Assembly (NCBI RefSeq): GCF_000969835.1
Contig: NZ_KQ033912.1
Span: forward strand, 2,369,920-2,433,919
Length of the DNA: 64,000 nucleotides
Direction of reading: 5' to 3'
DNA from: Parabacteroides goldsteinii DSM 19448 = WAL 12034
GTDB lineage: Bacteria; Bacteroidota; Bacteroidia; Bacteroidales; Tannerellaceae
The position numbers and the translations under genes were made by a program. Positions 1 through 64,000 of this stretch are shown here, in pieces. Under the pieces are notes generated by a model. That model had not been told where the DNA came from. It made no database searches and worked only from the letters and a program-made list of their open reading frames with translations. The first letter of the stretch is position 1. The number at the start of each line of letters is the position of its first letter.

Positions 1-2993
1 TAATGATAGGAGCCACGATTTCTATCAAAGGAACGACCCAGGGAGTTCTTTCTGATATGAATGGAAATTATGAAATTGAATGTACGGATAATGATATTCT
101 TCAGGTTTCTTATCTGGGTTATACGCCTCAGGATATAAAGGTTGGTAACCGAAAAGTCATAGATGTTATTTTGACTTCCGATAATGTATTGCTGGAAGAG
201 GTGCAAATTATCGCTTATGGAACCCAGAAGAAACTGACTGTGACCGGCTCTGTTTCTTCGATAGACACAAAAGATTTGTTGAAATCGCCCACGTCCAGTA
301 TCGGTAATATGCTGGCCGGTTCTGTTTCGGGTATTTCAACCGTTCAGTATAGCGGACAGCCCGGAGCTGAAGACCCGGAAATATTTGTCAGAGGTATTGC
401 TTCTTTGGATGGCGCCCGCTCACAACCATTGATTCTGGTGGATGGGGTGGAACGTTCTTTCTTCCGCATGGACCCTAATGAAATAGAGAATATTACTGTT
501 TTGAAGGATGCTTCGGCAACGGCCGTATTCGGTGTACGGGGTGCGAATGGAGTTATCCTGGTAACGACACGCAGAGGAAAAGAAGGACGTACGGAAATAT
601 CGCTGTCTTCTTCAGTCGGTATCAGTGAAGCGATGCGTGTTCCGGAAATGATGGGGAGTTATGACCATGCCAAATATTTCAATGAAATGCAATTGAGCGA
701 CAATCCCGATTTAGGTCCCAACGATTTGAGATTCTCGCCTTATGTATTGGATATGTTCCGGACGAATGCCGATCCGATCATGTTCCCGAATACGAACTGG
801 GAAGATTTGATGTTTAAGAAAACATCTTTGCAAACCCAGCATAACCTGAATATCTCGGGAGGAACGAAGGATGTGAAGTTTTTTATTTCCCTGGGTTATC
901 TGTATCAGGATGGTTTGCTGAAGAGATTTTATGAAAGTTATAATCCGAACTATAAAAATAATCGTTATAACTACCGGGCGAATCTCGACATTAACGTAAC
1001 TAAGAGCACTACTTTGAAATTGGGGTTGGGCGGACGTCTGGAAACAAAGAAGGATCCTAAATTCGGCGAACAAAACAATTTATGGATGGAGATTCTCCGT
1101 GTACAACCATTCTCCAGTCCGGGCTTTGTAGATGGAAATCTGGTTCAGATTAAGAACCGTTATATCCCGATGACAATGCGTAACCTGTTCTCCATGTATT
1201 ATGGAAAAGGATATACAGAGGCTTCGCAAAATACGATGAATCTGGATATGGATTTAACACAGAAACTGGATTTCATCACCAAAGGTCTTTCTTTTAATAT
1301 TAAAGGAGCTTACAATACCTCTTATACGGGAAGTAAATCATGGAACGGCTCGATGGAATCGTATACTCCGGTCTACAAATCCAGTCTGACCGATCCGGGA
1401 TTGGCTATTGATGATCCTAATTTTGATCATACGATTGTGTATCAGCTTGAAGGTACAGCGAGTGCTTTGTCTGCGTCGGAGGACTGGAGTACCAAAACGC
1501 GTGACTGGTATGTAGAGGCCAGCTTACGTTACGACCGTACTTTCGGGGATCATAAAGTCGGCGGCTTGCTCTTGTATAATATGACCAAACAGTATTATCC
1601 CAAGGCTAATACGGATATCCCGAAAGGATATTTGGGATTGGTTGGGCGCGTCACCTATGCTTATAAAGACCGCTATCTGGTCGATTTCAATGCCGGTTAT
1701 AATGGTTCGGAAAACTTTGCTCCGGGTAAACGGTACGGATTTTTTCCGGCTGCCTCACTCGGTTGGGTGATATCGGAAGAGAAGTTTATGAAGCAGGTAG
1801 ATTTTATCAGCTTCCTTAAATTAAGAGCTTCTTACGGTCTGGTAGGTAACGACATATTGAATGAATATAAACGTTTCTTGTATTTGCCGGACTCATATTC
1901 AGCCAGTTCGGGTGGATATTATTGGGGAGTGAATACTCCGCAGGCTTATCCGGGCGCATCGGAACTGATTTTGGGAAATCCGGATGTTACCTGGGAGAAG
2001 GCTGCCAAACAAAACTACGGTTTGGATATGAATCTGCTGGATCAGCGTTTGAATTTCTCTCTGGATGTATTTTTTGAGAAACGTAAGGATATTCTTATTC
2101 AGCAAAATACAGTTCCGGGATTCGTTGCAGCCGACCTGCCTGCTGTCAATTTGGGTAAAGTGAACAATAAAGGATATGAAATCTCTTTGGGATGGAACGA
2201 TAAAATTGGCAGCAAGTTCCGCTACTGGCTGAAAGGAAATGTCTCTTTTTCCAGAAATGAGATTGTTTATAAAGATGAAATTCCACAGAATGAACCTTAT
2301 ATGTATGAAACAGGACGTTCTATCGGTTTGAATTACGGATATGTTTTCGATCGTTTCTTCGAGGCAAAAGACTTTAATGAGGATGGTTCGACAATCACGG
2401 GAATCCCTACGCAGTCGGGAACATTCAAGCCAGGTGATATTCTGTTCAAAGACCTGAATAATGACGGAGTAATCGATGGGGATGATAAAACTTATTTCGG
2501 TTATGGAGAAAATCCCGAGTATATTTTCGGTCTGAATGCCGGATTTGAATATAAAGGTTTTGACTTCTCGATGAATTGGACAGGGGCAACTAACGTTTCC
2601 AGACGTTTGGAAGAAGACTTTACCCGTCCGTTCAATACCGGTGACGCTCCCCTGATGAAATGGATGGTCGAGGAACGTTGGACAGAAGAGAAAGGACAAT
2701 CGGCCCAATTCCCGCGTTTTACTCAAACCAACAGAATGCATAATTCGCAAATGTCGGATTTCTGGGTGAGAGATGCCTCTTATCTGCGTTTGAAGAACCT
2801 GGAGATAGGATATACGTTGAATACGGATGTGTTGAAGAAAGTCGGTATTCAGAAACTCAGGGTGTTTGCCAACGGATATAACCTGCTGACATTTGACCAT
2901 CTGGGATTTATCGACCCGGAATCAAAAATCAGTAATAAGAACAAGTATCCCAATACGCGTATTTACAATTTTGGAGTGAATGTAAATTTCTAA
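1..2993 (+). CDS. SusC-like TonB-dependent outer-membrane receptor, 5' partial
   Basis: Outer-membrane beta-barrel that imports glycan fragments with its SusD partner, powered by TonB. The reading frame is open at the window edge, so the start codon and signal peptide lie upstream; the ATG at position 3 is internal. The visible protein begins inside the carboxypeptidase-D-like regulatory domain (IGATISIKGT, then SYLGYTPQDIKVG near residues 35-48). It continues through the linker LLEEVQIIAYGTQKK, the plug domain (VRGIASLDG, LILVDGVER, ITVLKDASATAVFGVRGANG at about 128-185) and a long barrel ending in the terminal aromatic NVNF. About 996 residues remain of a family usually 1000-1100 long. A SusD gene follows 12 bp downstream, and a second SusC/SusD pair lies beyond it, so this is the first visible gene of an operon. 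Confidence 0.95.
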   Translation, partial: MIGATISIKGTTQGVLSDMNGNYEIECTDNDILQVSYLGYTPQDIKVGNRKVIDVILTSDNVLLEEVQIIAYGTQKKLTVTGSVSSIDTKDLLKSPTSSIGNMLAGSVSGISTVQYSGQPGAEDPEIFVRGIASLDGARSQPLILVDGVERSFFRMDPNEIENITVLKDASATAVFGVRGANGVILVTTRRGKEGRTEISLSSSVGISEAMRVPEMMGSYDHAKYFNEMQLSDNPDLGPNDLRFSPYVLDMFRTNADPIMFPNTNWEDLMFKKTSLQTQHNLNISGGTKDVKFFISLGYLYQDGLLKRFYESYNPNYKNNRYNYRANLDINVTKSTTLKLGLGGRLETKKDPKFGEQNNLWMEILRVQPFSSPGFVDGNLVQIKNRYIPMTMRNLFSMYYGKGYTEASQNTMNLDMDLTQKLDFITKGLSFNIKGAYNTSYTGSKSWNGSMESYTPVYKSSLTDPGLAIDDPNFDHTIVYQLEGTASALSASEDWSTKTRDWYVEASLRYDRTFGDHKVGGLLLYNMTKQYYPKANTDIPKGYLGLVGRVTYAYKDRYLVDFNAGYNGSENFAPGKRYGFFPAASLGWVISEEKFMKQVDFISFLKLRASYGLVGNDILNEYKRFLYLPDSYSASSGGYYWGVNTPQAYPGASELILGNPDVTWEKAAKQNYGLDMNLLDQRLNFSLDVFFEKRKDILIQQNTVPGFVAADLPAVNLGKVNNKGYEISLGWNDKIGSKFRYWLKGNVSFSRNEIVYKDEIPQNEPYMYETGRSIGLNYGYVFDRFFEAKDFNEDGSTITGIPTQSGTFKPGDILFKDLNNDGVIDGDDKTYFGYGENPEYIFGLNAGFEYKGFDFSMNWTGATNVSRRLEEDFTRPFNTGDAPLMKWMVEERWTEEKGQSAQFPRFTQTNRMHNSQMSDFWVRDASYLRLKNLEIGYTLNTDVLKKVGIQKLRVFANGYNLLTFDHLGFIDPESKISNKNKYPNTRIYNFGVNVNF

Positions 2994-3005
2994 TGATACA
3001 ATAGT

Positions 3006-4766
3006 ATGAAAAGATTATTAATACCAATATCTATAATAGCCGCCTCTTTCTATTTCGGTTCATGTAACGACTTGAAGATAGGCGATGATTTTCTGGAAAA
3101 GGCTCCGGGAGCTGATGTTACCCTGGATACGATTTTTGCCTCCAAGCAGTATGCCGAACGTGCGCTGGCTGCGGCTTACAGACATTTACCTTATGGGGTT
3201 ATGTACAGTTGGGACCCTGCCGAAGACAAACTGGGAGTGGATCTGCTTGAATCGACAACCGACCTTTGCCAGTCTTATCTGGGATGGGGATGTGGTGCGG
3301 AACGCCATTATTATAACGGACAATATAATGCTTCGGTTGCCGACACCTATGATGTAATGTATGCTTACACAAAAGAACGCAGTTGGGAAGCCATCCGTAA
3401 AGCGTATATTTTCCTGGAAAACGTAGACAGGGTACCGGATATGACAGCAGAAGAAAAGGCTATCCGTAAGGGTGAAGCCAAGATGGTGATAGCAGTACAG
3501 TACACTCAAATGATGCGTCATTTCGGCGGCTTGCCTTTGATTGATAAAGCGATTTATCCGGGCGATGACTATAATTATCCGCGTGAAACCATTGAAAAGA
3601 CGGTTAATTTTATCGTCAATTTGTGTAATGAAGCCGCATCCGTACTTCCCTGGCAGGTATCGGTGGAAGAAGACGGGCGCTTCACCAAGGCTGCTGCACT
3701 CGGATTAAAGGTGCGTGTGCTATTATTTGCAGCTAGTCCTTTGTTTAATGACAACCAGCCTTATCTGGATGGCGAAGCCAGTACGAACCTGATGGTTTGG
3801 TATGGAAATAAATCCGATCAACGCTGGCAGGATGTTGTGGATGCCTGTAAAGAATTCGAACAGGCGAACAACTCGGGTTCTTATAACTACCAGTTGGTTG
3901 AGACAGGGGATTACCGGCAGGATTTTCAGGATGCATGGTATAAAAGAAGAAACGGTGAAGTGCTGATATCTACGCGTGTAGCTTATACTTGCCCGGATAT
4001 TTGGGATGGAAATTTTTATTTTATGCAGTCGGCCGGCTGGTATGGTTGTAGCTGTCCGACATTGAATTATATGGATATGTTCGGTAATGCCGACGGAACG
4101 TCTTTTAATATAGACTGGGATAATATACCGCAGGGCGTCAATCCGTTCGATGGCAGAGATCCCCGGTTGTATGAAACTCTTGTTATTAATGGCGACAAAT
4201 GGCAGGGACGTACGGCTGAAACCTATATCGGCGGACAAGAACAGAATACTGAAAATTCGACGCGTTGCCGTACCGGTTCCGTTATGCGTAAATTCCTTCG
4301 TGAACATGATTATGCCACTCTGACCGGTTCGGTTATTCACTGGCCTTACTTGCGTCTGGCTGAGATTTATCTGAGCTATGCGGAGGCTTTGAATGAACTC
4401 GGACGTACGGGTGAAGCTTATGAGTGGGTAGACAAAGTCCGCGGACGGGTCGGTTTACCGAAGTTGCAGCGTAATCTGTCACAGGAGCAATTCCGTGAAA
4501 TGGTACTGAATGAACGTGCCGTGGAATTTGGTTTTGAAGAGATCAGATGGTTTGACCTGGTCCGCTGGAAACGTGCGGAAGATTTTACCAAACCTCTGTA
4601 CGGTGTAAAAATCTGGCGTCAGGCAGACGGTTCTTATAAATATGAAAAATGGCAGTTGGCCGAACGTTACTGGAAGAAGAACTGGTCGCCCAAATGGTAT
4701 TTGTGTGCATTCCCGCCTGAAGAGATTAATAAAGGTTATGGATTGGTCCAGAATCCGGGATGGTAA
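3006..4766 (+). CDS. SusD/RagB-like surface glycan-binding lipoprotein
   Basis: Surface lipoprotein that caps the preceding SusC barrel and binds glycan. It has a lipoprotein signal ending FYFGSC at residue 20, then the SusD fold with TPR-type helices. Recognisable family segments are the N-terminal region with YAERALAAAYRHLP, the central region VLLFAASPLFND and the C-terminal LRLAEIYLSYAEALNELGR, followed by RAVEFGFEEIRWFDLVRWKR, which is typical of RagB/SusD proteins. At 586 residues it has the usual family length. It starts 12 bp after the SusC stop and the next SusC starts 28 bp after its own stop, so translation is probably coupled within one transcript. Substrate cannot be read from the sequence. 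Confidence 0.94.
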   Translation: MKRLLIPISIIAASFYFGSCNDLKIGDDFLEKAPGADVTLDTIFASKQYAERALAAAYRHLPYGVMYSWDPAEDKLGVDLLESTTDLCQSYLGWGCGAERHYYNGQYNASVADTYDVMYAYTKERSWEAIRKAYIFLENVDRVPDMTAEEKAIRKGEAKMVIAVQYTQMMRHFGGLPLIDKAIYPGDDYNYPRETIEKTVNFIVNLCNEAASVLPWQVSVEEDGRFTKAAALGLKVRVLLFAASPLFNDNQPYLDGEASTNLMVWYGNKSDQRWQDVVDACKEFEQANNSGSYNYQLVETGDYRQDFQDAWYKRRNGEVLISTRVAYTCPDIWDGNFYFMQSAGWYGCSCPTLNYMDMFGNADGTSFNIDWDNIPQGVNPFDGRDPRLYETLVINGDKWQGRTAETYIGGQEQNTENSTRCRTGSVMRKFLREHDYATLTGSVIHWPYLRLAEIYLSYAEALNELGRTGEAYEWVDKVRGRVGLPKLQRNLSQEQFREMVLNERAVEFGFEEIRWFDLVRWKRAEDFTKPLYGVKIWRQADGSYKYEKWQLAERYWKKNWSPKWYLCAFPPEEINKGYGLVQNPGW

Positions 4767-4794
4767 TTCATTTGATAAATCATAAAAGCAGGTT

Positions 4795-7557
4795 ATGAAA
4801 ATAATAAAAGAAATATATGTAGCTGCATTTTTGTCTGTGTCTGTTTTCTCCTATGCACAGGATACAAAAATGATAAACCGTGGATTCAATTTATCCGGGC
4901 GTAGCGAAGAAAGTACGGCGGCAGTTTCCACGATATATATGGATGATTCTAAAACGTCTGATATTAATCCGGCTAATTCCCTGTATGGAAAACTTCCCGG
5001 ATTGTTCAGTCTGCAAGGCTCGACTGTAGCATGGGATAATGATCCGACAATGTATGTGAGAGGTCTTGCCACGATGGGGGCAGGAACTCCTTTGGTTCTA
5101 ATCGACGGTTTTGAACGCCCCCTCAGTTCCTTGTCACAGGATGAGATAGAGAGTGTTACGGTTCTGAAAGATGCTGCATCGCAGGCCTTGTATGGTGTAC
5201 GGGGTGCAAACGGTGTCATTCTGGTGACTACCAAACGCGGTATTTTGGAAGGAATGAAAGTGCATGCAAGCTATCAGTTCGGGATAAATACTCTATTTCG
5301 TCTCCCCGATATGGCGGACGGATATACGTATGCATTGGCAATGAACGAAGCTTTACGGATGGACGGACTGTCTGCTTTGTATAGCAATTCTGATCTGGAA
5401 GCTTTTCGTACGGGTTCTAACCCGGAGCTTTTCCCGAATGTGAACTGGAAGGATGAAGTATTGAAAAATAAAGGAACGACTCATCAGTTTAATGCTTCTT
5501 TTACCGGAGGGGGAAAGAATGTGAGTTATTTTGCTGCAATCAATTACATCGGCGATAACGGTTTTATGAATGAGAACTATTTCAGCCCGGATTATTCCAG
5601 TCAGATGTCGTGGGATAAACTGAGTGCCAGGGCGAACCTCGATATTAATGCGACAAAACTCACGCTGGTAAAATTGAATTTGTTGGGTGAATTGTCGCAA
5701 CATAATCGTCCGGCAACGGAGTATTCGACTTTGTTCCCGATGATCTATGATGTTCCGGCAGCGGCTTTCCCGGTAAAGACGAGTACTGGTGTATGGGGCG
5801 GTGATAATGTACGCAAAAATCCTGTTGCAGAATCGGTGGCTAAAGGTTTTTCCGTTGGAAATGACCGGGCTTTATATGCCGACTTGCGGATTATCCAGGA
5901 CCTGTCGGTTCTTACTTCCGGTTTGAGTGCAGAGCTTGCTATTGCTTATGATAACCGGGCCAGCTATTGGGATAATAAAACAAAGAATTATCTGTATGAA
6001 AGTTTGCAGCCGGTCAGGGATAACGGAGGTACTATTACCGACATAACCCGTACACGTTACGGACAGGAAACGGATTTGTCTTTCAGTTCCAGCCTGGGAT
6101 ATCAGAACCGTGTAACAACATTCGAGGCAAAAGTCAATTACGAAAAAAACTGGCAGGATATGCATCAACTGAATGCTGCGGTCATTTATCATCAGGAAGA
6201 AAATTCCCTGAAAGGAATTAATAATACGTATAGACGGCAGAGTTATATAGGAAATGCAAGCTATGCTTATAAAAGCAAGTATCTGGCCGATTTGGTGTTG
6301 ACTTATTCCGGGTCGAGTGTATTGGGAAGTTCTGATAAGTATGCATTTTTTCCTGCCGTTTCTGCCGGTTGGGTCATTTCTTCCGAAGACTTTATGAAAG
6401 AAGTTACAGCGATAGATTATCTGAAAGCGAGGGCTTCATGGGGTATTACCGGAAGTGACCGGTTTGCTTATGATTATGATAAATATTATTTCAAAACGGG
6501 CATCAGCTCCTATTTTTTCGGAGATAATAATAACTCTGTATCTGGTAATGGCGAGTTCCGTTTACCTAATTTGAAGTTGAAGCCGGAAACAGCCTATAAG
6601 TTTAACTTCGGTATCGATATGGAAGTATTCAAACGATTGTCTTTATCAGCGGATGCCTTTTATGAAAAGCGGACGAATATTCTGGTGAACTCCTCTGCTA
6701 TTTACTCTTCCGTGTTGGGAGTCAGCACACCGATTTTGAATGATGGCGAAGTTAAGAACTATGGATTTGAAGCCGGTCTTTCCTGGCGTGACCGTATCGG
6801 AGATTTCACCTATATGCTGGCTGGTAATTTCACTTTTGCCCGTAATGAGATTGTAAATATGGACGAAGGATATAAACCGTATGATTACCTGAAAAATACA
6901 GGAAACCGGATCGGGCAGTATTATGGTTTGGAGGCTATCGGTTTCTTTCAGGATGAGGCAGATATAGCGGGCAGTCCTGCACAGTCTTTCTCCAATGTGG
7001 TTCCGGGCGATGTAAAATATAAAGACCAGAATGGTGATAAGGTGATCGATGATTATGATAAGGTGGCTATCGGTTACAGTACTGTTTTGCCGGAAATTAT
7101 GTACGGGTTTTCTATTGGATTGGGATATAAGAATGTAAGTCTGAAAGCTGATTTCCAGGGAGTAGCCAACTATACGTTAGTTAGAAATATGTCAAGTATG
7201 TACCGTCCTTTGGTCGGTAATAAGAACGTCTCTCAACATTATCTGGAAAATCGCTGGACACCGGAGAATACCAATGCCCGGTATCCGCGTCTGACAACTA
7301 AACAGAATGATAATAATTTCAGGGAAAGTTCTATCTGGGCTGAAAACGGCAATTTCCTGAAACTGAGAAATGTGGAGTTGGCCTATACTTTACCTAAATC
7401 ATGGGTAAACAAGATCAGACTCAGCAATATCAACCTGTTTGCCAGAGGTATGAATCTGTTTTCATTTGACCATGTGAAAGATATGGACCCGGAACAAATG
7501 TATGCTACTTATCCATCTTTCAGATCATATAACATTGGATTAACTCTTGATTTTTAA
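4795..7557 (+). CDS. SusC-like TonB-dependent receptor lacking the N-terminal regulatory domain
   Basis: Second SusC-type receptor of the tandem locus. A signal peptide (to YAQ, about residue 22) is followed after only about 35 residues by the plug domain: SLYGKLPGLFSLQG, MYVRGLATMG, LVLIDGFERP, VTVLKDAASQALYGVRGANG. The barrel ends LTLDF. At 920 residues it is shorter than typical because the carboxypeptidase-D-like beta-sandwich is absent; the other three SusC proteins here all contain that domain. No STN signalling domain is present, so control by a FecR/sigma pair is not expected. The barrel shows no stop or frameshift, so the short N-terminus looks genuine and not a product of decay. It is paired with the SusD starting 11 bp downstream. 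Confidence 0.93.
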   Translation: MKIIKEIYVAAFLSVSVFSYAQDTKMINRGFNLSGRSEESTAAVSTIYMDDSKTSDINPANSLYGKLPGLFSLQGSTVAWDNDPTMYVRGLATMGAGTPLVLIDGFERPLSSLSQDEIESVTVLKDAASQALYGVRGANGVILVTTKRGILEGMKVHASYQFGINTLFRLPDMADGYTYALAMNEALRMDGLSALYSNSDLEAFRTGSNPELFPNVNWKDEVLKNKGTTHQFNASFTGGGKNVSYFAAINYIGDNGFMNENYFSPDYSSQMSWDKLSARANLDINATKLTLVKLNLLGELSQHNRPATEYSTLFPMIYDVPAAAFPVKTSTGVWGGDNVRKNPVAESVAKGFSVGNDRALYADLRIIQDLSVLTSGLSAELAIAYDNRASYWDNKTKNYLYESLQPVRDNGGTITDITRTRYGQETDLSFSSSLGYQNRVTTFEAKVNYEKNWQDMHQLNAAVIYHQEENSLKGINNTYRRQSYIGNASYAYKSKYLADLVLTYSGSSVLGSSDKYAFFPAVSAGWVISSEDFMKEVTAIDYLKARASWGITGSDRFAYDYDKYYFKTGISSYFFGDNNNSVSGNGEFRLPNLKLKPETAYKFNFGIDMEVFKRLSLSADAFYEKRTNILVNSSAIYSSVLGVSTPILNDGEVKNYGFEAGLSWRDRIGDFTYMLAGNFTFARNEIVNMDEGYKPYDYLKNTGNRIGQYYGLEAIGFFQDEADIAGSPAQSFSNVVPGDVKYKDQNGDKVIDDYDKVAIGYSTVLPEIMYGFSIGLGYKNVSLKADFQGVANYTLVRNMSSMYRPLVGNKNVSQHYLENRWTPENTNARYPRLTTKQNDNNFRESSIWAENGNFLKLRNVELAYTLPKSWVNKIRLSNINLFARGMNLFSFDHVKDMDPEQMYATYPSFRSYNIGLTLDF

Positions 7558-7568
7558 AAATAGACATT

Positions 7569-9209
7569 ATGAATAAGAAAATATTATCTGCCATATTTGC
7601 TTTTGCAGTGTGTATGTCTTCCTGCAATTATCTGGATTATAATGAATCGTCCGGATTTGACAAAGAAGATATGTTCACCTATTTTGAAAGAGCAAAAGGT
7701 ATGCTTACCACTGTATATTCATATCTACCCGCCGATTTCGGTAATTTTGACGGAGCGACCCGTGCAGCGGCGACCGATGAAGCGGAATATGCTTGGAATA
7801 CATCGGGCATCATCCGGTATAATAACGGTTCGTGGAGTCCGATCCTGACAATCGATAATGTGTGGGGCACTTACTATACCGCAATCCGCTCTGCTAATAT
7901 GTTTCTGAATAATTATCAGGAAGACTTCACCAATATTGAATGGAATGATAATTATGAGACTTTGATGCAGCAATATCAGTACTATCCGTATGAAGCTCGT
8001 TTTTTACGTGCCTTCTACTATTTCGAGTTGGCCAAACGGTATAAGAACGTCCCGCTGATTACGGAATGTCTGGAACTCGATGAGGCGAATAGCGTGACTC
8101 CTTCTGATTTTGATAAAGTGATTGATTTTATTGTCAGTGAATGCGATGAGATCATGGATAAGCTGCCTGTATCCTATAAAGATGTGCCGGGATATGAAAC
8201 GGGCCGTATCACCCAGGGAGCCGTGATGGCCTTGAAATCAAGAACGTTACTGTATGCAGCCAGCCCTTTATATGCCGGGACGGCTGGTCAGGAAAAATGG
8301 ATTGCAGCGGCTAAAGCGGCCAAACAACTGATCGATAAGGTTGAATCGGACGGGCGGTATCAACTGGTAGATGAACAGATATGGAATAATCTGGCTTCCA
8401 AAGAACTGATTCTGGAAACGCGCAGAGGTAATTCAAATGATTTTGAAAAACTGAATTTCCCTATCGGTTATGAGGGAGGAAACTCCGGAACCTGTCCTAC
8501 ACAAAATCTCGTGGATGCTTTTGAAATGAAGGATGGAAGCCGGTTCGACTGGGGAAACCAGGAACATATCGATAATATGTACAATCCGGAAAAGAGGGAT
8601 CCCCGCTTGTTTAAGACTGTTCTGACGAATGGCTCTACTTTCAAGAATGCGGCTGTTGAGACTTTTGTAGGCGGTAAAAACGGAGCGCCTCTGGATGGTG
8701 CGACACCGACAGGCTATTATTTGAAGAAATATGTTGTCGAAACAATCAGTCTGAATCCGAACAATACGACTACCGATCGTCATGTCTGGATACTTTTCAG
8801 GTACGCAGAGGTATTATTGAACTATGCGGAAGCTCTTTATGAGGCCTACGGCAATCCGGACTATACGGATAATACGTTTACGTTATCTCCACGGGCAGCC
8901 ATCGACAAAGTCAGGGCACGTGCCGGAATGCCGGGAGTTGCTTCGGATGATTTTCTTGAACGGATCAGGAATGAACGCCGGGTGGAACTCGCTTTTGAAG
9001 ATCATCGGTTCTGGGATGTCAGAAGATGGAAAATCGCTCCTCAGACAATGGATATTTATGGGGTGAAGATTGAGAAACAGGGGGACGGATTGATCTATAC
9101 CCGTCAGCTTGTTGACAAGCGTACATGGAGTGACAAGATGTATCTGTATCCTGTATCCAATGAAGAATTGTTTAAAAATCCACTTTTGAAACAAAATCCA
9201 GATTGGTAA
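7569..9209 (+). CDS. SusD/RagB-like glycan-binding lipoprotein
   Basis: Partner lipoprotein of the short SusC just upstream. The lipoprotein signal peptide ends AVCMSSC (residue 19). Family hallmarks include RFLRAFYYFELAKRYKNVPL in the first third, LKSRTLLYAASPLYAG in the middle, and FRYAEVLLNYAEALYEAYG with RRVELAFEDHRFWDVRRWK near the C-terminus. It is 546 residues, a normal length. The gene closes the tandem SusC/SusD block: a hairpin with a short T tract begins 14 bp after its stop. The two SusD proteins of this operon are clearly different sequences, so the tandem pairs are not a recent duplication. Confidence 0.94.
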   Translation: MNKKILSAIFAFAVCMSSCNYLDYNESSGFDKEDMFTYFERAKGMLTTVYSYLPADFGNFDGATRAAATDEAEYAWNTSGIIRYNNGSWSPILTIDNVWGTYYTAIRSANMFLNNYQEDFTNIEWNDNYETLMQQYQYYPYEARFLRAFYYFELAKRYKNVPLITECLELDEANSVTPSDFDKVIDFIVSECDEIMDKLPVSYKDVPGYETGRITQGAVMALKSRTLLYAASPLYAGTAGQEKWIAAAKAAKQLIDKVESDGRYQLVDEQIWNNLASKELILETRRGNSNDFEKLNFPIGYEGGNSGTCPTQNLVDAFEMKDGSRFDWGNQEHIDNMYNPEKRDPRLFKTVLTNGSTFKNAAVETFVGGKNGAPLDGATPTGYYLKKYVVETISLNPNNTTTDRHVWILFRYAEVLLNYAEALYEAYGNPDYTDNTFTLSPRAAIDKVRARAGMPGVASDDFLERIRNERRVELAFEDHRFWDVRRWKIAPQTMDIYGVKIEKQGDGLIYTRQLVDKRTWSDKMYLYPVSNEELFKNPLLKQNPDW

Positions 9210-9222
9210 GAATAGAATGAGC

Positions 9223-9266
9223 AGAGAAGCCACTCTAAACCTGTTTACGGTGGCTTCTCTTTATAA
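9223..9266 (+). terminator. Probable intrinsic terminator after the tandem SusC/SusD block
   Basis: Perfect 11-bp stem AGAGAAGCCAC (9223-9233) with GTGGCTTCTCT (9250-9260), loop 16 nt, followed by a short TTATAAT tract. The T tract is weak, so partial read-through into the beta-helix gene is likely. Confidence 0.6.
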
Positions 9267-9299
9267 TACCTCGATTTAGAAACAATAGAACTTTAGAAA

Positions 9300-10757
9300 A
9301 TGAAAATGTACACTTTCGTACTGGCATTGTTATTATGTGCCTGTACCTCAACACAGCGAACCTTTTATGTGGATAGCATAACCGGAGATGACGCGAATAA
9401 AGGGTCTTCACCGACAGAAGCCTGGAAAAGTCTCGATAAACTGAACCAGCAAGTCTTTGAACCGGGTGATAGGATTTTATTTAAATCGGGGACTGAATAT
9501 GTCGGGCAGTTTGAACCGAAAGGTAGCGGGAGCGAAGGAAAACCGGTGATGGTCGATAAATACGGAGACGGAGGGAAACCTATCCTGCATGGAGACGGTC
9601 AGAAACAACATACGATACTACTGGAAGGACTTGAGTATTGGGAGTTGAATAATCTGGAAGTTACCAATAAAGGGGAAAAACCGGATCCCGGTAGAAATGG
9701 TATTATTATTTATGCCTGGGATAAAGGTGACGTACATCATATCCATTTGAAAAACCTGACTGTCAGGGATGTGAACGGAAGTTGTATAAAGAATGAAGGA
9801 GCCGGAAACGGAATTTACTGGCATAACGGGGGAGATGAAGTGCCGACCCGTTTTGTTGATTTACTGATAGAGAATTGCCATATTTACCGTTGCCAGCGGA
9901 ATGGAATAACCGGTAATGGTAATAGTGGGCGTGACAAATGGTTTCCCAGTTTGAATGTCGTTATCAGGGGGAACCTGATCGAGCAGGTTCCGGGAGACGG
10001 GATTGTTCCTATTGCCTGCGACGGTGCATTGGTAGAACATAATATAGTGAGGGATAGTCCTGATCTTCTGCGGATAGAAGATGCCGCTGCCGGTATCTGG
10101 CCCTGGAGTTGTGATAACACGATTATCCAGTTTAATGAGGTAAGCGGACAGAATGCCAAATGGGACGGGCAGGCTTTCGATTCGGATTACAATTGTCGTA
10201 ATACCGTTATCCAATACAATTTCAGCCATGATAATGCCGGAGGTTTTGTGATGGTGTGTAACGAAGGCAATACTTTGGGTGAACCTTATAATATAGGAAC
10301 GGAAAATACGATAATCCGTCATAATGTAAGTATCAACGACGGTTTGCGTGCTTATCCGACACGTCCCGGCTGGTTCTCTCCTGTCATACATATTTCCGGA
10401 CCGGCAAAACAGACCGCTATTGAAGAGAATGTGATTGTTATTATGAAAAAGCCTTCACCGGAGATAGACCGTTCGGTACTTATCATGGATAACTGGGGAG
10501 GACCCTGGCCGGAAAATACGGTGTTCAATAAAAATATTTTTTATGTAATAAACGATGATCTGGAATATAAGTTCATAACAGGTAGCAGTAAATCTACTCA
10601 GTTTGATGGAAATGTCTTTTACGGCAATTTTATAAATAAACCGGATGATCGGAATGCTATCGAAAAAGAACCGGATTTTACTTCCGGATTTCCTTTTCAT
10701 GAGAATTTCCCCGACTACCTGAGGGAGAAAGTGATTAAAAGGCTAAAACAACAATAG
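9300..10757 (+). CDS. Right-handed parallel beta-helix lipoprotein (probable carbohydrate-active enzyme)
   Basis: Lipoprotein of 485 residues with lipobox LLLCAC (Cys15). The mature part begins RTFYVDSITGDDANKGSSP, the usual opening of extracellular parallel beta-helix proteins. Beta-helix rungs then repeat about every 25 residues (VTNKGEKPD, IENCHIYRCQRNGITG, IRGNLIEQVPGDGI, IQYNFSHDNAGG, IIRHNVSIND). This fold is shared by pectate lyases and by several glycoside hydrolase and lyase families, and catalytic residues cannot be assigned from sequence alone. The position after two SusC/SusD pairs suggests it cleaves or debranches the glycan they import. A strong terminator follows. Alternative: a non-catalytic glycan-binding beta-helix. 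Confidence 0.8.
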   Translation: MKMYTFVLALLLCACTSTQRTFYVDSITGDDANKGSSPTEAWKSLDKLNQQVFEPGDRILFKSGTEYVGQFEPKGSGSEGKPVMVDKYGDGGKPILHGDGQKQHTILLEGLEYWELNNLEVTNKGEKPDPGRNGIIIYAWDKGDVHHIHLKNLTVRDVNGSCIKNEGAGNGIYWHNGGDEVPTRFVDLLIENCHIYRCQRNGITGNGNSGRDKWFPSLNVVIRGNLIEQVPGDGIVPIACDGALVEHNIVRDSPDLLRIEDAAAGIWPWSCDNTIIQFNEVSGQNAKWDGQAFDSDYNCRNTVIQYNFSHDNAGGFVMVCNEGNTLGEPYNIGTENTIIRHNVSINDGLRAYPTRPGWFSPVIHISGPAKQTAIEENVIVIMKKPSPEIDRSVLIMDNWGGPWPENTVFNKNIFYVINDDLEYKFITGSSKSTQFDGNVFYGNFINKPDDRNAIEKEPDFTSGFPFHENFPDYLREKVIKRLKQQ

Positions 10758-10769
10758 GGAGTGTTGTTT

Positions 10770-10818
10770 AAAAGAGAGTGAATTCCTTGAAGGATATTAG
10801 AATTCACTCTCTTTTTTT
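10770..10818 (+). terminator. Strong intrinsic terminator
   Basis: A 16-bp perfect inverted repeat: AAAAGAGAGTGAATTC at 10770-10785 pairs with 10800-10815. The loop is 14 nt and the downstream run is seven T. It closes the glycan locus at 1-10.8 kb. Confidence 0.85.
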
Positions 10819-11564
10819 ATTCTATTCCGATAACGTTTCCAATATCTGTCTTCTTGTTTCCCGAGATATTCGCCTTTTGTCGTGATCAGGATCACACCGA
10901 AGTTTGTCTGTTTTATTCTTAATGAGATTTTATCAAAATGTTATTTTACCCTGGCTGTGGTTCGCATATTTAAGTGTGGAGTCTGAACGTTTGATTTTAA
11001 TGCGTTTCTCGGAGAGATAGGGAATATCGTAAAGATACATATTTGACGTAATGGTTGCTTTATGTTGCTGTTTTGTTGCTGATTGTATTGCTATTTTGTC
11101 TTAATAATATTTTTGTAGACATATTGTTAGTTGGAATTTAACAGGGTATAATGTTGTTGTAGAGTATAAAATCTGCTGTATAGCAGTTTTTTTCTACTCT
11201 AAATGAACGTTTTTTCCCCTTTAAACGAAATAATATCTCGTTTAAAATGAATATTATTTCGTTTTAAATGGATTTATATTTTGCTTTAGACGAATTTTGG
11301 AGTTTGTTTGGGAGTAGGAAAAAAGAGAAAAAGCAGGATTTGGTGTTAATATATGTTTATTTTTGAATGCTGGAACGACTCTTTTTTTGTTAATTGAAGT
11401 TACTGAAATAGTGCTTATTTTCTATTTTTGTTAGAATATCGTATTGTTTGATGTTATTTTGTATTATTTGTTTTTCTGCATGATAATATTTTAGTCCGGT
11501 AAACATTTTTATTGTGAGCAAAAATTCGTAATATTGCTTATTGCAAACTTTAATACATAAGGTT
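10819..11564. other. 746-bp AT-rich intergenic region
   Basis: No credible coding sequence is seen on either strand. It contains a nested hairpin (outer arms TAGAGTA 11160-11166 and TACTCTA 11195-11201; inner stem CTGCT/AGCAG at 11173-11186 followed by a T run), which could terminate an unseen short RNA. A 22-bp-period array lies at 11201-11309. Short TTGCT repeats occur around 11050-11100. A possible -7 box TATTTTTG sits at 11423-11430, about 135 bp upstream of the next gene, without a well-placed -33 element. Confidence 0.6.
11201..11309. repeat. Degenerate 22-bp tandem array, five units (array 1)
   Basis: Five units whose anchor tetranucleotides (TGAA, CGAA, TGAA, TGGA, CGAA) begin at 11204, 11226, 11248, 11269 and 11291, spacings 22, 22, 21 and 22. 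Each unit is roughly AAA[C/T]GA ... TCGTTT; the second unit (AAACGA...TCGTTT, 11223-11243) is nearly dyad-symmetric. It lies 255 bp upstream of the first small PH-type gene. Two other 22-bp-period arrays with different sequences occur in this window at 17076-17163 and 48978-49065. Confidence 0.6.
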
Positions 11565-11948
11565 ATGGAAAAGAAGACGTTTGGAAAGAGAATAGTGACC
11601 CCGAAGCATGTTGCGATAGCGGTCAGCATAGTAATCCTGTTTGGATTGTTTTATTTGAACCAGATACAGTTGATTGCTTATATTTTGATCCTGATTTTCA
11701 TTATACCGGTATTTTATCCTTATAAGATCGATAAAGGTTATCTGACGCAAGGTAATTTTGTGGCGATCCCTATCAAGGATATAGAGAAGTTATTTGTAAA
11801 AGAGTCTGGTAGTGTCGTGATTTATTACACTAAACCTTATAAAGACAAGGAGTACACCAACACGGTCTATCCGGTCGATACCGAAGGATTTGTGGCTGCT
11901 TTACAACAAGTAAATGAAGAAATGACTATCTTGCGCGAAAATTCGTAA
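11565..11948 (+). CDS. Small two-segment membrane protein with PH-like C-terminal domain
   Basis: Protein of 127 residues beginning MEKKTFGKR. An in-frame TTG lies 24 bp upstream, but the ATG at 11565 is preceded by AAGG and fits better. A basic N-terminus leads into two hydrophobic segments (VAIAVSIVILFGLFYL and LIAYILILIFIIPVFY, about residues 18-55). A soluble part follows (VAIPIKDIEKLFVKESGSV, VIYYTKPYKD, FVAALQQVNEE) whose strand pattern resembles bacterial PH-type domains. The next gene starts 1 bp after its stop and encodes a protein of similar layout, as does the third. Precise role unknown; the resemblance to the other two suggests ancient duplication and perhaps a membrane-bound complex. 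Confidence 0.75.
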   Translation: MEKKTFGKRIVTPKHVAIAVSIVILFGLFYLNQIQLIAYILILIFIIPVFYPYKIDKGYLTQGNFVAIPIKDIEKLFVKESGSVVIYYTKPYKDKEYTNTVYPVDTEGFVAALQQVNEEMTILRENS

Positions 11949-11949
11949 A

Positions 11950-12372
11950 ATGGATAGAGTCTTTAAATCTAAGATCGGCTGGTGGTATCATTTATTGATT
12001 ATTGTGCTGGCAGTATTGTGTGTAATATCTGTCTTACATCAGAATGTAGCGGCTATTGTTACATCGTTGGTTGCCAGCGCATTGACGTTGCATGTATTTT
12101 TTAATACCTATTATGTGATTACGGCAGACGGAATGTTGCTGCTCCGTTGCGGCTTCTTTCCTAAAAAAGAGATTGCCATCGCTGATATAGAGGCGTTACA
12201 ACCTTCCATTCTGCCTGTATTTAGTTATTCCTTATCGTTGGACAGGATCGTTATCTGGAAAGAAGGAAAAATGTGGATGTTGATATCTCCGCAAAGCGAG
12301 AAAGAGTTTGTAAAGCTGTTGAAGAAAATTAATCCGGATATCGAGATTAAGAGTAATGCCGGGATATTATGA
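11950..12372 (+). CDS. PH-domain-like membrane protein
   Basis: Protein of 140 residues with two N-terminal hydrophobic segments (LLIIVLAVLCVISVL and AAIVTSLVASALTLHVFF). A C-terminal domain follows: YYVITADGMLLLRCGFFPKK, EIAIADIEALQP, LDRIVIWKEGKMWMLISPQS, EKEFVKLLKKINPDIEI. The order (strand, basic turn, IxxIxxxxP, W-K, sPxxxexFvxxL) is that of small bacterial PH-like proteins annotated as PH domain-containing. The start is 1 bp after the previous stop and the stop overlaps the next start (ATGA), so the three genes are translationally coupled. No catalytic motif is visible; a role in membrane or lipid association is only inferred from the fold. Confidence 0.8.
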   Translation: MDRVFKSKIGWWYHLLIIVLAVLCVISVLHQNVAAIVTSLVASALTLHVFFNTYYVITADGMLLLRCGFFPKKEIAIADIEALQPSILPVFSYSLSLDRIVIWKEGKMWMLISPQSEKEFVKLLKKINPDIEIKSNAGIL

Positions 12373-12755
12373 AAGCGAAATTTAAAAAAGATTTCAGTCA
12401 CAAGGCGATATGGTTTCCTATTGTCTTATTTTCTGTTTTTTTATTGTTAGTCTTACTTTGTGTGGCGTTGACTTCACTCAGATTTGCATACTGTGGAGGA
12501 TTACTAGGTTGTTTGCCTTTTATGATAGTGGCCTATTTGAAACCTTATGAGCTGACCGATATAAATGTACTTCAAGGAAACGGAACGATTCAGGTAGATC
12601 AGATTCACCGTATTCAAGAAATCGATAAAGGGATTAGGGTATTCTATACTTGGCCAGGAGGTAAGGCTGAACGGAAACGTTTCTTTGCTGTGAAAGATAT
12701 CGATACTTTTATATCAACTTTATTAGAAATAAATCCAAATATAAAACTTAATTAA
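12369..12755 (+). CDS. Third small PH-like membrane protein
   Basis: Protein of 128 residues overlapping the preceding gene by 4 bp (ATGA). It has the same plan: charged N-terminus (MKAKFKKDFSHK), two hydrophobic segments at about residues 15-60 (IVLFSVFLLLVLLCVAL and GGLLGCLPFMIVAYL), then a soluble domain with IQVDQIHRIQEIDKGIRVFY, KRFFAVKDIDTFISTLLEIN. The closing FISTLLEINPNIKLN parallels FVKLLKKINPDIEIK of the second gene, direct evidence that the two are paralogues. lpdA starts 10 bp downstream, so this trio may be co-transcribed with it. Function unknown. Confidence 0.75.
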   Translation: MKAKFKKDFSHKAIWFPIVLFSVFLLLVLLCVALTSLRFAYCGGLLGCLPFMIVAYLKPYELTDINVLQGNGTIQVDQIHRIQEIDKGIRVFYTWPGGKAERKRFFAVKDIDTFISTLLEINPNIKLN

Positions 12756-12765
12756 ATCTGAAAAC

Positions 12766-14115
12766 ATGAAATACGACGTTGCTATAATCGGGGGAGGACC
12801 TGCCGGTTATACGGCTGCTGAGAGAGCGGCTGCCAGTGGACTATCCACTGTGTTGTTTGAAAAAAATGCCTTGGGAGGTGTCTGCCTCAATGAAGGCTGT
12901 GTTCCCACAAAAACATTGCTTTATTCGGCTAAAGTGTATGATACTATTAAACATGCACAGAAATATGCCGTTAAAGCGGAGAATCCTGCATTTGATTTTC
13001 CTAAAATTATTGCCCGTAAAAATAAGGTGGTGAAAAAACTGACTGCCGGTATCCGGATGAAAATGACGGAACATGGGGTTGTTGTCGTTAGTGGAGAGGC
13101 TGAAATTAAAGGGCGTGCCGCCGACGGAACTATCACTGTCGCCTGTGGTGAAGAAACTTATGAGGCAGCCAACCTGTTACTGTGTACCGGCTCTGAAACG
13201 GTGATCCCACCGATCCCCGGCCTGGCAGAAACTGAGTACTGGACGAGCCGTGAAGCATTGCAGACAAAAGAGCTTCCCGTATCCCTCGTTATTATCGGTG
13301 GCGGCGTGATTGGTATGGAGTTTGCCTCTTTCTTCAATAGCATGGGAACGGAGGTACATGTGGTAGAAATGCTGGACAAAATATTAGGTCCGATGGATAA
13401 GGAATTGTCCGATATGCTTCAGGCTGAATACGCAAAAAGAGGCATCAAATTCTATCTGAGCCATAAAGTGACAGCCGTTCACGATGGCGAAGTCACCGTC
13501 GAGAAAGACGGGGAGAGCTTTGTCATCAACGGAGAAAAAGTATTGTTAAGCGTTGGCCGCCGCCCGGTAACCAAAGGTTTCGGACTGGAAACGTTGGGTG
13601 TCGAGCCTTTCCGGAACGGTATAAAAGTGAATCAATACATGCAGACCTCTTTGCCGAACGTATATGCTTGCGGTGATATCACTGCTTTCTCTTTGCTTGC
13701 CCATACCGCTGTAAGTGAGGCGGAAGTCGCCGTGAAACATATTCAGGGAAAAGCCGGTGGCGGAATGAGCTATAAAGCAATACCGGGTGTTGTCTATACA
13801 AATCCGGAGATTGCCGGTGTAGGTAAAACTGAAGAAGAATTGCAGGCGGAAGGAATCCCTTATACGGTAAAGAAGTTACCGATGGCTTTTTCCGGTCGTT
13901 TCGTGGCAGAAAATGAGCAAGGAAACGGTGTCTGCAAGCTGATCCTGGCCGAAGATGAAACGGTAATTGGCGCTCATTTGTTGGGAAATCCAGCTTCTGA
14001 ACTGATCGTGATAGCTGGCCTTGCCATCGAGAAAGGCATGAAAGCCGAAGAACTTAAATCAATCGTATTCCCGCATCCTACTGTCGGAGAGATAATCAAA
14101 GAAGCACTTTATTGA
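12766..14115 (+). CDS. lpdA: Dihydrolipoyl dehydrogenase (E3)
   Basis: FAD-dependent disulfide oxidoreductase that reoxidises dihydrolipoamide of 2-oxoacid dehydrogenase or glycine-cleavage complexes with NAD+. The FAD-binding GGGPAG is at residues 9-14. The redox-active disulfide motif GGVCLNEGCVPTK gives Cys40 and Cys45. The NAD-binding fold VIIGGGVIGMEFASFF lies near residue 175, and the C-terminal FPHPTVGE supplies the catalytic His437 and Glu442. Total length 449 residues matches the family. It starts 10 bp after the PH-like trio. No E1 or E2 genes are adjacent, so it is a free-standing E3. Other flavoprotein disulfide reductases are less likely because of the HPT motif. Confidence 0.95.
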   Translation: MKYDVAIIGGGPAGYTAAERAAASGLSTVLFEKNALGGVCLNEGCVPTKTLLYSAKVYDTIKHAQKYAVKAENPAFDFPKIIARKNKVVKKLTAGIRMKMTEHGVVVVSGEAEIKGRAADGTITVACGEETYEAANLLLCTGSETVIPPIPGLAETEYWTSREALQTKELPVSLVIIGGGVIGMEFASFFNSMGTEVHVVEMLDKILGPMDKELSDMLQAEYAKRGIKFYLSHKVTAVHDGEVTVEKDGESFVINGEKVLLSVGRRPVTKGFGLETLGVEPFRNGIKVNQYMQTSLPNVYACGDITAFSLLAHTAVSEAEVAVKHIQGKAGGGMSYKAIPGVVYTNPEIAGVGKTEEELQAEGIPYTVKKLPMAFSGRFVAENEQGNGVCKLILAEDETVIGAHLLGNPASELIVIAGLAIEKGMKAEELKSIVFPHPTVGEIIKEALY

Positions 14116-14125
14116 TTTAAATCTC

Positions 14126-14133
14126 TATCTTTG
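14126..14133 (+). promoter_or_regulatory. -7 box of a Bacteroidetes housekeeping promoter
   Basis: TATCTTTG matches TAnnTTTG and ends 19 bp before the ATG of the DUF4271 gene. No good -33 TTG is seen at 19-21 bp upstream, so the call rests on the -7 box alone. Confidence 0.5.
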
Positions 14134-14152
14134 CAAAGCTAAATCGCAGCGC

Positions 14153-14881
14153 ATGGATATGTTTGAAGGGTATGTAGGCATTCGTTTATGGGACGGGCAG
14201 CTGGTGGATGATGTGATCTTCTCGCTGCTCTTGTCCCTGCTGATTGCCTTTGCTATTATATTTCGCTCTAATTTTCAGCATTTTGTAAAGATGCTGAAAG
14301 ATGTCGTGTATCTGAAGGAGCGGCAAAACCTGTTTGACGAAACCATCGGTAAAAGTGGTTCTTTCTTCCGTAATTTTATGACTTTCCAGGCTTTGTTTCT
14401 TTGCAGTATTGCCTTGTTTGCAATTGCCCGGGCAAGAGGGATGGTCAATCATCTGGGAGAAAAGGAGGTACTCTTTGCCATTTTGATTATTTTTTCAGTA
14501 TTATTTCTGTTTTACCAGTTCAAGCAGTTGAGTTATTATCTGTTAGGCTTTGTCTTTTCGCCCCCTGATAAATATAAATTCTGGAAGAAGAATTATAATG
14601 CAATTATGGGGTCCTGGGGGATGTTATTATATATTCCGGTCGTATGGTTAATGTTCGTAGGAAGTAAAACATTAGCTCCCGTAATATTGTTTTGTATTTT
14701 CTATTTTTTGTGTCGTTTTGTAATAATTTATAAGACAATACGGATATTTCACAAGAATAATGTCGGTTTTTTATATATTAGTTTGTACCTTTGCACCCAA
14801 GAAATCCTACCCCTCATATTTTTGTACGAAGGTATGATTTTTTTGTATAACTTTATTGAGACGAGTACTCTATGGCATTGA
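14153..14881 (+). CDS. DUF4271-type integral membrane protein
   Basis: Protein of 242 residues with about six hydrophobic segments (IFSLLLSLLIAFAIIF, FQALFLCSIALFAIA, VLFAILIIFSVLFLFY, WGMLLYIPVVWLMFVG, APVILFCIFYFLCRFVIIY, LPLIFLYEGMIFLYNF) and a cytoplasmic-looking loop around QHFVKMLKDVVYLKERQN. This layout, and its place directly before hemD, match the Bacteroidetes family annotated as DUF4271, whose function is unknown. Its last 10 bp overlap the hemD start, so the two are translationally coupled. No motif suggests transport or catalysis. Confidence 0.8.
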   Translation: MDMFEGYVGIRLWDGQLVDDVIFSLLLSLLIAFAIIFRSNFQHFVKMLKDVVYLKERQNLFDETIGKSGSFFRNFMTFQALFLCSIALFAIARARGMVNHLGEKEVLFAILIIFSVLFLFYQFKQLSYYLLGFVFSPPDKYKFWKKNYNAIMGSWGMLLYIPVVWLMFVGSKTLAPVILFCIFYFLCRFVIIYKTIRIFHKNNVGFLYISLYLCTQEILPLIFLYEGMIFLYNFIETSTLWH

Positions 14882-15645
14882 ACATCAAAAAGTTGCTGGT
14901 ATCACAACCGAAGCCTGCATCCGAGAAGTCACCGTATTTCGACATTGCAGAGAAATATGGGGTCGAGATCGACTTCCGTCCTTTTATCAAAGTAGAAGCT
15001 CTTTCTTCCAAAGAGTTTAGACAGCAGAGAATTTCTATTCTGGACTATACGGCAGTAATTTTTACCGCCCGTACAGCTATTGACCACTTTTTTCATTTAT
15101 GTGAAGAACTACGTGTAGCCATTCCGGAAACAATGAAATATTTCTGTATGACAGAAGCTGTTGCAGTTTATCTTCAGAAGTATATCGTGTACAGAAAACG
15201 TAAAATCTTTTTTAGCCAGACCGGAAAGCCAGAAGATCTGGTGACTGTTATCGGAAAGCATGCGAAAGAAAAATATCTGGTGCCTGTATCCGATGTGCAC
15301 AAAGATGATCTGTTGGCTATGTTGGAAGCTAAGAAAATCAACTACACAAAAGCTGTAATGTATAGAACGGTTAGTAACGAATTTGCGAAAGACGAGAAAT
15401 TCGATTACGATATGTTGGTATTCTTCAGTCCTTCAGGAATCTCTTCATTACTGAAGAACTTCCCGAACTTTAAACAGGAAGATATAAAGATCGGCTGCTT
15501 TGGTCCTACGACAGCGAAGGCTGTGAAGGACGCCGGACTCCGGTTGGATGTGGAAGCACCTACTCCCGAGGCTCCGTCGATGACGGCTGCTCTGGATTTG
15601 TATCTGAAGAAAGAGTTGGGTGGAAACAAAAAGAATGGAAAATAA
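14872..15645 (+). CDS. hemD: Uroporphyrinogen-III synthase
   Basis: Cytoplasmic tetrapyrrole enzyme that cyclises hydroxymethylbilane with inversion of ring D. The family is poorly conserved in sequence. Support comes from length (257 residues), the two-domain pattern with VIFTARTAIDHFFHLCEELR in the first domain and YDMLVFFSPSGISSLLKNFP, IGCFGPTTAKAVKDAGLRL near the end; the FFSPSG and fGpTTakal segments are the family's best signature. Bacteroidetes copies are commonly found in this DUF4271-hemD-rnpA-yidD order. The start overlaps the preceding gene by 10 bp and the end overlaps rnpA by 11 bp. No other heme genes are in the window. Confidence 0.88.
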   Translation: MALNIKKLLVSQPKPASEKSPYFDIAEKYGVEIDFRPFIKVEALSSKEFRQQRISILDYTAVIFTARTAIDHFFHLCEELRVAIPETMKYFCMTEAVAVYLQKYIVYRKRKIFFSQTGKPEDLVTVIGKHAKEKYLVPVSDVHKDDLLAMLEAKKINYTKAVMYRTVSNEFAKDEKFDYDMLVFFSPSGISSLLKNFPNFKQEDIKIGCFGPTTAKAVKDAGLRLDVEAPTPEAPSMTAALDLYLKKELGGNKKNGK

Positions 15646-16021
15646 AAGGTATACCCTTTCTAAAGAAGAGCGCCTGTCGTGGAAACGTTACATTGACCTG
15701 TTATTTGAAAAAGGACAATCGTTTGTGGCGTTTCCACTGCGGGTTGTTTATTTACCGCTGGAGGAAGAGATGTCTGCTCCTGTCTCTATCCTGATCAGCG
15801 TCCCCAAGAAGAAATTCAAACGTGCCGTAAAACGGAACCTGATCAAGCGTCAGGTGCGTGAAGCCTACCGGGTACGTAAATACGATTTGATCGATCCGTT
15901 GACAGAAAAAAACAAGCGCATGCTTATTGCTTTCCTCTATCTGGATAAGGAAATCCATCCTTTTACCGATATGGAGAAAGCGATGACAAAAGCAATCAGG
16001 ATATTGCGCGACAAGGAATAA
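15635..16021 (+). CDS. rnpA: Ribonuclease P protein component
   Basis: Small basic protein that binds the RNase P RNA and aids 5' maturation of tRNA precursors. The RNR signature is clear: [19 protein letters not shown] at about residues 66-84, preceded by [10 protein letters not shown]. With the ATG at 15635 the protein is 128 residues; an in-frame GTG 15 bp upstream would add METKR and cannot be excluded. It overlaps the end of hemD by 11 bp and abuts yidD (1-bp overlap), the usual rnpA-yidD pairing, but here without rpmH or dnaA, as is normal in this order. Confidence 0.93.
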
Positions 16022-16242
16022 TGAAGAAATTCTTTACAACACTTCTCCTGTTGCCGGTTTATTTCTATAAATATTGTATCTCACCCATGACACCGGCTTC
16101 GTGCAGGTACACACCTACTTGTTCCGAATATGCTGTGCAGGCACTGAAAAAACACGGTCCCATAAAAGGTCTTTATCTGGCTGTCAAACGGCTGCTCCGA
16201 TGCCATCCCTGGGGCGGAAGCGGATATGATCCGGTACCGTAA
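16021..16242 (+). CDS. yidD: Membrane protein insertion efficiency factor YidD
   Basis: Protein of 73 residues thought to assist YidC-dependent membrane insertion. An N-terminal amphipathic or hydrophobic segment ([16 protein letters not shown]) precedes the strongly conserved core: [18 protein letters not shown], with its conserved cysteines, then [20 protein letters not shown] and [12 protein letters not shown]. Length and motif order are exactly those of the family. It shares 1 bp with the rnpA stop codon, so the two are coupled. Confidence 0.95.
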
Positions 16243-16326
16243 AATCGTTTCCCGGTTTCTTATTTTACTTCAAACTTCCTTTGAAAGAGATATTCTTCCG
16301 TCTATTTGTTATATTTGTCGTTCATT

Positions 16327-17016
16327 ATGAATGAATTGAAAAGGCAGATAAATACTGTATATTATGATATACATGCTCACTCGGTACAGACTTCTGTGGT
16401 GGAGGATGTAGTGGCTTGTTACAATGTAATTGTAGGAAAAGGTGCTCTTTCAGATGTATCTTCCGGGCAACCTGTATCCTGCGGTATCCATCCGTGGTAT
16501 ATCCGGGAGGAGGCGGTGGTAGAGCAACTGGCGCGGTTCCGGGAATTGGCCCTGAATGAGCAAGTGATAATGATAGGAGAAGCCGGGCTGGATAAGCAAA
16601 TATCCATACCGTTTGATTTGCAGGTCAAGGTATTTGAAGAACAGATTCGTGTTTCTGAAGAGTTGAAGAAACCCTTGATCATCCATTGCGTCAGGGCGTG
16701 GGAAGAGTTGATAGCCATCCGTAAGAAATGCGCTCCGTCTATGCCCTGGATCATTCACGGCTTCCGTAAAAAGGGAGAGCAGGCTGAGCAATTATTGAAG
16801 CAAGGCTTTTACCTCTCTTTTGGGGAACACTTCCAGGAATCGGCTTTGCGTAAAGCCTGGCCGGAATGTTTGTTGATTGAAACAGACGAATCCTCCTGTC
16901 CTATACAGGAAATCTATCAGCATATCGCTGCTGCCCTTCAAATATCTGTTGATGAGTTGGGTAACCAGGTTGAACTAACAGTACATCGTTTATGTTCCGG
17001 GGCTACCGCATCATAA
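16327..17016 (+). CDS. TatD-family metal-dependent hydrolase
   Basis: TIM-barrel metallohydrolase of 229 residues related to TatD, a DNase or deacylase-like enzyme. Metal ligands seen: DIHAHS (HxH), MIGEAGLD (Glu), LIIHCVRAWEEL (His), WIIHGFRKK (His) and LIETDESS (Asp). It is about 30 residues shorter than E. coli TatD, as in the short Bacteroidetes branch. A TTG seven codons upstream is in frame, but the ATG at 16327 gives the natural start (MNELKRQ) and follows a TATATTTG box at 16310-16317. That box is so close that the transcript would be nearly leaderless. Confidence 0.88.
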   Translation: MNELKRQINTVYYDIHAHSVQTSVVEDVVACYNVIVGKGALSDVSSGQPVSCGIHPWYIREEAVVEQLARFRELALNEQVIMIGEAGLDKQISIPFDLQVKVFEEQIRVSEELKKPLIIHCVRAWEELIAIRKKCAPSMPWIIHGFRKKGEQAEQLLKQGFYLSFGEHFQESALRKAWPECLLIETDESSCPIQEIYQHIAAALQISVDELGNQVELTVHRLCSGATAS

Positions 17017-17064
17017 TCTTTTGTCCGTATCGTCTAATAGTTATTCCGACATGTATCCAATGAC

Positions 17065-17163
17065 TTTTCATTTAGAGGTAGGTGTAAATCAATTTACACC
17101 TACCTCTAAATGAAAATAGACCTACCTCTAAATCTGTTTACACCTACCTCTAAGTAAAAAGAC
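17065..17163. repeat. 52-bp palindrome plus 22-bp tandem array, four units (array 2)
   Basis: Perfect 25-bp arms at 17065-17089 and 17092-17116 are separated by only two bases (CA). Read as a tandem array, units begin at 17076, 17098, 17120 and 17142, exactly 22 bp apart. The last three share ACCTACCTCTAA, while the first has AGGTAGGTGTAA, the same pattern with C changed to G at five positions. It lies between the ends of two convergent genes. There is no T run after the palindrome, so it is not an obvious intrinsic terminator; a DNA cruciform or protein-binding array is possible. Confidence 0.75.
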
Positions 17164-17259
17164 ATTGAGAACTCTTCTCCTATTCATTGGAATAAAATGA
17201 TCGGATCAATGGGATGAGAGATCATTTTCACATCTGATAATAAGTTCGTTTGATCCGCG

Positions 17260-17586
17260 TCAGTTGAACATACAGTTAAAGAGGTCTTCGTCCGTATTGT
17301 CGAGGAAAGAAACCCAATGCTGGTGTGTTTTTCGGTCGAAATAATGCAGTGCTCCGTTATTACAAAGGATATAGAGTGTATTGCCTGTTCTTAATGTCCC
17401 ATAAATAGTGGTTAGCGGCATGACGAGGACAGGGTTTCCATCTGCTATAAATACCAGGCAACCGTTCAAAAAAGCAAATTCCCACTCCTCACAGATGGAG
17501 TAAAGAAAGGCGGCAATCTCACAGGGGCATTGTTGCGGGATGCGGTCGGCGATGTGGCGAAGTTGTACTAGTGTTTTCTTTTTCAT
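17260..17586 (-). CDS. Conserved-looking hypothetical protein, 108 aa
   Basis: Protein of 108 residues, soluble, beginning MKKKTLVQLRHIADRIPQQC. The centre has several predicted beta strands (EFAFLNGCLVFIADGNPVLV, IYGTLRTGNTLYILCNNGAL) and the end is acidic (DNTDEDLFNCMFN). I do not recognise a family. It is kept as a gene because the frame is clean, composition is protein-like, and no other gene occupies this 500-bp stretch. It lies just downstream of the putative 6S-like RNA on the same strand. If that RNA is not terminated, the RNA would form a leader of about 255 nt for this gene. Confidence 0.6.
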   Translation of the reverse strand: MKKKTLVQLRHIADRIPQQCPCEIAAFLYSICEEWEFAFLNGCLVFIADGNPVLVMPLTTIYGTLRTGNTLYILCNNGALHYFDRKTHQHWVSFLDNTDEDLFNCMFN

Positions 17587-17627
17587 ATCCTACTGAATTT
17601 TAAGTCAGATATGTTTCGCAACCGCAC

Positions 17628-17842
17628 AAAAAAGGGGCACGTAACATATACATAAACCCTAGCTGTAGGTACTGGAATACCCCAAAGATGAGAATACATA
17701 GTATGCCCGTACCCCCACTTATCGTAACAAAATTTACATAAGCGTGGCACGAACATCTAAATATCATCTTTGTTAAATTTCCAGTTTTACAGCTAGATAA
17801 TTAAATGCTCTATAACAAATTACCGGATTTCTCCCCGGTAAT
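17628..17842 (-). ncRNA. Rod-shaped small RNA, probably 6S-like
   Basis: A minus-strand transcript of about 215 nt is predicted, from a canonical promoter (17848-17878) to a U6 run (17628-17633 read in reverse). It begins with a 5' hairpin (ATTACCGG/CCGGTAAT, 17819-17826 with 17835-17842). A long irregular helix follows: CTAGCTGTA+ACTGG (17659-17675) pairs with CCAGT+TACAGCTAG (17781-17796). After an unpaired bubble, CAAAGATGA (17683-17691) pairs with TCATCTTTG (17764-17772), and further broken pairing leads to the apical hairpin GTAA/TTAC near 17724-17737. A closing stem, an asymmetric bubble and a long rod of about 200 nt are the architecture of 6S RNA. Family assignment is inference; no coding potential is seen. 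Confidence 0.55.
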
Positions 17843-17847
17843 GACAG

Positions 17848-17878
17848 CAAAGATAGAATATTGGTTTTAGATAGCAAA
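17848..17878 (-). promoter_or_regulatory. Canonical housekeeping promoter for the small RNA
   Basis: On the minus strand a -33 TTTG (17875-17878) and a -7 TATCTTTG (17848-17855) are separated by exactly 19 bp, the consensus Bacteroidetes arrangement. The predicted start is near 17842, the first base of the 5' hairpin of the RNA. Confidence 0.7.
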
Positions 17879-18053
17879 AATTATGGCTGACGGATTTATG
17901 AATAATTAGTATGTAGAAGAGAATAACTTTTAGTGGATGGTAATCTGCAATTTGGGTTATAATATATATAATCTGTCAACAAAGTGAATCTTTATTTTGA
18001 TGCGGTTGTCTTGTTTATGTTTACTTTATGAATTGCGTATCCACATAAAGTCG

Positions 18054-18061
18054 TATCTTTG
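18054..18061 (+). promoter_or_regulatory. -7 box upstream of tyrS
   Basis: TATCTTTG matches TAnnTTTG, 36 bp before the tyrS ATG. No clear -33 element at the proper distance. Confidence 0.5.
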
Positions 18062-18097
18062 CCCGCATTAACTATATAATAATGAATAATTAAAACG

Positions 18098-19390
18098 ATG
18101 AATTTTGTTGAAGAATTAAGATGGAGGGGCATGATTCATGATATGATGCCCGGAACAGAAGAGCAGTTACAGAAAGAAATGACTTCTGCGTACGTAGGCA
18201 TTGACCCGACGGCCGATTCATTACATATCGGACACCTTGTTAGTGTAATGATGCTGAAGCATTTACAGCGTGCCGGACACCGTCCTATCGCTCTGGTCGG
18301 TGGTGCCACCGGTATGATCGGAGACCCTTCAATGAAGTCGGCAGAACGTAATCTGCTGGATGAAGCAACGCTTCGCCACAATCAGGAAAGCATCAAAAAA
18401 CAGTTGTCAAAGTTCCTGGATTTCGATTCAGATGCTCCTAACGCAGCCAAGTTGGTGAATAACTACGACTGGATGAAAGAGTATACCTTCCTGAACTTTA
18501 TCCGTGATATCGGTAAACACCTGACAGTTAATTATATGATGGCTAAGGATTCTGTAAAGAAACGTCTTAGCTCCGAATCGAGTGTAGGTATGTCCTTCAC
18601 TGAATTTTCTTACCAGTTGTTGCAGGGATACGATTTCCTGTTCTTGTATCAGAACGAAGGTTGCCGCTTGCAGATGGGTGGTTCCGACCAATGGGGTAAC
18701 ATCACGACCGGGACTGAACTGATCCGTCGTAAAACAGGTGGTGAGGCATTCGCCTTGACCTGCCCGCTGATCACAAAGGCCGACGGTGGCAAGTTCGGTA
18801 AGACGGAATCGGGTAACGTATGGTTGGACCGTCGTTATACTTCTCCTTACAAATTCTACCAGTTCTGGTTGAACGTAAGCGATGCCGATGCCGCCAGATA
18901 TATCAAGATCTTCACAGACCTGAGCAAAGAAGAAATTGCCGCATTGGAAGAGGAACAGGCCGCAGCTGCCCACCTTCGTCCGTTGCAGAAACGTCTGGCA
19001 AAGGAAATCACTGTGATGGTTCATTCCCTGGAAGATTACGAAGCTGCTGTTGAAGCATCCAATATCCTGTTCGGTAGCTCTACCCACGAATCTTTGATGA
19101 GGCTCGACGAAGACACACTGTTGGCCGTATTTGAAGGTGTTCCGCAGTTTGAGATCAGCCGTGACGAACTGAGTGCCGGTGTGAAGGCTATCGACTTGCT
19201 CACAGAGAAAGCTGCCGTTTTCGCTTCAAAAGGTGAGATGCGTAAACTGGTGCAGAGTGGCGGTATCAGTGTAAACAAAGAAAAACTGGCTGAAACAGAA
19301 ACTGTTATCGACTGTTCTTCTCTGTTGAATGAAAAATACCTGCTGGTTCAGAGAGGTAAAAAGAACTATTATCTGCTGATTGCAAAATAA
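18098..19390 (+). CDS. tyrS: Tyrosyl-tRNA synthetase
   Basis: Class I aminoacyl-tRNA synthetase charging tRNA-Tyr. The HIGH motif is HIGH at residues 43-46 in [14 protein letters not shown]. The KMSKS-type loop is KFGKT at 232-236 in [16 protein letters not shown]. Tyrosine-pocket segments such as [13 protein letters not shown] and [15 protein letters not shown] are intact. The C-terminal third holds an S4-type RNA-binding domain ([20 protein letters not shown]). Length of 430 residues is standard for the bacterial TyrRS type. It has its own promoter box and is a single-gene unit; tRNA-Gln follows with a separate promoter. Confidence 0.96.
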
Positions 19391-19408
19391 GAAAAATGCT
19401 GAAAACGC

Positions 19409-19438
19409 TTGCAAGGTAAGATTTTATTCTTACCTTTG
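19409..19438 (+). promoter_or_regulatory. Consensus promoter of tRNA-Gln
   Basis: -33 TTG (19409-19411), 19-bp spacer, -7 TACCTTTG (19431-19438). The predicted start lies just before the tRNA. This is the best-formed promoter in the window and anchors the TTG-N19-TAnnTTTG assignment used elsewhere. Confidence 0.8.
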
Positions 19439-19463
19439 CATCGCTTTAGATAAAGCGCCGGAT

Positions 19464-19534
19464 TGTCTCATGGTGTAATGGTAGCACTACAGTTTTTGGT
19501 TCTGTCTGTCGAGGTTCGAATCCTCGTGAGACAA
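19464..19534 (+). tRNA. tRNA-Gln, anticodon UUG
   Basis: The acceptor arms TGTCTCA (19464-19470) and TGAGACA (19527-19533) pair perfectly. The T arm CGAGG-TTCGAAT-CCTCG (19510-19526) is intact. The anticodon arm ACAGT/TCTGT (19489-19493, 19501-19505) encloses loop TTTTGGT with anticodon TTG at 19496-19498. The closing T-T mismatch of that arm is tolerated. CCA is not encoded. Confidence 0.93.
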
Positions 19535-19548
19535 CACAATCTAAATAG

Positions 19549-19585
19549 ACCGTTTATTATCAATATGATAGTAAACGGTTTTTTG
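19549..19585 (+). terminator. Terminator downstream of tRNA-Gln
   Basis: The stem ACCGTTTA...TAAACGGT (19549-19556, 19572-19579), extended by TATCA/TGATA, has a short loop and is followed by a T run. Confidence 0.75.
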
Positions 19586-19621
19586 TTTATGGTAAGAATA
19601 TCAACATCAAAGTAGAATGAT

Positions 19622-20191
19622 ATGGAACAGCTGCAATTGATACAAAGTAAGATATACGAGATACGAGGGCAAAAGGTTATGCTGGACTTTGATTTAGCTG
19701 AGATGTACGGTACTGAAACAAAATACCTGAAACGATCTGTAAAGAATAATATTAGGCGTTTCCCGGCACCGGATTTCATGTTTGAGTTAACAAAGGATGA
19801 GTGGGAGTCTTTAAGGTGCAATTTTAGCACCTTAAACAAAGGTAGAGGGCAGCATCCTAAATACATGCCGTACGCTTTCAGTGAGTTAGGGGTTTCAATG
19901 TTGAGTAGTGTTCTCAACTCTGATACGGCTATTGAAATAAATATATCCATTATGAGAGCTTTTGTTGCGGTCCGTCACCTGGTATTAAATCCTCCGGTTG
20001 ACAGAGTAGGACAGTTGGAGAATCAGGTAAAGGAATTGAAAGAATACATAGAGGATGTATTCGCCGACTACAACGATATCAACGATGATACCCGTATGCA
20101 GTTAGAGCTTATCAACGAAACGTTAGCAGAGCTACAGAGCAAGAATAAGGCACTAAACAAGTCACGACCAAAGATCGGCTTTGTGAAATGA
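19622..20191 (+). CDS. ORF6N-domain protein
   Basis: Protein of 189 residues. Residues 7-95 form the ORF6N DNA-binding domain, known from phage antirepressor-type proteins: IYEIRGQKVMLDFDLAEMYG, TKYLKRSVKNNIRRFP, DFMFELTKDEW, YAFSELGVSMLSSVLNSD. The C-terminal half is a charged helix (VGQLENQVKELKEYIEDVF) suggesting dimerisation. Such proteins are common as isolated genes in Bacteroidales and are probably domesticated phage regulators. It sits directly behind a tRNA gene, a frequent integration point, but no integrase or duplicated tRNA end is visible. Target genes are unknown. Confidence 0.88.
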   Translation: MEQLQLIQSKIYEIRGQKVMLDFDLAEMYGTETKYLKRSVKNNIRRFPAPDFMFELTKDEWESLRCNFSTLNKGRGQHPKYMPYAFSELGVSMLSSVLNSDTAIEINISIMRAFVAVRHLVLNPPVDRVGQLENQVKELKEYIEDVFADYNDINDDTRMQLELINETLAELQSKNKALNKSRPKIGFVK

Positions 20192-20362
20192 AAATACGGT
20201 ATTTTTCTCAATGTATTCACTGCGTGCATTTTGACCAAGGTCTCTCTTTTAGTAGGAAGGATAGGTACAAAGTGTTAAAGTTCTTTTCGATACTTTTTTT
20301 TCTTCATAAAGATGAGTAATATTTCTTGTAATGGGTGTTCTTAATATAAATATCAGAATACC

Positions 20363-21877
20363 ATGACGAACATTTCAAGAAGAACATTTATCAAGACCGG
20401 GGCCTTTGCCGCCGCCGGTCTTACCATCGTTCCCGGACATGTACTGGGGCGTTCTTTCGGGTTTACAGCACCGAGTGATAAACTGAATATTGCCGGGATC
20501 GGAGTCGGTGGAATGGGACGCCGTAACCTGGCGAACATGAGCACGGAGAATATCGTTGCCCTATGTGATGTGGACTGGCACTATGCGGATAAGACCTTTA
20601 AGGATTATCCTAATGCTCGCAGGTTCAAAGACTGGAGAGTGATGTTTGATGAGATCGGCAGTTCAATCGATGCCGTAATGGTGGCTACCCCGGACCATAC
20701 CCATGCCGGTGTGACCGCCCATGCAATTACGCTGGGCAAGCATTGTTATACCCAGAAACCGCTTACACATTCTGTTTACGAATCCCGTCTGCTTACCCGT
20801 CTGGCTAAAAAATATAAGGTGGCGACACAAATGGGTAACCAAGGCAACTCTTTCGACTGGTGCCGCCAGGTGGCGGAATGGATACAATCCGGTATAATAG
20901 GAGATGTGTATGAAGTACATTGCTGGACCGATCGTCCTATCTGGCCGCAGGGTTTGCAGGAACCGAAAACGGTCGTGAAATGTCCGAAGACGCTGGATTG
21001 GGACCTGTTTATCGGCCCTGCCCGGAAACGTCCGTATAATCCCGTTTATACTCCCTGGAATTGGCGTGGCTGGTGGGATTTCGGTACCGGTGCACTGGGC
21101 GATATGGCCTGTCATATCATGGACCCGCTTTATTGGGCGCTCGACCTGAAGTATCCGACAAGTGTGATCGGCAGCTCTACCCTTAGCAACCTGTATTCCC
21201 CTCCTCATGCCCAGGTGGTGACTTATACCTTCCCGGCACGTCCGCCAAAAGGCAACGTGAAGATGCCGGAGGTGAAAGTATATTGGTATGACGGTGGCCT
21301 GATGCCGCCCCGGCCGGAAGAGTTGAAAGACGGGGAGATGATGGGAGATGAGAACGGAGGCATTATCTTCGTCGGAACGAAAGGGAAGATAATGACCGGT
21401 TGTTATGGTATGAATCCCACATTGTTGCCGTTCTCTGCCATGGAGAATTTCAACCAGCCTAAACCGACTATACCTCGTGTCAAAGGAGGTAACGGCGATA
21501 TCTGGAATACGAATGCACATGAACAGGACTGGATTCGTGCGTGTAAGGAACCGGCGGGTAGTAGAACGGAGGCATCGTCCAACTTCCAGTTCTCCGGACC
21601 TTTCAATGAGATGGTTGTGATGGGCGTTCTGGCTGTCCGTCTCTCCGGTTTATACGGTCTCCATCGTGAACTCCAATGGGATGGAGAGAATATGCGTTTT
21701 ACGAATATTTCCCCCAATGATAAGATAAAGATTGTAACGGTAGACGATTTCAAGGTAATTGACGGAGATCCCCGTTTCGACCGACGTTATGCCGACTTCA
21801 GTGCGGCAGATATGGCATCCGAATGGATCAGGCATACCTACGAAAATGGCTTCTCGTTACCCGATATGCCTGAATAA
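20363..21877 (+). CDS. Exported Gfo/Idh/MocA-family oxidoreductase
   Basis: NAD(P)-dependent sugar oxidoreductase homologue of 504 residues with a twin-arginine signal (ISRRTFIKTGAFAAAGL), so it is exported folded with its cofactor. The Rossmann fold begins LNIAGIGVGGMGRRN (about residues 35-50), followed by ALCDVDW and AVMVATPDHTH. The family EKP motif is TQKP here (CYTQKPLTHS), a Glu-to-Gln change that I recall in other exported Bacteroidetes members. The C-terminal substrate domain includes WNWRGWWDFGTGALGDMACH. The sugar isomerase lipoprotein begins 16 bp downstream, so the two likely act on the same oxidised or epimerised sugar. Confidence 0.9.
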   Translation: MTNISRRTFIKTGAFAAAGLTIVPGHVLGRSFGFTAPSDKLNIAGIGVGGMGRRNLANMSTENIVALCDVDWHYADKTFKDYPNARRFKDWRVMFDEIGSSIDAVMVATPDHTHAGVTAHAITLGKHCYTQKPLTHSVYESRLLTRLAKKYKVATQMGNQGNSFDWCRQVAEWIQSGIIGDVYEVHCWTDRPIWPQGLQEPKTVVKCPKTLDWDLFIGPARKRPYNPVYTPWNWRGWWDFGTGALGDMACHIMDPLYWALDLKYPTSVIGSSTLSNLYSPPHAQVVTYTFPARPPKGNVKMPEVKVYWYDGGLMPPRPEELKDGEMMGDENGGIIFVGTKGKIMTGCYGMNPTLLPFSAMENFNQPKPTIPRVKGGNGDIWNTNAHEQDWIRACKEPAGSRTEASSNFQFSGPFNEMVVMGVLAVRLSGLYGLHRELQWDGENMRFTNISPNDKIKIVTVDDFKVIDGDPRFDRRYADFSAADMASEWIRHTYENGFSLPDMPE

Positions 21878-21893
21878 TTAATAGAATAATGTT

Positions 21894-22745
21894 ATGAAAC
21901 AAATAAAGAAAGTATTATTCCCCGTTGTTTGTCTTTTGTTGTTTGCATGCTTTTTGTCTGCCTGCAAACAGGCGAAAGCGGAAAAACAAGATTGGAGGAT
22001 AGCCATACAGTCTTATACATTCCATCTCTTTCCGTTGACGGAAGCGTTGGATAAAACTCAGGAACTGGGAGTGAAGTATATAGAAGTATATCCGGGCCAT
22101 AAGCTGGGCGGAAAATGGGGCGATAAAGTCTTTGGTTTCGACCTGGATACCCAGACCCGGAAAGAGCTGAAAGAATTGGCTGCTTCCAAAGGTATAAAAA
22201 TTATAGCTACGGGTGTGTATGTGGCCGATAAGTCGGAAGACTGGGAGAAGATGTTCAGATTTGCAAAAGATATGGACATGGAGTTTATCACCTGCGAGCC
22301 TGCCTTAAACGACTGGGACCTCGTAGAAAAACTGGCTGAGCAGTACGGCATAAAAATCTCTGTGCACAACCACCCGCAACCATCCGACTATTGGAATCCG
22401 GATAATCTGTTGCAAGCGATTGCCGGCCGTAGCAAGCTGATCGGTTCCTGTGCGGACGTCGGCCATTGGCGTCGTGAGGGTCTGAACCAGCTGGATTGCC
22501 TGAAAAAACTCGAAGGACGCCTCATTTCTCTCCATTTCAAAGACATTGCAGCAAAACAGGAAGGAGAAAAAGAGCAACACGACGTAATCTGGGGAACCGG
22601 TATCCTCGACGTGAAAGGAATGTTGCATGAGTTGAAACGGCAGCATTTTAAAGGTGTTTTCTCTATTGAATACGAATACAACTGGGAAAATTCCGTACCG
22701 GATATAAAAGAGTGCATTCGGTATTTCAATGAACTGACCGAATAA
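21894..22745 (+). CDS. Sugar phosphate isomerase/epimerase-type lipoprotein
   Basis: TIM-barrel protein of 283 residues of the xylose-isomerase-like/AP-endonuclease-2 superfamily. A lipoprotein signal ends LFACFLSAC (Cys24), placing it in the periplasm. Features: IQSYTFHLFPLTEALDKTQE, KYIEVYPGHKLGG, ISVHNHPQPSDYWNP (metal-site His), GSCADVGHWRREGL (Asp and His), ISLHFKDI and FSIEYEYNWENS (Glu). These acidic and histidine residues match the divalent-metal site of the superfamily. It forms a two-gene operon with the oxidoreductase; such exported pairs are frequent in Bacteroidetes and may epimerise or oxidise sugars released outside the cell. Exact substrate unknown. Confidence 0.87.
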   Translation: MKQIKKVLFPVVCLLLFACFLSACKQAKAEKQDWRIAIQSYTFHLFPLTEALDKTQELGVKYIEVYPGHKLGGKWGDKVFGFDLDTQTRKELKELAASKGIKIIATGVYVADKSEDWEKMFRFAKDMDMEFITCEPALNDWDLVEKLAEQYGIKISVHNHPQPSDYWNPDNLLQAIAGRSKLIGSCADVGHWRREGLNQLDCLKKLEGRLISLHFKDIAAKQEGEKEQHDVIWGTGILDVKGMLHELKRQHFKGVFSIEYEYNWENSVPDIKECIRYFNELTE

Positions 22746-22776
22746 GTAAGGATATAGAATAATATCCTATTCACAT

Positions 22777-22829
22777 AAAAAATGAGGTTCAAAGCTATTT
22801 TTATTATAGTCTTTGTATCTCATTTTTTT
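22777..22829. terminator. Bidirectional intrinsic terminator
   Basis: AAAAAATGAG (22777-22786) pairs with CTCATTTTTT (22819-22828), and inner CAAAG (22790-22794) pairs with CTTTG (22811-22815). T runs flank the stem on both strands. It would end the isomerase transcript and also stop leftward transcription from the invertible element. Confidence 0.75.
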
Positions 22830-22896
22830 GTTTTTGTTTTCTAGACTATAAAAATTAAAGGATTCAGGCTATTCCCTCGTTTTAGGTATTGGTATG

Positions 22897-23107
22897 AAGT
22901 TCTTGAGGAACTAATATATTTCTCCCACCGCAAATATAATCTATTTATATTATAAATAGTTAATTCAGGTAGGAAAATCCATTGATCTGTTATAAACAGA
23001 AAAATAATATTTAAAAATGAATATTCGAAGATGATTGCGCTATTCTCATTAGATGGCTGATTTCGAGCTTCTTATCACGAAACAAAGCCATAGTTCCTCA
23101 AGAACTT
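22897..23107. promoter_or_regulatory. Putative invertible promoter element (inverton)
   Basis: AAGTTCTTGAGGAACTA at 22897-22913 is repeated as its exact reverse complement at 23091-23107: a 17-bp perfect inverted repeat enclosing 177 bp. Each arm is itself a near dyad (AGTTC...GAACT), as expected for a recombinase site. The enclosed segment is very AT-rich and non-coding. Its only TAnnTTTG box is on the minus strand (22931-22938), 18 bp inside the left arm, pointing away from the sigma gene that begins at 23154. Inversion would point it at the sigma gene with a leader of about 75 nt. No recombinase gene is nearby, so it would act in trans. Confidence 0.7.
22931..22938 (-). promoter_or_regulatory. 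-7 box inside the putative invertible segment
   Basis: CAAATATA on the plus strand is TATATTTG on the minus strand, matching TAnnTTTG. The -33 region is AT-rich without a clear TTG, so the promoter would be weak or activator-dependent. In the present orientation it fires leftward into the bidirectional terminator. Confidence 0.5.
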
Positions 23108-23153
23108 GGTATTACCACTGATAGATATTGTTGTTAATTAAGACTTATATAAC

Positions 23154-23738
23154 TTGGGGCCTATTGATATACATAGAATAAAGGAAGGGGATCAGGAAGC
23201 TTTTAAAAGATTCTTTGTTCACTTTTATCCGAAACTGCTGTCGTTGGCTTGTCGTTTTGTGGATGAACAGGCAGCGAAAGATCTGGTGCAGGATATCTTT
23301 ACATTCTATTGGGAACAAAAACAACAAATCGATGTAAATAGCGTACAGTCCTATCTCTTTAAATCCCTTCAAAATCGCTGTCTGAATTATTTAAAACATC
23401 AAATGGTCGTAGAAGAGTATAATGCTAAAATACGAATAGCCGAAGCACGTATCGCTTTTCTAAATGACCGGACCGATTCAAATGATGTACTGAAACAAGT
23501 GATCGATTGTGATATTCGTGAACAGATCGAAGCTTCCGTGAAAAAATTACCACCTAAAGCGGCAGAAGTGTTCCGGTTGTGTTATCATGAGGATTTGCCG
23601 CATAAAGAAATTGCTGATAAGCTTGGAATATCACCACGTACGGTAGCAGTTCATGTCCGTAATGCAGTACTTTTCCTGCGGGAAGATTTAAAAGATTTGC
23701 TGATACTATATATCGCCTTTTGTCGGATTATAAATTAA
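23154..23738 (+). CDS. ECF (FecI-like) RNA polymerase sigma factor of PUL A
   Basis: Sigma factor of 194 residues expected to transcribe the adjacent SusC/SusD genes. Region 2 spans about residues 8-82 (IHRIKEGDQEAFKRFF, LSLACRFVDEQAAKDLVQDI, YLFKSLQNRCLNYLKHQ). Region 4 is at about 125-185, with EVFRLCYHEDLPHKEIADKL and GISPRTVAVHVRNAV forming the helix-turn-helix. No ATG is available: the frame is closed by TAA at 23139-23141 and the only plausible start is TTG at 23154, giving MGPIDIHRIKEGD. A weak start may keep sigma levels low. The gene lies 46 bp downstream of the putative inverton and 78 bp upstream of its anti-sigma gene. Confidence 0.9.
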   Translation: MGPIDIHRIKEGDQEAFKRFFVHFYPKLLSLACRFVDEQAAKDLVQDIFTFYWEQKQQIDVNSVQSYLFKSLQNRCLNYLKHQMVVEEYNAKIRIAEARIAFLNDRTDSNDVLKQVIDCDIREQIEASVKKLPPKAAEVFRLCYHEDLPHKEIADKLGISPRTVAVHVRNAVLFLREDLKDLLILYIAFCRIIN

Positions 23739-23754
23739 TTTGAACTTTTTTCAT

Positions 23755-23803
23755 TTTTGACTACGTAGTTTCCGATGCCCTAGTTGTCTTCTTTATATAA
23801 ACG
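23755..23803 (+). promoter_or_regulatory. Candidate ECF-sigma autoregulated promoter upstream of FecR (PUL A)
   Basis: TTTTGACTACGTAGT (23755-23769) and TATATAAACG (23794-23803) recur almost exactly upstream of the PUL B fecR gene (40956-41002) with similar spacing (39 against 37 bp between starts). There is no TAnnTTTG box. A shared element at the same place in two otherwise divergent loci suggests a promoter read by the cognate sigma factors. Confidence 0.6.
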
Positions 23804-23816
23804 ATAAGAAAGATCT

Positions 23817-24806
23817 ATGAATGAAGAAATACTAATACGATTTTTAATCCACCGATGTACTTCGGAAGAAATAAAGGTGGTCGATCAATGGATTGCTTCT
23901 GATCAGGCAAATGCAGATTGGCTGTTTGAGATGGAGCGTATCTGGAGTTTGAAAGACCAGCTACGTTTTTCCGACAAACAAGAGGTCGAAAGGGCCTATG
24001 CGCGTTTTATGTCCGGATTGCAGGAAAAGGAAGTAAAAGTGGAAATAAGCCGGAGACGTCCTGTTTATATTTCATGGATGAAATATGCTGCTGCAATTGT
24101 GCTGATCGGATTATTAAGTACTAATCTTTATTTTTTATTGCAGGAACAACCCTCTTCCATGAATACGATTGAAGTCCCTAATGGGCAAAGGGCTTCTTTG
24201 ACCTTATCCGATGGTACAAAAGTCTGGCTGAATTCTCATAGTAAATTTACCTATCCTGCTCAGTTTTCATCAAAGATGCGGGATGTTAAGCTTGAAGGCG
24301 AGGGCTTTTTTGAAGTCGCACATAATGAAAAAGCGCCGTTTGTCGTACATGCTGATTTACTCCAGGTAAAAGTATTGGGCACGAAGTTTAATGTGAGAGC
24401 ATATAATGAAGAACCGTCTTCCATAACGTTGGCAGAAGGAAAAGTGGAAGTCGCTACAAATGACAATGAACATAAAGTAACTCTAAGACCGAATGAGCAG
24501 GTTACCTATTCCAAAGATGACGGCCTGGTAGTCAATAAAACGGTCAACGCCTCTTTAGTCAAATCGTGGACGGTGGGCGAAGCGGCTTATATTAATAAAC
24601 GACTGATCGATATTGTAGTTGATCTGGAACGTCGTTTCAATGTTCATATCACAGTGAAAGATCAGGAACTCAATACGGAATTATTTACTTGCCGTTTCAA
24701 GGAAACAGCTAAAATAAATCAGATACTTACCTTATTGAAAGATACCCGCAAACTGGATTATAAAATTCAGGGGGATCATATACAGATTTATAAACCTATA
24801 AAATGA
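23817..24806 (+). CDS. FecR-type anti-sigma factor (PUL A)
   Basis: Inner-membrane regulator of 329 residues linking the SusC signalling domain to the ECF sigma factor. The cytoplasmic N-terminus (1-85) would bind sigma. One membrane segment lies at about 88-108 (YAAAIVLIGLLSTNLYFLL). The periplasmic FecR domain follows (EVPNGQRASLTLSDGTKVWL at 119-138, LEGEGFFEVAHN, VKVLGTKFNVRAY). A C-terminal DUF4974-type domain ends DYKIQGDHIQIYKPIK and would contact the STN domain of the receptor. Length and order are typical. The downstream receptor carries STN, completing the trans-envelope signalling set. Confidence 0.93.
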   Translation: MNEEILIRFLIHRCTSEEIKVVDQWIASDQANADWLFEMERIWSLKDQLRFSDKQEVERAYARFMSGLQEKEVKVEISRRRPVYISWMKYAAAIVLIGLLSTNLYFLLQEQPSSMNTIEVPNGQRASLTLSDGTKVWLNSHSKFTYPAQFSSKMRDVKLEGEGFFEVAHNEKAPFVVHADLLQVKVLGTKFNVRAYNEEPSSITLAEGKVEVATNDNEHKVTLRPNEQVTYSKDDGLVVNKTVNASLVKSWTVGEAAYINKRLIDIVVDLERRFNVHITVKDQELNTELFTCRFKETAKINQILTLLKDTRKLDYKIQGDHIQIYKPIK

Positions 24807-24845
24807 GAATGCTTATGAAGAAGACATGGATGTTATAAAAATGAA

Positions 24846-24876
24846 GAACCGAAGATGCTGCAAACATCCCCGGTTC
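24846..24876 (+). promoter_or_regulatory. Hairpin in the FecR-SusC intergenic leader (PUL A)
   Basis: GAACCG (24846-24851) pairs with CGGTTC (24871-24876), and inner GATG (24854-24857) pairs with CATC (24865-24868). There is no T tract, so it is more likely an RNA-processing or stability element than a terminator. PUL B has a hairpin at the same place. Confidence 0.4.
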
Positions 24877-24940
24877 GGATTAAGCGAGTAACGCATTAGA
24901 GACAACCTAAATTTATTACTAACTAATCATTTACAAATGT

Positions 24941-27900
24941 ATGAATTTTATTAAGAAGTGTATGCCATGCGGTACGCATAAATCGTCATGGCTCCGGAAA
25001 AGTCTATTTATTATGAGGTGTATCTTATTGTTTTTATTATTGGGTACAATGCAAATCACGGCGAGTGTCACTTACTCGCAATCGGTAAAACTATCGTTGA
25101 ACGTGGAGAACATGACAGTGCAGGATGTCTTGTCGATGATAGAGCAGAAAAGTTCATTCTATTTTACTTACAACCTGAATCAGGTAAATGTAAACCGTAA
25201 AGTATCTGTTAATGTAAAGAATAAACTGGTGACGGATATTCTGGATGAAATATTCAAAAGTGAGAATATCAGGTATACGATCAGTGATAAGCATATTGTA
25301 TTATATAAAGCTGATAAATCTGAATTACCAGGTGTGAATCAGAAACTTAAAGCAATAACAGGTGTCGTGCTTGATAATAATAACGAACCTATTATCGGTG
25401 CAAACGTGTCCATTCCGGGAACAAGTACAGGAACAACTACGGATATGGACGGAAAGTTTACCTTGGAAGTGCCCGACAATGCAACAATTGAAATCTCTTA
25501 TATTGGTTATATAACCCAAAGTATATCTGTAAGCAAAAAAAATAATTTTTCGATTATTCTGAAAGAAGACACCCAGGCTCTGGAAGAGGTGGTCGTAGTT
25601 GGTTATACCTCTCAGAAGAAAGGACTATTGGCTGGATCTGTAGAGACAACCAAATTTACAGAATCGTTGGCACAGATCCCGACAAACAGTGCCGCACAGT
25701 CGTTGGTTGGTAAAATGTCTGGTGTGCATATCTCCGTTCCTGCCGGTAAGCCGGGAGAACAGGCAAGTGTAGGGGTACGTACTGGTACGACGTGGAATAC
25801 CTCACCGATGTTGTATGTAATTGACGGGGCAGTACGCGATGCGACTACGTTCAACAATTTAAGCCCCAATGAAATTGAGTCGGTAAGCATATTGAAGGAT
25901 GCCGCTTCGGCTGCTGTTTATGGAGCACGTTCAGATGCAGGGGTTGTTTTGGTTACGACACGTTCCGGAATTTCAGGGAAGATATCGGTTAACTATACAG
26001 CCAATTTCTCTGCCGATTTTGCTACGCAGGAGGTAAAGTTGAACAACCTTTACCAACAGGGGTTGACGGTAAACCAAGCCTATAAGAATTTCGGCTTGAC
26101 TGCTCCACAAGGAGAAGGCTGGAGCGATGAAGAGCTTGAATGGGCCAAAAACCTTCCCGGACAAGGTTTTAGTATGCTTGATGACACATGGCATACGCCT
26201 TACGTGATGAATCATGCATTAAGCGTCAGCGGCGGTTCGGAAAGAATTAAATTTTTCGGGGCTGCTAATTACTATACCCAGAACGGTTTCATGGAATCAA
26301 CAGAATATAATAAGTTGAACATGCGTTTGAATGTGACGGCTGACATAACCAAAGACTTACAGTTGTATGCTTCTATCGCCAATACGAATACTAAATATGG
26401 TTCTTCTCCGACGGAAGGTACAGATGCAACTTACACGAAAGCACGTGTATCATTTGAATACATGCCTTCACGTTCGCCTGACGGTAAGTGGATTGGAGAC
26501 GGATGGGCATACGGTAACCCGGCTGCGGCTGCTGAAGGTGCTTCCGGTTACAGAAGAAATACCACGATGAATCCGGAAGCTAATGTCAGCTTGACTTATA
26601 AATTACCATGGGTAAAAGGATTGAGTGCAAAAGTATCTTACATGGGAAGTTGGAAGACGCAACGTGGCAAAGACTACACCGCGTTGCAAAAGTTCTATTA
26701 TCCTAAGAAATCGGGTGCAAACAATCATATCATCGATGTAAACGATTTGAGTAATTATTATGTCAGTAATGAAGGCGCCGGTATCTCCGGCTGGGGTAAA
26801 TGGTGGGTTAACCAGCAGTTGAATTTCCAGATCAACTACGATAATCGCTGGGGAGACCATCATGTCAACGCAGCTGCCGTATACGAGGCTTCGAACAACG
26901 ATTATCACTATGTATGGGCAAAACGCGACCAGTTCCCGTTGTATCAGACCGACCAGTTCTGGGCAGCCGGTTCTTCTACAGACAAACAATTTTCCAATGG
27001 TGGTCCTGACACGGATGGCGGACGTGCTTCTTGGGTATTTATTGGCGGTTATGATTATGCTAATAAATATATCTTGAATTTCTCTGTACGTTATGACGGC
27101 TCTATGAATTTTGCACCTAGCGAACGTTGGGGGGTGTTCCCGGCTGTATCGGCTGCTTGGGTAGCGTCTGAAGAAAGATTTTTGAAAGATGTTGAATGGA
27201 TCGACTTCTTAAAGCTGCGCGGATCTGTCGCTTTAACTGGTAACGATGCTGTCGGTGGATGGCAATGGCAGACCAGTTACAAGAGTGGCGGTAACTACAT
27301 GTTTGGCGAAAACGCAGCTGTGAATAATGGTTTGCAGTATGGAAGTTTGGTGAATGAGTACCTGACTTGGGAAAAATCTACCGGTATCAACGTCGGTGTA
27401 GATTACCGCTTCCTGGATCATCTGCACGGTGCTGTTGAATATTGGCACAAGCATACGTTTGATATCCTTGGTAACCGTCAAAATTCACTACCGACCACTT
27501 TCTCCAAGACGATGCCGGCTGAGAACTATGGTGTGATTAATGGACAGGGATTCGACTTTAGCGTGGGTTGGGAAGACCGTTTTGGTAAAGTGAATTGGCA
27601 TGCTGACGTAAACCTCTCTTACGGATGGAACAAAGTAGAGGTACAGGATTATGCTGCCGGTTTGCTTGATTGGGAGATCCCTGTCGGTAAAGACCGTAGT
27701 TATATTACTGCCTACGAAGGACGTATTCTTCGTTCGCAAGCAGAGGTGGATGCGTTTAAAAAAGAGAATCCTAATTATGTTATGCCGACAGGTGGTGGTG
27801 TAGACCTTCGTCCCGGTTCGTTTGTCTACATTGACAAGAGCGGTCCTGACGGAAAGAAAGATGGCATCATCGACCGTTATGACAAGGAGATTCTTTATAA

Positions 27901-28381
27901 CAATAACAACCCGATTTATATGGGCTTGAACTTGGGCGCGACTTGGAAAGGGCTTTCTGTGGAAGCTACATTCACTGGCAAATTCCACAACTATAAGAAT
28001 TTTGGTTCACTAGCTGATTATCATGGTGGTCAGATGTGGAACAGGGAATGGGTTGAAAACTCCTGGACACCGGAGAATCCCAATGCAGAACTGCCTATGC
28101 TAGCTCCGCGCGATTATCGCTCATATGCTTGGACCGACGTTAATTATTATTGGAAAAAGGCGAATTATATCCGTCTTTCCAATTTGAATATTGGTTACAC
28201 CTTTGATTTCGCCCAACCATTGGGTAATGCAATTTCCAGTATCAAGGTGTTTGCAACAGGTACAAACCTGTTCTATATCTCCGGATTCAAACACTGGGAT
28301 CCGGAATTGAACCCGGGATGGAGCGGTGTTGGTTACCCTGTGATGAGAACTCTGGGTGGTGGTATAAGTGTTAATTTTTAA
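24941..28381 (+). CDS. SusC-like receptor with STN signalling domain (PUL A)
   Basis: Outer-membrane transducer/importer of 1146 residues. An N-terminal hydrophobic segment (about 22-45) is followed by a secretin/TonB short N-terminal (STN) domain at about 50-123 (VKLSLNVENMTVQDVLSMIE, FYFTYNLNQVN, YTISDKHIVLYK). Next come a carboxypeptidase-D-like domain at 139-212 (ITGVVLDNNNEPIIGANVSI, ISYIGYITQSISV), the linker ALEEVVVVGYTSQKK, the plug (LYVIDGAVRD, VSILKDAASAAVYGARSDAG) and the barrel ending GGGISVNF. STN shows that it signals to the FecR protein encoded just upstream. The plug has ARSDAG where RGANG is usual, a small divergence. The first Met is preferred; the internal Met at residue 25 would give a shorter signal peptide. 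Confidence 0.95.
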   Translation: MNFIKKCMPCGTHKSSWLRKSLFIMRCILLFLLLGTMQITASVTYSQSVKLSLNVENMTVQDVLSMIEQKSSFYFTYNLNQVNVNRKVSVNVKNKLVTDILDEIFKSENIRYTISDKHIVLYKADKSELPGVNQKLKAITGVVLDNNNEPIIGANVSIPGTSTGTTTDMDGKFTLEVPDNATIEISYIGYITQSISVSKKNNFSIILKEDTQALEEVVVVGYTSQKKGLLAGSVETTKFTESLAQIPTNSAAQSLVGKMSGVHISVPAGKPGEQASVGVRTGTTWNTSPMLYVIDGAVRDATTFNNLSPNEIESVSILKDAASAAVYGARSDAGVVLVTTRSGISGKISVNYTANFSADFATQEVKLNNLYQQGLTVNQAYKNFGLTAPQGEGWSDEELEWAKNLPGQGFSMLDDTWHTPYVMNHALSVSGGSERIKFFGAANYYTQNGFMESTEYNKLNMRLNVTADITKDLQLYASIANTNTKYGSSPTEGTDATYTKARVSFEYMPSRSPDGKWIGDGWAYGNPAAAAEGASGYRRNTTMNPEANVSLTYKLPWVKGLSAKVSYMGSWKTQRGKDYTALQKFYYPKKSGANNHIIDVNDLSNYYVSNEGAGISGWGKWWVNQQLNFQINYDNRWGDHHVNAAAVYEASNNDYHYVWAKRDQFPLYQTDQFWAAGSSTDKQFSNGGPDTDGGRASWVFIGGYDYANKYILNFSVRYDGSMNFAPSERWGVFPAVSAAWVASEERFLKDVEWIDFLKLRGSVALTGNDAVGGWQWQTSYKSGGNYMFGENAAVNNGLQYGSLVNEYLTWEKSTGINVGVDYRFLDHLHGAVEYWHKHTFDILGNRQNSLPTTFSKTMPAENYGVINGQGFDFSVGWEDRFGKVNWHADVNLSYGWNKVEVQDYAAGLLDWEIPVGKDRSYITAYEGRILRSQAEVDAFKKENPNYVMPTGGGVDLRPGSFVYIDKSGPDGKKDGIIDRYDKEILYNNNNPIYMGLNLGATWKGLSVEATFTGKFHNYKNFGSLADYHGGQMWNREWVENSWTPENPNAELPMLAPRDYRSYAWTDVNYYWKKANYIRLSNLNIGYTFDFAQPLGNAISSIKVFATGTNLFYISGFKHWDPELNPGWSGVGYPVMRTLGGGISVNF

Positions 28382-28392
28382 ACGTAAATTTT

Positions 28393-30255
28393 ATGAACAA
28401 CTTAAATATAATAAAGAAAAGTGGACGTAAATTCCTGACTTTGTCGGTATGCGTATTGGCGTTGTCTTCTTGCCAATTAGATTACGAGAACAAATCAGCA
28501 ATTAATCCGGATAATGTGTGGCAGAATGAAACAATGATCCAAGCATATCTGACCGATATCTATAGCGGTATGGTGCCGGGATGGTCTTCTACGTCTGATA
28601 CTGACACGGACCTTACAACGGATTCAAACGATAGCATGAGCGAGTGGTTGCGGGGGGTAAACATCTCTGCTTCCAGCCGTGGGGTCAACTTCGATTATGG
28701 AATTATTGACAAGATCAACTATTTGCTTGAACAGATGGAGACGGTGCCGGAAAGTGTCATGGCTCTCAAAGACAAAGATGCTGTGGTGGCACAAGCCAAG
28801 TTTTGGCGGGCTTACCGGTATTGGTCTTACGTAAAGGACTTGGGTGGTGTTCCCCTGATCCTCAAATCGCAGGATGTGAACGATCTGCCTTCGTTGATGG
28901 TGAAACGAAGTTCTACATCGGATTGTATGGCTCAGATTCTGAAAGACTTGGACGATGCCATTCAAGCACTTCCGGATCGTTGGTCAAGTGCTGACTATGG
29001 ACGTATTGACAAATGTGCTGCCATGGCTTTCAAAGGACGCGTACAAATGTGGTATGCTAGTAAGTTATTCAATCGCTCCAACGACAAGGGGCGTTGGGAA
29101 ACTGCCTATCAAACTAATAAGGCAGCTCTTGAATATGCTGAAAAGAATGGTTATAAGTTGATGGATAAATTTAGTGATATTTGGCTGACGAAGGGAAAGT
29201 CCAATACGGAAGCCTTGATCTTTAGACATTACAAATATCCAGATACGTATTACGATATGAATCAGTATCTACCTGAAGATATTACCCATGGATGGGCATG
29301 CCGCCAAGTACCGCAGACTCCCCAGCTTCTCGCTTTCCCGCTGAAGGATGGTTCTTCTATGGCTATCTACGAAAACGAAGAGTATAAGAGCCAGAAGCTG
29401 GATGTAAACCGCCTTTCCACAGATGCTGCCTACAATGCAGATATTCTCGACAAGTTGGTGAACGAAATGGATCCGCGTTTCTATGACTCTTATTCGGTTC
29501 CGGGTTGTGATTTCCCGTCGTTGGAAATTCCTGCCGGACAGTATTTCTGGACTTCGTATGTGAAGGTAACCCCGTTCTATAAAGCGATGTCCAACATACA
29601 GCTCGAACGTAATGCCGGAACTACCCATTATGGCTCATTCTTCCCGTTAAAAGCCATTACTCCGGGATTGAATAATGCAGATTCATATAAAGGTGAAAAT
29701 AATGCTATCTGTTTACGCTTGGGTGAAGTTTACCTGAACCTTGCCGAATGTGCTGCCGAAGCAGGTCATATAAATGAAGCGTTGGGTTATGTAGCTGCAA
29801 TCCGTAAACGTGCAGGTATCGATAAAGGTGCGGGCGCTATCGGGTATGGGCTGGATGTGTATAATACGCTCGAAGGGGTTCGTCGTTTGTTATACAACGA
29901 ACGTGCAGCTGAGTTGTCTCAAGAAAACTTCCGTTATGGCGACCTCCGCCGTTGGATGAATTTCGACAACATCAATGCCCAGAAACATTACAACAACCTG
30001 TATGTGGTATTTAACGGGGATGAGGAAGAAGCTGGAAAATTCGACTGGACACGTACGTTGGAAGACGCTGAAACGCAGAAATTTTTCCATATTGATTTCG
30101 TGCCTAATGTGAAGCAAGTTGAAGTTTCCACGTTTAATATCTCCACCAAGCATTGGTTCGGTGCCATTGGGGATAAGACTATGGGAGCAAACTTCGACAA
30201 TGATATGTCACAACAAAACAATGAATGGGGTGGCTCATTTGATCCATTGAAGTAA
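28393..30255 (+). CDS. SusD/RagB-like lipoprotein (PUL A)
   Basis: Surface glycan-binding partner of the PUL A receptor, 620 residues, starting 11 bp after the SusC stop. Lipobox ALSSC (Cys27). SusD features: INPDNVWQNETMIQAYLTDI, AKFWRAYRYWSYVKDLGGVP, MAFKGRVQMWYASKLFN, LRLGEVYLNLAECAAEAGH and RAAELSQENFRYGDLRRWM. The C-terminal extension beyond the RRWM block (about 70 residues) is longer than in the PUL B SusD. A good intrinsic terminator begins 25 bp after the stop, so the enzyme genes beyond may be transcribed at a lower level by read-through. Confidence 0.94.
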   Translation: MNNLNIIKKSGRKFLTLSVCVLALSSCQLDYENKSAINPDNVWQNETMIQAYLTDIYSGMVPGWSSTSDTDTDLTTDSNDSMSEWLRGVNISASSRGVNFDYGIIDKINYLLEQMETVPESVMALKDKDAVVAQAKFWRAYRYWSYVKDLGGVPLILKSQDVNDLPSLMVKRSSTSDCMAQILKDLDDAIQALPDRWSSADYGRIDKCAAMAFKGRVQMWYASKLFNRSNDKGRWETAYQTNKAALEYAEKNGYKLMDKFSDIWLTKGKSNTEALIFRHYKYPDTYYDMNQYLPEDITHGWACRQVPQTPQLLAFPLKDGSSMAIYENEEYKSQKLDVNRLSTDAAYNADILDKLVNEMDPRFYDSYSVPGCDFPSLEIPAGQYFWTSYVKVTPFYKAMSNIQLERNAGTTHYGSFFPLKAITPGLNNADSYKGENNAICLRLGEVYLNLAECAAEAGHINEALGYVAAIRKRAGIDKGAGAIGYGLDVYNTLEGVRRLLYNERAAELSQENFRYGDLRRWMNFDNINAQKHYNNLYVVFNGDEEEAGKFDWTRTLEDAETQKFFHIDFVPNVKQVEVSTFNISTKHWFGAIGDKTMGANFDNDMSQQNNEWGGSFDPLK

Positions 30256-30280
30256 TACTAAAAACTCATTATTTTTATAG

Positions 30281-30326
30281 CGGAGTAGAAGATATTTGTC
30301 TTAATGATCTTTTACTCCGTTTTTTT
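30281..30326 (+). terminator. Intrinsic terminator between SusD and the enzyme genes of PUL A
   Basis: CGGAGTAGAAGAT (30281-30293) pairs with ATCTTTTACTCCG (30307-30319), one mismatch, followed by seven T. It sits only 18 bp before the next start codon and probably sets polarity within the PUL. Confidence 0.8.
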
Positions 30327-30344
30327 GAACCTTTCAAATCTTAT

Positions 30345-32540
30345 ATGAGACAAATGAAAAATTGTTTATTAAAATGGGTGTGGGTAGTTATATCTTCACT
30401 ATTCTTTTCGTGCAATCAGGTAGAGATGAATATTTGCTTTGAAACGGATTATGTAGTATTAAAGATAGATTCTACTGGATTCTTAACAAGTATCTACAGT
30501 AAAGTCGATAATATAGAATATTTATCTGATAAGAAAAGTTCTCCATTATTGGCTCTTTATGCCGGTAATGATCAGGTAATTTTGCCTGTTTCGGCTTGGC
30601 AAATCGACGAAAAGGTGATGTTAACGTATACCAATGGAGCTGAAGCTGTTATAGAAATAGGAGAAAAAGAAGAGTACTTGACGTTTAAACTTATATCACT
30701 TACTAATCGTGGTAAAGCGGATCATGTAGTATGGGGACCTTATTATACTACGATACGTGAATATATTGGAGATTTGTTGGGAGTAGTCAGTAATGAACGT
30801 TGTACGATTGGTATGGTCGCCTGTAATGACAATACGAATACCGGCCTTCCTACAGATGGAGATATGCACCAAATGTATTACAGAGTACATACACCAGATC
30901 CGATCAAATATCCTTTGCCGGATTCGTTATATGAGGGGCAGCGATTGCGTATAGGTGGAGATGGCATTAGCGATGTTGCTTTTACGAATCGGAAAGAAGG
31001 TCATTTCTTTTTCAATAAAGGGAATGGGGCTGAGTATATACCGGAATATGGTTCTTACATTGTAATGAGTTCGCGTGATCGCCGTGCTACCCGTGATATA
31101 TTTTTTACACTTATACCCGGTTTTGAAAATGTGAATGTACCTAAGCATCATCGGGTAGAGGCTGTAGATGAGGATGTTTTAGGATCATCGGTTGCATTTT
31201 TTGTTTGTCCTAAAGAGCATACGTTAAAACTTTATGAGAAGGTCGTTTTGGAGGAAGGACTGCCTTATATTACCCAGCAAGGGAAATGGGTTCGTGATCC
31301 GAAAGCTGCTTGTGCCGATTTAGCATGGTGGGGACGGCATGATAGTTTGATCTCTTATGCAACTCAGTTGGGAGTACGTGCTGTACAGGATGAAGGTTTG
31401 GGAGAGTATTATGTCAACCCGGCAAATCGATGGGCGGATAAGATGATTTCGTATGGTGGAAAACAAATTTCTATCGCTGAGTTTACAAAAATGACGAACG
31501 AAGCTGGAATCGCTTATGGGTTACATACGTTGTGTGAGTTTTTGCAACCACATTGCAGTGATGTCAGTCCCATTCCTAATGATAGCTTATGCATGGTGTT
31601 GAAGACAACGATCACTCACGATTTGAATGCTACCCAGACGGATATTTGTGTGGCTGATACCAGTTGGTTAAATGAATGGGGCACTTGGCATTGCAATAAA
31701 CTCAATGTTTTGAAATTAGGAAAAGAACTACTTACTTACGAAGGAGTTACAATAACCCGACCTTATACATTGAAAGGTGTGAAGCGTGGTGCTTACAATA
31801 CGGTGGCTCAAACACATAAAGCGGGTGAGGTGGTAGCAAAATTACAGATGAACTGTTATAATGGATTTGTTCCGGATATGAATCTGCAAGACGATTATGC
31901 TGATTATTATGCCCGGTTATTGGTTGACGGTGGCATGGATTATGTTGATTTTGATGGACAGGAAAGTTTCATGTATCAAGGACATGGCTATTATTCAATG
32001 AAACGATTCTATCGGAATTTGTTTGAGAAGTTTCATACGTATGGAGGAAATGAACTTCGTGTGATGGGATCTGGTATCATGTATGGTAATTGGCTATATA
32101 TGGGGAATGGAAATATTGGTGGAGGAAACAATATGTTTAACCCTGTAACCAATTCTTTCGGAATTCAGGGGAAAGATGAAAGGAACGGTAATGTTAATAA
32201 TTTCATTTGTCCCACTTTCGGTATCCAAAATTTCCAATCGGAATGGGATGAACAAGTGATAGAGAATCTACAATCAAAAGCTGTTGCATGGAATGCTACT
32301 TATATGCTTGGTTTAAGTGAAAATGCTGTTGAAAAATGTTTGGATAAAGAGCGTGTGTTTAAAGCTTTTCGTGTGTGGGAAGATGCCCGACGTGCAGACA
32401 TTTTTTCTAAAGAATTGAAAGAAGAAATGAAAGCTCAAGAGAACCGGTACCATTTGGAACGTATCAATGATCATATATGGACGCTATATACAGTGGATAT
32501 CTCCGGTGAGCATGTCAATCCGAGAACTCTTATAAATTAG
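30345..32540 (+). CDS. Large lipoprotein, putative glycoside hydrolase of unassigned family (paralogue of 35619-38090)
   Basis: Lipoprotein of 731 residues (lipobox LFFSC, Cys23). An N-terminal beta-rich part (LKIDSTGFLTSIYSKVDN, SPLLALYAGNDQ, VVWGPYYTTIREYIGDLLGV) precedes a central region like a TIM barrel (YGLHTLCEFLQPHC, SDVSPIPNDSL, MDYVDFDGQESFMYQGHGYY). The same blocks recur in the protein at 35619-38090, so the two are paralogues. Here the C-terminal beta domain of about 90 residues is missing. The conserved acidic YVDFDG and the preceding H-T-L block are candidates for the active site. I cannot assign it to a CAZy family. The gene looks more AT-rich than the SusC gene upstream, which may reflect separate acquisition. 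It probably cleaves the glycan imported by this PUL. Confidence 0.7.
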   Translation: MRQMKNCLLKWVWVVISSLFFSCNQVEMNICFETDYVVLKIDSTGFLTSIYSKVDNIEYLSDKKSSPLLALYAGNDQVILPVSAWQIDEKVMLTYTNGAEAVIEIGEKEEYLTFKLISLTNRGKADHVVWGPYYTTIREYIGDLLGVVSNERCTIGMVACNDNTNTGLPTDGDMHQMYYRVHTPDPIKYPLPDSLYEGQRLRIGGDGISDVAFTNRKEGHFFFNKGNGAEYIPEYGSYIVMSSRDRRATRDIFFTLIPGFENVNVPKHHRVEAVDEDVLGSSVAFFVCPKEHTLKLYEKVVLEEGLPYITQQGKWVRDPKAACADLAWWGRHDSLISYATQLGVRAVQDEGLGEYYVNPANRWADKMISYGGKQISIAEFTKMTNEAGIAYGLHTLCEFLQPHCSDVSPIPNDSLCMVLKTTITHDLNATQTDICVADTSWLNEWGTWHCNKLNVLKLGKELLTYEGVTITRPYTLKGVKRGAYNTVAQTHKAGEVVAKLQMNCYNGFVPDMNLQDDYADYYARLLVDGGMDYVDFDGQESFMYQGHGYYSMKRFYRNLFEKFHTYGGNELRVMGSGIMYGNWLYMGNGNIGGGNNMFNPVTNSFGIQGKDERNGNVNNFICPTFGIQNFQSEWDEQVIENLQSKAVAWNATYMLGLSENAVEKCLDKERVFKAFRVWEDARRADIFSKELKEEMKAQENRYHLERINDHIWTLYTVDISGEHVNPRTLIN

Positions 32541-32545
32541 ACAAT

Positions 32546-35443
32546 ATGTTAAAACATAAATTATTACGCGCATGTGTGTTGCTGTGTTTGGCTCTGAATA
32601 TCCAACAAGGAAAAGCACAAGAGACAAACGAATTGGAATATGGAGAGGCGATCCAAGGGGTGAATCAAGATCCGAAGCAAAAAAGCATCGGTAGTAAGCC
32701 TTATGAAATGGAAGGGCGTAGGGAAGCCAGAGAACCACTGTTTACTTTTGATGATTGTACGCAGTGGCAGGTTCGGGCAAATCAATCCGAAGTTGCATTA
32801 TATCGAACTAAAGAACAACGGGTAATAGGCGATTACAGCGGAAAAGTCGTTTACAAAACCAAACAGGCAAAAGCCGGATTTCGTGTAGAGCTTGTTGAAC
32901 CTTATAAATTCGATAAAGAGTGGGATTGCATTAACTTTTGGAATTATGGAAACCATTGGTTATGGGAGAACAGTGGAGAAGCCATGACCCATTATGCCGT
33001 TATCCAGGATGCCAAAGGCCGGGAGATAACAATTCCGTTCATGCAAGAATGGTTATGGCGGAATATGAATTATAAGTATTGGTTTTTGAACCATATCAAA
33101 TTAAATGATAGTATTGCCCGACCGATTACATTCATCGGATTGGAATTTAAAGGAAATGGTACAAAGCCGGATGTGGAGAACAATATTTTCTTGGGTCCTA
33201 TCTATGGATATCAAGAAGTTTTGAAGCCAATGAAGTTTAAACCGTTCCCGGAGAAATTGCCTTTTCCGCTTCGTGAAGAGACGATCTTGCCGACGAATAA
33301 GACGACCGGATTTAGCAATCGTGTGGAGCAACAAGGCGAGAAATTCCTTTTCTCATACGAAGGGAAAGATGCTAAGCTGACGTATCAAGTAGATCCGGCT
33401 TATCCGATAGGCGGCGTGACACTCTTGTGTGACGGACAAGAGAAAAAGGTGAATGCCAACGCTAAGATCCTTTTTGAAAAACGGACAGAAGCAGAGTGGA
33501 AAGTTATGGATAAGAGAGTAGAAAACGATACTTTGTTCATTCGTTATAAAGCAGTAGGAAAAGGTTTGAACCAACGCTTTGACTGTTCCTATACGATCAG
33601 GCAGAAGTCTTTGATTTGGACGATTGAAGAAAAAGCAGCGGATGGGAAAGTGGAAGAGATCTGTTTAGGCACAACAGATAACGTGTCGGATGGTAAATTG
33701 GTGGGTGTTCCTTTCTTGGTGTATAACCCTTTTGCCAATGATTCCTATACGGCTGATGCTCCCAGTATACTGTATGCCGACAATCTGTTCTATTTGACGA
33801 TGTTTGATTGGTATTATACCAATGCTTCCATGTATTATGGTGGAGAACAGGGTATCAAAGAGGGTAAAGCGACCTATAATGGAGGTGTCAGATATTATCC
33901 GTTGAACAATAAAAAGCGCAACCCGTTGCGCGAACGTCTTTTCATTAATGTATCACCGGATGTACACGAAGTATTCCCGACGATTGATAATCCGGCTTCT
34001 CCGATGCGTTCTAACCAGGTAGATCGTTTGTGGGCGATCAACGGGGGAAGTGATCTTCCTAAATTAGGAAAGTTCGTGACTGATTTACGGTCTAAAGGTG
34101 TAGAAAATGTTAGTATTCGCTATCACGAAGATTTTTGGCGTGCTGGTGGAGAGAGCTATACATTTCGAACAATACCTAACCCTGATCTGGGTACGGAACG
34201 TTTGAAAGAATATGTCCGTTTTGTACAAGGTCAAGATTGGAGGATTGGTTTTTACTCAAATTACATGGATTTTGCCCCTGTAAATGCTCTGTGGAATGAA
34301 GATTGGGTACGTATCAGCCACAAGGATTATGGTTGGGGACCTGCTTGGTGTAGATGTTATGCCAATAAAGTAACGATCGGTTGGGAACAACAGGCCCTTT
34401 TGGCACCGCAAATACATAAGACATTTGGCACCAACTTTTCTTATTGCGATGTGGAGACTTGTATTTCTCCTATGGACCGGGTGGATTACGATTATCGTAC
34501 TCCTGGAGCAGGAAAATTTCGTACTGTATTTGAATATATTGGTATGACTTTGATGAACGAACGCCGCGCATATCAAGGTCCAGTTTATTCGGAAGGTGGC
34601 ACACATTGGTTCTATGCAGGATTGTTAGATGGGAATTATTCACATATGAATCATAGTTTGCCTATATTTCCTGATTTTCAACTGTTGAAGATTAATCCAT
34701 TGGAAATGGATGGAATGTCTAATGTCTCTAACGAGGCCTATGTCGCTTATGCTTACGCTTTCGGTAATATCGGTATTTTGTCTGATGGTTTTGATGCAGT
34801 TCGTAGATATGCTTTCTTGCAACCATTCCAAAATAGCTATTCGATGATTCCGGTGAAAAGTATCCGGTATTTTGATGGAAAATCTTATGTGTCATCTTCA
34901 GATGCAATCAAAAAAGATCTGTTAAAATCTCCTTGTATCCAGGTTGAATATAATAGTGGTTTGAAGATTTATGCCAACTTTTCCGATCAACCGTGGTTGG
35001 TTAAAGAAGATAACCATGATTATTCATTACCTAAATATGGAACTTTGGCTGTTTTGCCTGGAAGCCGTTTGTTTTCTGTTTCTTCTACAAACCCTGGCTC
35101 ATCAACAGGTAAATTACTTGATAAAGTTTATTCTGATCATTTATTCTATATTGATACGTATGGGGAAGTAGAAAAGGGAGAATTTGGAGGTAAGGGTTCT
35201 TATATGTTGAAGAAAGAAAAATTTGGATGGGAAATCATCCCTCTGAAGGATTTAGAGGAGGTTGATTTCAATTTGTCTTTAATTGGATTTTCGGAGTTAG
35301 GCGTAGATATAGAAGCTATAGATAAGAATGGAAATATCATAACAGTGATAAACCAAGTCCCTTTAGCTGATCAAGTTCATTTTGAACATAAACCTCAATA
35401 TTACAAATATAAGATTTGCCCAGTTTCATCCATATCCAAATAA
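32546..35443 (+). CDS. Large exported putative glycoside hydrolase, unassigned family
   Basis: Exported protein of 965 residues with a signal peptide ending GKAQ. Apparent layout: beta-sandwich N-terminal domain (FTFDDCTQWQVRANQSEVAL, then INFWNYGNHWLWENSGE), a second beta domain with super-sandwich character (residues about 250-480), then a TIM-barrel-like region. That region contains VDRLWAINGGSDLPKLGKFV, VSIRYHEDFWRAGGESYTF, WRIGFYSNYMDFAPVN, FSYCDVETCISPMDRVDYDY and GPVYSEGGTHWFYAGLLDGN. The order of a beta super-sandwich before a barrel recalls the GH101/GH129 type of endo- and exo-N-acetylgalactosaminidases, but the resemblance is weak. DVET and SEGG carry candidate acidic catalytic residues. 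It starts 5 bp after the previous gene. Substrate unknown. Confidence 0.6.
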   Translation: MLKHKLLRACVLLCLALNIQQGKAQETNELEYGEAIQGVNQDPKQKSIGSKPYEMEGRREAREPLFTFDDCTQWQVRANQSEVALYRTKEQRVIGDYSGKVVYKTKQAKAGFRVELVEPYKFDKEWDCINFWNYGNHWLWENSGEAMTHYAVIQDAKGREITIPFMQEWLWRNMNYKYWFLNHIKLNDSIARPITFIGLEFKGNGTKPDVENNIFLGPIYGYQEVLKPMKFKPFPEKLPFPLREETILPTNKTTGFSNRVEQQGEKFLFSYEGKDAKLTYQVDPAYPIGGVTLLCDGQEKKVNANAKILFEKRTEAEWKVMDKRVENDTLFIRYKAVGKGLNQRFDCSYTIRQKSLIWTIEEKAADGKVEEICLGTTDNVSDGKLVGVPFLVYNPFANDSYTADAPSILYADNLFYLTMFDWYYTNASMYYGGEQGIKEGKATYNGGVRYYPLNNKKRNPLRERLFINVSPDVHEVFPTIDNPASPMRSNQVDRLWAINGGSDLPKLGKFVTDLRSKGVENVSIRYHEDFWRAGGESYTFRTIPNPDLGTERLKEYVRFVQGQDWRIGFYSNYMDFAPVNALWNEDWVRISHKDYGWGPAWCRCYANKVTIGWEQQALLAPQIHKTFGTNFSYCDVETCISPMDRVDYDYRTPGAGKFRTVFEYIGMTLMNERRAYQGPVYSEGGTHWFYAGLLDGNYSHMNHSLPIFPDFQLLKINPLEMDGMSNVSNEAYVAYAYAFGNIGILSDGFDAVRRYAFLQPFQNSYSMIPVKSIRYFDGKSYVSSSDAIKKDLLKSPCIQVEYNSGLKIYANFSDQPWLVKEDNHDYSLPKYGTLAVLPGSRLFSVSSTNPGSSTGKLLDKVYSDHLFYIDTYGEVEKGEFGGKGSYMLKKEKFGWEIIPLKDLEEVDFNLSLIGFSELGVDIEAIDKNGNIITVINQVPLADQVHFEHKPQYYKYKICPVSSISK

Positions 35444-35618
35444 TAACAAGTATGTTCGGTATTATGTCTCTTTTAAGGATTAATAGCCGGACACCAGTAA
35501 ACAGTAATAATCCATTGAATAGGCAATTATTTGCTATGTTTAATGTGAATGGTTGTCTTTATTTTTGTGTAGTAAATATATGTAAATTAAGAAATCTGAT
35601 AATCTAATTTGTGGCCTT

Positions 35619-38090
35619 ATGAGATTTAGAAAAATTAGTAGTATTTGTGCTGTTGCATTTTTGATATTATGCTCATGCAAACAATCGTATGTCGATGAGC
35701 TCTCGACCCAATACGCAACATTCAGTGTGGATGGAAAAGGTTTTATTCGCCAGATAGCAGATAACGGAACAGGCGTGAATTATCTGGCGGAAGAGGGGGC
35801 ATCTCCCTTGTTGAGTCTCTATGATGGAAAAGAATACATCATGCCCACCAACCTGAAAGTCGAAGGAGATAAATGGGTGCTAACCTTTGCAAACCAGTCG
35901 GAAGCTGTTGTTTCAAAAGAAGTGAAAGACGGATATATTCGCCTGGTTCTGGTTTCATTAAGTAATCGTGACCGGATTGATGCCATAGCTTGGGGACCGT
36001 ATGCAACCAATATATCTCAATATATAGGAGAGACGGTAGGAGTGGTGCGTGATACGACTTTTGCTGTCGGTGTACAGGCTCTCGGCATAAATACGACAGA
36101 GGGACGACCTCATTTGGGGGATGATGCTACAGGTGGCTGTTACATCGATCCGCTGCCAGGACAAGAGGTGCCCGATGATTTGAAAGATAAGATCGGACAG
36201 CAAACGTACGATATCAATGTGAATGAAGAAGGAGATATGCCCGAATATGTACGTATGATAAGGGGGAATGCGGCTGTTGCACGTCCGTATGGTAGTGATA
36301 TTCAATTTTTCGCACGTGATTGGCGAAAAGAAAAAGTGATAGACTATATAGGGAGAAGACAGACTGTGACGGCTTTGGATCAGGATTTCATAGGAAGTTC
36401 TATTGCCTTGTTTGCCGCACCATCTTCGGAAGCTGTCGATGTCATCGGTAAGATTGAGGTAGGGGAAGGATTGCCACATCCGATGATGAACGGAGAGTGG
36501 ATCAAAAAACGGAAGCTCCAGAATCCGGCTTATATGTTATATGAGGGTCGTTCGTTGGATAATGCATTGAATTATGCCGATTCTTGTAACTTCAATTTGG
36601 TTCATATCGGAGACATATTCAAAAGCTGGGGACATTTTGATTTACACACCTCTCGTTTTCCGGAGGGAGCAGAGCAAATTAAAGCTTTTACCGACAAGGC
36701 GAAAGCTCGTGGCATTGAAATCGGTGTACATACGCTGACGATGTTTACTTCTACGCATGACCCGTATGTCTCTCCCGTACCTAGTGATAGCCTGGCCATT
36801 TCAGGAAGTTCCGTTTTGACAAAAGAGATCAGTGCAACGGATAAGGATATAGAAATTGAATCACCGGAATTTTTTACCTATTTGGGTGAAACGCATTCGG
36901 CAAAGATAGGTACGGAGATTGTGTCGTATCGGGAGGTAACTACAGAGAAGCCTTATAAACTGCTGGATTGTACGCGTGGACAGTTCGGAACGAAGCCTAC
37001 GGCTCATCAGGCAGGCGATAAGATTGATAAGCTGCTGAATAATTGTTATAGCGGTCTCTTTCCGGATATTCATTTGAGTGATGTTTTTGCTAAACGTTTG
37101 GCTGAAGTGTGCAATGAAACGGGAGTCGGATTGATGGACTTCGACGGTTATTACGGTGGATCACCTACGGGACATGGTTTATATGGGGCTTCCAGGTTCT
37201 TGAAACAATGGTTTGACGATCTGGATCAGAAAGGTATTATCTCTTGTGGTTCATCGCCGTTCCATTATTGGTGGCATATCTATTCTTTCATGAACTGGGG
37301 AGAACCTTGGTACGATAATTTGCGTGAAAGCCAGGTCAATTACCGTTTGGAGAACCAGCGTTATTTCGAACGTAACTTGATGCCGGGTATGTTGGGTTGG
37401 TTTAAATTGGAACAGACTTATCGACCGGAAGATATTGAATGGATCCAGGCACGTAGTGCCGCTTTTGATGCCGGCTATTTGTTGCGTGTAGACGAAAGCA
37501 TCGAACAGAGCGGATTTAAGAGTCACCTCTTTGAGGCCATCCGTGAATGGCAGAAAGTACGTAACAATCATTTGTTGACAGCTGCACAAAGAGAGAAGAT
37601 GAAGAACCCTAAAAACGAATTCCATTTGGAAAAAGCGGGTGATAGTGTTTGGAACTTGTATGAAGTAACCTTGAAAGGGGATAATGTCCATAAGTATCGT
37701 TCGGTACAAACGGGAGAACCTTTGTTAAGTAAGTTTACTTTTGATAATCCGTATGAGAAGCAACCAGTACAATTCTATGCAACGATAAAAGCCGGAGACG
37801 AAGCGGGTGCACAAATCACCAACCTGCAAATATTGGTGGAAGGTTGTGCTCCGATCCAAGTGCAAGAGATATTGAAAGCGGGCGACAAACTCTATTGCGA
37901 TGGCAATTCTGTATATGTATGTGATGAATACTGGAAGCCTCGTAAAAGCTTTGCCGTATCCGAAACTACTGCATGGGGAAAGGGGAAAAACAATGTGACG
38001 GTACAATGCGACTTCTCTTCTTCAAAAGCTCCTTCTGTGGAGGTAGAATTCAAGTCCTTGGGTAATAAAGAAAGTATAACCGGTAGATAA
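35619..38090 (+). CDS. Large lipoprotein, putative glycoside hydrolase of unassigned family (longer paralogue)
   Basis: Lipoprotein of 823 residues (lipobox LILCSC, Cys20), a paralogue of the 30345-32540 product. Shared blocks in the same order: FSVDGKGFIRQI, ASPLLSLYDGK, IAWGPYATNISQYIGETVGV, IGVHTLTMFTSTHD, YVSPVPSDSL, NNCYSGLFPDIHLSD, GLMDFDGYYGGSPTGHGLYG. DFDG and GHG(L/Y)Y are the most conserved motifs and may hold the nucleophile or acid. A C-terminal beta domain of about 90 residues (FYATIKAGDEAGAQITNLQI, SVEVEFKSLGN) is present here and absent from the shorter paralogue. It is separated from the preceding gene by 175 bp in which I see no gene. A terminator follows. Family and substrate unassigned. 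Confidence 0.7.
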   Translation: MRFRKISSICAVAFLILCSCKQSYVDELSTQYATFSVDGKGFIRQIADNGTGVNYLAEEGASPLLSLYDGKEYIMPTNLKVEGDKWVLTFANQSEAVVSKEVKDGYIRLVLVSLSNRDRIDAIAWGPYATNISQYIGETVGVVRDTTFAVGVQALGINTTEGRPHLGDDATGGCYIDPLPGQEVPDDLKDKIGQQTYDINVNEEGDMPEYVRMIRGNAAVARPYGSDIQFFARDWRKEKVIDYIGRRQTVTALDQDFIGSSIALFAAPSSEAVDVIGKIEVGEGLPHPMMNGEWIKKRKLQNPAYMLYEGRSLDNALNYADSCNFNLVHIGDIFKSWGHFDLHTSRFPEGAEQIKAFTDKAKARGIEIGVHTLTMFTSTHDPYVSPVPSDSLAISGSSVLTKEISATDKDIEIESPEFFTYLGETHSAKIGTEIVSYREVTTEKPYKLLDCTRGQFGTKPTAHQAGDKIDKLLNNCYSGLFPDIHLSDVFAKRLAEVCNETGVGLMDFDGYYGGSPTGHGLYGASRFLKQWFDDLDQKGIISCGSSPFHYWWHIYSFMNWGEPWYDNLRESQVNYRLENQRYFERNLMPGMLGWFKLEQTYRPEDIEWIQARSAAFDAGYLLRVDESIEQSGFKSHLFEAIREWQKVRNNHLLTAAQREKMKNPKNEFHLEKAGDSVWNLYEVTLKGDNVHKYRSVQTGEPLLSKFTFDNPYEKQPVQFYATIKAGDEAGAQITNLQILVEGCAPIQVQEILKAGDKLYCDGNSVYVCDEYWKPRKSFAVSETTAWGKGKNNVTVQCDFSSSKAPSVEVEFKSLGNKESITGR

Positions 38091-38109
38091 ATGCCGGATA
38101 CTTTTTTAG

Positions 38110-38168
38110 CCGATTTCCTCGTAGGGGTAGATTTCAAACCTACCCTTACGAGGTCGGTTATATTTTTT
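38110..38168. terminator. Bidirectional terminator between PUL A and the XRE regulator
   Basis: CCTCGTAGGGGTAG (38117-38130) pairs with CTACCCTTACGAGG (38140-38153) with one G-T wobble, extended by CCGA/TCGG across a bulge. A- and T-rich flanks on both sides allow termination of both convergent genes. Confidence 0.75.
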
Positions 38169-38204
38169 ATATCTGACAAGATATGTGCTATAATAGCGCA
38201 GGCT

Positions 38205-38666
38205 TTATTTCCCCTTTTCCTTCAACAATTGTTCTAGCAAGGCGGATTTTTCTTTCTCAACAGCCAGCATGCGTTCAAAAAGATCGGTGGTCTGTTTGTT
38301 CAATTCCATTATTTTGTCCAGGGGATTGTTAATCGTGTTGTGATGATTTTCTTCTCCAACATTCGAGTTATCAACTCCTGTATTATAGCTTCCGCTTTCA
38401 AAATTATTATTTTCAATAACAACTGACAGCGGGTTCTCATCCAGTTCTTCAATAATCTTGGGGGAAACATGGAGGATATTCGCGATTTGGATCAACATAT
38501 TTTGTTCGATCACCCGTTGGCTTTCGATGCGTGAAACCTTTTGCTGCGTGGTACCGAGCATTTCCGCCAATGAGCTTTGTTTGACACCCATTATATTACG
38601 TAATCTGCGAACGTTCGCACCTTGGTGAACGTTCTTTCCGGTTTTCTCTTCTGTTTCTTTTTCCAT
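38205..38666 (-). CDS. XRE-family helix-turn-helix regulator
   Basis: Cytoplasmic DNA-binding protein of 153 residues. The HTH_3-type domain spans about residues 17-72: VRRLRNIMGVKQSSLAEMLG, TTQQKVSRIESQRVIEQNML, IANILHVSPKIIEEL. An Asn-rich linker (IENNNFESGSYNTG, NHHNTINNP) leads to a C-terminal coiled coil (LFERMLAVEKEKSALLEQLL) likely used for oligomerisation. A minus-strand TATATTTG lies 22 bp upstream of the start. It faces away from the sigma4/alpha-CTD-like gene and converges with PUL A. Its targets are unknown; the perfect inverted repeat at 38958-38992 is a candidate operator. Confidence 0.85.
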   Translation of the reverse strand: MEKETEEKTGKNVHQGANVRRLRNIMGVKQSSLAEMLGTTQQKVSRIESQRVIEQNMLIQIANILHVSPKIIEELDENPLSVVIENNNFESGSYNTGVDNSNVGEENHHNTINNPLDKIMELNKQTTDLFERMLAVEKEKSALLEQLLKEKGK

Positions 38667-38688
38667 ATCGAACTTATTTTATTTGAGA

Positions 38689-38696
38689 CAAATATA
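38689..38696 (-). promoter_or_regulatory. -7 box of the XRE regulator gene
   Basis: TATATTTG on the minus strand, 22 bp before the ATG; transcription would start near 38682. A weak 67-codon frame spans this spot (38674-38877) and is therefore not called as a gene. Confidence 0.5.
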
Positions 38697-38957
38697 AGGA
38701 CAAAACGATAAAGTCCTTACTTATCACATGGGAAATAACAATCTGTCCTGCTTTTTTCTTTTCCTCCATGCTATGTAAAATATTCAGATGTTTATGTATT
38801 TTACCTAGCCATGAATATTGGGGCATGGGATATTCTGGCTTTCTTTGTAAAAAGAAGATAACAGGTTTTGGATTCATATATGTAGAAGATGCGAAAGGAG
38901 ATAGGATTGGTAAACATTAAAAGGGGGTTAGGGCTTTTTTATAAGCTCCCAACTATT

Positions 38958-38992
38958 CATATTTGAAATAATATACAATATATTCAAATATG
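38958..38992. promoter_or_regulatory. Perfect 10-bp inverted repeat, candidate operator
   Basis: CATATTTGAA (38958-38967) and TTCAAATATG (38983-38992) flank a 15-bp AT-only or nearly AT-only spacer in the divergent region. No T run follows. The site could bind a dimeric regulator such as the neighbouring XRE protein. Confidence 0.45.
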
Positions 38993-39062
38993 TAAATAGC
39001 TGTCTGGTTCGCGAGGATAGGGCAGTTTTAATCTTTAGCATTGATTTTCTTACCGTAATCTG

Positions 39063-39092
39063 TTGTTTTTTTAATCATATCTGTTACCTTTG
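39063..39092 (+). promoter_or_regulatory. Consensus promoter of the sigma4/alpha-CTD-like gene
   Basis: -33 TTG (39063-39065), 19-bp spacer, -7 TACCTTTG (39085-39092). It is an exact match to the arrangement at tRNA-Gln. Predicted start near 39099, leader about 168 nt. Confidence 0.75.
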
Positions 39093-39266
39093 TTCCTGTG
39101 GGGAATGTTTTAGAAGCCATGGCGTTGACTTCCTTCCGTTATAATTATGGAAAAAAGGTATTTTAAAGTTTTATTTCAGTTTGCATAAATTATCCCCGGT
39201 TCTAATTTCGGCTGAGATAGTAATATCACATTCTTTATATTTTGACTTAACTAAACTATTTATGTT

Positions 39267-40133
39267 ATGATGAGTATGTTAACTAGATTACGCGATTATG
39301 CAAAACTTCTTTTTACCCGAGAACAGAAGCTTTGTCTTGTAAATAACGCATTTACAGCTCCTGACGCAACGTTGCAGGAAGAAGTTCTTATTGTCTCTCC
39401 AACACCCGAAGAACAACCTTCCGTGCCTGAGCAACAACACGTAGAAGCACAGCCACAACCTGTACCCCCCAAAAAATATGTGACCGAAAAAGATGTTGTA
39501 TATGAATCATTTAAAAAGCTCACTCCGGAATATCTGTTTATTATAACGGAAATGCGCAACTTGCTTAACTCTGAGAACAAAAAATTCGTATTCCATGCGT
39601 TGGCAACCCATATAAGTATTAAAAAGGTGGCAAAACATCTGAAAATTACACAACGCAAAGTAAAGATCATATTTCAGGAAGCCCTGGTGGATATCGGTAG
39701 TCAAACCGGATTTATTAGGAACTATCTGGATGAGAGAGAAAAGAAAGATAAGGAAATCAGGGAACTGAAATCGAAGGTAATATTATTAAATGCCAGAATA
39801 AAGGAATTACAAAATGAGCAAGTCTTACGCATGAAATTTGCTGGGGAAAAGATTTCACTAAAGGACCAGCAACTCTTACTGAAGAAGCCATTGAACGTCT
39901 CTCTTGATCTAGATACAAGGACCAACACAGCCTTAAATAGTAACCATATAGAAACGCTGGAGGACTTAATGAAGTATATTTTAAAAAACGAGGAGATGGA
40001 AAGATTGAAAACACTACATAACTTGGGAGAAGTCTCGTATAAGAGGTTGGAAAGGGAATTGTTCAAAAAAGGAATAATGGATGTCAACGGGCATTGCGAA
40101 CTTTTACGATATGTGACGGTTTCCAAGAAATAA
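39267..40133 (+). CDS. Protein with sigma-region-4-like HTH and RNA polymerase alpha-CTD-like domain
   Basis: Cytoplasmic protein of 288 residues with an unusual layout. Residues 1-30 are basic; 40-70 are Pro/Glu/Gln-rich (PTPEEQPSVPEQQ). Residues 105-142 (FVFHALATHISIKKVAKHLK, ITQRKVKIIFQEALVDIG) look like the helix-turn-helix of sigma region 4 or a related regulator. Residues 152-190 are a charged coiled coil. Residues 207-270 (LNVSLDLDTRTNTALNSNHI, ETLEDLMKYILKNE, LHNLGEVSYKRLERELFKKG) match the alpha-subunit C-terminal fold, including the helix-hairpin-helix NLGxxSxxxLExxL. It has a consensus promoter and is followed at 177 bp by the PUL B sigma gene. Role inferred: a polymerase-associated transcription factor. 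No known name. Confidence 0.75.
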   Translation: MMSMLTRLRDYAKLLFTREQKLCLVNNAFTAPDATLQEEVLIVSPTPEEQPSVPEQQHVEAQPQPVPPKKYVTEKDVVYESFKKLTPEYLFIITEMRNLLNSENKKFVFHALATHISIKKVAKHLKITQRKVKIIFQEALVDIGSQTGFIRNYLDEREKKDKEIRELKSKVILLNARIKELQNEQVLRMKFAGEKISLKDQQLLLKKPLNVSLDLDTRTNTALNSNHIETLEDLMKYILKNEEMERLKTLHNLGEVSYKRLERELFKKGIMDVNGHCELLRYVTVSKK

Positions 40134-40183
40134 CTGTGATCCGGTTGTTTATAACTTTGTGGTTCATGTATTGGCAAATACTA

Positions 40184-40213
40184 TTTGTAATAATAATAAT
40201 AGGTTTATATTTG
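40184..40213 (+). promoter_or_regulatory. Probable promoter of the PUL B sigma gene
   Basis: -33 TTTG (40184-40187), 18-bp spacer, -7 TATATTTG (40206-40213), about 97 bp upstream of the sigma ATG. Unlike PUL A, this promoter is fixed and already points at the sigma gene. Confidence 0.6.
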
Positions 40214-40309
40214 TATCGGAATTAGGATATGTTGCTAGGTGAAAAATAATTATCTTTTGCCGAATTGTTAACCTGACAGCTATTTAATGAGGAGAATTAC
40301 AGTATAAAC

Positions 40310-40870
40310 ATGGATAGTGAACTTTTATATCGTCTGAAGGAGGGAGACAGGGATGCTTTTAATACTGTCTACTGGCGGTACAGTCCGAAGGTATACAACA
40401 CCGTTCTGTATTTGCTGAATGACGCAGATTTGGCTGAAGATGTCGTTCAGGAACTCTTCCTGACTATTTGGGAAAAGCGTGGAAATATATTACCTGAGCT
40501 TAACTTTGAAGCCTATATCTCGACCATCGCCCGTAATTTAGCCTATAAATATGTGGAAGAAGCCCTTCATAGAAACCTTCCGGTGGAAGAAATCAGGGAT
40601 GCGAAACTGGTTTCCAGCTCGGAAGAAGATGCGATTGAAGCCGACTCCTTACGAGAATATATTTTCAATGTCATCTCTTCCTTTCCGGAAATGCGGCGGA
40701 AAGTTTTTATCATGAGCCGTTTTGAAAACTTGTCGCATGCAGAAATTGCGAAAAGACTATCCTTGTCTGAACGTACGGTAGAAGCACATATCTATCAGGC
40801 TCTGAAAGAACTTCGTAAAGTGCTTGGAAATAAAGCGGTCGCTTTTATTCTTATCTATCTTTCCTTATAA
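40310..40870 (+). CDS. ECF (FecI-like) sigma factor of PUL B
   Basis: Sigma factor of 186 residues. Region 2: YRLKEGDRDAFNTVYWRYSP, LLNDADLAEDVVQELFLTIW, YISTIARNLAYKYVEEAL. Region 4: FPEMRRKVFIMSRFENLSHA, EIAKRLSLSERTVEAHIYQA, with the usual hydrophobic tail FILIYLSL. Normal ATG start, unlike the TTG start in PUL A. The cognate FecR gene is 140 bp downstream, separated by a promoter-like element shared with PUL A. Expected to transcribe fecR and the SusC/SusD genes when the PUL B glycan is sensed. Confidence 0.95.
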   Translation: MDSELLYRLKEGDRDAFNTVYWRYSPKVYNTVLYLLNDADLAEDVVQELFLTIWEKRGNILPELNFEAYISTIARNLAYKYVEEALHRNLPVEEIRDAKLVSSSEEDAIEADSLREYIFNVISSFPEMRRKVFIMSRFENLSHAEIAKRLSLSERTVEAHIYQALKELRKVLGNKAVAFILIYLSL

Positions 40871-40955
40871 AACGGACTTCCCTCTTTTCTGAATATTCCT
40901 TGTCTTTAAGTAGAGCTTGTTTGTGAACTAAAGTTAAAAATGAGCTTGTTTTATC

Positions 40956-41002
40956 TTTTGACTAAGTAGTAGGTATATTTATCCCACTATAATATATAAA
41001 CG
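40956..41002 (+). promoter_or_regulatory. Candidate ECF-sigma autoregulated promoter upstream of FecR (PUL B)
   Basis: TTTTGACTAAGTAGT (40956-40970) and TATATAAACG (40993-41002), 14 of 15 and 10 of 10 bases identical to the PUL A element at 23755-23803. It lies 8 bp before the fecR ATG. Confidence 0.6.
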
Positions 41003-41010
41003 GATTAATA

Positions 41011-41997
41011 ATGAGAATAGAATTACTTCACCGTCTGATAGCAGGTACGACTACCGAAGAAGAAAACCGGCAGTTGATGGAATGGTTCCGGCAGTGCGCA
41101 TCCAAAGAGGAGTTCTTCATGCTTTTTGAGACAGCATGGAAAGAGAGTCCGGATGAGATGCCCAGGGATGTACAGGAACGTATGTACCGCAGGCTGAGCC
41201 GGGAGTTGGATGAGAAGAAAACTAAAACTATTTTATTACGTTCACGTTTTTCATGGAAGGTTTGGCCACAGATTGCGGTAGCTTGTATTATCATTGTTTT
41301 AGGCCTGGTTAATTATCGTATGAACGATAAACAAAAGCAACTGTCGACACAGAATTTCACGGTATTGGCAGAAAAAGGGCAACGGGCATTCATTACTTTG
41401 CCTGATAGTACGAAAGTGTGGCTGAACTCCGATACAAAAATTAGTTATCCGGCAGATTATGGCTTGAAAGAACGTAACGTAACATTAGTAGGAGAGGCCT
41501 ATTTTGAAGTGGCCAAAAATCCGGATAAACGCTTTATTGTAGAAGCAAAAGGTATGCAGGTCGAAGCTTTGGGGACTTCATTCAATGTTAATGCGTATCA
41601 GAATGATAATAAAATTATTGCATCGTTATTTTCCGGTTCTGTCAGGGTAAGCTATGATCGTCATGTGGCAATCCTCAAGCCGCATGAGTCGGTTAAGGTC
41701 GATTTATTGAACCGAAGTTTTTCCCGGTACAAAGATGAGAGTATGCAGAATATAGCTCTTTGGAGAAAAAATGAGATCACATTTGACGGTGAGCCTTTGG
41801 AGGAGATAACCCATATTATGAGTCGCCTGTATAATACAACAATATGTATAGAAGACGAATCTTTGAAAAAAGTATGTTACATAGGAACCATTCGAAATAA
41901 CAACCTTGAAAACTTTATCGACATTATTAACCTGACAACTCCGGTTGTATATGAAAATAAAGGAGATACCGTATTTTTGAGAAAGAGGGTTCCTTAG
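41011..41997 (+). CDS. FecR-type anti-sigma factor (PUL B)
   Basis: Inner-membrane anti-sigma protein of 328 residues. Cytoplasmic sigma-binding part 1-80 (LLHRLIAGTTTEEENRQLME), one membrane segment at 85-103 (WPQIAVACIIIVLGLV). The periplasmic FecR domain follows (VLAEKGQRAFITLPDSTKVW, LVGEAYFEVAKN, VEALGTSFNVNAYQ), then a C-terminal DUF4974-type domain (ITFDGEPLEEITHIMSRLYN, ENKGDTVFLRKRVP). It pairs with the STN domain of the SusC at 42243. A 245-bp gap with a hairpin separates it from that gene. Confidence 0.94.
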   Translation: MRIELLHRLIAGTTTEEENRQLMEWFRQCASKEEFFMLFETAWKESPDEMPRDVQERMYRRLSRELDEKKTKTILLRSRFSWKVWPQIAVACIIIVLGLVNYRMNDKQKQLSTQNFTVLAEKGQRAFITLPDSTKVWLNSDTKISYPADYGLKERNVTLVGEAYFEVAKNPDKRFIVEAKGMQVEALGTSFNVNAYQNDNKIIASLFSGSVRVSYDRHVAILKPHESVKVDLLNRSFSRYKDESMQNIALWRKNEITFDGEPLEEITHIMSRLYNTTICIEDESLKKVCYIGTIRNNNLENFIDIINLTTPVVYENKGDTVFLRKRVP

Positions 41998-42082
41998 CAG
42001 GAGTTAACCGTACGGAAAAATAAAACGAATATGTCTAATCTAATACAACGCCTATGAGAAAGGAATAAAAAATTAACAAAAA

Positions 42083-42106
42083 GAGGTAACTCTTTCGAGC
42101 TACCTC
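42083..42106 (+). promoter_or_regulatory. Hairpin in the FecR-SusC intergenic leader (PUL B)
   Basis: GAGGTAACTC (42083-42092) pairs with GAGCTACCTC (42097-42106), one mismatch, 4-nt loop, without an immediate T run. Positioned like the 24846-24876 hairpin of PUL A. Confidence 0.4.
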
Positions 42107-42242
42107 CTCATTACTGTTTTTGCAGATATCCCTTATGTTGATACAGCCGATGTAGGAGACCGGCCGTTGTTAACGGGACTCTTCTGCTTACAAAGTTACA
42201 AACATTTATTTTATCTACATCTTATTTCTAATTAAAAGAAAA

Positions 42243-45200
42243 ATGAGTAACATGAAGCATTTATTTAAACAGATGGTTTTTCTGACAATCTTGTTAACCT
42301 TTCCGTTGCTGGAGATTCACGCTCAGATAACCATACATATCAAAGACAAACCCGCTTCGGAAGTGGTGAAGCAAATTGAAAAGGTGAGCAAATACCGCTT
42401 TTTCTATAAGAAAGGACTTCCTGGTATGACTACTCCGATTACCGTTGAAGTGAACGATCAGGGTATTGAAGCCGTGATGGGACAGATTGTGGGGCAGATT
42501 CCTGTTTCTTATACTATAAAAGGGGATACTCAGGTAGTTCTTGCCGAGTCTGAGCCTCAAAATACGAGTACAGGTAAAAATAAGTCAGTGAAAGGTTCCG
42601 TAACAGATGCGAATGGCGAACCTGTTATAGGAGCAAATATTGTTCAGATAGGAACCGTAAATGGAGTAATTTCTGATCTGGATGGTAATTTTGATATAGA
42701 AGTGCCGGAAGGTTCGACTCTTGAGATTTCTTATATAGGTTATCGTCCTAAAGAAGTAAAAGTGGGGAACAATACAGTATTGACTGTTATTTTGGAGGAA
42801 GATACTCAGGCGTTGGATGAGGTAGTCGTTGTCGGATACGGCAGCCAGAAAAAAGTAAACCTGACAGGATCGGTGGCTACCGTAAATTCAGAATCTTTGG
42901 CTAATCGTGCAATATCCAATGTCTCTCAGGGATTACAGGGCCTGGTTCCGGGTATGACTGTTACAAATAGTGGAGGACAACCGGGTATGGATGCCGGCAA
43001 AATACTTATTCGTGGTGTCGGCTCTTTCAATGTATCGACACCGATGGTATTGATTGATGGTATCGAAGGAGATATGAATATAGTGGATACACAGGATATC
43101 GAAAGTATATCTGTCTTGAAGGATGCTGCTTCAGCTGCTATATATGGCTCTAAAGCTGCTAACGGGGTAATTCTTATTACCACGAAGCGGGGAAAACAGG
43201 GGGCTCCCAAGATCAATTACAACGCTCTTTTCGGGTGGTCTTCCCCTTCGGAATTGATGCCGCGTACCAGTTCGGCAGAATTAGCTCAGTTGACTAATGA
43301 AGCAGAATATTGGGGTGCTATATCCGAAGGTGCTACCTCGGAACAGGCTACAAAGCGTATGCCTTATTCTCAGACCGATATCGACTTGTATGCAAATGGA
43401 ACCGATCCGTACGGACATCCAAATACAGATTGGAATAAACTTTTCTTTGTGGGTTCCGGATTTACCAACCGGCATAATGTAAGTGTCGGTGGAGGTACCG
43501 AATGGGTAAATTACCGTACTTCGCTGGGATATTCTAAACAGGAAGGTATAGTGAAAAATGCAGCAAGCAGGCAGTTCAACCTGCGTGTAAACTTGGATAT
43601 GAAAATTACAGAGCGGTTAAAATCCAAAATAAATCTGGATTATGTCAATTCTTTGATTCAGGAGCCTACAAATCCGATATCCTGGGATTCGGGAACAAGC
43701 GAACAGACTTACCGCCAAGTAAATAGAATATCTCCGATGGTTCCCTATAAGAATGAAGATGGTACATATGGAACAATCAGTGATGGTAACCCGATTGCTT
43801 TCCAGGATTCGGGGGCAAAAGGTGAAAGACAGAATGACTATATTACAGCTTTTGCGGAATTTTCTTATGATATTCTGGATGGATTGGTAGCCAGAGTGAA
43901 CGGTTCATATTATGTACAAAATCAGGATTATAATTTATATAGAAAAGAAATTCAATATAATGAAGCCAAATATGACGGACCTACCCAGTATACACAATCT
44001 TATTATACGAATAACCGTACACAAGCAGATGCTATGTTGACTTACGATAAGACATTTATAGAAAAGCATACGGTTAATCTATTGGCTGGTTTCCATTCGG
44101 AATTGTATAAATACAAGGAAACGAAAGCCTACAGGAAAGACTTTCCTTCTTCGGATGTAACCGACCTGAACGGAGGTTCGGTTGTCGGAATGACTAATAG
44201 CGGATATACCCGTGAACTTGCCATGAATTCATTCTTTGCAAGAGCTAAATATAATTTTGATAATAAATATTTGTTCGAAGGTAATATCAGAGGGGATGGT
44301 TCTTCCCGTTTTGCTAAAGGATATAGATGGGGATGGTTCCCTTCTTTCTCCGGAGCCTGGCGTTTATCTAATGAGGATTTTATGGCTGGTACACGTACTT
44401 TTGTTGATGATATGAAAGTCAGAGCTTCCTGGGGTGTATTAGGAAATCAGGAAATTCCGAATGATTATTATCCGTATATTAATACATATTCTACATCTCC
44501 TAAATATCCTTTTGGTAATGTAATCAATACTGGAGCAGCACAGACAAATAATAAAATAAATGACTTGTCATGGGAGACAACCTATACCTGGGGAGTCGGT
44601 TTGGATATGACTGTACTGAATTCGTTGTCGATGACTCTTGATTGGTATAATCGTAAAACGACGGGTATTTTGATGCAGGTTAATGTTCCTACTACCTTTG
44701 GTTACGGAGGATATTATGACAATATCGGTGAGATGAGCAATAAAGGTATTGAGGCCTCTCTGAATTATAATAAGCAGATTAGTCAGGTGGCTTTTAATGC
44801 CGGTGTGAATTTTGCCTATAATAAAAACAAAGTATTGTCACTGGGAGACCTCGACGACCAGAAAGGTAGCCGCACCATAACAATGGTTGGTCGCCCGTAT
44901 CAGGCATTCTACGGTTACCAGTCTGACGGAATTTTCCAGAGTCAGGAAGAGATAGATAAGGCTCCTAAATATACGATGATTGACAATGCACGTCTGATAC
45001 CAGGAGACATTAAGCTGGTTGATAGGAATAAGGATAATGTCATCGATGAAAAGGATAAGATTATTCTGAACTCAGAAAATCCTAAGTTTACATTTGGTAT
45101 TAATCTGGGGGCTAAATGGAAGTTATTTGATGCCTCTTTATTCTTCCAAGGGGCGGCAGGCGTTGCCCGTTATTTTACGGATGAAATGTACGGTGAATTT

Positions 45201-45563
45201 AACGGTGATTCAGGTCATCCTTCCAAGTTGTGGTTGGATAGGTGGACTCCTGAAAATCCGACGAATAAAATGCCGCGTGCATCCAAATTCAGAACTTATA
45301 ATATGCCGGAAGTGACAACCTCTGATTTCTGGCTAGTCAATACGAATTATCTGAGATTGAAAGATGTACAAGTTGGCTTTACATTCCCTAAGACATGGTG
45401 TACTAATATGAAGATAACTTCTGTCCGTATTTATTACAGCGGACAAAATCTGCTGACAATAAAAAAATGTCCGGAAGGAATCGATCCTGAGGCTCCGAGC
45501 GGTTGGGGAGCATATTATCCGCATATAACAACTAATTCGGTTGGAATTTCTATCACTTTATAA
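42243..45563 (+). CDS. SusC-like receptor with STN signalling domain (PUL B)
   Basis: Outer-membrane importer/transducer of 1106 residues. Signal peptide to IHAQ (about residue 28). STN domain at about 30-98 (ITIHIKDKPASEVVKQIEKV, YRFFYKKGLPG, VSYTIKGDTQVVLAE). Carboxypeptidase-D-like domain at about 118-190 (VKGSVTDANGEPVIGANIVQ, ISYIGYRPKEVKVGN). Linker ALDEVVVVGYGSQKK, plug (ILIRGVGSFNVSTPMVLIDG, ISVLKDAASAAIYGSKAANG) and barrel ending SVGISITL. STN indicates control through the FecR/sigma pair upstream. The SusD partner starts 11 bp downstream. No frameshift or missing block. Confidence 0.96.
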   Translation: MSNMKHLFKQMVFLTILLTFPLLEIHAQITIHIKDKPASEVVKQIEKVSKYRFFYKKGLPGMTTPITVEVNDQGIEAVMGQIVGQIPVSYTIKGDTQVVLAESEPQNTSTGKNKSVKGSVTDANGEPVIGANIVQIGTVNGVISDLDGNFDIEVPEGSTLEISYIGYRPKEVKVGNNTVLTVILEEDTQALDEVVVVGYGSQKKVNLTGSVATVNSESLANRAISNVSQGLQGLVPGMTVTNSGGQPGMDAGKILIRGVGSFNVSTPMVLIDGIEGDMNIVDTQDIESISVLKDAASAAIYGSKAANGVILITTKRGKQGAPKINYNALFGWSSPSELMPRTSSAELAQLTNEAEYWGAISEGATSEQATKRMPYSQTDIDLYANGTDPYGHPNTDWNKLFFVGSGFTNRHNVSVGGGTEWVNYRTSLGYSKQEGIVKNAASRQFNLRVNLDMKITERLKSKINLDYVNSLIQEPTNPISWDSGTSEQTYRQVNRISPMVPYKNEDGTYGTISDGNPIAFQDSGAKGERQNDYITAFAEFSYDILDGLVARVNGSYYVQNQDYNLYRKEIQYNEAKYDGPTQYTQSYYTNNRTQADAMLTYDKTFIEKHTVNLLAGFHSELYKYKETKAYRKDFPSSDVTDLNGGSVVGMTNSGYTRELAMNSFFARAKYNFDNKYLFEGNIRGDGSSRFAKGYRWGWFPSFSGAWRLSNEDFMAGTRTFVDDMKVRASWGVLGNQEIPNDYYPYINTYSTSPKYPFGNVINTGAAQTNNKINDLSWETTYTWGVGLDMTVLNSLSMTLDWYNRKTTGILMQVNVPTTFGYGGYYDNIGEMSNKGIEASLNYNKQISQVAFNAGVNFAYNKNKVLSLGDLDDQKGSRTITMVGRPYQAFYGYQSDGIFQSQEEIDKAPKYTMIDNARLIPGDIKLVDRNKDNVIDEKDKIILNSENPKFTFGINLGAKWKLFDASLFFQGAAGVARYFTDEMYGEFNGDSGHPSKLWLDRWTPENPTNKMPRASKFRTYNMPEVTTSDFWLVNTNYLRLKDVQVGFTFPKTWCTNMKITSVRIYYSGQNLLTIKKCPEGIDPEAPSGWGAYYPHITTNSVGISITL

Positions 45564-45574
45564 AGATTAATCGT

Positions 45575-47209
45575 ATGAAAAAGATATTATTTTTATTCAT
45601 TATAGGTATTCTGGTTACTTCTTGTTCTCTGGATCGTGCACCTAAAGATTCTTTATCGACTGCTACTTTCCCGAAAACGGAAAAAGATATTGAAATGTTA
45701 GTGGTCGGTTGTTATGATGGTTATGTGGATCAGACGTTTACTGTTTATAATGATGTGTTTAGTGATAATGGCTATTGTGCCATCAATACGAACTGGTCTG
45801 CTTATGCCAACGGAAAAGCGACGCATTCAAATCCAGGAATCGGATGGTTTGATTATACTTTGATCACTCGTTGTAATAATTTCTTGGCTCTTACCGAAAA
45901 CACCGAAGTTCCGTTTAAAGATCCGAACAGGCTGAAACAACTGAGGAATGAGGTTCGCTTTCTTCGTGCCTGGAGATATTATATGATGGCGACAGCCTAT
46001 GGAGATATTCCTTTGGTAACAGAAGTTATATCTACATTGGAAGAATCCAAAATACCGGCATCGCCCGAAACTGATATAGTTAAATTTATATTGGATGAAT
46101 TGAATGAGCTTTCGGCAGATGGAAACTTGGATGTTACACCTAAAGAGTCTGGTCGTATCACAAGAGGGGCGGCATTGGCACTTAAAATGAGAATGTGTTT
46201 GTATTACAAGCAGTATGAAGAAGCGATTGCAGCAGCCGATGAAATAGAGAAACTGGGGGTTTATAATTTGTTTACTGCCGGAACGACTCCTTATGCTGAT
46301 TTGTTTAAAGAAGCGAATGAAGATAATTGCGAGATTATCCTGGCTGCTAAAAAGGTGGAGAATGATTATAAGAATCAGACAATTATTGAATTTTGTAATG
46401 CGAACGACGGGGGATGGTCGGCATTTGTTCCTATACAAAGCCTGGTCGACGCTTATGAAACATCTTCCGGTCTGACGATCGAAGAAGCTGAGAAAAACGG
46501 AGAATATGACCCGGTTCATCCTTATAAGAATAGAGATCCCCGTTTTTATGCAACAGTTTTGTACTCCGGAGCAGATTGGGTGAATCCTAACGGCGTTTAC
46601 AGAATATATAATACACTCGATAGGACTATAGACGGGAAACCGAACAAGGATAATGCAAATGATTCACGTAATGCTTCACAATCGGGATATACATGCTGTA
46701 AATATATGTCGCCTCTTACGCAATATTCGGATATCAACAATACAGGACTCGATTTTATTGTTTTTCGTTATGCCGAGGTGCTTTTATCAAAGGCAGAAGC
46801 ATTGATCGAGCTCAACAGAGATCTTGATGAAGCCTGCAATTTGATGGATGAGGTGCGGAAACGTGCCGGGATGCCGATGGTAGATAGAAATAAATATTCG
46901 ACACAGGCAACCTTGCGTGAGTTGTTAAGGCGTGAGAGACGCGTTGAGTTTGCATTCGAAGGATTAAGACGTAGTGATATCGTACGATGGGGTATTGCAA
47001 AAGAAGTACTTAACGGACCTATTTATGCAACCAACTATGGTACAGTCATTATGGATACGAATATTCCTCAGGAAGAACGGGTTGTTATCAAAACTGGAGA
47101 GGAGAATAAAGTCGTATTGGAAATACGTTCCTTCAAAAATACTTATCTTCCTATACCACAATCGGAACTAGACCGAAATCCGAATCTGGTTCAAACAAAT
47201 TTTGAATAA
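45575..47209 (+). CDS. SusD/RagB-like lipoprotein (PUL B)
   Basis: Surface glycan-binding lipoprotein of 544 residues, lipobox ILVTSC (Cys17). Family segments: LDRAPKDSLSTATFPKTEKD, VRFLRAWRYYMMATAYGDIP, GAALALKMRMCLYYKQYEEA, FRYAEVLLSKAEALIELNRD and RRVEFAFEGLRRSDIVRWGI. Paired with the PUL B SusC. The GH30 gene follows after 5 bp, so binding protein and endo-acting enzyme are probably made together at the cell surface. Confidence 0.95.
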   Translation: MKKILFLFIIGILVTSCSLDRAPKDSLSTATFPKTEKDIEMLVVGCYDGYVDQTFTVYNDVFSDNGYCAINTNWSAYANGKATHSNPGIGWFDYTLITRCNNFLALTENTEVPFKDPNRLKQLRNEVRFLRAWRYYMMATAYGDIPLVTEVISTLEESKIPASPETDIVKFILDELNELSADGNLDVTPKESGRITRGAALALKMRMCLYYKQYEEAIAAADEIEKLGVYNLFTAGTTPYADLFKEANEDNCEIILAAKKVENDYKNQTIIEFCNANDGGWSAFVPIQSLVDAYETSSGLTIEEAEKNGEYDPVHPYKNRDPRFYATVLYSGADWVNPNGVYRIYNTLDRTIDGKPNKDNANDSRNASQSGYTCCKYMSPLTQYSDINNTGLDFIVFRYAEVLLSKAEALIELNRDLDEACNLMDEVRKRAGMPMVDRNKYSTQATLRELLRRERRVEFAFEGLRRSDIVRWGIAKEVLNGPIYATNYGTVIMDTNIPQEERVVIKTGEENKVVLEIRSFKNTYLPIPQSELDRNPNLVQTNFE

Positions 47210-47214
47210 AAGGA

Positions 47215-48798
47215 ATGATTATGGTATATGGATTATTAAAAAGATATCTAGGTTTGTTGTTTCTTTCTGCCTGTATTATTCCGAATCTTTTTGCCGGAGT
47301 TACGCAAAAGAAAGAGAAACCGGTGATGTTTCAGGTAAGGAAAGATATAAAATATCAGGTGATCGATAATTTCGGGGCATCGGATGCCTGGAGGATCGCT
47401 TTTGTCGGTCGGTATTGGCCGGTGGAAAAACGCGAAAGGATTGCTGACTTACTTTTTAGTACGAAGATGGATACCAACGGAAATCCGATTGGTATAGGTC
47501 TGAGTAACTGGAGAGTGAATATTGGTGCCGGGAGTTTTGAAAACCGGGAAAATAAAGAAGTCACGAGCACCTGGAATCGTACAGAGTGTTTTTTATCACC
47601 GGATGGCTCGTATGATTTTAGTAAGCAGGCCGGACAGCAGTGGTTTATGAAGGCGGCAAAAGAAAGAGGAGTCGATGACTTTCTGTTTTTTACCAATTCG
47701 GCTCCTTATTTTATGACGCGAAGTGGTTCGACATTGGCGTCGGATAAGAAGAGGATTAATTTGCAGCATGACAAATTCGATGATTTTGCCGATTTTCTGG
47801 CGTTAACAACCAGGCATTTCATTGATGAAGGGTTTAATGTCAGGTATATAAGTCCTATAAATGAACCTCAGATTGATTGGGGAGAAAATAAGTGGCAGGA
47901 AGGTAGTTTTGCAACCAATCAAGATGCTTATATGCTTGTCGAAGAATTGGATAAAGCATTAACCAGACATGGCGTTTCATCGAAAATTGTGTTTGGAGAG
48001 GCGGCTGATATGAAGTATTTGTTCGACTGCGACACCAGTCTGACAATGCCGGATAATATCATAGAAGAGTTTTTTACTCGTAAAGGACAGTACAATATTA
48101 TGGGGATGCCCAATGTGTATAATTGTGTTTCTGCCCATGATTATTGGAGTGCTTACCCGGCGAAAACATTGGTTGGGTTGAGACAGAAAATACGTGGGGC
48201 TCTGTCGGCGGCTGATAATGGTACTAAGTTCTGGGCTTCGGAATATTGTATTTTGGAGAAAAATGATGAAATATCCGGTGAACCTTCCCCTGCCAAAAGT
48301 CTGAATCTGGGATTATATGTTGCACGGATTATCCATACTGATTTGGCGGTAGCCAATGCATCGGCATGGCAGTGGTGGACTGCTGTTTCTTTGGGTGAAG
48401 ATGTTCCTATCCAGTTGAAGCCTAACGAGCATTCAACAGCCGAAAGTTTGAAATATGACGGAATTGTAAGTCCTACGAAGATGCTGTGGGCGACAGGTAA
48501 TTTTAGTCTGTTTATTCGTCCGGGGATGTGGAGGATTTCGTTGGACAGAGAACCGGAAATTTCTGAACAGGAGGCGGCAACTTCGTTAATGAGTTCTGCT
48601 TATACGGATGGGGAAAAGGTAGTGTTGGTTTTTATCAATTATGAAGATAAGCAGAAAGAAGTGAAGATTAGATGTGGTAATTCAACCAAAGGGAAAATGT
48701 ATGTTACTGATATGGATAAAAATCTGGAATATACGGGAGAACATAAATTATCGGAATTGATAATTGCCCCGAAGGCTGTGGTTACAGTTGTAATCTAG
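47215..48798 (+). CDS. GH30-family glycoside hydrolase, possibly endo-beta-1,6-galactanase-like
   Basis: Exported glycosidase of 527 residues with an N-terminal signal (LLFLSACIIPNLFAG). A (beta/alpha)8 barrel runs from YQVIDNFGASDAWRIAFVGR, typical of GH30. Acid/base Glu217 lies in ISPINEPQIDWGENKWQEG and nucleophile Glu343 in FWASEYCILEK. The C-terminal beta domain (TSLMSSAYTDGEKVVLVFIN) is the usual GH30 side domain. The NEPQ-DWG-QEG string recalls the beta-1,6-galactanase branch, which I give only as the likeliest specificity. Retaining mechanism is expected for the family. Two possible starts, 47215 and 47221, differ by two codons. A strong terminator follows, separating it from the next enzymes. 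Confidence 0.88.
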   Translation: MIMVYGLLKRYLGLLFLSACIIPNLFAGVTQKKEKPVMFQVRKDIKYQVIDNFGASDAWRIAFVGRYWPVEKRERIADLLFSTKMDTNGNPIGIGLSNWRVNIGAGSFENRENKEVTSTWNRTECFLSPDGSYDFSKQAGQQWFMKAAKERGVDDFLFFTNSAPYFMTRSGSTLASDKKRINLQHDKFDDFADFLALTTRHFIDEGFNVRYISPINEPQIDWGENKWQEGSFATNQDAYMLVEELDKALTRHGVSSKIVFGEAADMKYLFDCDTSLTMPDNIIEEFFTRKGQYNIMGMPNVYNCVSAHDYWSAYPAKTLVGLRQKIRGALSAADNGTKFWASEYCILEKNDEISGEPSPAKSLNLGLYVARIIHTDLAVANASAWQWWTAVSLGEDVPIQLKPNEHSTAESLKYDGIVSPTKMLWATGNFSLFIRPGMWRISLDREPEISEQEAATSLMSSAYTDGEKVVLVFINYEDKQKEVKIRCGNSTKGKMYVTDMDKNLEYTGEHKLSELIIAPKAVVTVVI

Positions 48799-48807
48799 TT
48801 GAAAAGT

Positions 48808-48845
48808 TCAGTCCTGCCGAAGTCTTTCGCAGGACTGATTTTTTT
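48808..48845 (+). terminator. Intrinsic terminator after the GH30 gene
   Basis: TCAGTCCTGC (48808-48817) pairs perfectly with GCAGGACTGA (48829-48838), followed by seven T. Confidence 0.88.
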
Positions 48846-48977
48846 GAAGACATGCGGAACCTCTCTTTGTAGTGGTTATTACCGCTCATATTTTTACTAT
48901 GGCATGAATAGAATTTTATACCGACCTAACCGGAAAAAGTATACGTACTAATTAGAATTAGTATGCCATGTAATCAG

Positions 48978-49065
48978 TGGTTGATAACCATCAACCGTAT
49001 GGTTCATAATTATCGACCGATTGGCTCACGATTATCAACCAAACGGCTGACAATTATCGGCCGCT
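48978..49065. repeat. Degenerate 22-bp tandem array, four units (array 3)
   Basis: Units at 48978, 49000, 49022 and 49044, exactly 22 bp apart. The core of unit 1 is GGTTGATAACCATCAACC, a perfect dyad. The cores of the others are GGTTCATAATTATCGACC, GGCTCACGATTATCAACC and GGCTGACAATTATCGGCC. The outer bases keep pairing in units 1, 2 and 4 (GGT with ACC, GGC with GCC), which hints at selection for symmetry. It lies about 130 bp upstream of a promoter-like element for the GH97 operon. Confidence 0.75.
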
Positions 49066-49194
49066 GATTTGAATGGGAAGTGAAGTAAGGACGATAAGGG
49101 TAAGTGTTTGAAAACAAACGTATTAATTGTCATGGCAAAGTAAGGATAATTTTTTTAGTAAAACACAAGAAAACAGAATATTTTATCATTTCCG

Positions 49195-49224
49195 TTGTTT
49201 ATTTAATCGCATCCGCTATCTTTA
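49195..49224 (+). promoter_or_regulatory. Promoter-like element upstream of the GH97-GH95-GH92 operon
   Basis: -33 TTG (49195-49197), 19-bp spacer, -7 TATCTTTA (49217-49224), one base off TAnnTTTG. Predicted leader about 125 nt. Confidence 0.5.
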
Positions 49225-49354
49225 TGAGGTGCGGATAGTTTTCTTCCCTTAATCTCGGATTTTGCAAAATAATACCCGTATTTTATAAAAGTATCTATTG
49301 GATTTGTTTCTTATTTTTACCATTTCAATGTTTTGAAGCCTAATATAACTTAAG

Positions 49355-51313
49355 ATGAATAATCGTATAACGAAATTTTTAGCCATAACTCTGTTCTTAT
49401 TGAATATAAGTCAGATTGTAAAAGGAGAGGCGGTAGACGCTGTTACCGGTGCTACTCCGGTAAAGTTGAAAATAGAGGCGAATGCCGATAAACAATTGGT
49501 ACTGGATGTCTCTTATGAGGAAAATTCAGTTATTCGGGAAGCTCCTTTAGGATTGAATGTTGATCACCGTCTGCTGGGGAAAGATGCTCAACAGTTGAGC
49601 AAGGAGAAAAAGGAGAACAATACCCTGGTCTATGAGTTCCAACAAGCTGATGGTTGCCGTTTCTTTTTGGATGCTCGGATATTTCCTGACGGGATTGCCC
49701 TGCGTTACCGCGTTCCGGCAGATGGACCTGTATGTATTTATGGAGAGGAAACATCGTTTATTTTCCCGTCACAGACTAAAGTTTGGTATGCCAGCGGTCC
49801 ATTTCAGTACGGCTGGTTGCAACAGTACCAGGAACGGGAGACTGACCGTATAGAAGGCGAGTTGTTGGCTCCGCCTGCGACTTTTCATTTACCGAATGGA
49901 ATTTATGCAGCGATCACGGAAGCAAATCTGTTCAATTATCATGGTGCAGTACTGTTGGGTACAGCTCCGAACAAGGTACAGTTTGGTTATGTGGAAAATA
50001 AGGGACATGTGGAAACGGGAATAGTTACTGGTCTTCCTCCTGCTAAATACTGGCATGAAGAAGTGCGTAATATCCCGTGGATTGTTTCCCCGAAAGCGGA
50101 AAGTCAGGAAATTGTAACTCCCTGGCGTATCCTTATGTTGTCAAAAGATTTGAATGGCTTGGTAAATAACCAGATCATTGCTCAGGTTTCTGATCAGCCG
50201 AATAAAACGCTTTTCCCGGATGGAGCAAAGACAGATTGGATAAAACCGGGTAGGGCGACCTTTACGTGGTATGTGCAGGGTAGTGAAAAACTAAGTGTAG
50301 CTACGCAAAAACGGTTTGTAGACGGATGTGCTGAACTGGGTATTGAATCCGTAGTGGTAGACGATGGCTGGGAGTTGTGGCAACAAACAGAGAAAGAGGC
50401 AAACGGACGGACTAAATGGGAAATACTGAAAGAGTTGGTGGATTATGCCAAAGCCAAGAATGTGGATATTTGGGTATGGCGTTCTTCGTCTCCCCGCTCT
50501 GGTAATAAATCAGACATTGGTCTGGTAGATCCGCAAGAACGCACCAATTTCATGAAGAAGTGCGCAGAAGTTGGGGTGAAAGGGTTGAAGATAGACTTCT
50601 TCCATACCGAAAACCTCTTTACGGTGAATTTGATGGAGAATATTTTGAAAGATGCCGCCAAAGAAAAGTTGATGGTTATCTTCCACGGTGTGAATAAACC
50701 GACCGGCGACTCCTATACCTATCCGAACTTGTTGGCGAAAGAGGCGGTGAGAGGTTTGGAATGTGTAGGTGGAGAGGATAGCTGGGCTCCGGGACCGGCT
50801 TGGCCTTATCACAATACGGTATTGCCCTTTACCCGTTGGTTGGTAGGAGCTGCCGATTATACGCCGATGAGTTTCACTACGCAATGCTCTCCCTCCGTCA
50901 CCTTTGGATGCCAGTTGTCATCCATTTATATGTTTACTTCCCCGATGTTGATCTTTGCGGCAGATGTGGATGAAATGTTGTCCTGCCCCGGACGCTCGTT
51001 TATAGAAAGTGTACCGGTGATTTGGGATGAAACGGTTGTATTGCCGGAAAGCGAGATCGGCAGGTTGGCTGCTTTGGCACGCAGAAAAGGGGATGTTTGG
51101 TATCTGACCGTCCTTAACGGAGAGGATGCCCGTACGTTTGATGCGAAGCTGGATTTCTTGCCGAAAGGGAAATATCAGATGGAAATAGCTACGGATGCCC
51201 CCGGCAACCGGAAACAGCTTGTGGTGAAGAAAAGTAAAGTTCGTTCCGGCCAGCGGCTTAAAGAAGAATTGATGTCGGGCGGTGGCTTCGTGGCTCGTAT
51301 TAGCAGGTATTAA
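49355..51313 (+). CDS. GH97 glycoside hydrolase, retaining type (probable alpha-galactosidase)
   Basis: Exported glycosidase of 652 residues. The N-terminal beta super-sandwich (about 30-280) includes CRFFLDARIFPDGIALRYRV and PSQTKVWYASGPFQYGW. The barrel follows (WYVQGSEKLSVATQKRFVDG, ESVVVDDGWELWQQ), and the end is a small beta domain. Asp414 in GLKIDFFHTEN occupies the place of the nucleophile of retaining GH97 alpha-galactosidases; inverting SusB-type enzymes use glutamates as base instead. Glu474 in VGGEDSWAPG fits the acid/base. Retaining GH97 enzymes characterised so far act on alpha-galactosides, hence the call. Calcium-site residues were not checked. GH95 starts 12 bp downstream. Confidence 0.88.
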   Translation: MNNRITKFLAITLFLLNISQIVKGEAVDAVTGATPVKLKIEANADKQLVLDVSYEENSVIREAPLGLNVDHRLLGKDAQQLSKEKKENNTLVYEFQQADGCRFFLDARIFPDGIALRYRVPADGPVCIYGEETSFIFPSQTKVWYASGPFQYGWLQQYQERETDRIEGELLAPPATFHLPNGIYAAITEANLFNYHGAVLLGTAPNKVQFGYVENKGHVETGIVTGLPPAKYWHEEVRNIPWIVSPKAESQEIVTPWRILMLSKDLNGLVNNQIIAQVSDQPNKTLFPDGAKTDWIKPGRATFTWYVQGSEKLSVATQKRFVDGCAELGIESVVVDDGWELWQQTEKEANGRTKWEILKELVDYAKAKNVDIWVWRSSSPRSGNKSDIGLVDPQERTNFMKKCAEVGVKGLKIDFFHTENLFTVNLMENILKDAAKEKLMVIFHGVNKPTGDSYTYPNLLAKEAVRGLECVGGEDSWAPGPAWPYHNTVLPFTRWLVGAADYTPMSFTTQCSPSVTFGCQLSSIYMFTSPMLIFAADVDEMLSCPGRSFIESVPVIWDETVVLPESEIGRLAALARRKGDVWYLTVLNGEDARTFDAKLDFLPKGKYQMEIATDAPGNRKQLVVKKSKVRSGQRLKEELMSGGGFVARISRY

Positions 51314-51325
51314 AATATTGTATTT

Positions 51326-53677
51326 ATGAAACGGAATCTATTTATCACACTTTGTTGTATAGTTTCGATCGCGCTATCGGCGCAACAACAGGATTGCCGG
51401 TTATGGTATGACAAGCCGGCAAAAGATTGGAACGAGGCTCTTCCGGTGGGAAACGGCCGTTTGGGAGCGATGGTGTACGGTGACTATCGACGCGAAACCA
51501 TTCAGTTGAATGAAGAAAGTCTGTGGGCCGGAGCCAAAAGCGATGCCAATGCGGCATCTGCCGACAAACTGCCTGAAATACAACAATTGTTGCTAAATGG
51601 AGAGATCGGAAAGGCGGTGGAGTTATCGGAAAAATACATGAAAAGCGATCCCTTGCGTATTCGTTCTTATCAGCCGTTTGGAAATATTTATATAGACTTA
51701 TTGACCGGCCGGAACGTTAATTCGGCTGTTTCCGATTACCGGCGGGAACTGGATCTGGAGACTGGTATTGCCTCTGTCTCTTATACGTTAAATCAGGTGA
51801 CTTATAAACGTGAAGTGTTCGTCTCTGCTGAAAATGACGTTGTCGTCATTCGTTTGTCGGCCGATACGCCTGGTGCTCTGACGTTCCGGTTGCATTATGA
51901 CAGGGAACAGGATGCTACAGCCTGTCCGGTATCGGCCAATGAGTTGGAGATAAAGGGCCAGATCATAGATTTGCCGGAAGCGGAAATGGGTGCGATCGGT
52001 CCTCACATGCGTTTTGCTGGCCGGATTGCCGGGTTTCATAAAGGTGGGCAGTTGATGGCGTTGAACAATGCGTTTTATGTAGAAAAGGCAGACGAAGTTG
52101 TTTTTTATTTGACAGCTGCTACAGACTATAATTTTGCTAAGTTGGATGTCGACAGGGAAATCGATCCGTTGAAAACGTGCCAACAAATTCTTGCCCGGCT
52201 GGGTAAGGATTCGTATGAGAAAGTAAAGCAGGCGCATGTGGCAGATCATAGTAGTCTGTTCAACCGTGTGACGTTCAATATGGGCGAGTCTTCCACGTTG
52301 CCAACCGACCGTCGGTTGGAACGGGTGAAAAACGGAGAAACCGATCTTTCCCTGATTACGCTTTATTTCCAATACGGACGTTATCTGTTGATGAATTCTT
52401 CCCGCGCTCCCGGTGTGCTTCCGGCTAATTTGCAAGGGTTATGGAATGAAGATATGTATGCGGCCTGGAGTTCCGACTTCCATACGAATATCAATATCCA
52501 GATGAACTACTGGCCTGCTGAGGTTTGTAATTTGTCGGAGACGGTAGTGCCTTTTTCCAATTTCATTAATGCGCTCCGGGTACCAGGTCGGGTGACAGCA
52601 AGTAAAACTTACAATGCTAAAGGGTGGACGATGAATCACCTGACGGATCCTTTCGGTCGTACAGCCATTGCCGATGGAGTGGGATGGGGTACTTTCCCGA
52701 TTGCGAGTGCTTGGTTGGTCTTACATCAATGGGAACATTTCCTGTTTAATGGCGATAAGGAGTATTTGAAGAACGAGGCGTATCCAGCTATGATGGAAGC
52801 TGCTGAGTTTATCATGTCTTATTTGGTGGAAGATAATAACGGGTATCTGGTGACAGCTCCTTCCAATTCACCGGAAAACAGGTATAAGTTACCGAATGGC
52901 AAGACGTATATGCTGACATACGGTGCGACGATGGATATCGAGATCATATATGAGTTGCTTCATGCTTGCCTGGATGCCGGTAAGATTGTTGGTGCAGACT
53001 CCAAGAATAATAAGAAGTTATCTGAAATTTTGCGTAAATTTCCGCCTATACGGATAAGCAAACGTTATCAGACAATTCAGGAATGGATTGAAGATTATGA
53101 AGAGGTCGAACCGGGGCACCGCCATATCTCTCATCTCTTTGGGCTTTATCCGGGTACTTCGATCAACTCAACCAAGAAGGATTTGTTTGAAGCTGCCCGT
53201 AAAACCATTGAACGTCGTCGTTTCTACAATGAGAATGAATCGAACCGACAAGGTTCGTACACCGGTTGGAGCCGTGCCTGGATGATCAACTTTTACGCCC
53301 GTTTGCAGGATGGGGAAGAGGCAGGCAACAATGTACAGATGTTACTGGCTAAAACAACCCAAAGCAATTTGTTTAATATCCATCCTCCTTTCCAGATAGA
53401 CGGTAATTTCGGGGGTACGGCGGGTATAGCCGAGATGTTGTTGCAGAGTCATAACGGGGAGATTCATTTGCTTCCTGCGTTGCCTTCTTTCTGGAAAACG
53501 GGAGAGATACGCGGATTGCGTGCACGGGGTGGCTATACGGTTGATATGAAATGGAAGGAAGGCGAATTGATCTCTGCCCGGATATATTCCGACAAACCGC
53601 AAAAGGTTAAAGTCCGTTATCGTGATAAGGTCAGAAACTTAAGGGTTCAGGACGGCATAGATGTAATAATAGATTAA
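51326..53677 (+). CDS. GH95 alpha-L-fucosidase / alpha-L-galactosidase
   Basis: Exported inverting glycosidase of 783 residues with a signal peptide ending ALSAQ. N-terminal beta domain ([36 protein letters not shown]), then an (alpha/alpha)6 barrel. Diagnostic blocks: [35 protein letters not shown] with the catalytic-site asparagines, [27 protein letters not shown] and [20 protein letters not shown], whose Asp acts with the asparagines. All segments expected of GH95 are present at the normal length. Both alpha-1,2-L-fucosidases and alpha-L-galactosidases occur in the family and sequence alone does not decide. Second gene of the enzyme operon. Confidence 0.92.
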
Positions 53678-53705
53678 AGAATAACCGATAAAAGTCTTTT
53701 ATCTT

Positions 53706-56462
53706 ATGAAAGTATATTTGAAACTTTGCATGCTCCTTCTTCTAGGAGGTTTTCCTTGGAATATAGTGCAGGCAACTCCCTATAATATTGCCCCGCAAGC
53801 ACGTGTATCGGCTTCCTCTTCGATTGATGCCGGTCACGATGCGGCAAAGGTGATCGATGGCCTGATACGGGTACCGGGAAAAGGGGAATGGGTATCTAAA
53901 AGTACGGAGACTTTCTGGGGACAGATCGATTATCCCTGGATACAGTTAGATTGGGAACGCCCCGTGAATATCAATAAAATTATTCTGTATGACCGTCCGG
54001 CCATGGAGGCACATGTAGCCGGAGGCGTATTGCATTTCAGTGACGGCAGTAAGATCAATGTCTGGGGAATGGCTAATGACGGGACTCCCAAAGAGATTGA
54101 GTTTGAGTCGCGGAAGGTCGAGTGGGTACGGTTCGAGGTGACTGATGCCGCCGGTACGCAGGTAGGGCTTTCGGAGATCGAGGTGTTTCCTTCTCCCGAT
54201 GATTATACGGATCATGTATCCTGGGTAAATCCTTATATCGAGACTGCCCGTGGACGGTATTTTTTCTTTATCACAGGGAACCAACCTTATGGGATGATAG
54301 GGGCGGCGCCTCTGACAAGAAACAAGAATCAGTATGGAGGCGGGTATAATTATAATTCGACGGAAGTGCTGGGGTTCCCGCAGATCCATTGCTGGATGCT
54401 GTCCGGGTTGACGGTGATGCCGGTGACGGGCGAGGTGGACCCGACGGGAGGAGAACAGTCCTGGAAATCTTCTTTCCTGCATCAGGGAGAGATTGTACAA
54501 CCGGGTTATCACAGGTTGTTTCTGGATACTTATAAAATGTGGGTGGAGCAGACAGCTACCGATCGCGTCAGCTTCTACCGGTTTACGTATACGGAGGAAA
54601 ATCCGGCTGATATTTTGCTGAACCTGGGTGGTTATGTCGACACTTCGACAATGGTAAATGCCCATGTTTATAAAAAGGGAAATGAAGGTGTGGAAGGCTA
54701 TTTCGATACGACCGGACGCTTGTGGGGCGGTCCCGATGTGGTCAGGATTTATTTTGCCGTTACATTCGATACTCCTTTCAGGTCGCTGGACGGCTGGGTC
54801 GGATCGGAGCAGTTCAAAGATATCAGCGAGTTGCAGGGTGCCGGAGAGAGTACTCCGAGAAACCAGGGAATGAGTTACCATGATGCTCGCACTTCGGGTG
54901 TGAAAGCGAATTATCAGGTACAACCGGGCGAACAGGTACAGATGAAGGTGGCTATCTCCTATGTCAGTACGGACAATGCCTGGGAGAATCTGGAGCAGGA
55001 TTGCAGCCACTGGGATTTTAATCGGGTACGGCAGGAGTCACAGCAGGAATGGAATGAATGGTTGGGACGGATCGATGTGAAAGGAGGAAGCCATGACTAA
55101 CAAATGAAGTTCTATACCGATTTGTGGCATTCTTTACTGGGAAGGCATAAACTGGATGATTATAACGGCGAATATCCGGATTATACGGATGGTACCCGGG
55201 AAGGTTCTAAAACGAAAAATATCCGTTTCCATGTAAGGCAACTGGCTAAGGACCGGGAAGGGAAGGTGAAACATCACATGTATAACTCTGATGCGTTTTG
55301 GTTGACACAATGGAACCTGAATACGCTTTGGGGATTGGCTTATCCTTCGGTATTGGATGATTTTGCGGCTTCTTTGCTGGAATACGATGTGAATGGGAAT
55401 CTGCTTCCCCGCGGGCCTTGCGCCGGTGGATATTCATATATCATGTCCGGATGTCCTGCTACCTCTCTTATCACGAGTGCTTTCCAAAAAGGACTGACCA
55501 GGAAGTAGGATCAGCAAAAAGCGTTCAAGGCGATGAAACGGAATCATTCCAAAGGAGGAATGCTGGCATTGGGAATGGATAAGGAGTTAGATTTTTATGT
55601 TCGTAACGGATATTGTCCCGGTAATGCCGGTCTGACCATCCAGTGGGCGTTTGAAGATTGGGCTTTGGCTGAAATGGCTGCTAAAATGGGAAAGAAAAGC
55701 GATTATAACTATTTCCATAAACGGGCTACAGGCTGGCCTGCTTCTTTTAATAAAGAACTGGGACTGATCTTGCCGAAGAGGGCAAACGGTGAATGGTTGC
55801 ATACTGACCCTTTGAGCGGTAACGGATATGTAGAGGCCAACGCTTGGCAGGCGACGTTCGGACTTTCGCACGATATCCCTGTGTTGGCAAGGTTGATGGG
55901 AGGAAATGACAGTCTTTGCAGTAAGTTGGATTTTGCTTTCAAGCAGTCGGAGTCAACAGATTTTGTCTATGGATACGGCAGTGGTTATGTCAGTTATGCG
56001 AACCAGCCGGGTTGTTCGAATGCACATGTCTTTTCGCATGCCGGGAAACCCTGGCTGACTCAATACTGGGTGCGCCGTGTGAAGGAACAGGCTTACGGGG
56101 CGGTTACTCCCGACAGGGGATATGGCGGACATGATGAGGACCAGGGGCAGATGGGCGGCGTGAGCTCATTGATGGCGATCGGGTTGTTTGCCTTGGACGG
56201 CGGTTCTTCCCGTGATCCGCAATACGATATAACAAGTCCGGTGTTCGACGAGGTGACTATTTCGCTGGATACTGATTATTATAAGGGGAAAACCTTTAAA
56301 ATAAAGACTTACAATAATTCGGCAGCCAATTGTTATATCCAATGTGCACGGCTTAACGGAAAAGAGTACAACTCTTTCCGGATACCTCATGCAGTCTTTT
56401 CGGACGGAGGCTTGTTGGAGTTATGGATGGGGGATACCCCGAATAAGGCCTGGGGAAAATAG
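53706..56462 (+). pseudogene. GH92-family (alpha-mannosidase-type) gene interrupted by two in-frame stops
   Basis: One continuous frame of about 919 codons holds the whole protein but is broken by TAA at 55098-55100 and TAG at 55506-55508; there is no frameshift. Segments: signal peptide, F5/8-type-C-like domain (NIAPQARVSASSSIDAGHDA, FWGQIDYPWIQLDWERPVNI), GH92 N-terminal beta domain (YVNPYIETARGRY-like start at about 175), then after the first stop QMKFYTDLWHSLLGRHKLDD and GPCAGGYSYIMSGCPATSLI. After the second stop come DQQKAFKAMKRNHSKGG, YCPGNAGLTIQWAFEDWALA and GYGGHDEDQGQMGGVSSLMA. The stops fit single-base changes, for instance CAA to TAA and TAT or TAC to TAG. The active enzyme cannot be made without read-through. 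Sequencing error is possible but two independent errors are less likely. Confidence 0.85.
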
Positions 56463-56552
56463 GCGATGATTTGATGTTGTATATTACTAATGCAGTCTCC
56501 GGAGATATTTTAAGTATCTTTGGGGACTTATATATTCTAACTTCTGACTAAC

Positions 56553-59384
56553 ATGAAAAAGACGATCTCTTTATTTCTCCTTATGGGAGGATTTTTCTTT
56601 TCAAGCTGGGATATCAGTGCCCAGAATAAAATATCCCTGCCGGATATGGATTTATCCCTGGCCTACCAGCAGTATGGTTCGCCGATGAAGAATGCAGCTG
56701 TTACCGGTGAGAAACTGACGGTGGGCGGTGAGCATTTCGGACAAGGGATAGGCGTACAGGCAAACAGTAAGATCAAACTGAGCCTGCGGAAGAATACCGG
56801 GTTGTTTACCTGCAAGGTGGGTGTGAACGACCGTTCGCTGGATTATAAAAAAGAAGATTTCAGTAAGATACCGATGACGGACGGAACGATGCTGTTTTAT
56901 CAGACCGACGGTGCTGGAGGAAAGAAGCAGTTTGTCGGAGTAGGTGCCGGTGATGGCTCCTTTGATAAGGGAAGCGTTGTCTTTCGCCTGGTGGGGGACG
57001 GAAAGGAGTTGTATAACAGCGGTATGGTCCGTGGAGGCGAGAAAGCTCGTGAGGTGTCGCTCGATGTTTCAGGGGTCGATGTACTGGAACTGGTCGTTGA
57101 AGATGGAGGCGACGGTGTAAGCGGTGACCATGCCGATTGGATCGAGCCTGTTTTTTCTTATAATGAGATTAAGCCTTCGCTGGTGAATGCTGATTATAAA
57201 GGGGCTATCGAGACAATGCCTGCTGAGGTGGAAAGGGCGTTGCGCAGTAAGGTCGCTGCTCTGCCTGCCATCGATTTGCCGGTGGCGCGTCCGGAGTCGG
57301 ACTGGCTGCTCGATGCCAAAGGGGTGAAGGCCGGCGTATATCAGACGCATAACGGCAAAGATATTGTCCTTTCCAATGGATTGGTAAGCCGTATCTTCCG
57401 TATCTATCCGAATCTGGCGACTGTCGACCTGGTTAACCAGATGACAGGGGAAAGTATGCTGCGTGCCGTCAGTAACGAAGGTGTTCTGAAAATCGATGAT
57501 AAAGTGTATACGCTTGGTGGCCTCGACGGGCAGTTTGAGTATGGCTATACACAATATAAATGGGTCGACAGCCTGACGATCCTTCCGAATTCGTTTCGTG
57601 TGACCGGGTTCGATATTACTGAACTGGCTCCCCGTATCGCTTGGGCGAACAAACGCTGGTCGCTGGTGAAGCCGGGTGAAACGACAGGGAAGGTTCTCTC
57701 TTTCTATCTGGAAGGACCGGATTACCTGAAAGGTGTGAAGGTGAAACTGAATTATGCCCTCTATGACGGTATTCCCTGTATCAGTAAATGGATGGAGATC
57801 GAGAATAAGAGCGGTATGGGAATCACACTGGATGAATTTACCTTGGAGCAACTGGCGATGGCAGAACCGGAATCACCGGTGGAAGCCAAAAGGCCGGAGC
57901 AGTTCCTGAAACCGAATATCCATGTCGAGAGTGACTGGGCGTTTCTCGGCTTTACCGAACGGGAGGCCGACCGCACGGAATTCTGGAATACCGATCCACG
58001 CTATACTTCACAATGTAATTATCCGCTGCTTACTCCTTGCCTGCTGGAGGTAAAACTGCCGATGGGGCCGGACGAAGATATCCCCGACGGTGCTAAGTTC
58101 AATAGCTTCCGTACCTGGCTGATGCCTTTTGACAGCGATGACCGTGACCGGAAAGGACTTTTCCTGAAGCGGATGTACCGTAAGATCGCCCCGTGGACGA
58201 CTGAAAACCCGATCTTCCTGCATTGTGTATCTTCCGATCCGAAGGTGGTGAAGACGGCTATCGACCAGTGTGCGGAAACCGGTTATGAGATGGTGATCCT
58301 CAGCTTCGGTTCGGGACTGAATATGGAGGATGAGAGTGAAGCGAATATCACCAAATTCAAGGAGTTCACCGAATATGCCAACTCCAAAGGCATCGAACTG
58401 GGCGGTTATTCCCTGTTGTCCAGCCGTTGGATTAGCGATGAGGTCGACGTGATCAATCCCGAAACAGGAAAGCGCGGCGGTATGATCTTCGGCAGTTCTC
58501 CCTGCCTCTCCAGTGAATGGGGATACGATTATTTCCGCAAGATACGTTCTTTCTACGAGAAGACAGGAATGACAGTATTTGAGAACGACGGTTCGTATCC
58601 GGGCAATGTCTGTGCTTCGACCAGCCATGCCCATCATAAGGGTTTGAAAGACTCTCAGTGGAAACAACGCCAGCAGATTGTGAACCTGTATCAATGGATG
58701 TGTGAGAATGGCATTTATACCAATATACCCGATTTCGGTTATATGTTGAACGGTGGTACGAAAGTCGGTATCGGTTACCGTGAAGTAAACTGGTCGCTTC
58801 CCCGCGAACGGCAGTTGGTGTTGGGACGCCAGGTGATGTACGATGGCTTGTGGGAGCGCCTGCCGGGTATGTGCTGGACATTCGTTCCGCTTACCCAATA
58901 TCATGGCGGTGGGGCTGCCGCTACGCTCGAACCTTTGAAAGATCATATCCCTGATTATAAGGCGCACATGATCCAGAATTACGGTGCGGGGGTACAGGCT
59001 TGTTACCGCGGTCCGCGTCTGTATGATACACCGGAAACGAAAGCAGCCGTAGTAGAGGTGATCGACTGGTACAAGAAATACCGGACTATCCTGAACAGCG
59101 AACTGATCCATCTGCGCCGTGCCGACGGACGCGACTGGGACGGTTTCATGCATGTCGATCCGGAAGGGAAGGAGAAAGGTTTTGCCCTATTGTTTAACCC
59201 GACCGACAAGGCGATCACTCGTACGATCCGGCTTCCGCTTTATTACACCGGTATCTCCGATGTAGCGAAGATTAGGGAGAAAGAGAACGCTCCGGTTACC
59301 TATAAGCTGAACAGAGACTATACGGTAGACATCAAGGTGACTATTCCTGCCCGCGGAAATACCTGGCTGGTGGTGGAAAAATAA
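56553..59384 (+). CDS. NPCBM-domain protein with alpha-galactosidase-like (GH36/GH27-type) barrel
   Basis: Exported protein of 943 residues. Residues 30-210 form an NPCBM/NEW2-type carbohydrate-binding domain (GEKLTVGGEHFGQGIGVQAN, FTCKVGVNDRSLDYKKED, SLDVSGVDVLELVVEDGGDG). Residues about 250-520 form a beta super-sandwich (VLSNGLVSRIFRIYPNLATV). The barrel follows with YEMVILSFGSGLNMEDESEA and FENDGSYPGNVCASTSHAHH, whose Asp is the likely nucleophile of a clan GH-D type enzyme, and a C-terminal beta domain (GFMHVDPEGKEKGFALLFNP). The order fits GH36-like alpha-galactosidases, but the exact family is not certain. It starts 90 bp after the broken GH92 gene and ends the plus-strand enzyme operon. 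Confidence 0.75.
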   Translation: MKKTISLFLLMGGFFFSSWDISAQNKISLPDMDLSLAYQQYGSPMKNAAVTGEKLTVGGEHFGQGIGVQANSKIKLSLRKNTGLFTCKVGVNDRSLDYKKEDFSKIPMTDGTMLFYQTDGAGGKKQFVGVGAGDGSFDKGSVVFRLVGDGKELYNSGMVRGGEKAREVSLDVSGVDVLELVVEDGGDGVSGDHADWIEPVFSYNEIKPSLVNADYKGAIETMPAEVERALRSKVAALPAIDLPVARPESDWLLDAKGVKAGVYQTHNGKDIVLSNGLVSRIFRIYPNLATVDLVNQMTGESMLRAVSNEGVLKIDDKVYTLGGLDGQFEYGYTQYKWVDSLTILPNSFRVTGFDITELAPRIAWANKRWSLVKPGETTGKVLSFYLEGPDYLKGVKVKLNYALYDGIPCISKWMEIENKSGMGITLDEFTLEQLAMAEPESPVEAKRPEQFLKPNIHVESDWAFLGFTEREADRTEFWNTDPRYTSQCNYPLLTPCLLEVKLPMGPDEDIPDGAKFNSFRTWLMPFDSDDRDRKGLFLKRMYRKIAPWTTENPIFLHCVSSDPKVVKTAIDQCAETGYEMVILSFGSGLNMEDESEANITKFKEFTEYANSKGIELGGYSLLSSRWISDEVDVINPETGKRGGMIFGSSPCLSSEWGYDYFRKIRSFYEKTGMTVFENDGSYPGNVCASTSHAHHKGLKDSQWKQRQQIVNLYQWMCENGIYTNIPDFGYMLNGGTKVGIGYREVNWSLPRERQLVLGRQVMYDGLWERLPGMCWTFVPLTQYHGGGAAATLEPLKDHIPDYKAHMIQNYGAGVQACYRGPRLYDTPETKAAVVEVIDWYKKYRTILNSELIHLRRADGRDWDGFMHVDPEGKEKGFALLFNPTDKAITRTIRLPLYYTGISDVAKIREKENAPVTYKLNRDYTVDIKVTIPARGNTWLVVEK

Positions 59385-59417
59385 CTTACGTTGTTTGGTT
59401 CCTGCGGTGCTTCATTG

Positions 59418-59523
59418 AAAAAAGGGGTTGTCTAAAAAGTATTTCGGATACCTATCTGAGATTGATTTCAAATATTCAATTCTCAAGGACGAAAGAATGA
59501 CTTTTTGGACAGTCCCTTTTTTT
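59418..59523. mobile_element. MITE-like element or bidirectional terminator
   Basis: Terminal inverted repeats GGGGTTGTCTAAAAAGT (59424-59440) and ACTTTTTGGACAGTCCC (59500-59516) match at 14 of 17 positions and are flanked by A6 and T7, enclosing about 59 bp with further weak internal symmetry. Ends of the type GGGnnTGTCnnAAAAnT recall the terminal repeats of several IS families (from memory). The whole folds into one long hairpin with A/T tracts, so it also terminates the two convergent transcripts. It runs into the last two bases of the next gene. Confidence 0.5.
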
Positions 59524-61276
59524 ATAAGTTCCTGTATTTGTCGACGGTTTTCTTTATTCCATTTTCATCGTGATAAGCAGGAGGCAAGCTGAAGTTGAAA
59601 CCATACGGCAGGTAAAGTGTCGCACAGTCCGCTTTCGTTTCTTTCAGCTTCCGGTAATCTTTCCATAGCTTGTCATATCTTTTTATCGCTTTTCTGATCA
59701 ATGGCTTGTTGAAATGGCCTGTCATCTCTCCTTCATAACCTTTTAGCAAAATGATCCATCCTTGTTCGTAAATGGAATACAGCAGCAGACCGTATCGGGA
59801 AGATGTCCGGATATAATCGGCAACCGGTTTGTCTCCGCTCCCAATCGCTCCTGCAATTGCGTTGATCTGTTCCCATATCTTTACACTTTCGGCTTTCTCG
59901 GCAAGGACGGCATCCACCAGCTTCTTTTCGACAATCTGCCTGAAATCCTTCTCCAGTTCCTTTTCTCCCCCGATGAACTGGTCGCGTGTCCACCAGACAT
60001 TGATGGGCTGTACCAGGGAAGCACGTCCCCTGACGATCGCGTCTGCCGATAGCAGGCATATCCGGTGGAAACGTTCTATATCTTCTCCTTGGAAGCCTTT
60101 TGACGCGGCATACCGAGCGAAAATCTCTTTCTCGTCCAGTTCCGGATGATTCGCCCACTCCGCCAGAACGAATGTATTGACATCACACCATAGCTCGTTG
60201 CTGATATAAGGTCCGACCCATCCGCCACCGCGCGACCAGGTCCAGATACCGGCATAGTTGGGCGTTTCCTTCAACTGACGGAGGCTATGAACGACTGTAT
60301 CTTTCTTCAGTTCCTCGAATCCGTTGATCAGTCCGTCGGCTATATAGTTGGGATAAGCCCCTTTCCCCTCGTACTCCCGCTGGCACTGTATCTCTACCAC
60401 CTGCTTGTGCTGCCCGATTCCCAGCGTCGGATTGAATTTATAAGTACGGTGATAATCGCCCTGCACATACTTGATGCAGAAATAAAGGTTCGGGTGGATG
60501 GGGACGTAATCGGTTACGTTCAGGTAATATTCGGGATTGGTATGGAAGTAGCCGAAGTCCCAGGTACGATAGAACAGCTTCTTATTATATTTTACACAAA
60601 CCTCGTCGCGCAGCAGGTTGATCAGGTCGCGGTGTATCTTTTCTCCTCCGTCGCTTTTGTACGAGAAGTTATGGTCCCACGATTTCTCGTCGCGGGGTAT
60701 AGGATTGTTGCCGGTATGGTAAGGGATATTGTGCAGATAAGTTTCGCCAACACGGATCACCAGCCCGTCGAGGGTTGGGAACCGGTCGAATATCTCTCGT
60801 AACATGATACGGTGTATCTCCTGTGTCTTCGGACGCCTGAAGTCTACCCGTCCGGCGGCATCACAGATTTCGTCTTTGTATATCTCCACCAGTTTTTGGG
60901 GAAGGACGATGATGTCGGTGAAATAGTAGGCTTTCAGATGGTGCTTATGTATCTCTTCGATTTTCCGGTCGATGCGCGTTGCCAGCGAGTCGACCCACTT
61001 TCTTTCCGGAGAGCCTGCCGGGAAGATCGCCGGATTCAGCGACTCGTAGGTGACGGCACAATGTACCGACTGGAACTCGTTAATGACTTGCGCGTTGAAA
61101 TGGTAATCCACCAGCGTGGACGGGGCGTTGAATTGGGTTTTCGTAAAAGCCTCGCCCGGGTTATGATGGACCATATCCATGATGACTGTGGGTGAAGTCT
61201 CTTTCTGCCTGTTTTGGGAGAACAATCCCTGTACTCCCGCCAGAAACAGGAGGGTACATGCTAATATCTTCTTCAT
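59522..61276 (-). CDS. Exported putative glycoside hydrolase, TIM-barrel type, family unassigned
   Basis: Protein of 584 residues with a signal peptide ending QGLFSQ. The sequence reads as a TIM barrel: VIMDMVHHNPGEAF, VTYESLNPAIFPAG, LKAYYFTDIIVLPQKLVEIY, FPTLDGLVIRVGETYLHNIP, FYRTWDFGYFHTNPEYYLN, PNLYFCIKYVQGDYHRTYKF, VEIQCQREYEGKGAYPNYIA and YAGIWTWSRGGGWVGPYISN. The C-terminal 200 residues are helical. GLVIRVGE and EIQCQREYEG supply candidate catalytic glutamates. The plan is loosely like alpha-glucuronidases of the GH67 type, but I cannot assign it. It is the second gene of a minus-strand operon, 37 bp after the beta-helix gene. Confidence 0.65.
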   Translation of the reverse strand: MKKILACTLLFLAGVQGLFSQNRQKETSPTVIMDMVHHNPGEAFTKTQFNAPSTLVDYHFNAQVINEFQSVHCAVTYESLNPAIFPAGSPERKWVDSLATRIDRKIEEIHKHHLKAYYFTDIIVLPQKLVEIYKDEICDAAGRVDFRRPKTQEIHRIMLREIFDRFPTLDGLVIRVGETYLHNIPYHTGNNPIPRDEKSWDHNFSYKSDGGEKIHRDLINLLRDEVCVKYNKKLFYRTWDFGYFHTNPEYYLNVTDYVPIHPNLYFCIKYVQGDYHRTYKFNPTLGIGQHKQVVEIQCQREYEGKGAYPNYIADGLINGFEELKKDTVVHSLRQLKETPNYAGIWTWSRGGGWVGPYISNELWCDVNTFVLAEWANHPELDEKEIFARYAASKGFQGEDIERFHRICLLSADAIVRGRASLVQPINVWWTRDQFIGGEKELEKDFRQIVEKKLVDAVLAEKAESVKIWEQINAIAGAIGSGDKPVADYIRTSSRYGLLLYSIYEQGWIILLKGYEGEMTGHFNKPLIRKAIKRYDKLWKDYRKLKETKADCATLYLPYGFNFSLPPAYHDENGIKKTVDKYRNL

Positions 61277-61313
61277 AAATACTTGAATATATATCTATTA
61301 ATAACTTATTTCT

Positions 61314-63485
61314 TTAGAAGTGCCGGTTGGTGGTCTGTTGGTCTTTCAGCGAATCGAATCCGGCTTCCTGCTTCCCAATCGAATCCAGTAATTGCTTTCT
61401 GTCGGGTAACACCGTCCGGTAGTGATCGGTATACAAGCCACATTTCTTCAGTTCGTACCGTTCGTCTGGCTGCACTTCGGGTATTCGTTTCAAGTCCTTG
61501 TGTAAGATCACTCCATCGAAGTCCGGTGCCGGAAGTTGTAAGCAGTTGTTTTTTCCTATCCTTGAATATCTGAAATCATCTTCTTGGCCTTCTTTCCGGA
61601 CGCCCTCCTTGCAGTCGATGAAAATGTTATCGCTTATTTCGTTTTCCTGGGGGAGTTCCAGATGAGGACATTCCAGGAAAGTGCTGATTCCGGGAAAGCG
61701 GTTGTCCCAGGTTCCTTCCGGTATCCTGAAGAGACGGAACAGGTCGGCAAAGTCCGGGTTACCGGCATTATAATTGCGTTGTTTGCCTCGTGCGTCGATG
61801 CTGACGGCGGCTGTAGTACAACCGGCATAGAGGTTGTGGCTGATGTAATTATAATGTCCGCCGCCGATGATCGTGCCGACCAAAGCGCGATATACGACAT
61901 TGTTGTAGATCGAATCGCCCGCATGTCCGTCATCCCCGTAGATGGCATTTGCCCGGGGGATATGGTGGATGAAATTATTCCGTACCACATTCCCTCTTGA
62001 AGTCCAGTCCCAGCGGGCATAGAACGCTCCGACATCACCAGTCTTCCGGGCAATATCGAACACCTCGTTGTATTCGAGGACGTTCAGGTTTCCTCCATAA
62101 ATGAAAGCGGCATGGGGAGCATTGTGGACGAGGTTATGGGAAACCTTTATCCCGACCGCATTCCCTTCGTGAATTCCTATCCCGGTTTCATAGAAGCCGA
62201 CTTTTACCGCAGGGGCATAACTCTGCTGTATCTCTCCGAAGCGGGTGAAATAATTATTGTCGATGCTATGACCGCAGGTTTGCAGGGATGGGCGGTCACC
62301 GCCCGACACCTCGATACAGGTCCGCCCGATATGGCTGAAATCGGAGCTTTGTACCCGGTGTTCCTTTCCTCCGGTTATGGAGACTGCGTTTCCCAGGATA
62401 TTCCGGAAACTGCATCCGGCAATGAGATTCTTCTCCCCTTCCGCGATGCGGATGCCATCTCCCAGATGGTTTTTCAGTATGATGCCTTCCAGTTTCAGGT
62501 TCTTCATTCCGGTGATATCGAACAAGGTCGCCGGATGTGAAACCAGGCTCAGTTGCCTTTCATCGAAAGATTCGGGGGGCAGAAAATAGATTTTATGGGT
62601 AGTGAAGTCGACACACCATTCTCCGGGGCGATCGATCTCTTCGATCAGGTTCTCCACATAATAGTTCTCTTTTCCCGAGCCGGAAGGACGGTCGTATTTC
62701 GAGCCGATGCCTCCGAATATACCGACATCTTTCCCATTTTCCGTTTCGATGCCTACCGCCTGTGTCACGATACAGCGGACGGTGTCGATCTCCTGTATCT
62801 TTACGGTCCATGCCTGCCATGGGATCCTCCAGTAGCCGGTGAACCATACACCCGATGGAAGTGCTTCCGTCCAGGCGCCGTGGCGGGGATCGTCGTATTC
62901 AAAGATACCCCCTCTCTTTGCGTTCCCGAAGTTGTCGAGAACCTTTTTCATATACAGATATCCTTCGTTGGGATAACGGGAAAGCGGTAACAGTTCTTCC
63001 TGATAGATCAGTTGCGGGAAATTCTCCCGGGCTTTGAACCGTTCGGGGAAAGTTTCCACCCGGATGCCGAGTGCTTCCAGGTCGATCTCCCGGATACGGT
63101 CTGCCGCTTCTTTCCTTACCCGTTTTCTGATCCGGTCGTCGGTCACCGGTTTCAGGTATCCTGCCAGCGGTTTGTCGAGACGAAGGACGGCTTTATGTAA
63201 GTTGAGGGCTTTAATGGTCAGTTCTTTGACCGGACAGGTGTTGCCAGACAGCCGGATACCTTCGGACAGGAAATGATCGCCGTCGAGTAAAATCAGTTCG
63301 GCACTTTCTTCTTTCCCGGCAGATAAAGCAGACAGAGCTTCCTCAATCGTAGAGAACGGAGCCTGTACGGAGCCGTCGGGCACCGCTGTCCGGGGTAAAG
63401 GCGATATGTAAACCTTTCTTCCTTTTGCCGGAAGGGTTGCCAGGGAAAGGTAGGCGAACAGTATTGTCAGATAAAATATCTTCAT
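61314..63485 (-). CDS. Exported right-handed parallel beta-helix protein (probable glycosidase or lyase)
   Basis: Protein of 723 residues with a signal peptide (FYLTILFAYLSLATLPAKG). The mature start KVYISPLPRTAVPDGSVQAP and PFSTIEEALSAL are typical of beta-helix carbohydrate enzymes. A middle beta-rich insert (about 150-330, with YLYMKKVLDNFGNAKRGGIF) precedes rungs LEGIILKNHLGDGIRIAEGE, IAGCSFRNILGNAVSITGGK, VSHNLVHNAPHAAFIYGG, VRNNFIHHIPRANAIYGDDG and ISHNLYAGCTTAAVSIDARG. Similar architecture occurs in beta-helix glycosidases and in lyases; no catalytic set is identified. Distinct from the shorter beta-helix lipoprotein at 9300. First gene of the minus-strand operon; a promoter box lies about 45 bp upstream of its start. 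Confidence 0.8.
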   Translation of the reverse strand: MKIFYLTILFAYLSLATLPAKGRKVYISPLPRTAVPDGSVQAPFSTIEEALSALSAGKEESAELILLDGDHFLSEGIRLSGNTCPVKELTIKALNLHKAVLRLDKPLAGYLKPVTDDRIRKRVRKEAADRIREIDLEALGIRVETFPERFKARENFPQLIYQEELLPLSRYPNEGYLYMKKVLDNFGNAKRGGIFEYDDPRHGAWTEALPSGVWFTGYWRIPWQAWTVKIQEIDTVRCIVTQAVGIETENGKDVGIFGGIGSKYDRPSGSGKENYYVENLIEEIDRPGEWCVDFTTHKIYFLPPESFDERQLSLVSHPATLFDITGMKNLKLEGIILKNHLGDGIRIAEGEKNLIAGCSFRNILGNAVSITGGKEHRVQSSDFSHIGRTCIEVSGGDRPSLQTCGHSIDNNYFTRFGEIQQSYAPAVKVGFYETGIGIHEGNAVGIKVSHNLVHNAPHAAFIYGGNLNVLEYNEVFDIARKTGDVGAFYARWDWTSRGNVVRNNFIHHIPRANAIYGDDGHAGDSIYNNVVYRALVGTIIGGGHYNYISHNLYAGCTTAAVSIDARGKQRNYNAGNPDFADLFRLFRIPEGTWDNRFPGISTFLECPHLELPQENEISDNIFIDCKEGVRKEGQEDDFRYSRIGKNNCLQLPAPDFDGVILHKDLKRIPEVQPDERYELKKCGLYTDHYRTVLPDRKQLLDSIGKQEAGFDSLKDQQTTNRHF

Positions 63486-63530
63486 GCTGATAAATGGAAT
63501 GAATTAAGTTGTTGTTTGTTTGATACGAGG

Positions 63531-63538
63531 CAAAAGTA
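63531..63538 (-). promoter_or_regulatory. -7 box upstream of the minus-strand beta-helix operon
   Basis: TACTTTTG on the minus strand fits TAnnTTTG; predicted start about 40 nt before the ATG. No good -33 element, as expected for an activator-dependent promoter. Confidence 0.5.
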
Positions 63539-63620
63539 CGTGACAAAAGGGGGAGGATAGTAGGACTGGTCGTTCAAAATGTATGACAATGGTTACATAA
63601 AGCCGGTTTTATAAGAGTTT

Positions 63621-63675
63621 TGTTACTTTGATGTAACTTTTTTGATACGGTATCCCTTTCGTCAGAAGATACCGT
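63621..63675. promoter_or_regulatory. Two adjacent dyads, candidate regulator-binding region
   Basis: GTTACTTTGATGTAAC (63621-63636) and the pair ACGGTATC (63647-63654) / GATACCGT (63668-63675) are perfect dyads located 80-190 bp upstream of the beta-helix gene and downstream of the regulator gene. The first, followed by a T run, could also be a weak plus-strand terminator, though no plus-strand gene ends here. Confidence 0.4.
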
Positions 63676-63731
63676 GATGCTATCCTTTGGACTTAGTTAT
63701 TTGCATGCAGAGGCTTACTGTTCCCGAAGAA

Positions 63732-63760
63732 ACCTGCCGGCCCTCGTAAGGCTGGCAGGT
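63732..63760 (-). terminator. Hairpin terminator of the regulator gene
   Basis: ACCTGCC (63732-63738) pairs with GGCAGGT (63754-63760), continuing through G-T and GCC/GGC (63740-63742, 63750-63752). On the minus strand it is followed by TTTCTT, 7 nt after the regulator stop codon. Confidence 0.65.
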
Positions 63761-63766
63761 ATGGGT

Positions 63767-64000
63767 TTATCTGTAGTTCCGGGCATATTCGGAAGGAGAG
63801 ATATTATAGTTTGCTTTAAAGCATTTTCCAAAGTAGGAAACTTCGTTGAAACCGCATTTGTAAGAGACTTCGGTGACTGTATCGTCGGTGGTGGACAATA
63901 GCTCCGCAGCCTTTTTTAGACGGATATCCAGGATCAGCTTGCTCGGCGAAGAGCCGGTGACAGCCTTGATCTTACGGTAAAGCTGTACGCGACTCATGCC
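63767..64000 (-). CDS. AraC-type DNA-binding C-terminus, probably of a hybrid two-component regulator (5' partial)
   Basis: Only the last 77 or so residues are in the window; the gene continues past 64000. Both AraC helix-turn-helix halves are visible: MSRVQLYRKIKAVTGSSPSK and LILDIRLKKAAELLSTTDDT, then VTEVSYKCGFNEVSYFGKCF and KANYNISPSEYARNYR. The string GMSRVQLYRKIKAVTG is characteristic of hybrid two-component system regulators that control Bacteroidetes glycan loci, so that is the likely full protein, although an ordinary AraC regulator cannot be excluded. It probably controls the adjacent minus-strand beta-helix operon, and possibly PUL B. Confidence 0.85.
   Translation of the reverse strand, partial: GMSRVQLYRKIKAVTGSSPSKLILDIRLKKAAELLSTTDDTVTEVSYKCGFNEVSYFGKCFKANYNISPSEYARNYR

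Follow-up and report, generated by a model that had tools for sequence, protein, structure and literature searches.

A putative invertible promoter before the ECF sigma factor gene of a SusC/SusD-type uptake locus in Parabacteroides

Introduction

How is the sigma factor gene of a nutrient uptake locus itself switched on, when the DNA directly before it is enclosed by an inverted repeat? The window considered here, meaning the whole 64-kb stretch of DNA that was analysed, carries a perfect 17-bp inverted repeat (22897-22913 / 23091-23107) that encloses 177 bp immediately before an ECF sigma gene. A preliminary description had read the enclosed segment as a phase-variable promoter, and had proposed a search for related genomes with the segment reversed as a test of that reading.

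In the excerpts of the published work on which we draw throughout, the invertible loci of gut Bacteroidales comprise capsule, surface protein, EPS, restriction-modification and SusCD loci, 'among others', and the -7 consensus is given as TANNTTTGY (PMC12632263). For B. fragilis, 13 regions are assigned to Mpi, three SusC/SusD clusters and nine other regions to Tsr0667, and a further system to Tsr19 (PMC4747536); Tsr0667 also appears in PMC11852207. In bowel inflammation, the largest differences in orientation are reported for regions within or close to SusC/SusD-like systems and upxY genes (PMC10939037), and for P. vulgatus sigma/anti-sigma pairs and an invertible capsule promoter are both treated, separately (PMC13114119). 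No invertible promoter before a sigma gene is described in these excerpts or in the titles and abstract openings listed by our literature searches; within that literature the mechanism is thus known, while the sigma factor as its target looks new.

Results and Discussion

The inverted repeat and the locus behind it

The features of the locus, by window position, are as follows.

22777-22828, no strand assigned: palindrome with an A-run and a T-run, a possible terminator for leftward OFF-state transcripts and for the upstream gene
22897-22913, plus strand: left arm AAGTTCTTGAGGAACTA, with the core AGTTC-TTGAG-GAACT, a putative recombination site
22914-23090: invertible segment of 177 bp, presumed to be OFF as it stands in the window, judging by its reversal in P. 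gordonii, P. goldsteinii and genome G038
22931-22965, minus strand: conserved, leftward-pointing promoter block AATTAACTATTTATAATATAAATAGATTATATTTG with the -7 box TATATTTG at its end
23091-23107, plus strand: right arm TAGTTCCTCAAGAACTT, the exact reverse complement of the left arm
23154-23738, plus strand: ECF sigma factor gene with a TTG start (Pfam Sigma70_r2/r4; TIGR02985 at 152.5 bits, cut-off 126.4), the presumed target of the switch
23817-24806, plus strand: FecR-like anti-sigma factor gene (PF04773, PF16344), 78 bp after the sigma gene and presumably co-transcribed with it
24807-24940, plus strand: gap between fecR and susC, with a hairpin (GAACCG...CGGTTC)
24941-28381, plus strand: SusC/RagA TonB-dependent transporter (TIGR04056, 760 bits) with an N-terminal STN signalling domain (PF07660)
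28393-30255, plus strand: SusD-like lipoprotein (PF07980, PF14322)
30345-32540, plus strand: 731-aa protein with a lipoprotein-like signal, visibly similar to the 823-aa protein below when the translations are read, unscored
32546-35443, plus strand: 965-aa secreted-looking protein without a family match
35619-38090, plus strand: 823-aa putative glycoside hydrolase, with a predicted fold resembling galactosidases and galactosaminidases

The repeat stands as it had been described. None of 60 first-order Markov surrogates of the 64-kb window contained a perfect inverted repeat of at least 17 bp at a distance of 40-700 bp, the longest inverted repeat in any of them being 14 bp. The window holds just two copies of its core, AGTTC-N5-GAACT, one in each arm; in 100 shuffles of the window the mean was 0.08 copies, and two copies were reached once. 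No Rfam match was found between positions 20000 and 26000. One other 17-bp repeat exists in the window (17072-17153) and lies inside a small palindromic repeat array, where inverted and direct copies of ATTTAGAGGTAGGTGTAAA are clustered (17070-17153).

The sigma ORF begins with TTG, as previously stated, at 23154; an in-frame TAA precedes this start codon, and P. faecis, P. gordonii and P. goldsteinii all share the TTG. Control of SusC/SusD loci by an ECF sigma factor and an anti-sigma factor of the FecI/FecR/FecA type is a known arrangement, and the genes found here, ECF sigma (TIGR02985), FecR, SusC with STN and SusD, follow in the order of that system. What would distinguish this locus is that the sigma gene's own transcription lies under a DNA switch. 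By-eye comparison showed the 3' half of the fecR-susC gap to be much alike in the same three relatives, and we presume that the gap contains the sigma-dependent susC promoter; its hairpin is a possible attenuator. None of the three proteins encoded after susD (30345-38090) had a Pfam, NCBIfam or PDB sequence match. Structure prediction was applied to the 823-aa protein only, which has 577 homologues, and the predicted fold is galactosidase-like; the protein may be a GH36/GH27-like (clan-D) glycoside hydrolase. The substrate of the locus is presumably a glycan.

Two neighbouring features deserve mention. A second ECF sigma locus in the window has a fixed TATATTTGT at 40206-40214, approximately 96 bp upstream of its sigma gene (window 40206-40310); no perfect inverted repeat of at least 13 bp was found near that gene, and the locus is a non-invertible counterpart that offers a natural comparison. 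On the other side, TyrRS and the inverton are separated by a block (19464-22745) that holds a tRNA-Gln, an ORF6N-domain gene, an oxidoreductase gene and a TIM-barrel gene; since TyrRS ends approximately 330 bp before the inverton in P. gordonii, this block has been either gained or lost.

Both orientations occur among orthologous loci

The window closely resembles Parabacteroides faecis (92.7% over 13.4 kb). In genome collections holding one genome per species, a sigma alignment scan gave three loci at 87-94% identity, those of P. faecis, P. gordonii and P. goldsteinii, and a search of 38 genomes of the genus added one more orthologous locus, in genome G038. The same site cores lie before the sigma gene in all four. 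While the P. faecis segment has the orientation of the window (OFF), the other three are reversed (ON). Related genomes with a reversed segment, as the proposed test had asked, were found by alignment, and for P. gordonii by BLASTN as well, and in these three the promoter faces the sigma gene, as had been expected of an inversion.

The reversal is clear from the alignment scores. Window and P. gordonii segments align at 65.0 when inverted (132/186 identical) versus 8.5 in the same orientation, and window and P. goldsteinii segments at 58.0 versus 11.0; 100 base shuffles of each gave means of about 7 (7.1 for the P. gordonii comparison) and a maximum of 19.5. BLASTN against P. gordonii placed window 22893-23025 on the opposite strand at 79% identity, with same-strand hits on either side. 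The G038 locus was returned on the opposite strand, and a flank test called its segment inverted relative to the window and the same as in P. goldsteinii. Orientation splits by clade, with two OFF (window, P. faecis) and three ON (P. gordonii, P. goldsteinii, G038), both orientations being seen between species only.

With the five segments (window and four orthologs) placed in the same orientation, all 32 arm columns tested are invariant (16/16 per arm). In the promoter block AATTAACYATTTATARTATAAATAGWTTATATTTG 32 of 35 columns are invariant, more than in any other interior stretch of that length, whereas the rest of the interior has only 57 of 144. Judging from these columns, selection keeps both the putative recombination sites and the promoter.

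Twelve more distant sigma loci (45-63% identity; two are the same stretch) had no perfect repeat of at least 12 bp in the 700 bp upstream, except for one unrelated 12-bp match, and the inverton arrangement is thus confined to one clade, as far as seen. Viral contigs gave a single weak locus in the sigma alignment. The 16-base arm pattern matched at least 120 viral stretches, and in the 80 matches listed each stretch had a single match, which we take as chance.

A promoter inside the segment or elsewhere

The sole TAnnTTTG inside the segment is TATATTTG, on the minus strand at 22931-22938, which points away from the sigma gene; 18 bp separate it from the 15-bp core in the left arm. The plus strand contains no such motif throughout 22601-25100. 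On both counts the preliminary description was right, having claimed a single -7 box facing away from the sigma gene and none between the right arm and the sigma start. Its third claim, a bidirectional terminator at 22777-22829, held in part: the palindrome is real and its minus-strand fold stable (-16.8 kcal/mol, z -7.2), but a simple terminator scan listed no terminator at 22777-22828, and the terminator role is therefore plausible rather than established.

An alternative is a segment that flips while the sigma gene is mainly controlled from another promoter, missed by a TAnnTTTG scan. ECF promoters do not match TAnnTTTG, and an autoregulatory one might lie between the right arm and the sigma start codon, a stretch that is partly conserved but only 46 bp long. 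Read-through from upstream would be another source of sigma transcripts, although the palindrome may stop it. The P. faecis OFF segment carries TAGTTTTG facing the sigma gene, so that OFF may leak; the most conserved interior block is nonetheless the invertible promoter. On balance, we consider it unlikely that the sigma gene is mainly controlled elsewhere.

A class of putative AGTTC-N5-GAACT switches

The site is not peculiar to this locus. AGTTC-N5-GAACT occurs 54 times in P. gordonii (G001), 45 times in P. goldsteinii (G002) and 46 times in G038, versus twice in each for a control pattern read backward; in an order-level survey of 119 genomes, G001 alone had many sites (54), the other 118 having 0-11. 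Among the 50 sites listed of the 54 in G001, 34 form 17 inverted pairs with exactly complementary spacers; with a limit of 1.5 kb, G038 and G002 each yielded a further 13. This makes 43 pairs from the three relatives, or 45 pairs (90 arm sides) when those of the window and P. faecis are included.

On 38 of the 90 arm sides, in 36 of the 45 pairs, a TAnnTTTG box faces outward no more than 70 bp from the arm, compared with four sides for an inward-facing one and with a mean of 5.0 (maximum 12) arm sides in base shuffles; many of the 45 pairs are orthologous to each other, so they are not independent. The distance from box to arm is 14-19 bp in 26 of the 38, and 18 bp in the window inverton. Nineteen of the 43 pairs have a susC gene no further than 400 bp away; of these, 12 are OFF, two are ON and one lies between divergent susC genes, the other four having no such box.

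An ECF sigma gene lies within 400 bp of six of the 43 pairs, at three loci. The first is the window's ortholog in P. gordonii, P. goldsteinii and G038. The second occurs in P. gordonii and G038, and also in P. goldsteinii, with one mismatch in the partner site; a divergent transaldolase gene makes its target less certain. The third, in P. goldsteinii, is OFF, with 42 bp between it and the sigma gene that follows. Identity among the sigma proteins of the three loci is only 27-30%. Beyond the window's locus, an AGTTC inverton surely precedes a sigma gene at one further locus, and probably at another.

This class bears on whether the segment is a relic, which flipped once in the ancestor of one clade, became fixed and no longer switches. 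Orientation follows clade in all five loci, and in 12 of 14 orthologous inverton groups the members that can be called share a single orientation, as a relic would have it. These groups were made by hand from best flank matches, leaving out weaker paralogous rows, two of which are inverted (L307/L337 and L337/L148), and one P. gordonii member (L140) is ambiguous. The sigma locus is one of the two groups with both orientations; a second inverton, at a susC locus (L134/L309/L331), is likewise found in both, P. goldsteinii being reversed relative to P. gordonii and G038. Arms that remain invariant (32/32) around a diverged interior (57/144) are not expected of a relic, and both the second reversed locus and the large class of sites in these genomes, with spacers exactly complementary within pairs, also argue against it. 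We regard a relic as improbable. Nevertheless, orientations that split by clade, are seen between species only and differ in two groups of 14 suggest that flipping is slow, biased or partly historical.

That the repeats are operators of a transcription factor, such as a looping repressor, is very hard to sustain: every site is itself palindromic, and a regulon might equally well number about 50 sites per genome, but we rejected this reading because the segment is reversed between species and because the N5 spacers, free between pairs, match exactly within pairs only, which fits strand exchange and not protein binding.

Search for the recombinase

PF00589 matched 66 times in G001, 23 in G038 and 48 in G002, and PF00239 four, six and six times; no recombinase among these matches could be tied to the AGTTC-N5-GAACT sites. 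In P. gordonii, the sequence fetched around each of the 17 pairs contains none of the 66 PF00589 matches. The only recombinase inside the fetched region of any pair in the three genomes is a PF00589 match of P. goldsteinii (G002:C50:14651-15142, a 460-aa frame within L336), 1.1 kb from the pair C50:16268/16487. One PF00589 match of G038 lies 1.2 kb from an unpaired site, and another overlaps an unpaired site.

Several reciprocal best hits among the fetched recombinases are common to the three genomes, in a comparison covering 47 of the 66 G001 matches (as loci), 20 stretches for the 23 of G038 and 20 stretches for the 48 of G002. They include a single-copy protein (L369/L390/L347; 72-94% identical), located in G038 at G038:C8:4022714-4023640 and 94% identical in G002 and 72% in G001, which is a candidate invertase by conservation only. 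Genus searches with two of the common recombinases did not cleanly track site number, and genomes G013, G014 and G015, with 22-25 sites, had no member above 49%.

Proposed mechanism and its relation to known systems

The reversed orthologs, the conserved arms and promoter, and a class of switches built alike support the earlier reading of a phase-variable sigma promoter, and we think it very likely that the segment is an invertible promoter targeting the ECF sigma factor of a FecI/FecR/SusC-type uptake locus. A trans-acting site-specific recombinase would presumably invert the 177-bp segment by strand exchange between the AGTTC-N5-GAACT sites on either side. With the segment as it lies in the window, the promoter would read left toward the palindrome, which may stop transcription, and the sigma gene, without a recognisable sigma-A promoter, would be OFF. 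In the flipped orientation transcription would start at the promoter and run through the right arm into sigma and fecR, the ON state. ON cells would hold the sigma/anti-sigma pair ready, so that a signal from SusC could release the sigma factor and activate susC and the genes downstream; OFF cells would have no sigma factor, and their susC could not be induced whatever the substrate. Inversion would thus license sensing, while the substrate would decide induction. With an inverton directly before susC, by comparison, ON would simply mean expression, whereas here it would mean the ability to respond.

Whether this extends to the genus is an even call: Parabacteroides may invert DNA at the level of the regulator, with ECF sigma promoters flipping at two or more sigma loci that are only distantly related; a given glycan would then be sensed and imported by a licensed subpopulation alone. 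As the sigma switches belong to a set that would also flip susC promoters, a single recombinase would determine which uptake systems are expressed as well as which are inducible. If this is true, the ability to respond would itself be phase-variable, a bet on which cells notice a nutrient, which would bear on the uneven glycan response of clonal gut populations and on how diet or host glycans select orientations.

In design, the nearest parallels are the capsule promoters of B. fragilis and their serine recombinase Mpi, where repeats likewise surround a promoter whose orientation means ON or OFF (PMC4747536, PMC12632263). Mpi, a single invertase, acts at a distance on many scattered loci, much as we envisage for the present class; the likeness is one of design, and the target there is a surface biosynthesis operon instead of an ECF sigma factor. 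Tsr0667 also inverts several loci and has susC/susD targets, as have the 19 of 43 pairs near susC described above; the excerpts make no mention of sigma targets for it, and we liken the two by description, claiming neither the same site nor the same enzyme. A further parallel is IVp-I and IVp-II of B. fragilis (BF2766/Tsr19), where a local promoter and a distant one are flipped by the same tyrosine recombinase, and where replacing the TAnnTTTG -7 sequence weakened promoter activity (PMC4747536). The affected region contains an ECF sigma gene, BF3407, but the promoter lies before a seven-gene cluster there and directly before the sigma gene here; disruption of BF3407 left the first gene after it unchanged (PMC4747536).

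Other arrangements of paired sites

Two further arrangements of inverted pairs were seen in the relatives. In G038, an inverton (L308, G038:C8:156200-161800, at 2011-2448) lies between two divergent susC genes, so that flipping would choose which susC is expressed. A longer inverted pair of 574-575 bp was found in P. gordonii (L145, 4521-5095, with 33-bp arms) and at L305 (2021-2595) and L327 (2024-2597). It overlaps a pair of divergent fecR genes, or one gene of the pair, and a susC gene follows each of the two; inversion could exchange the 5' parts of these anti-sigma genes.
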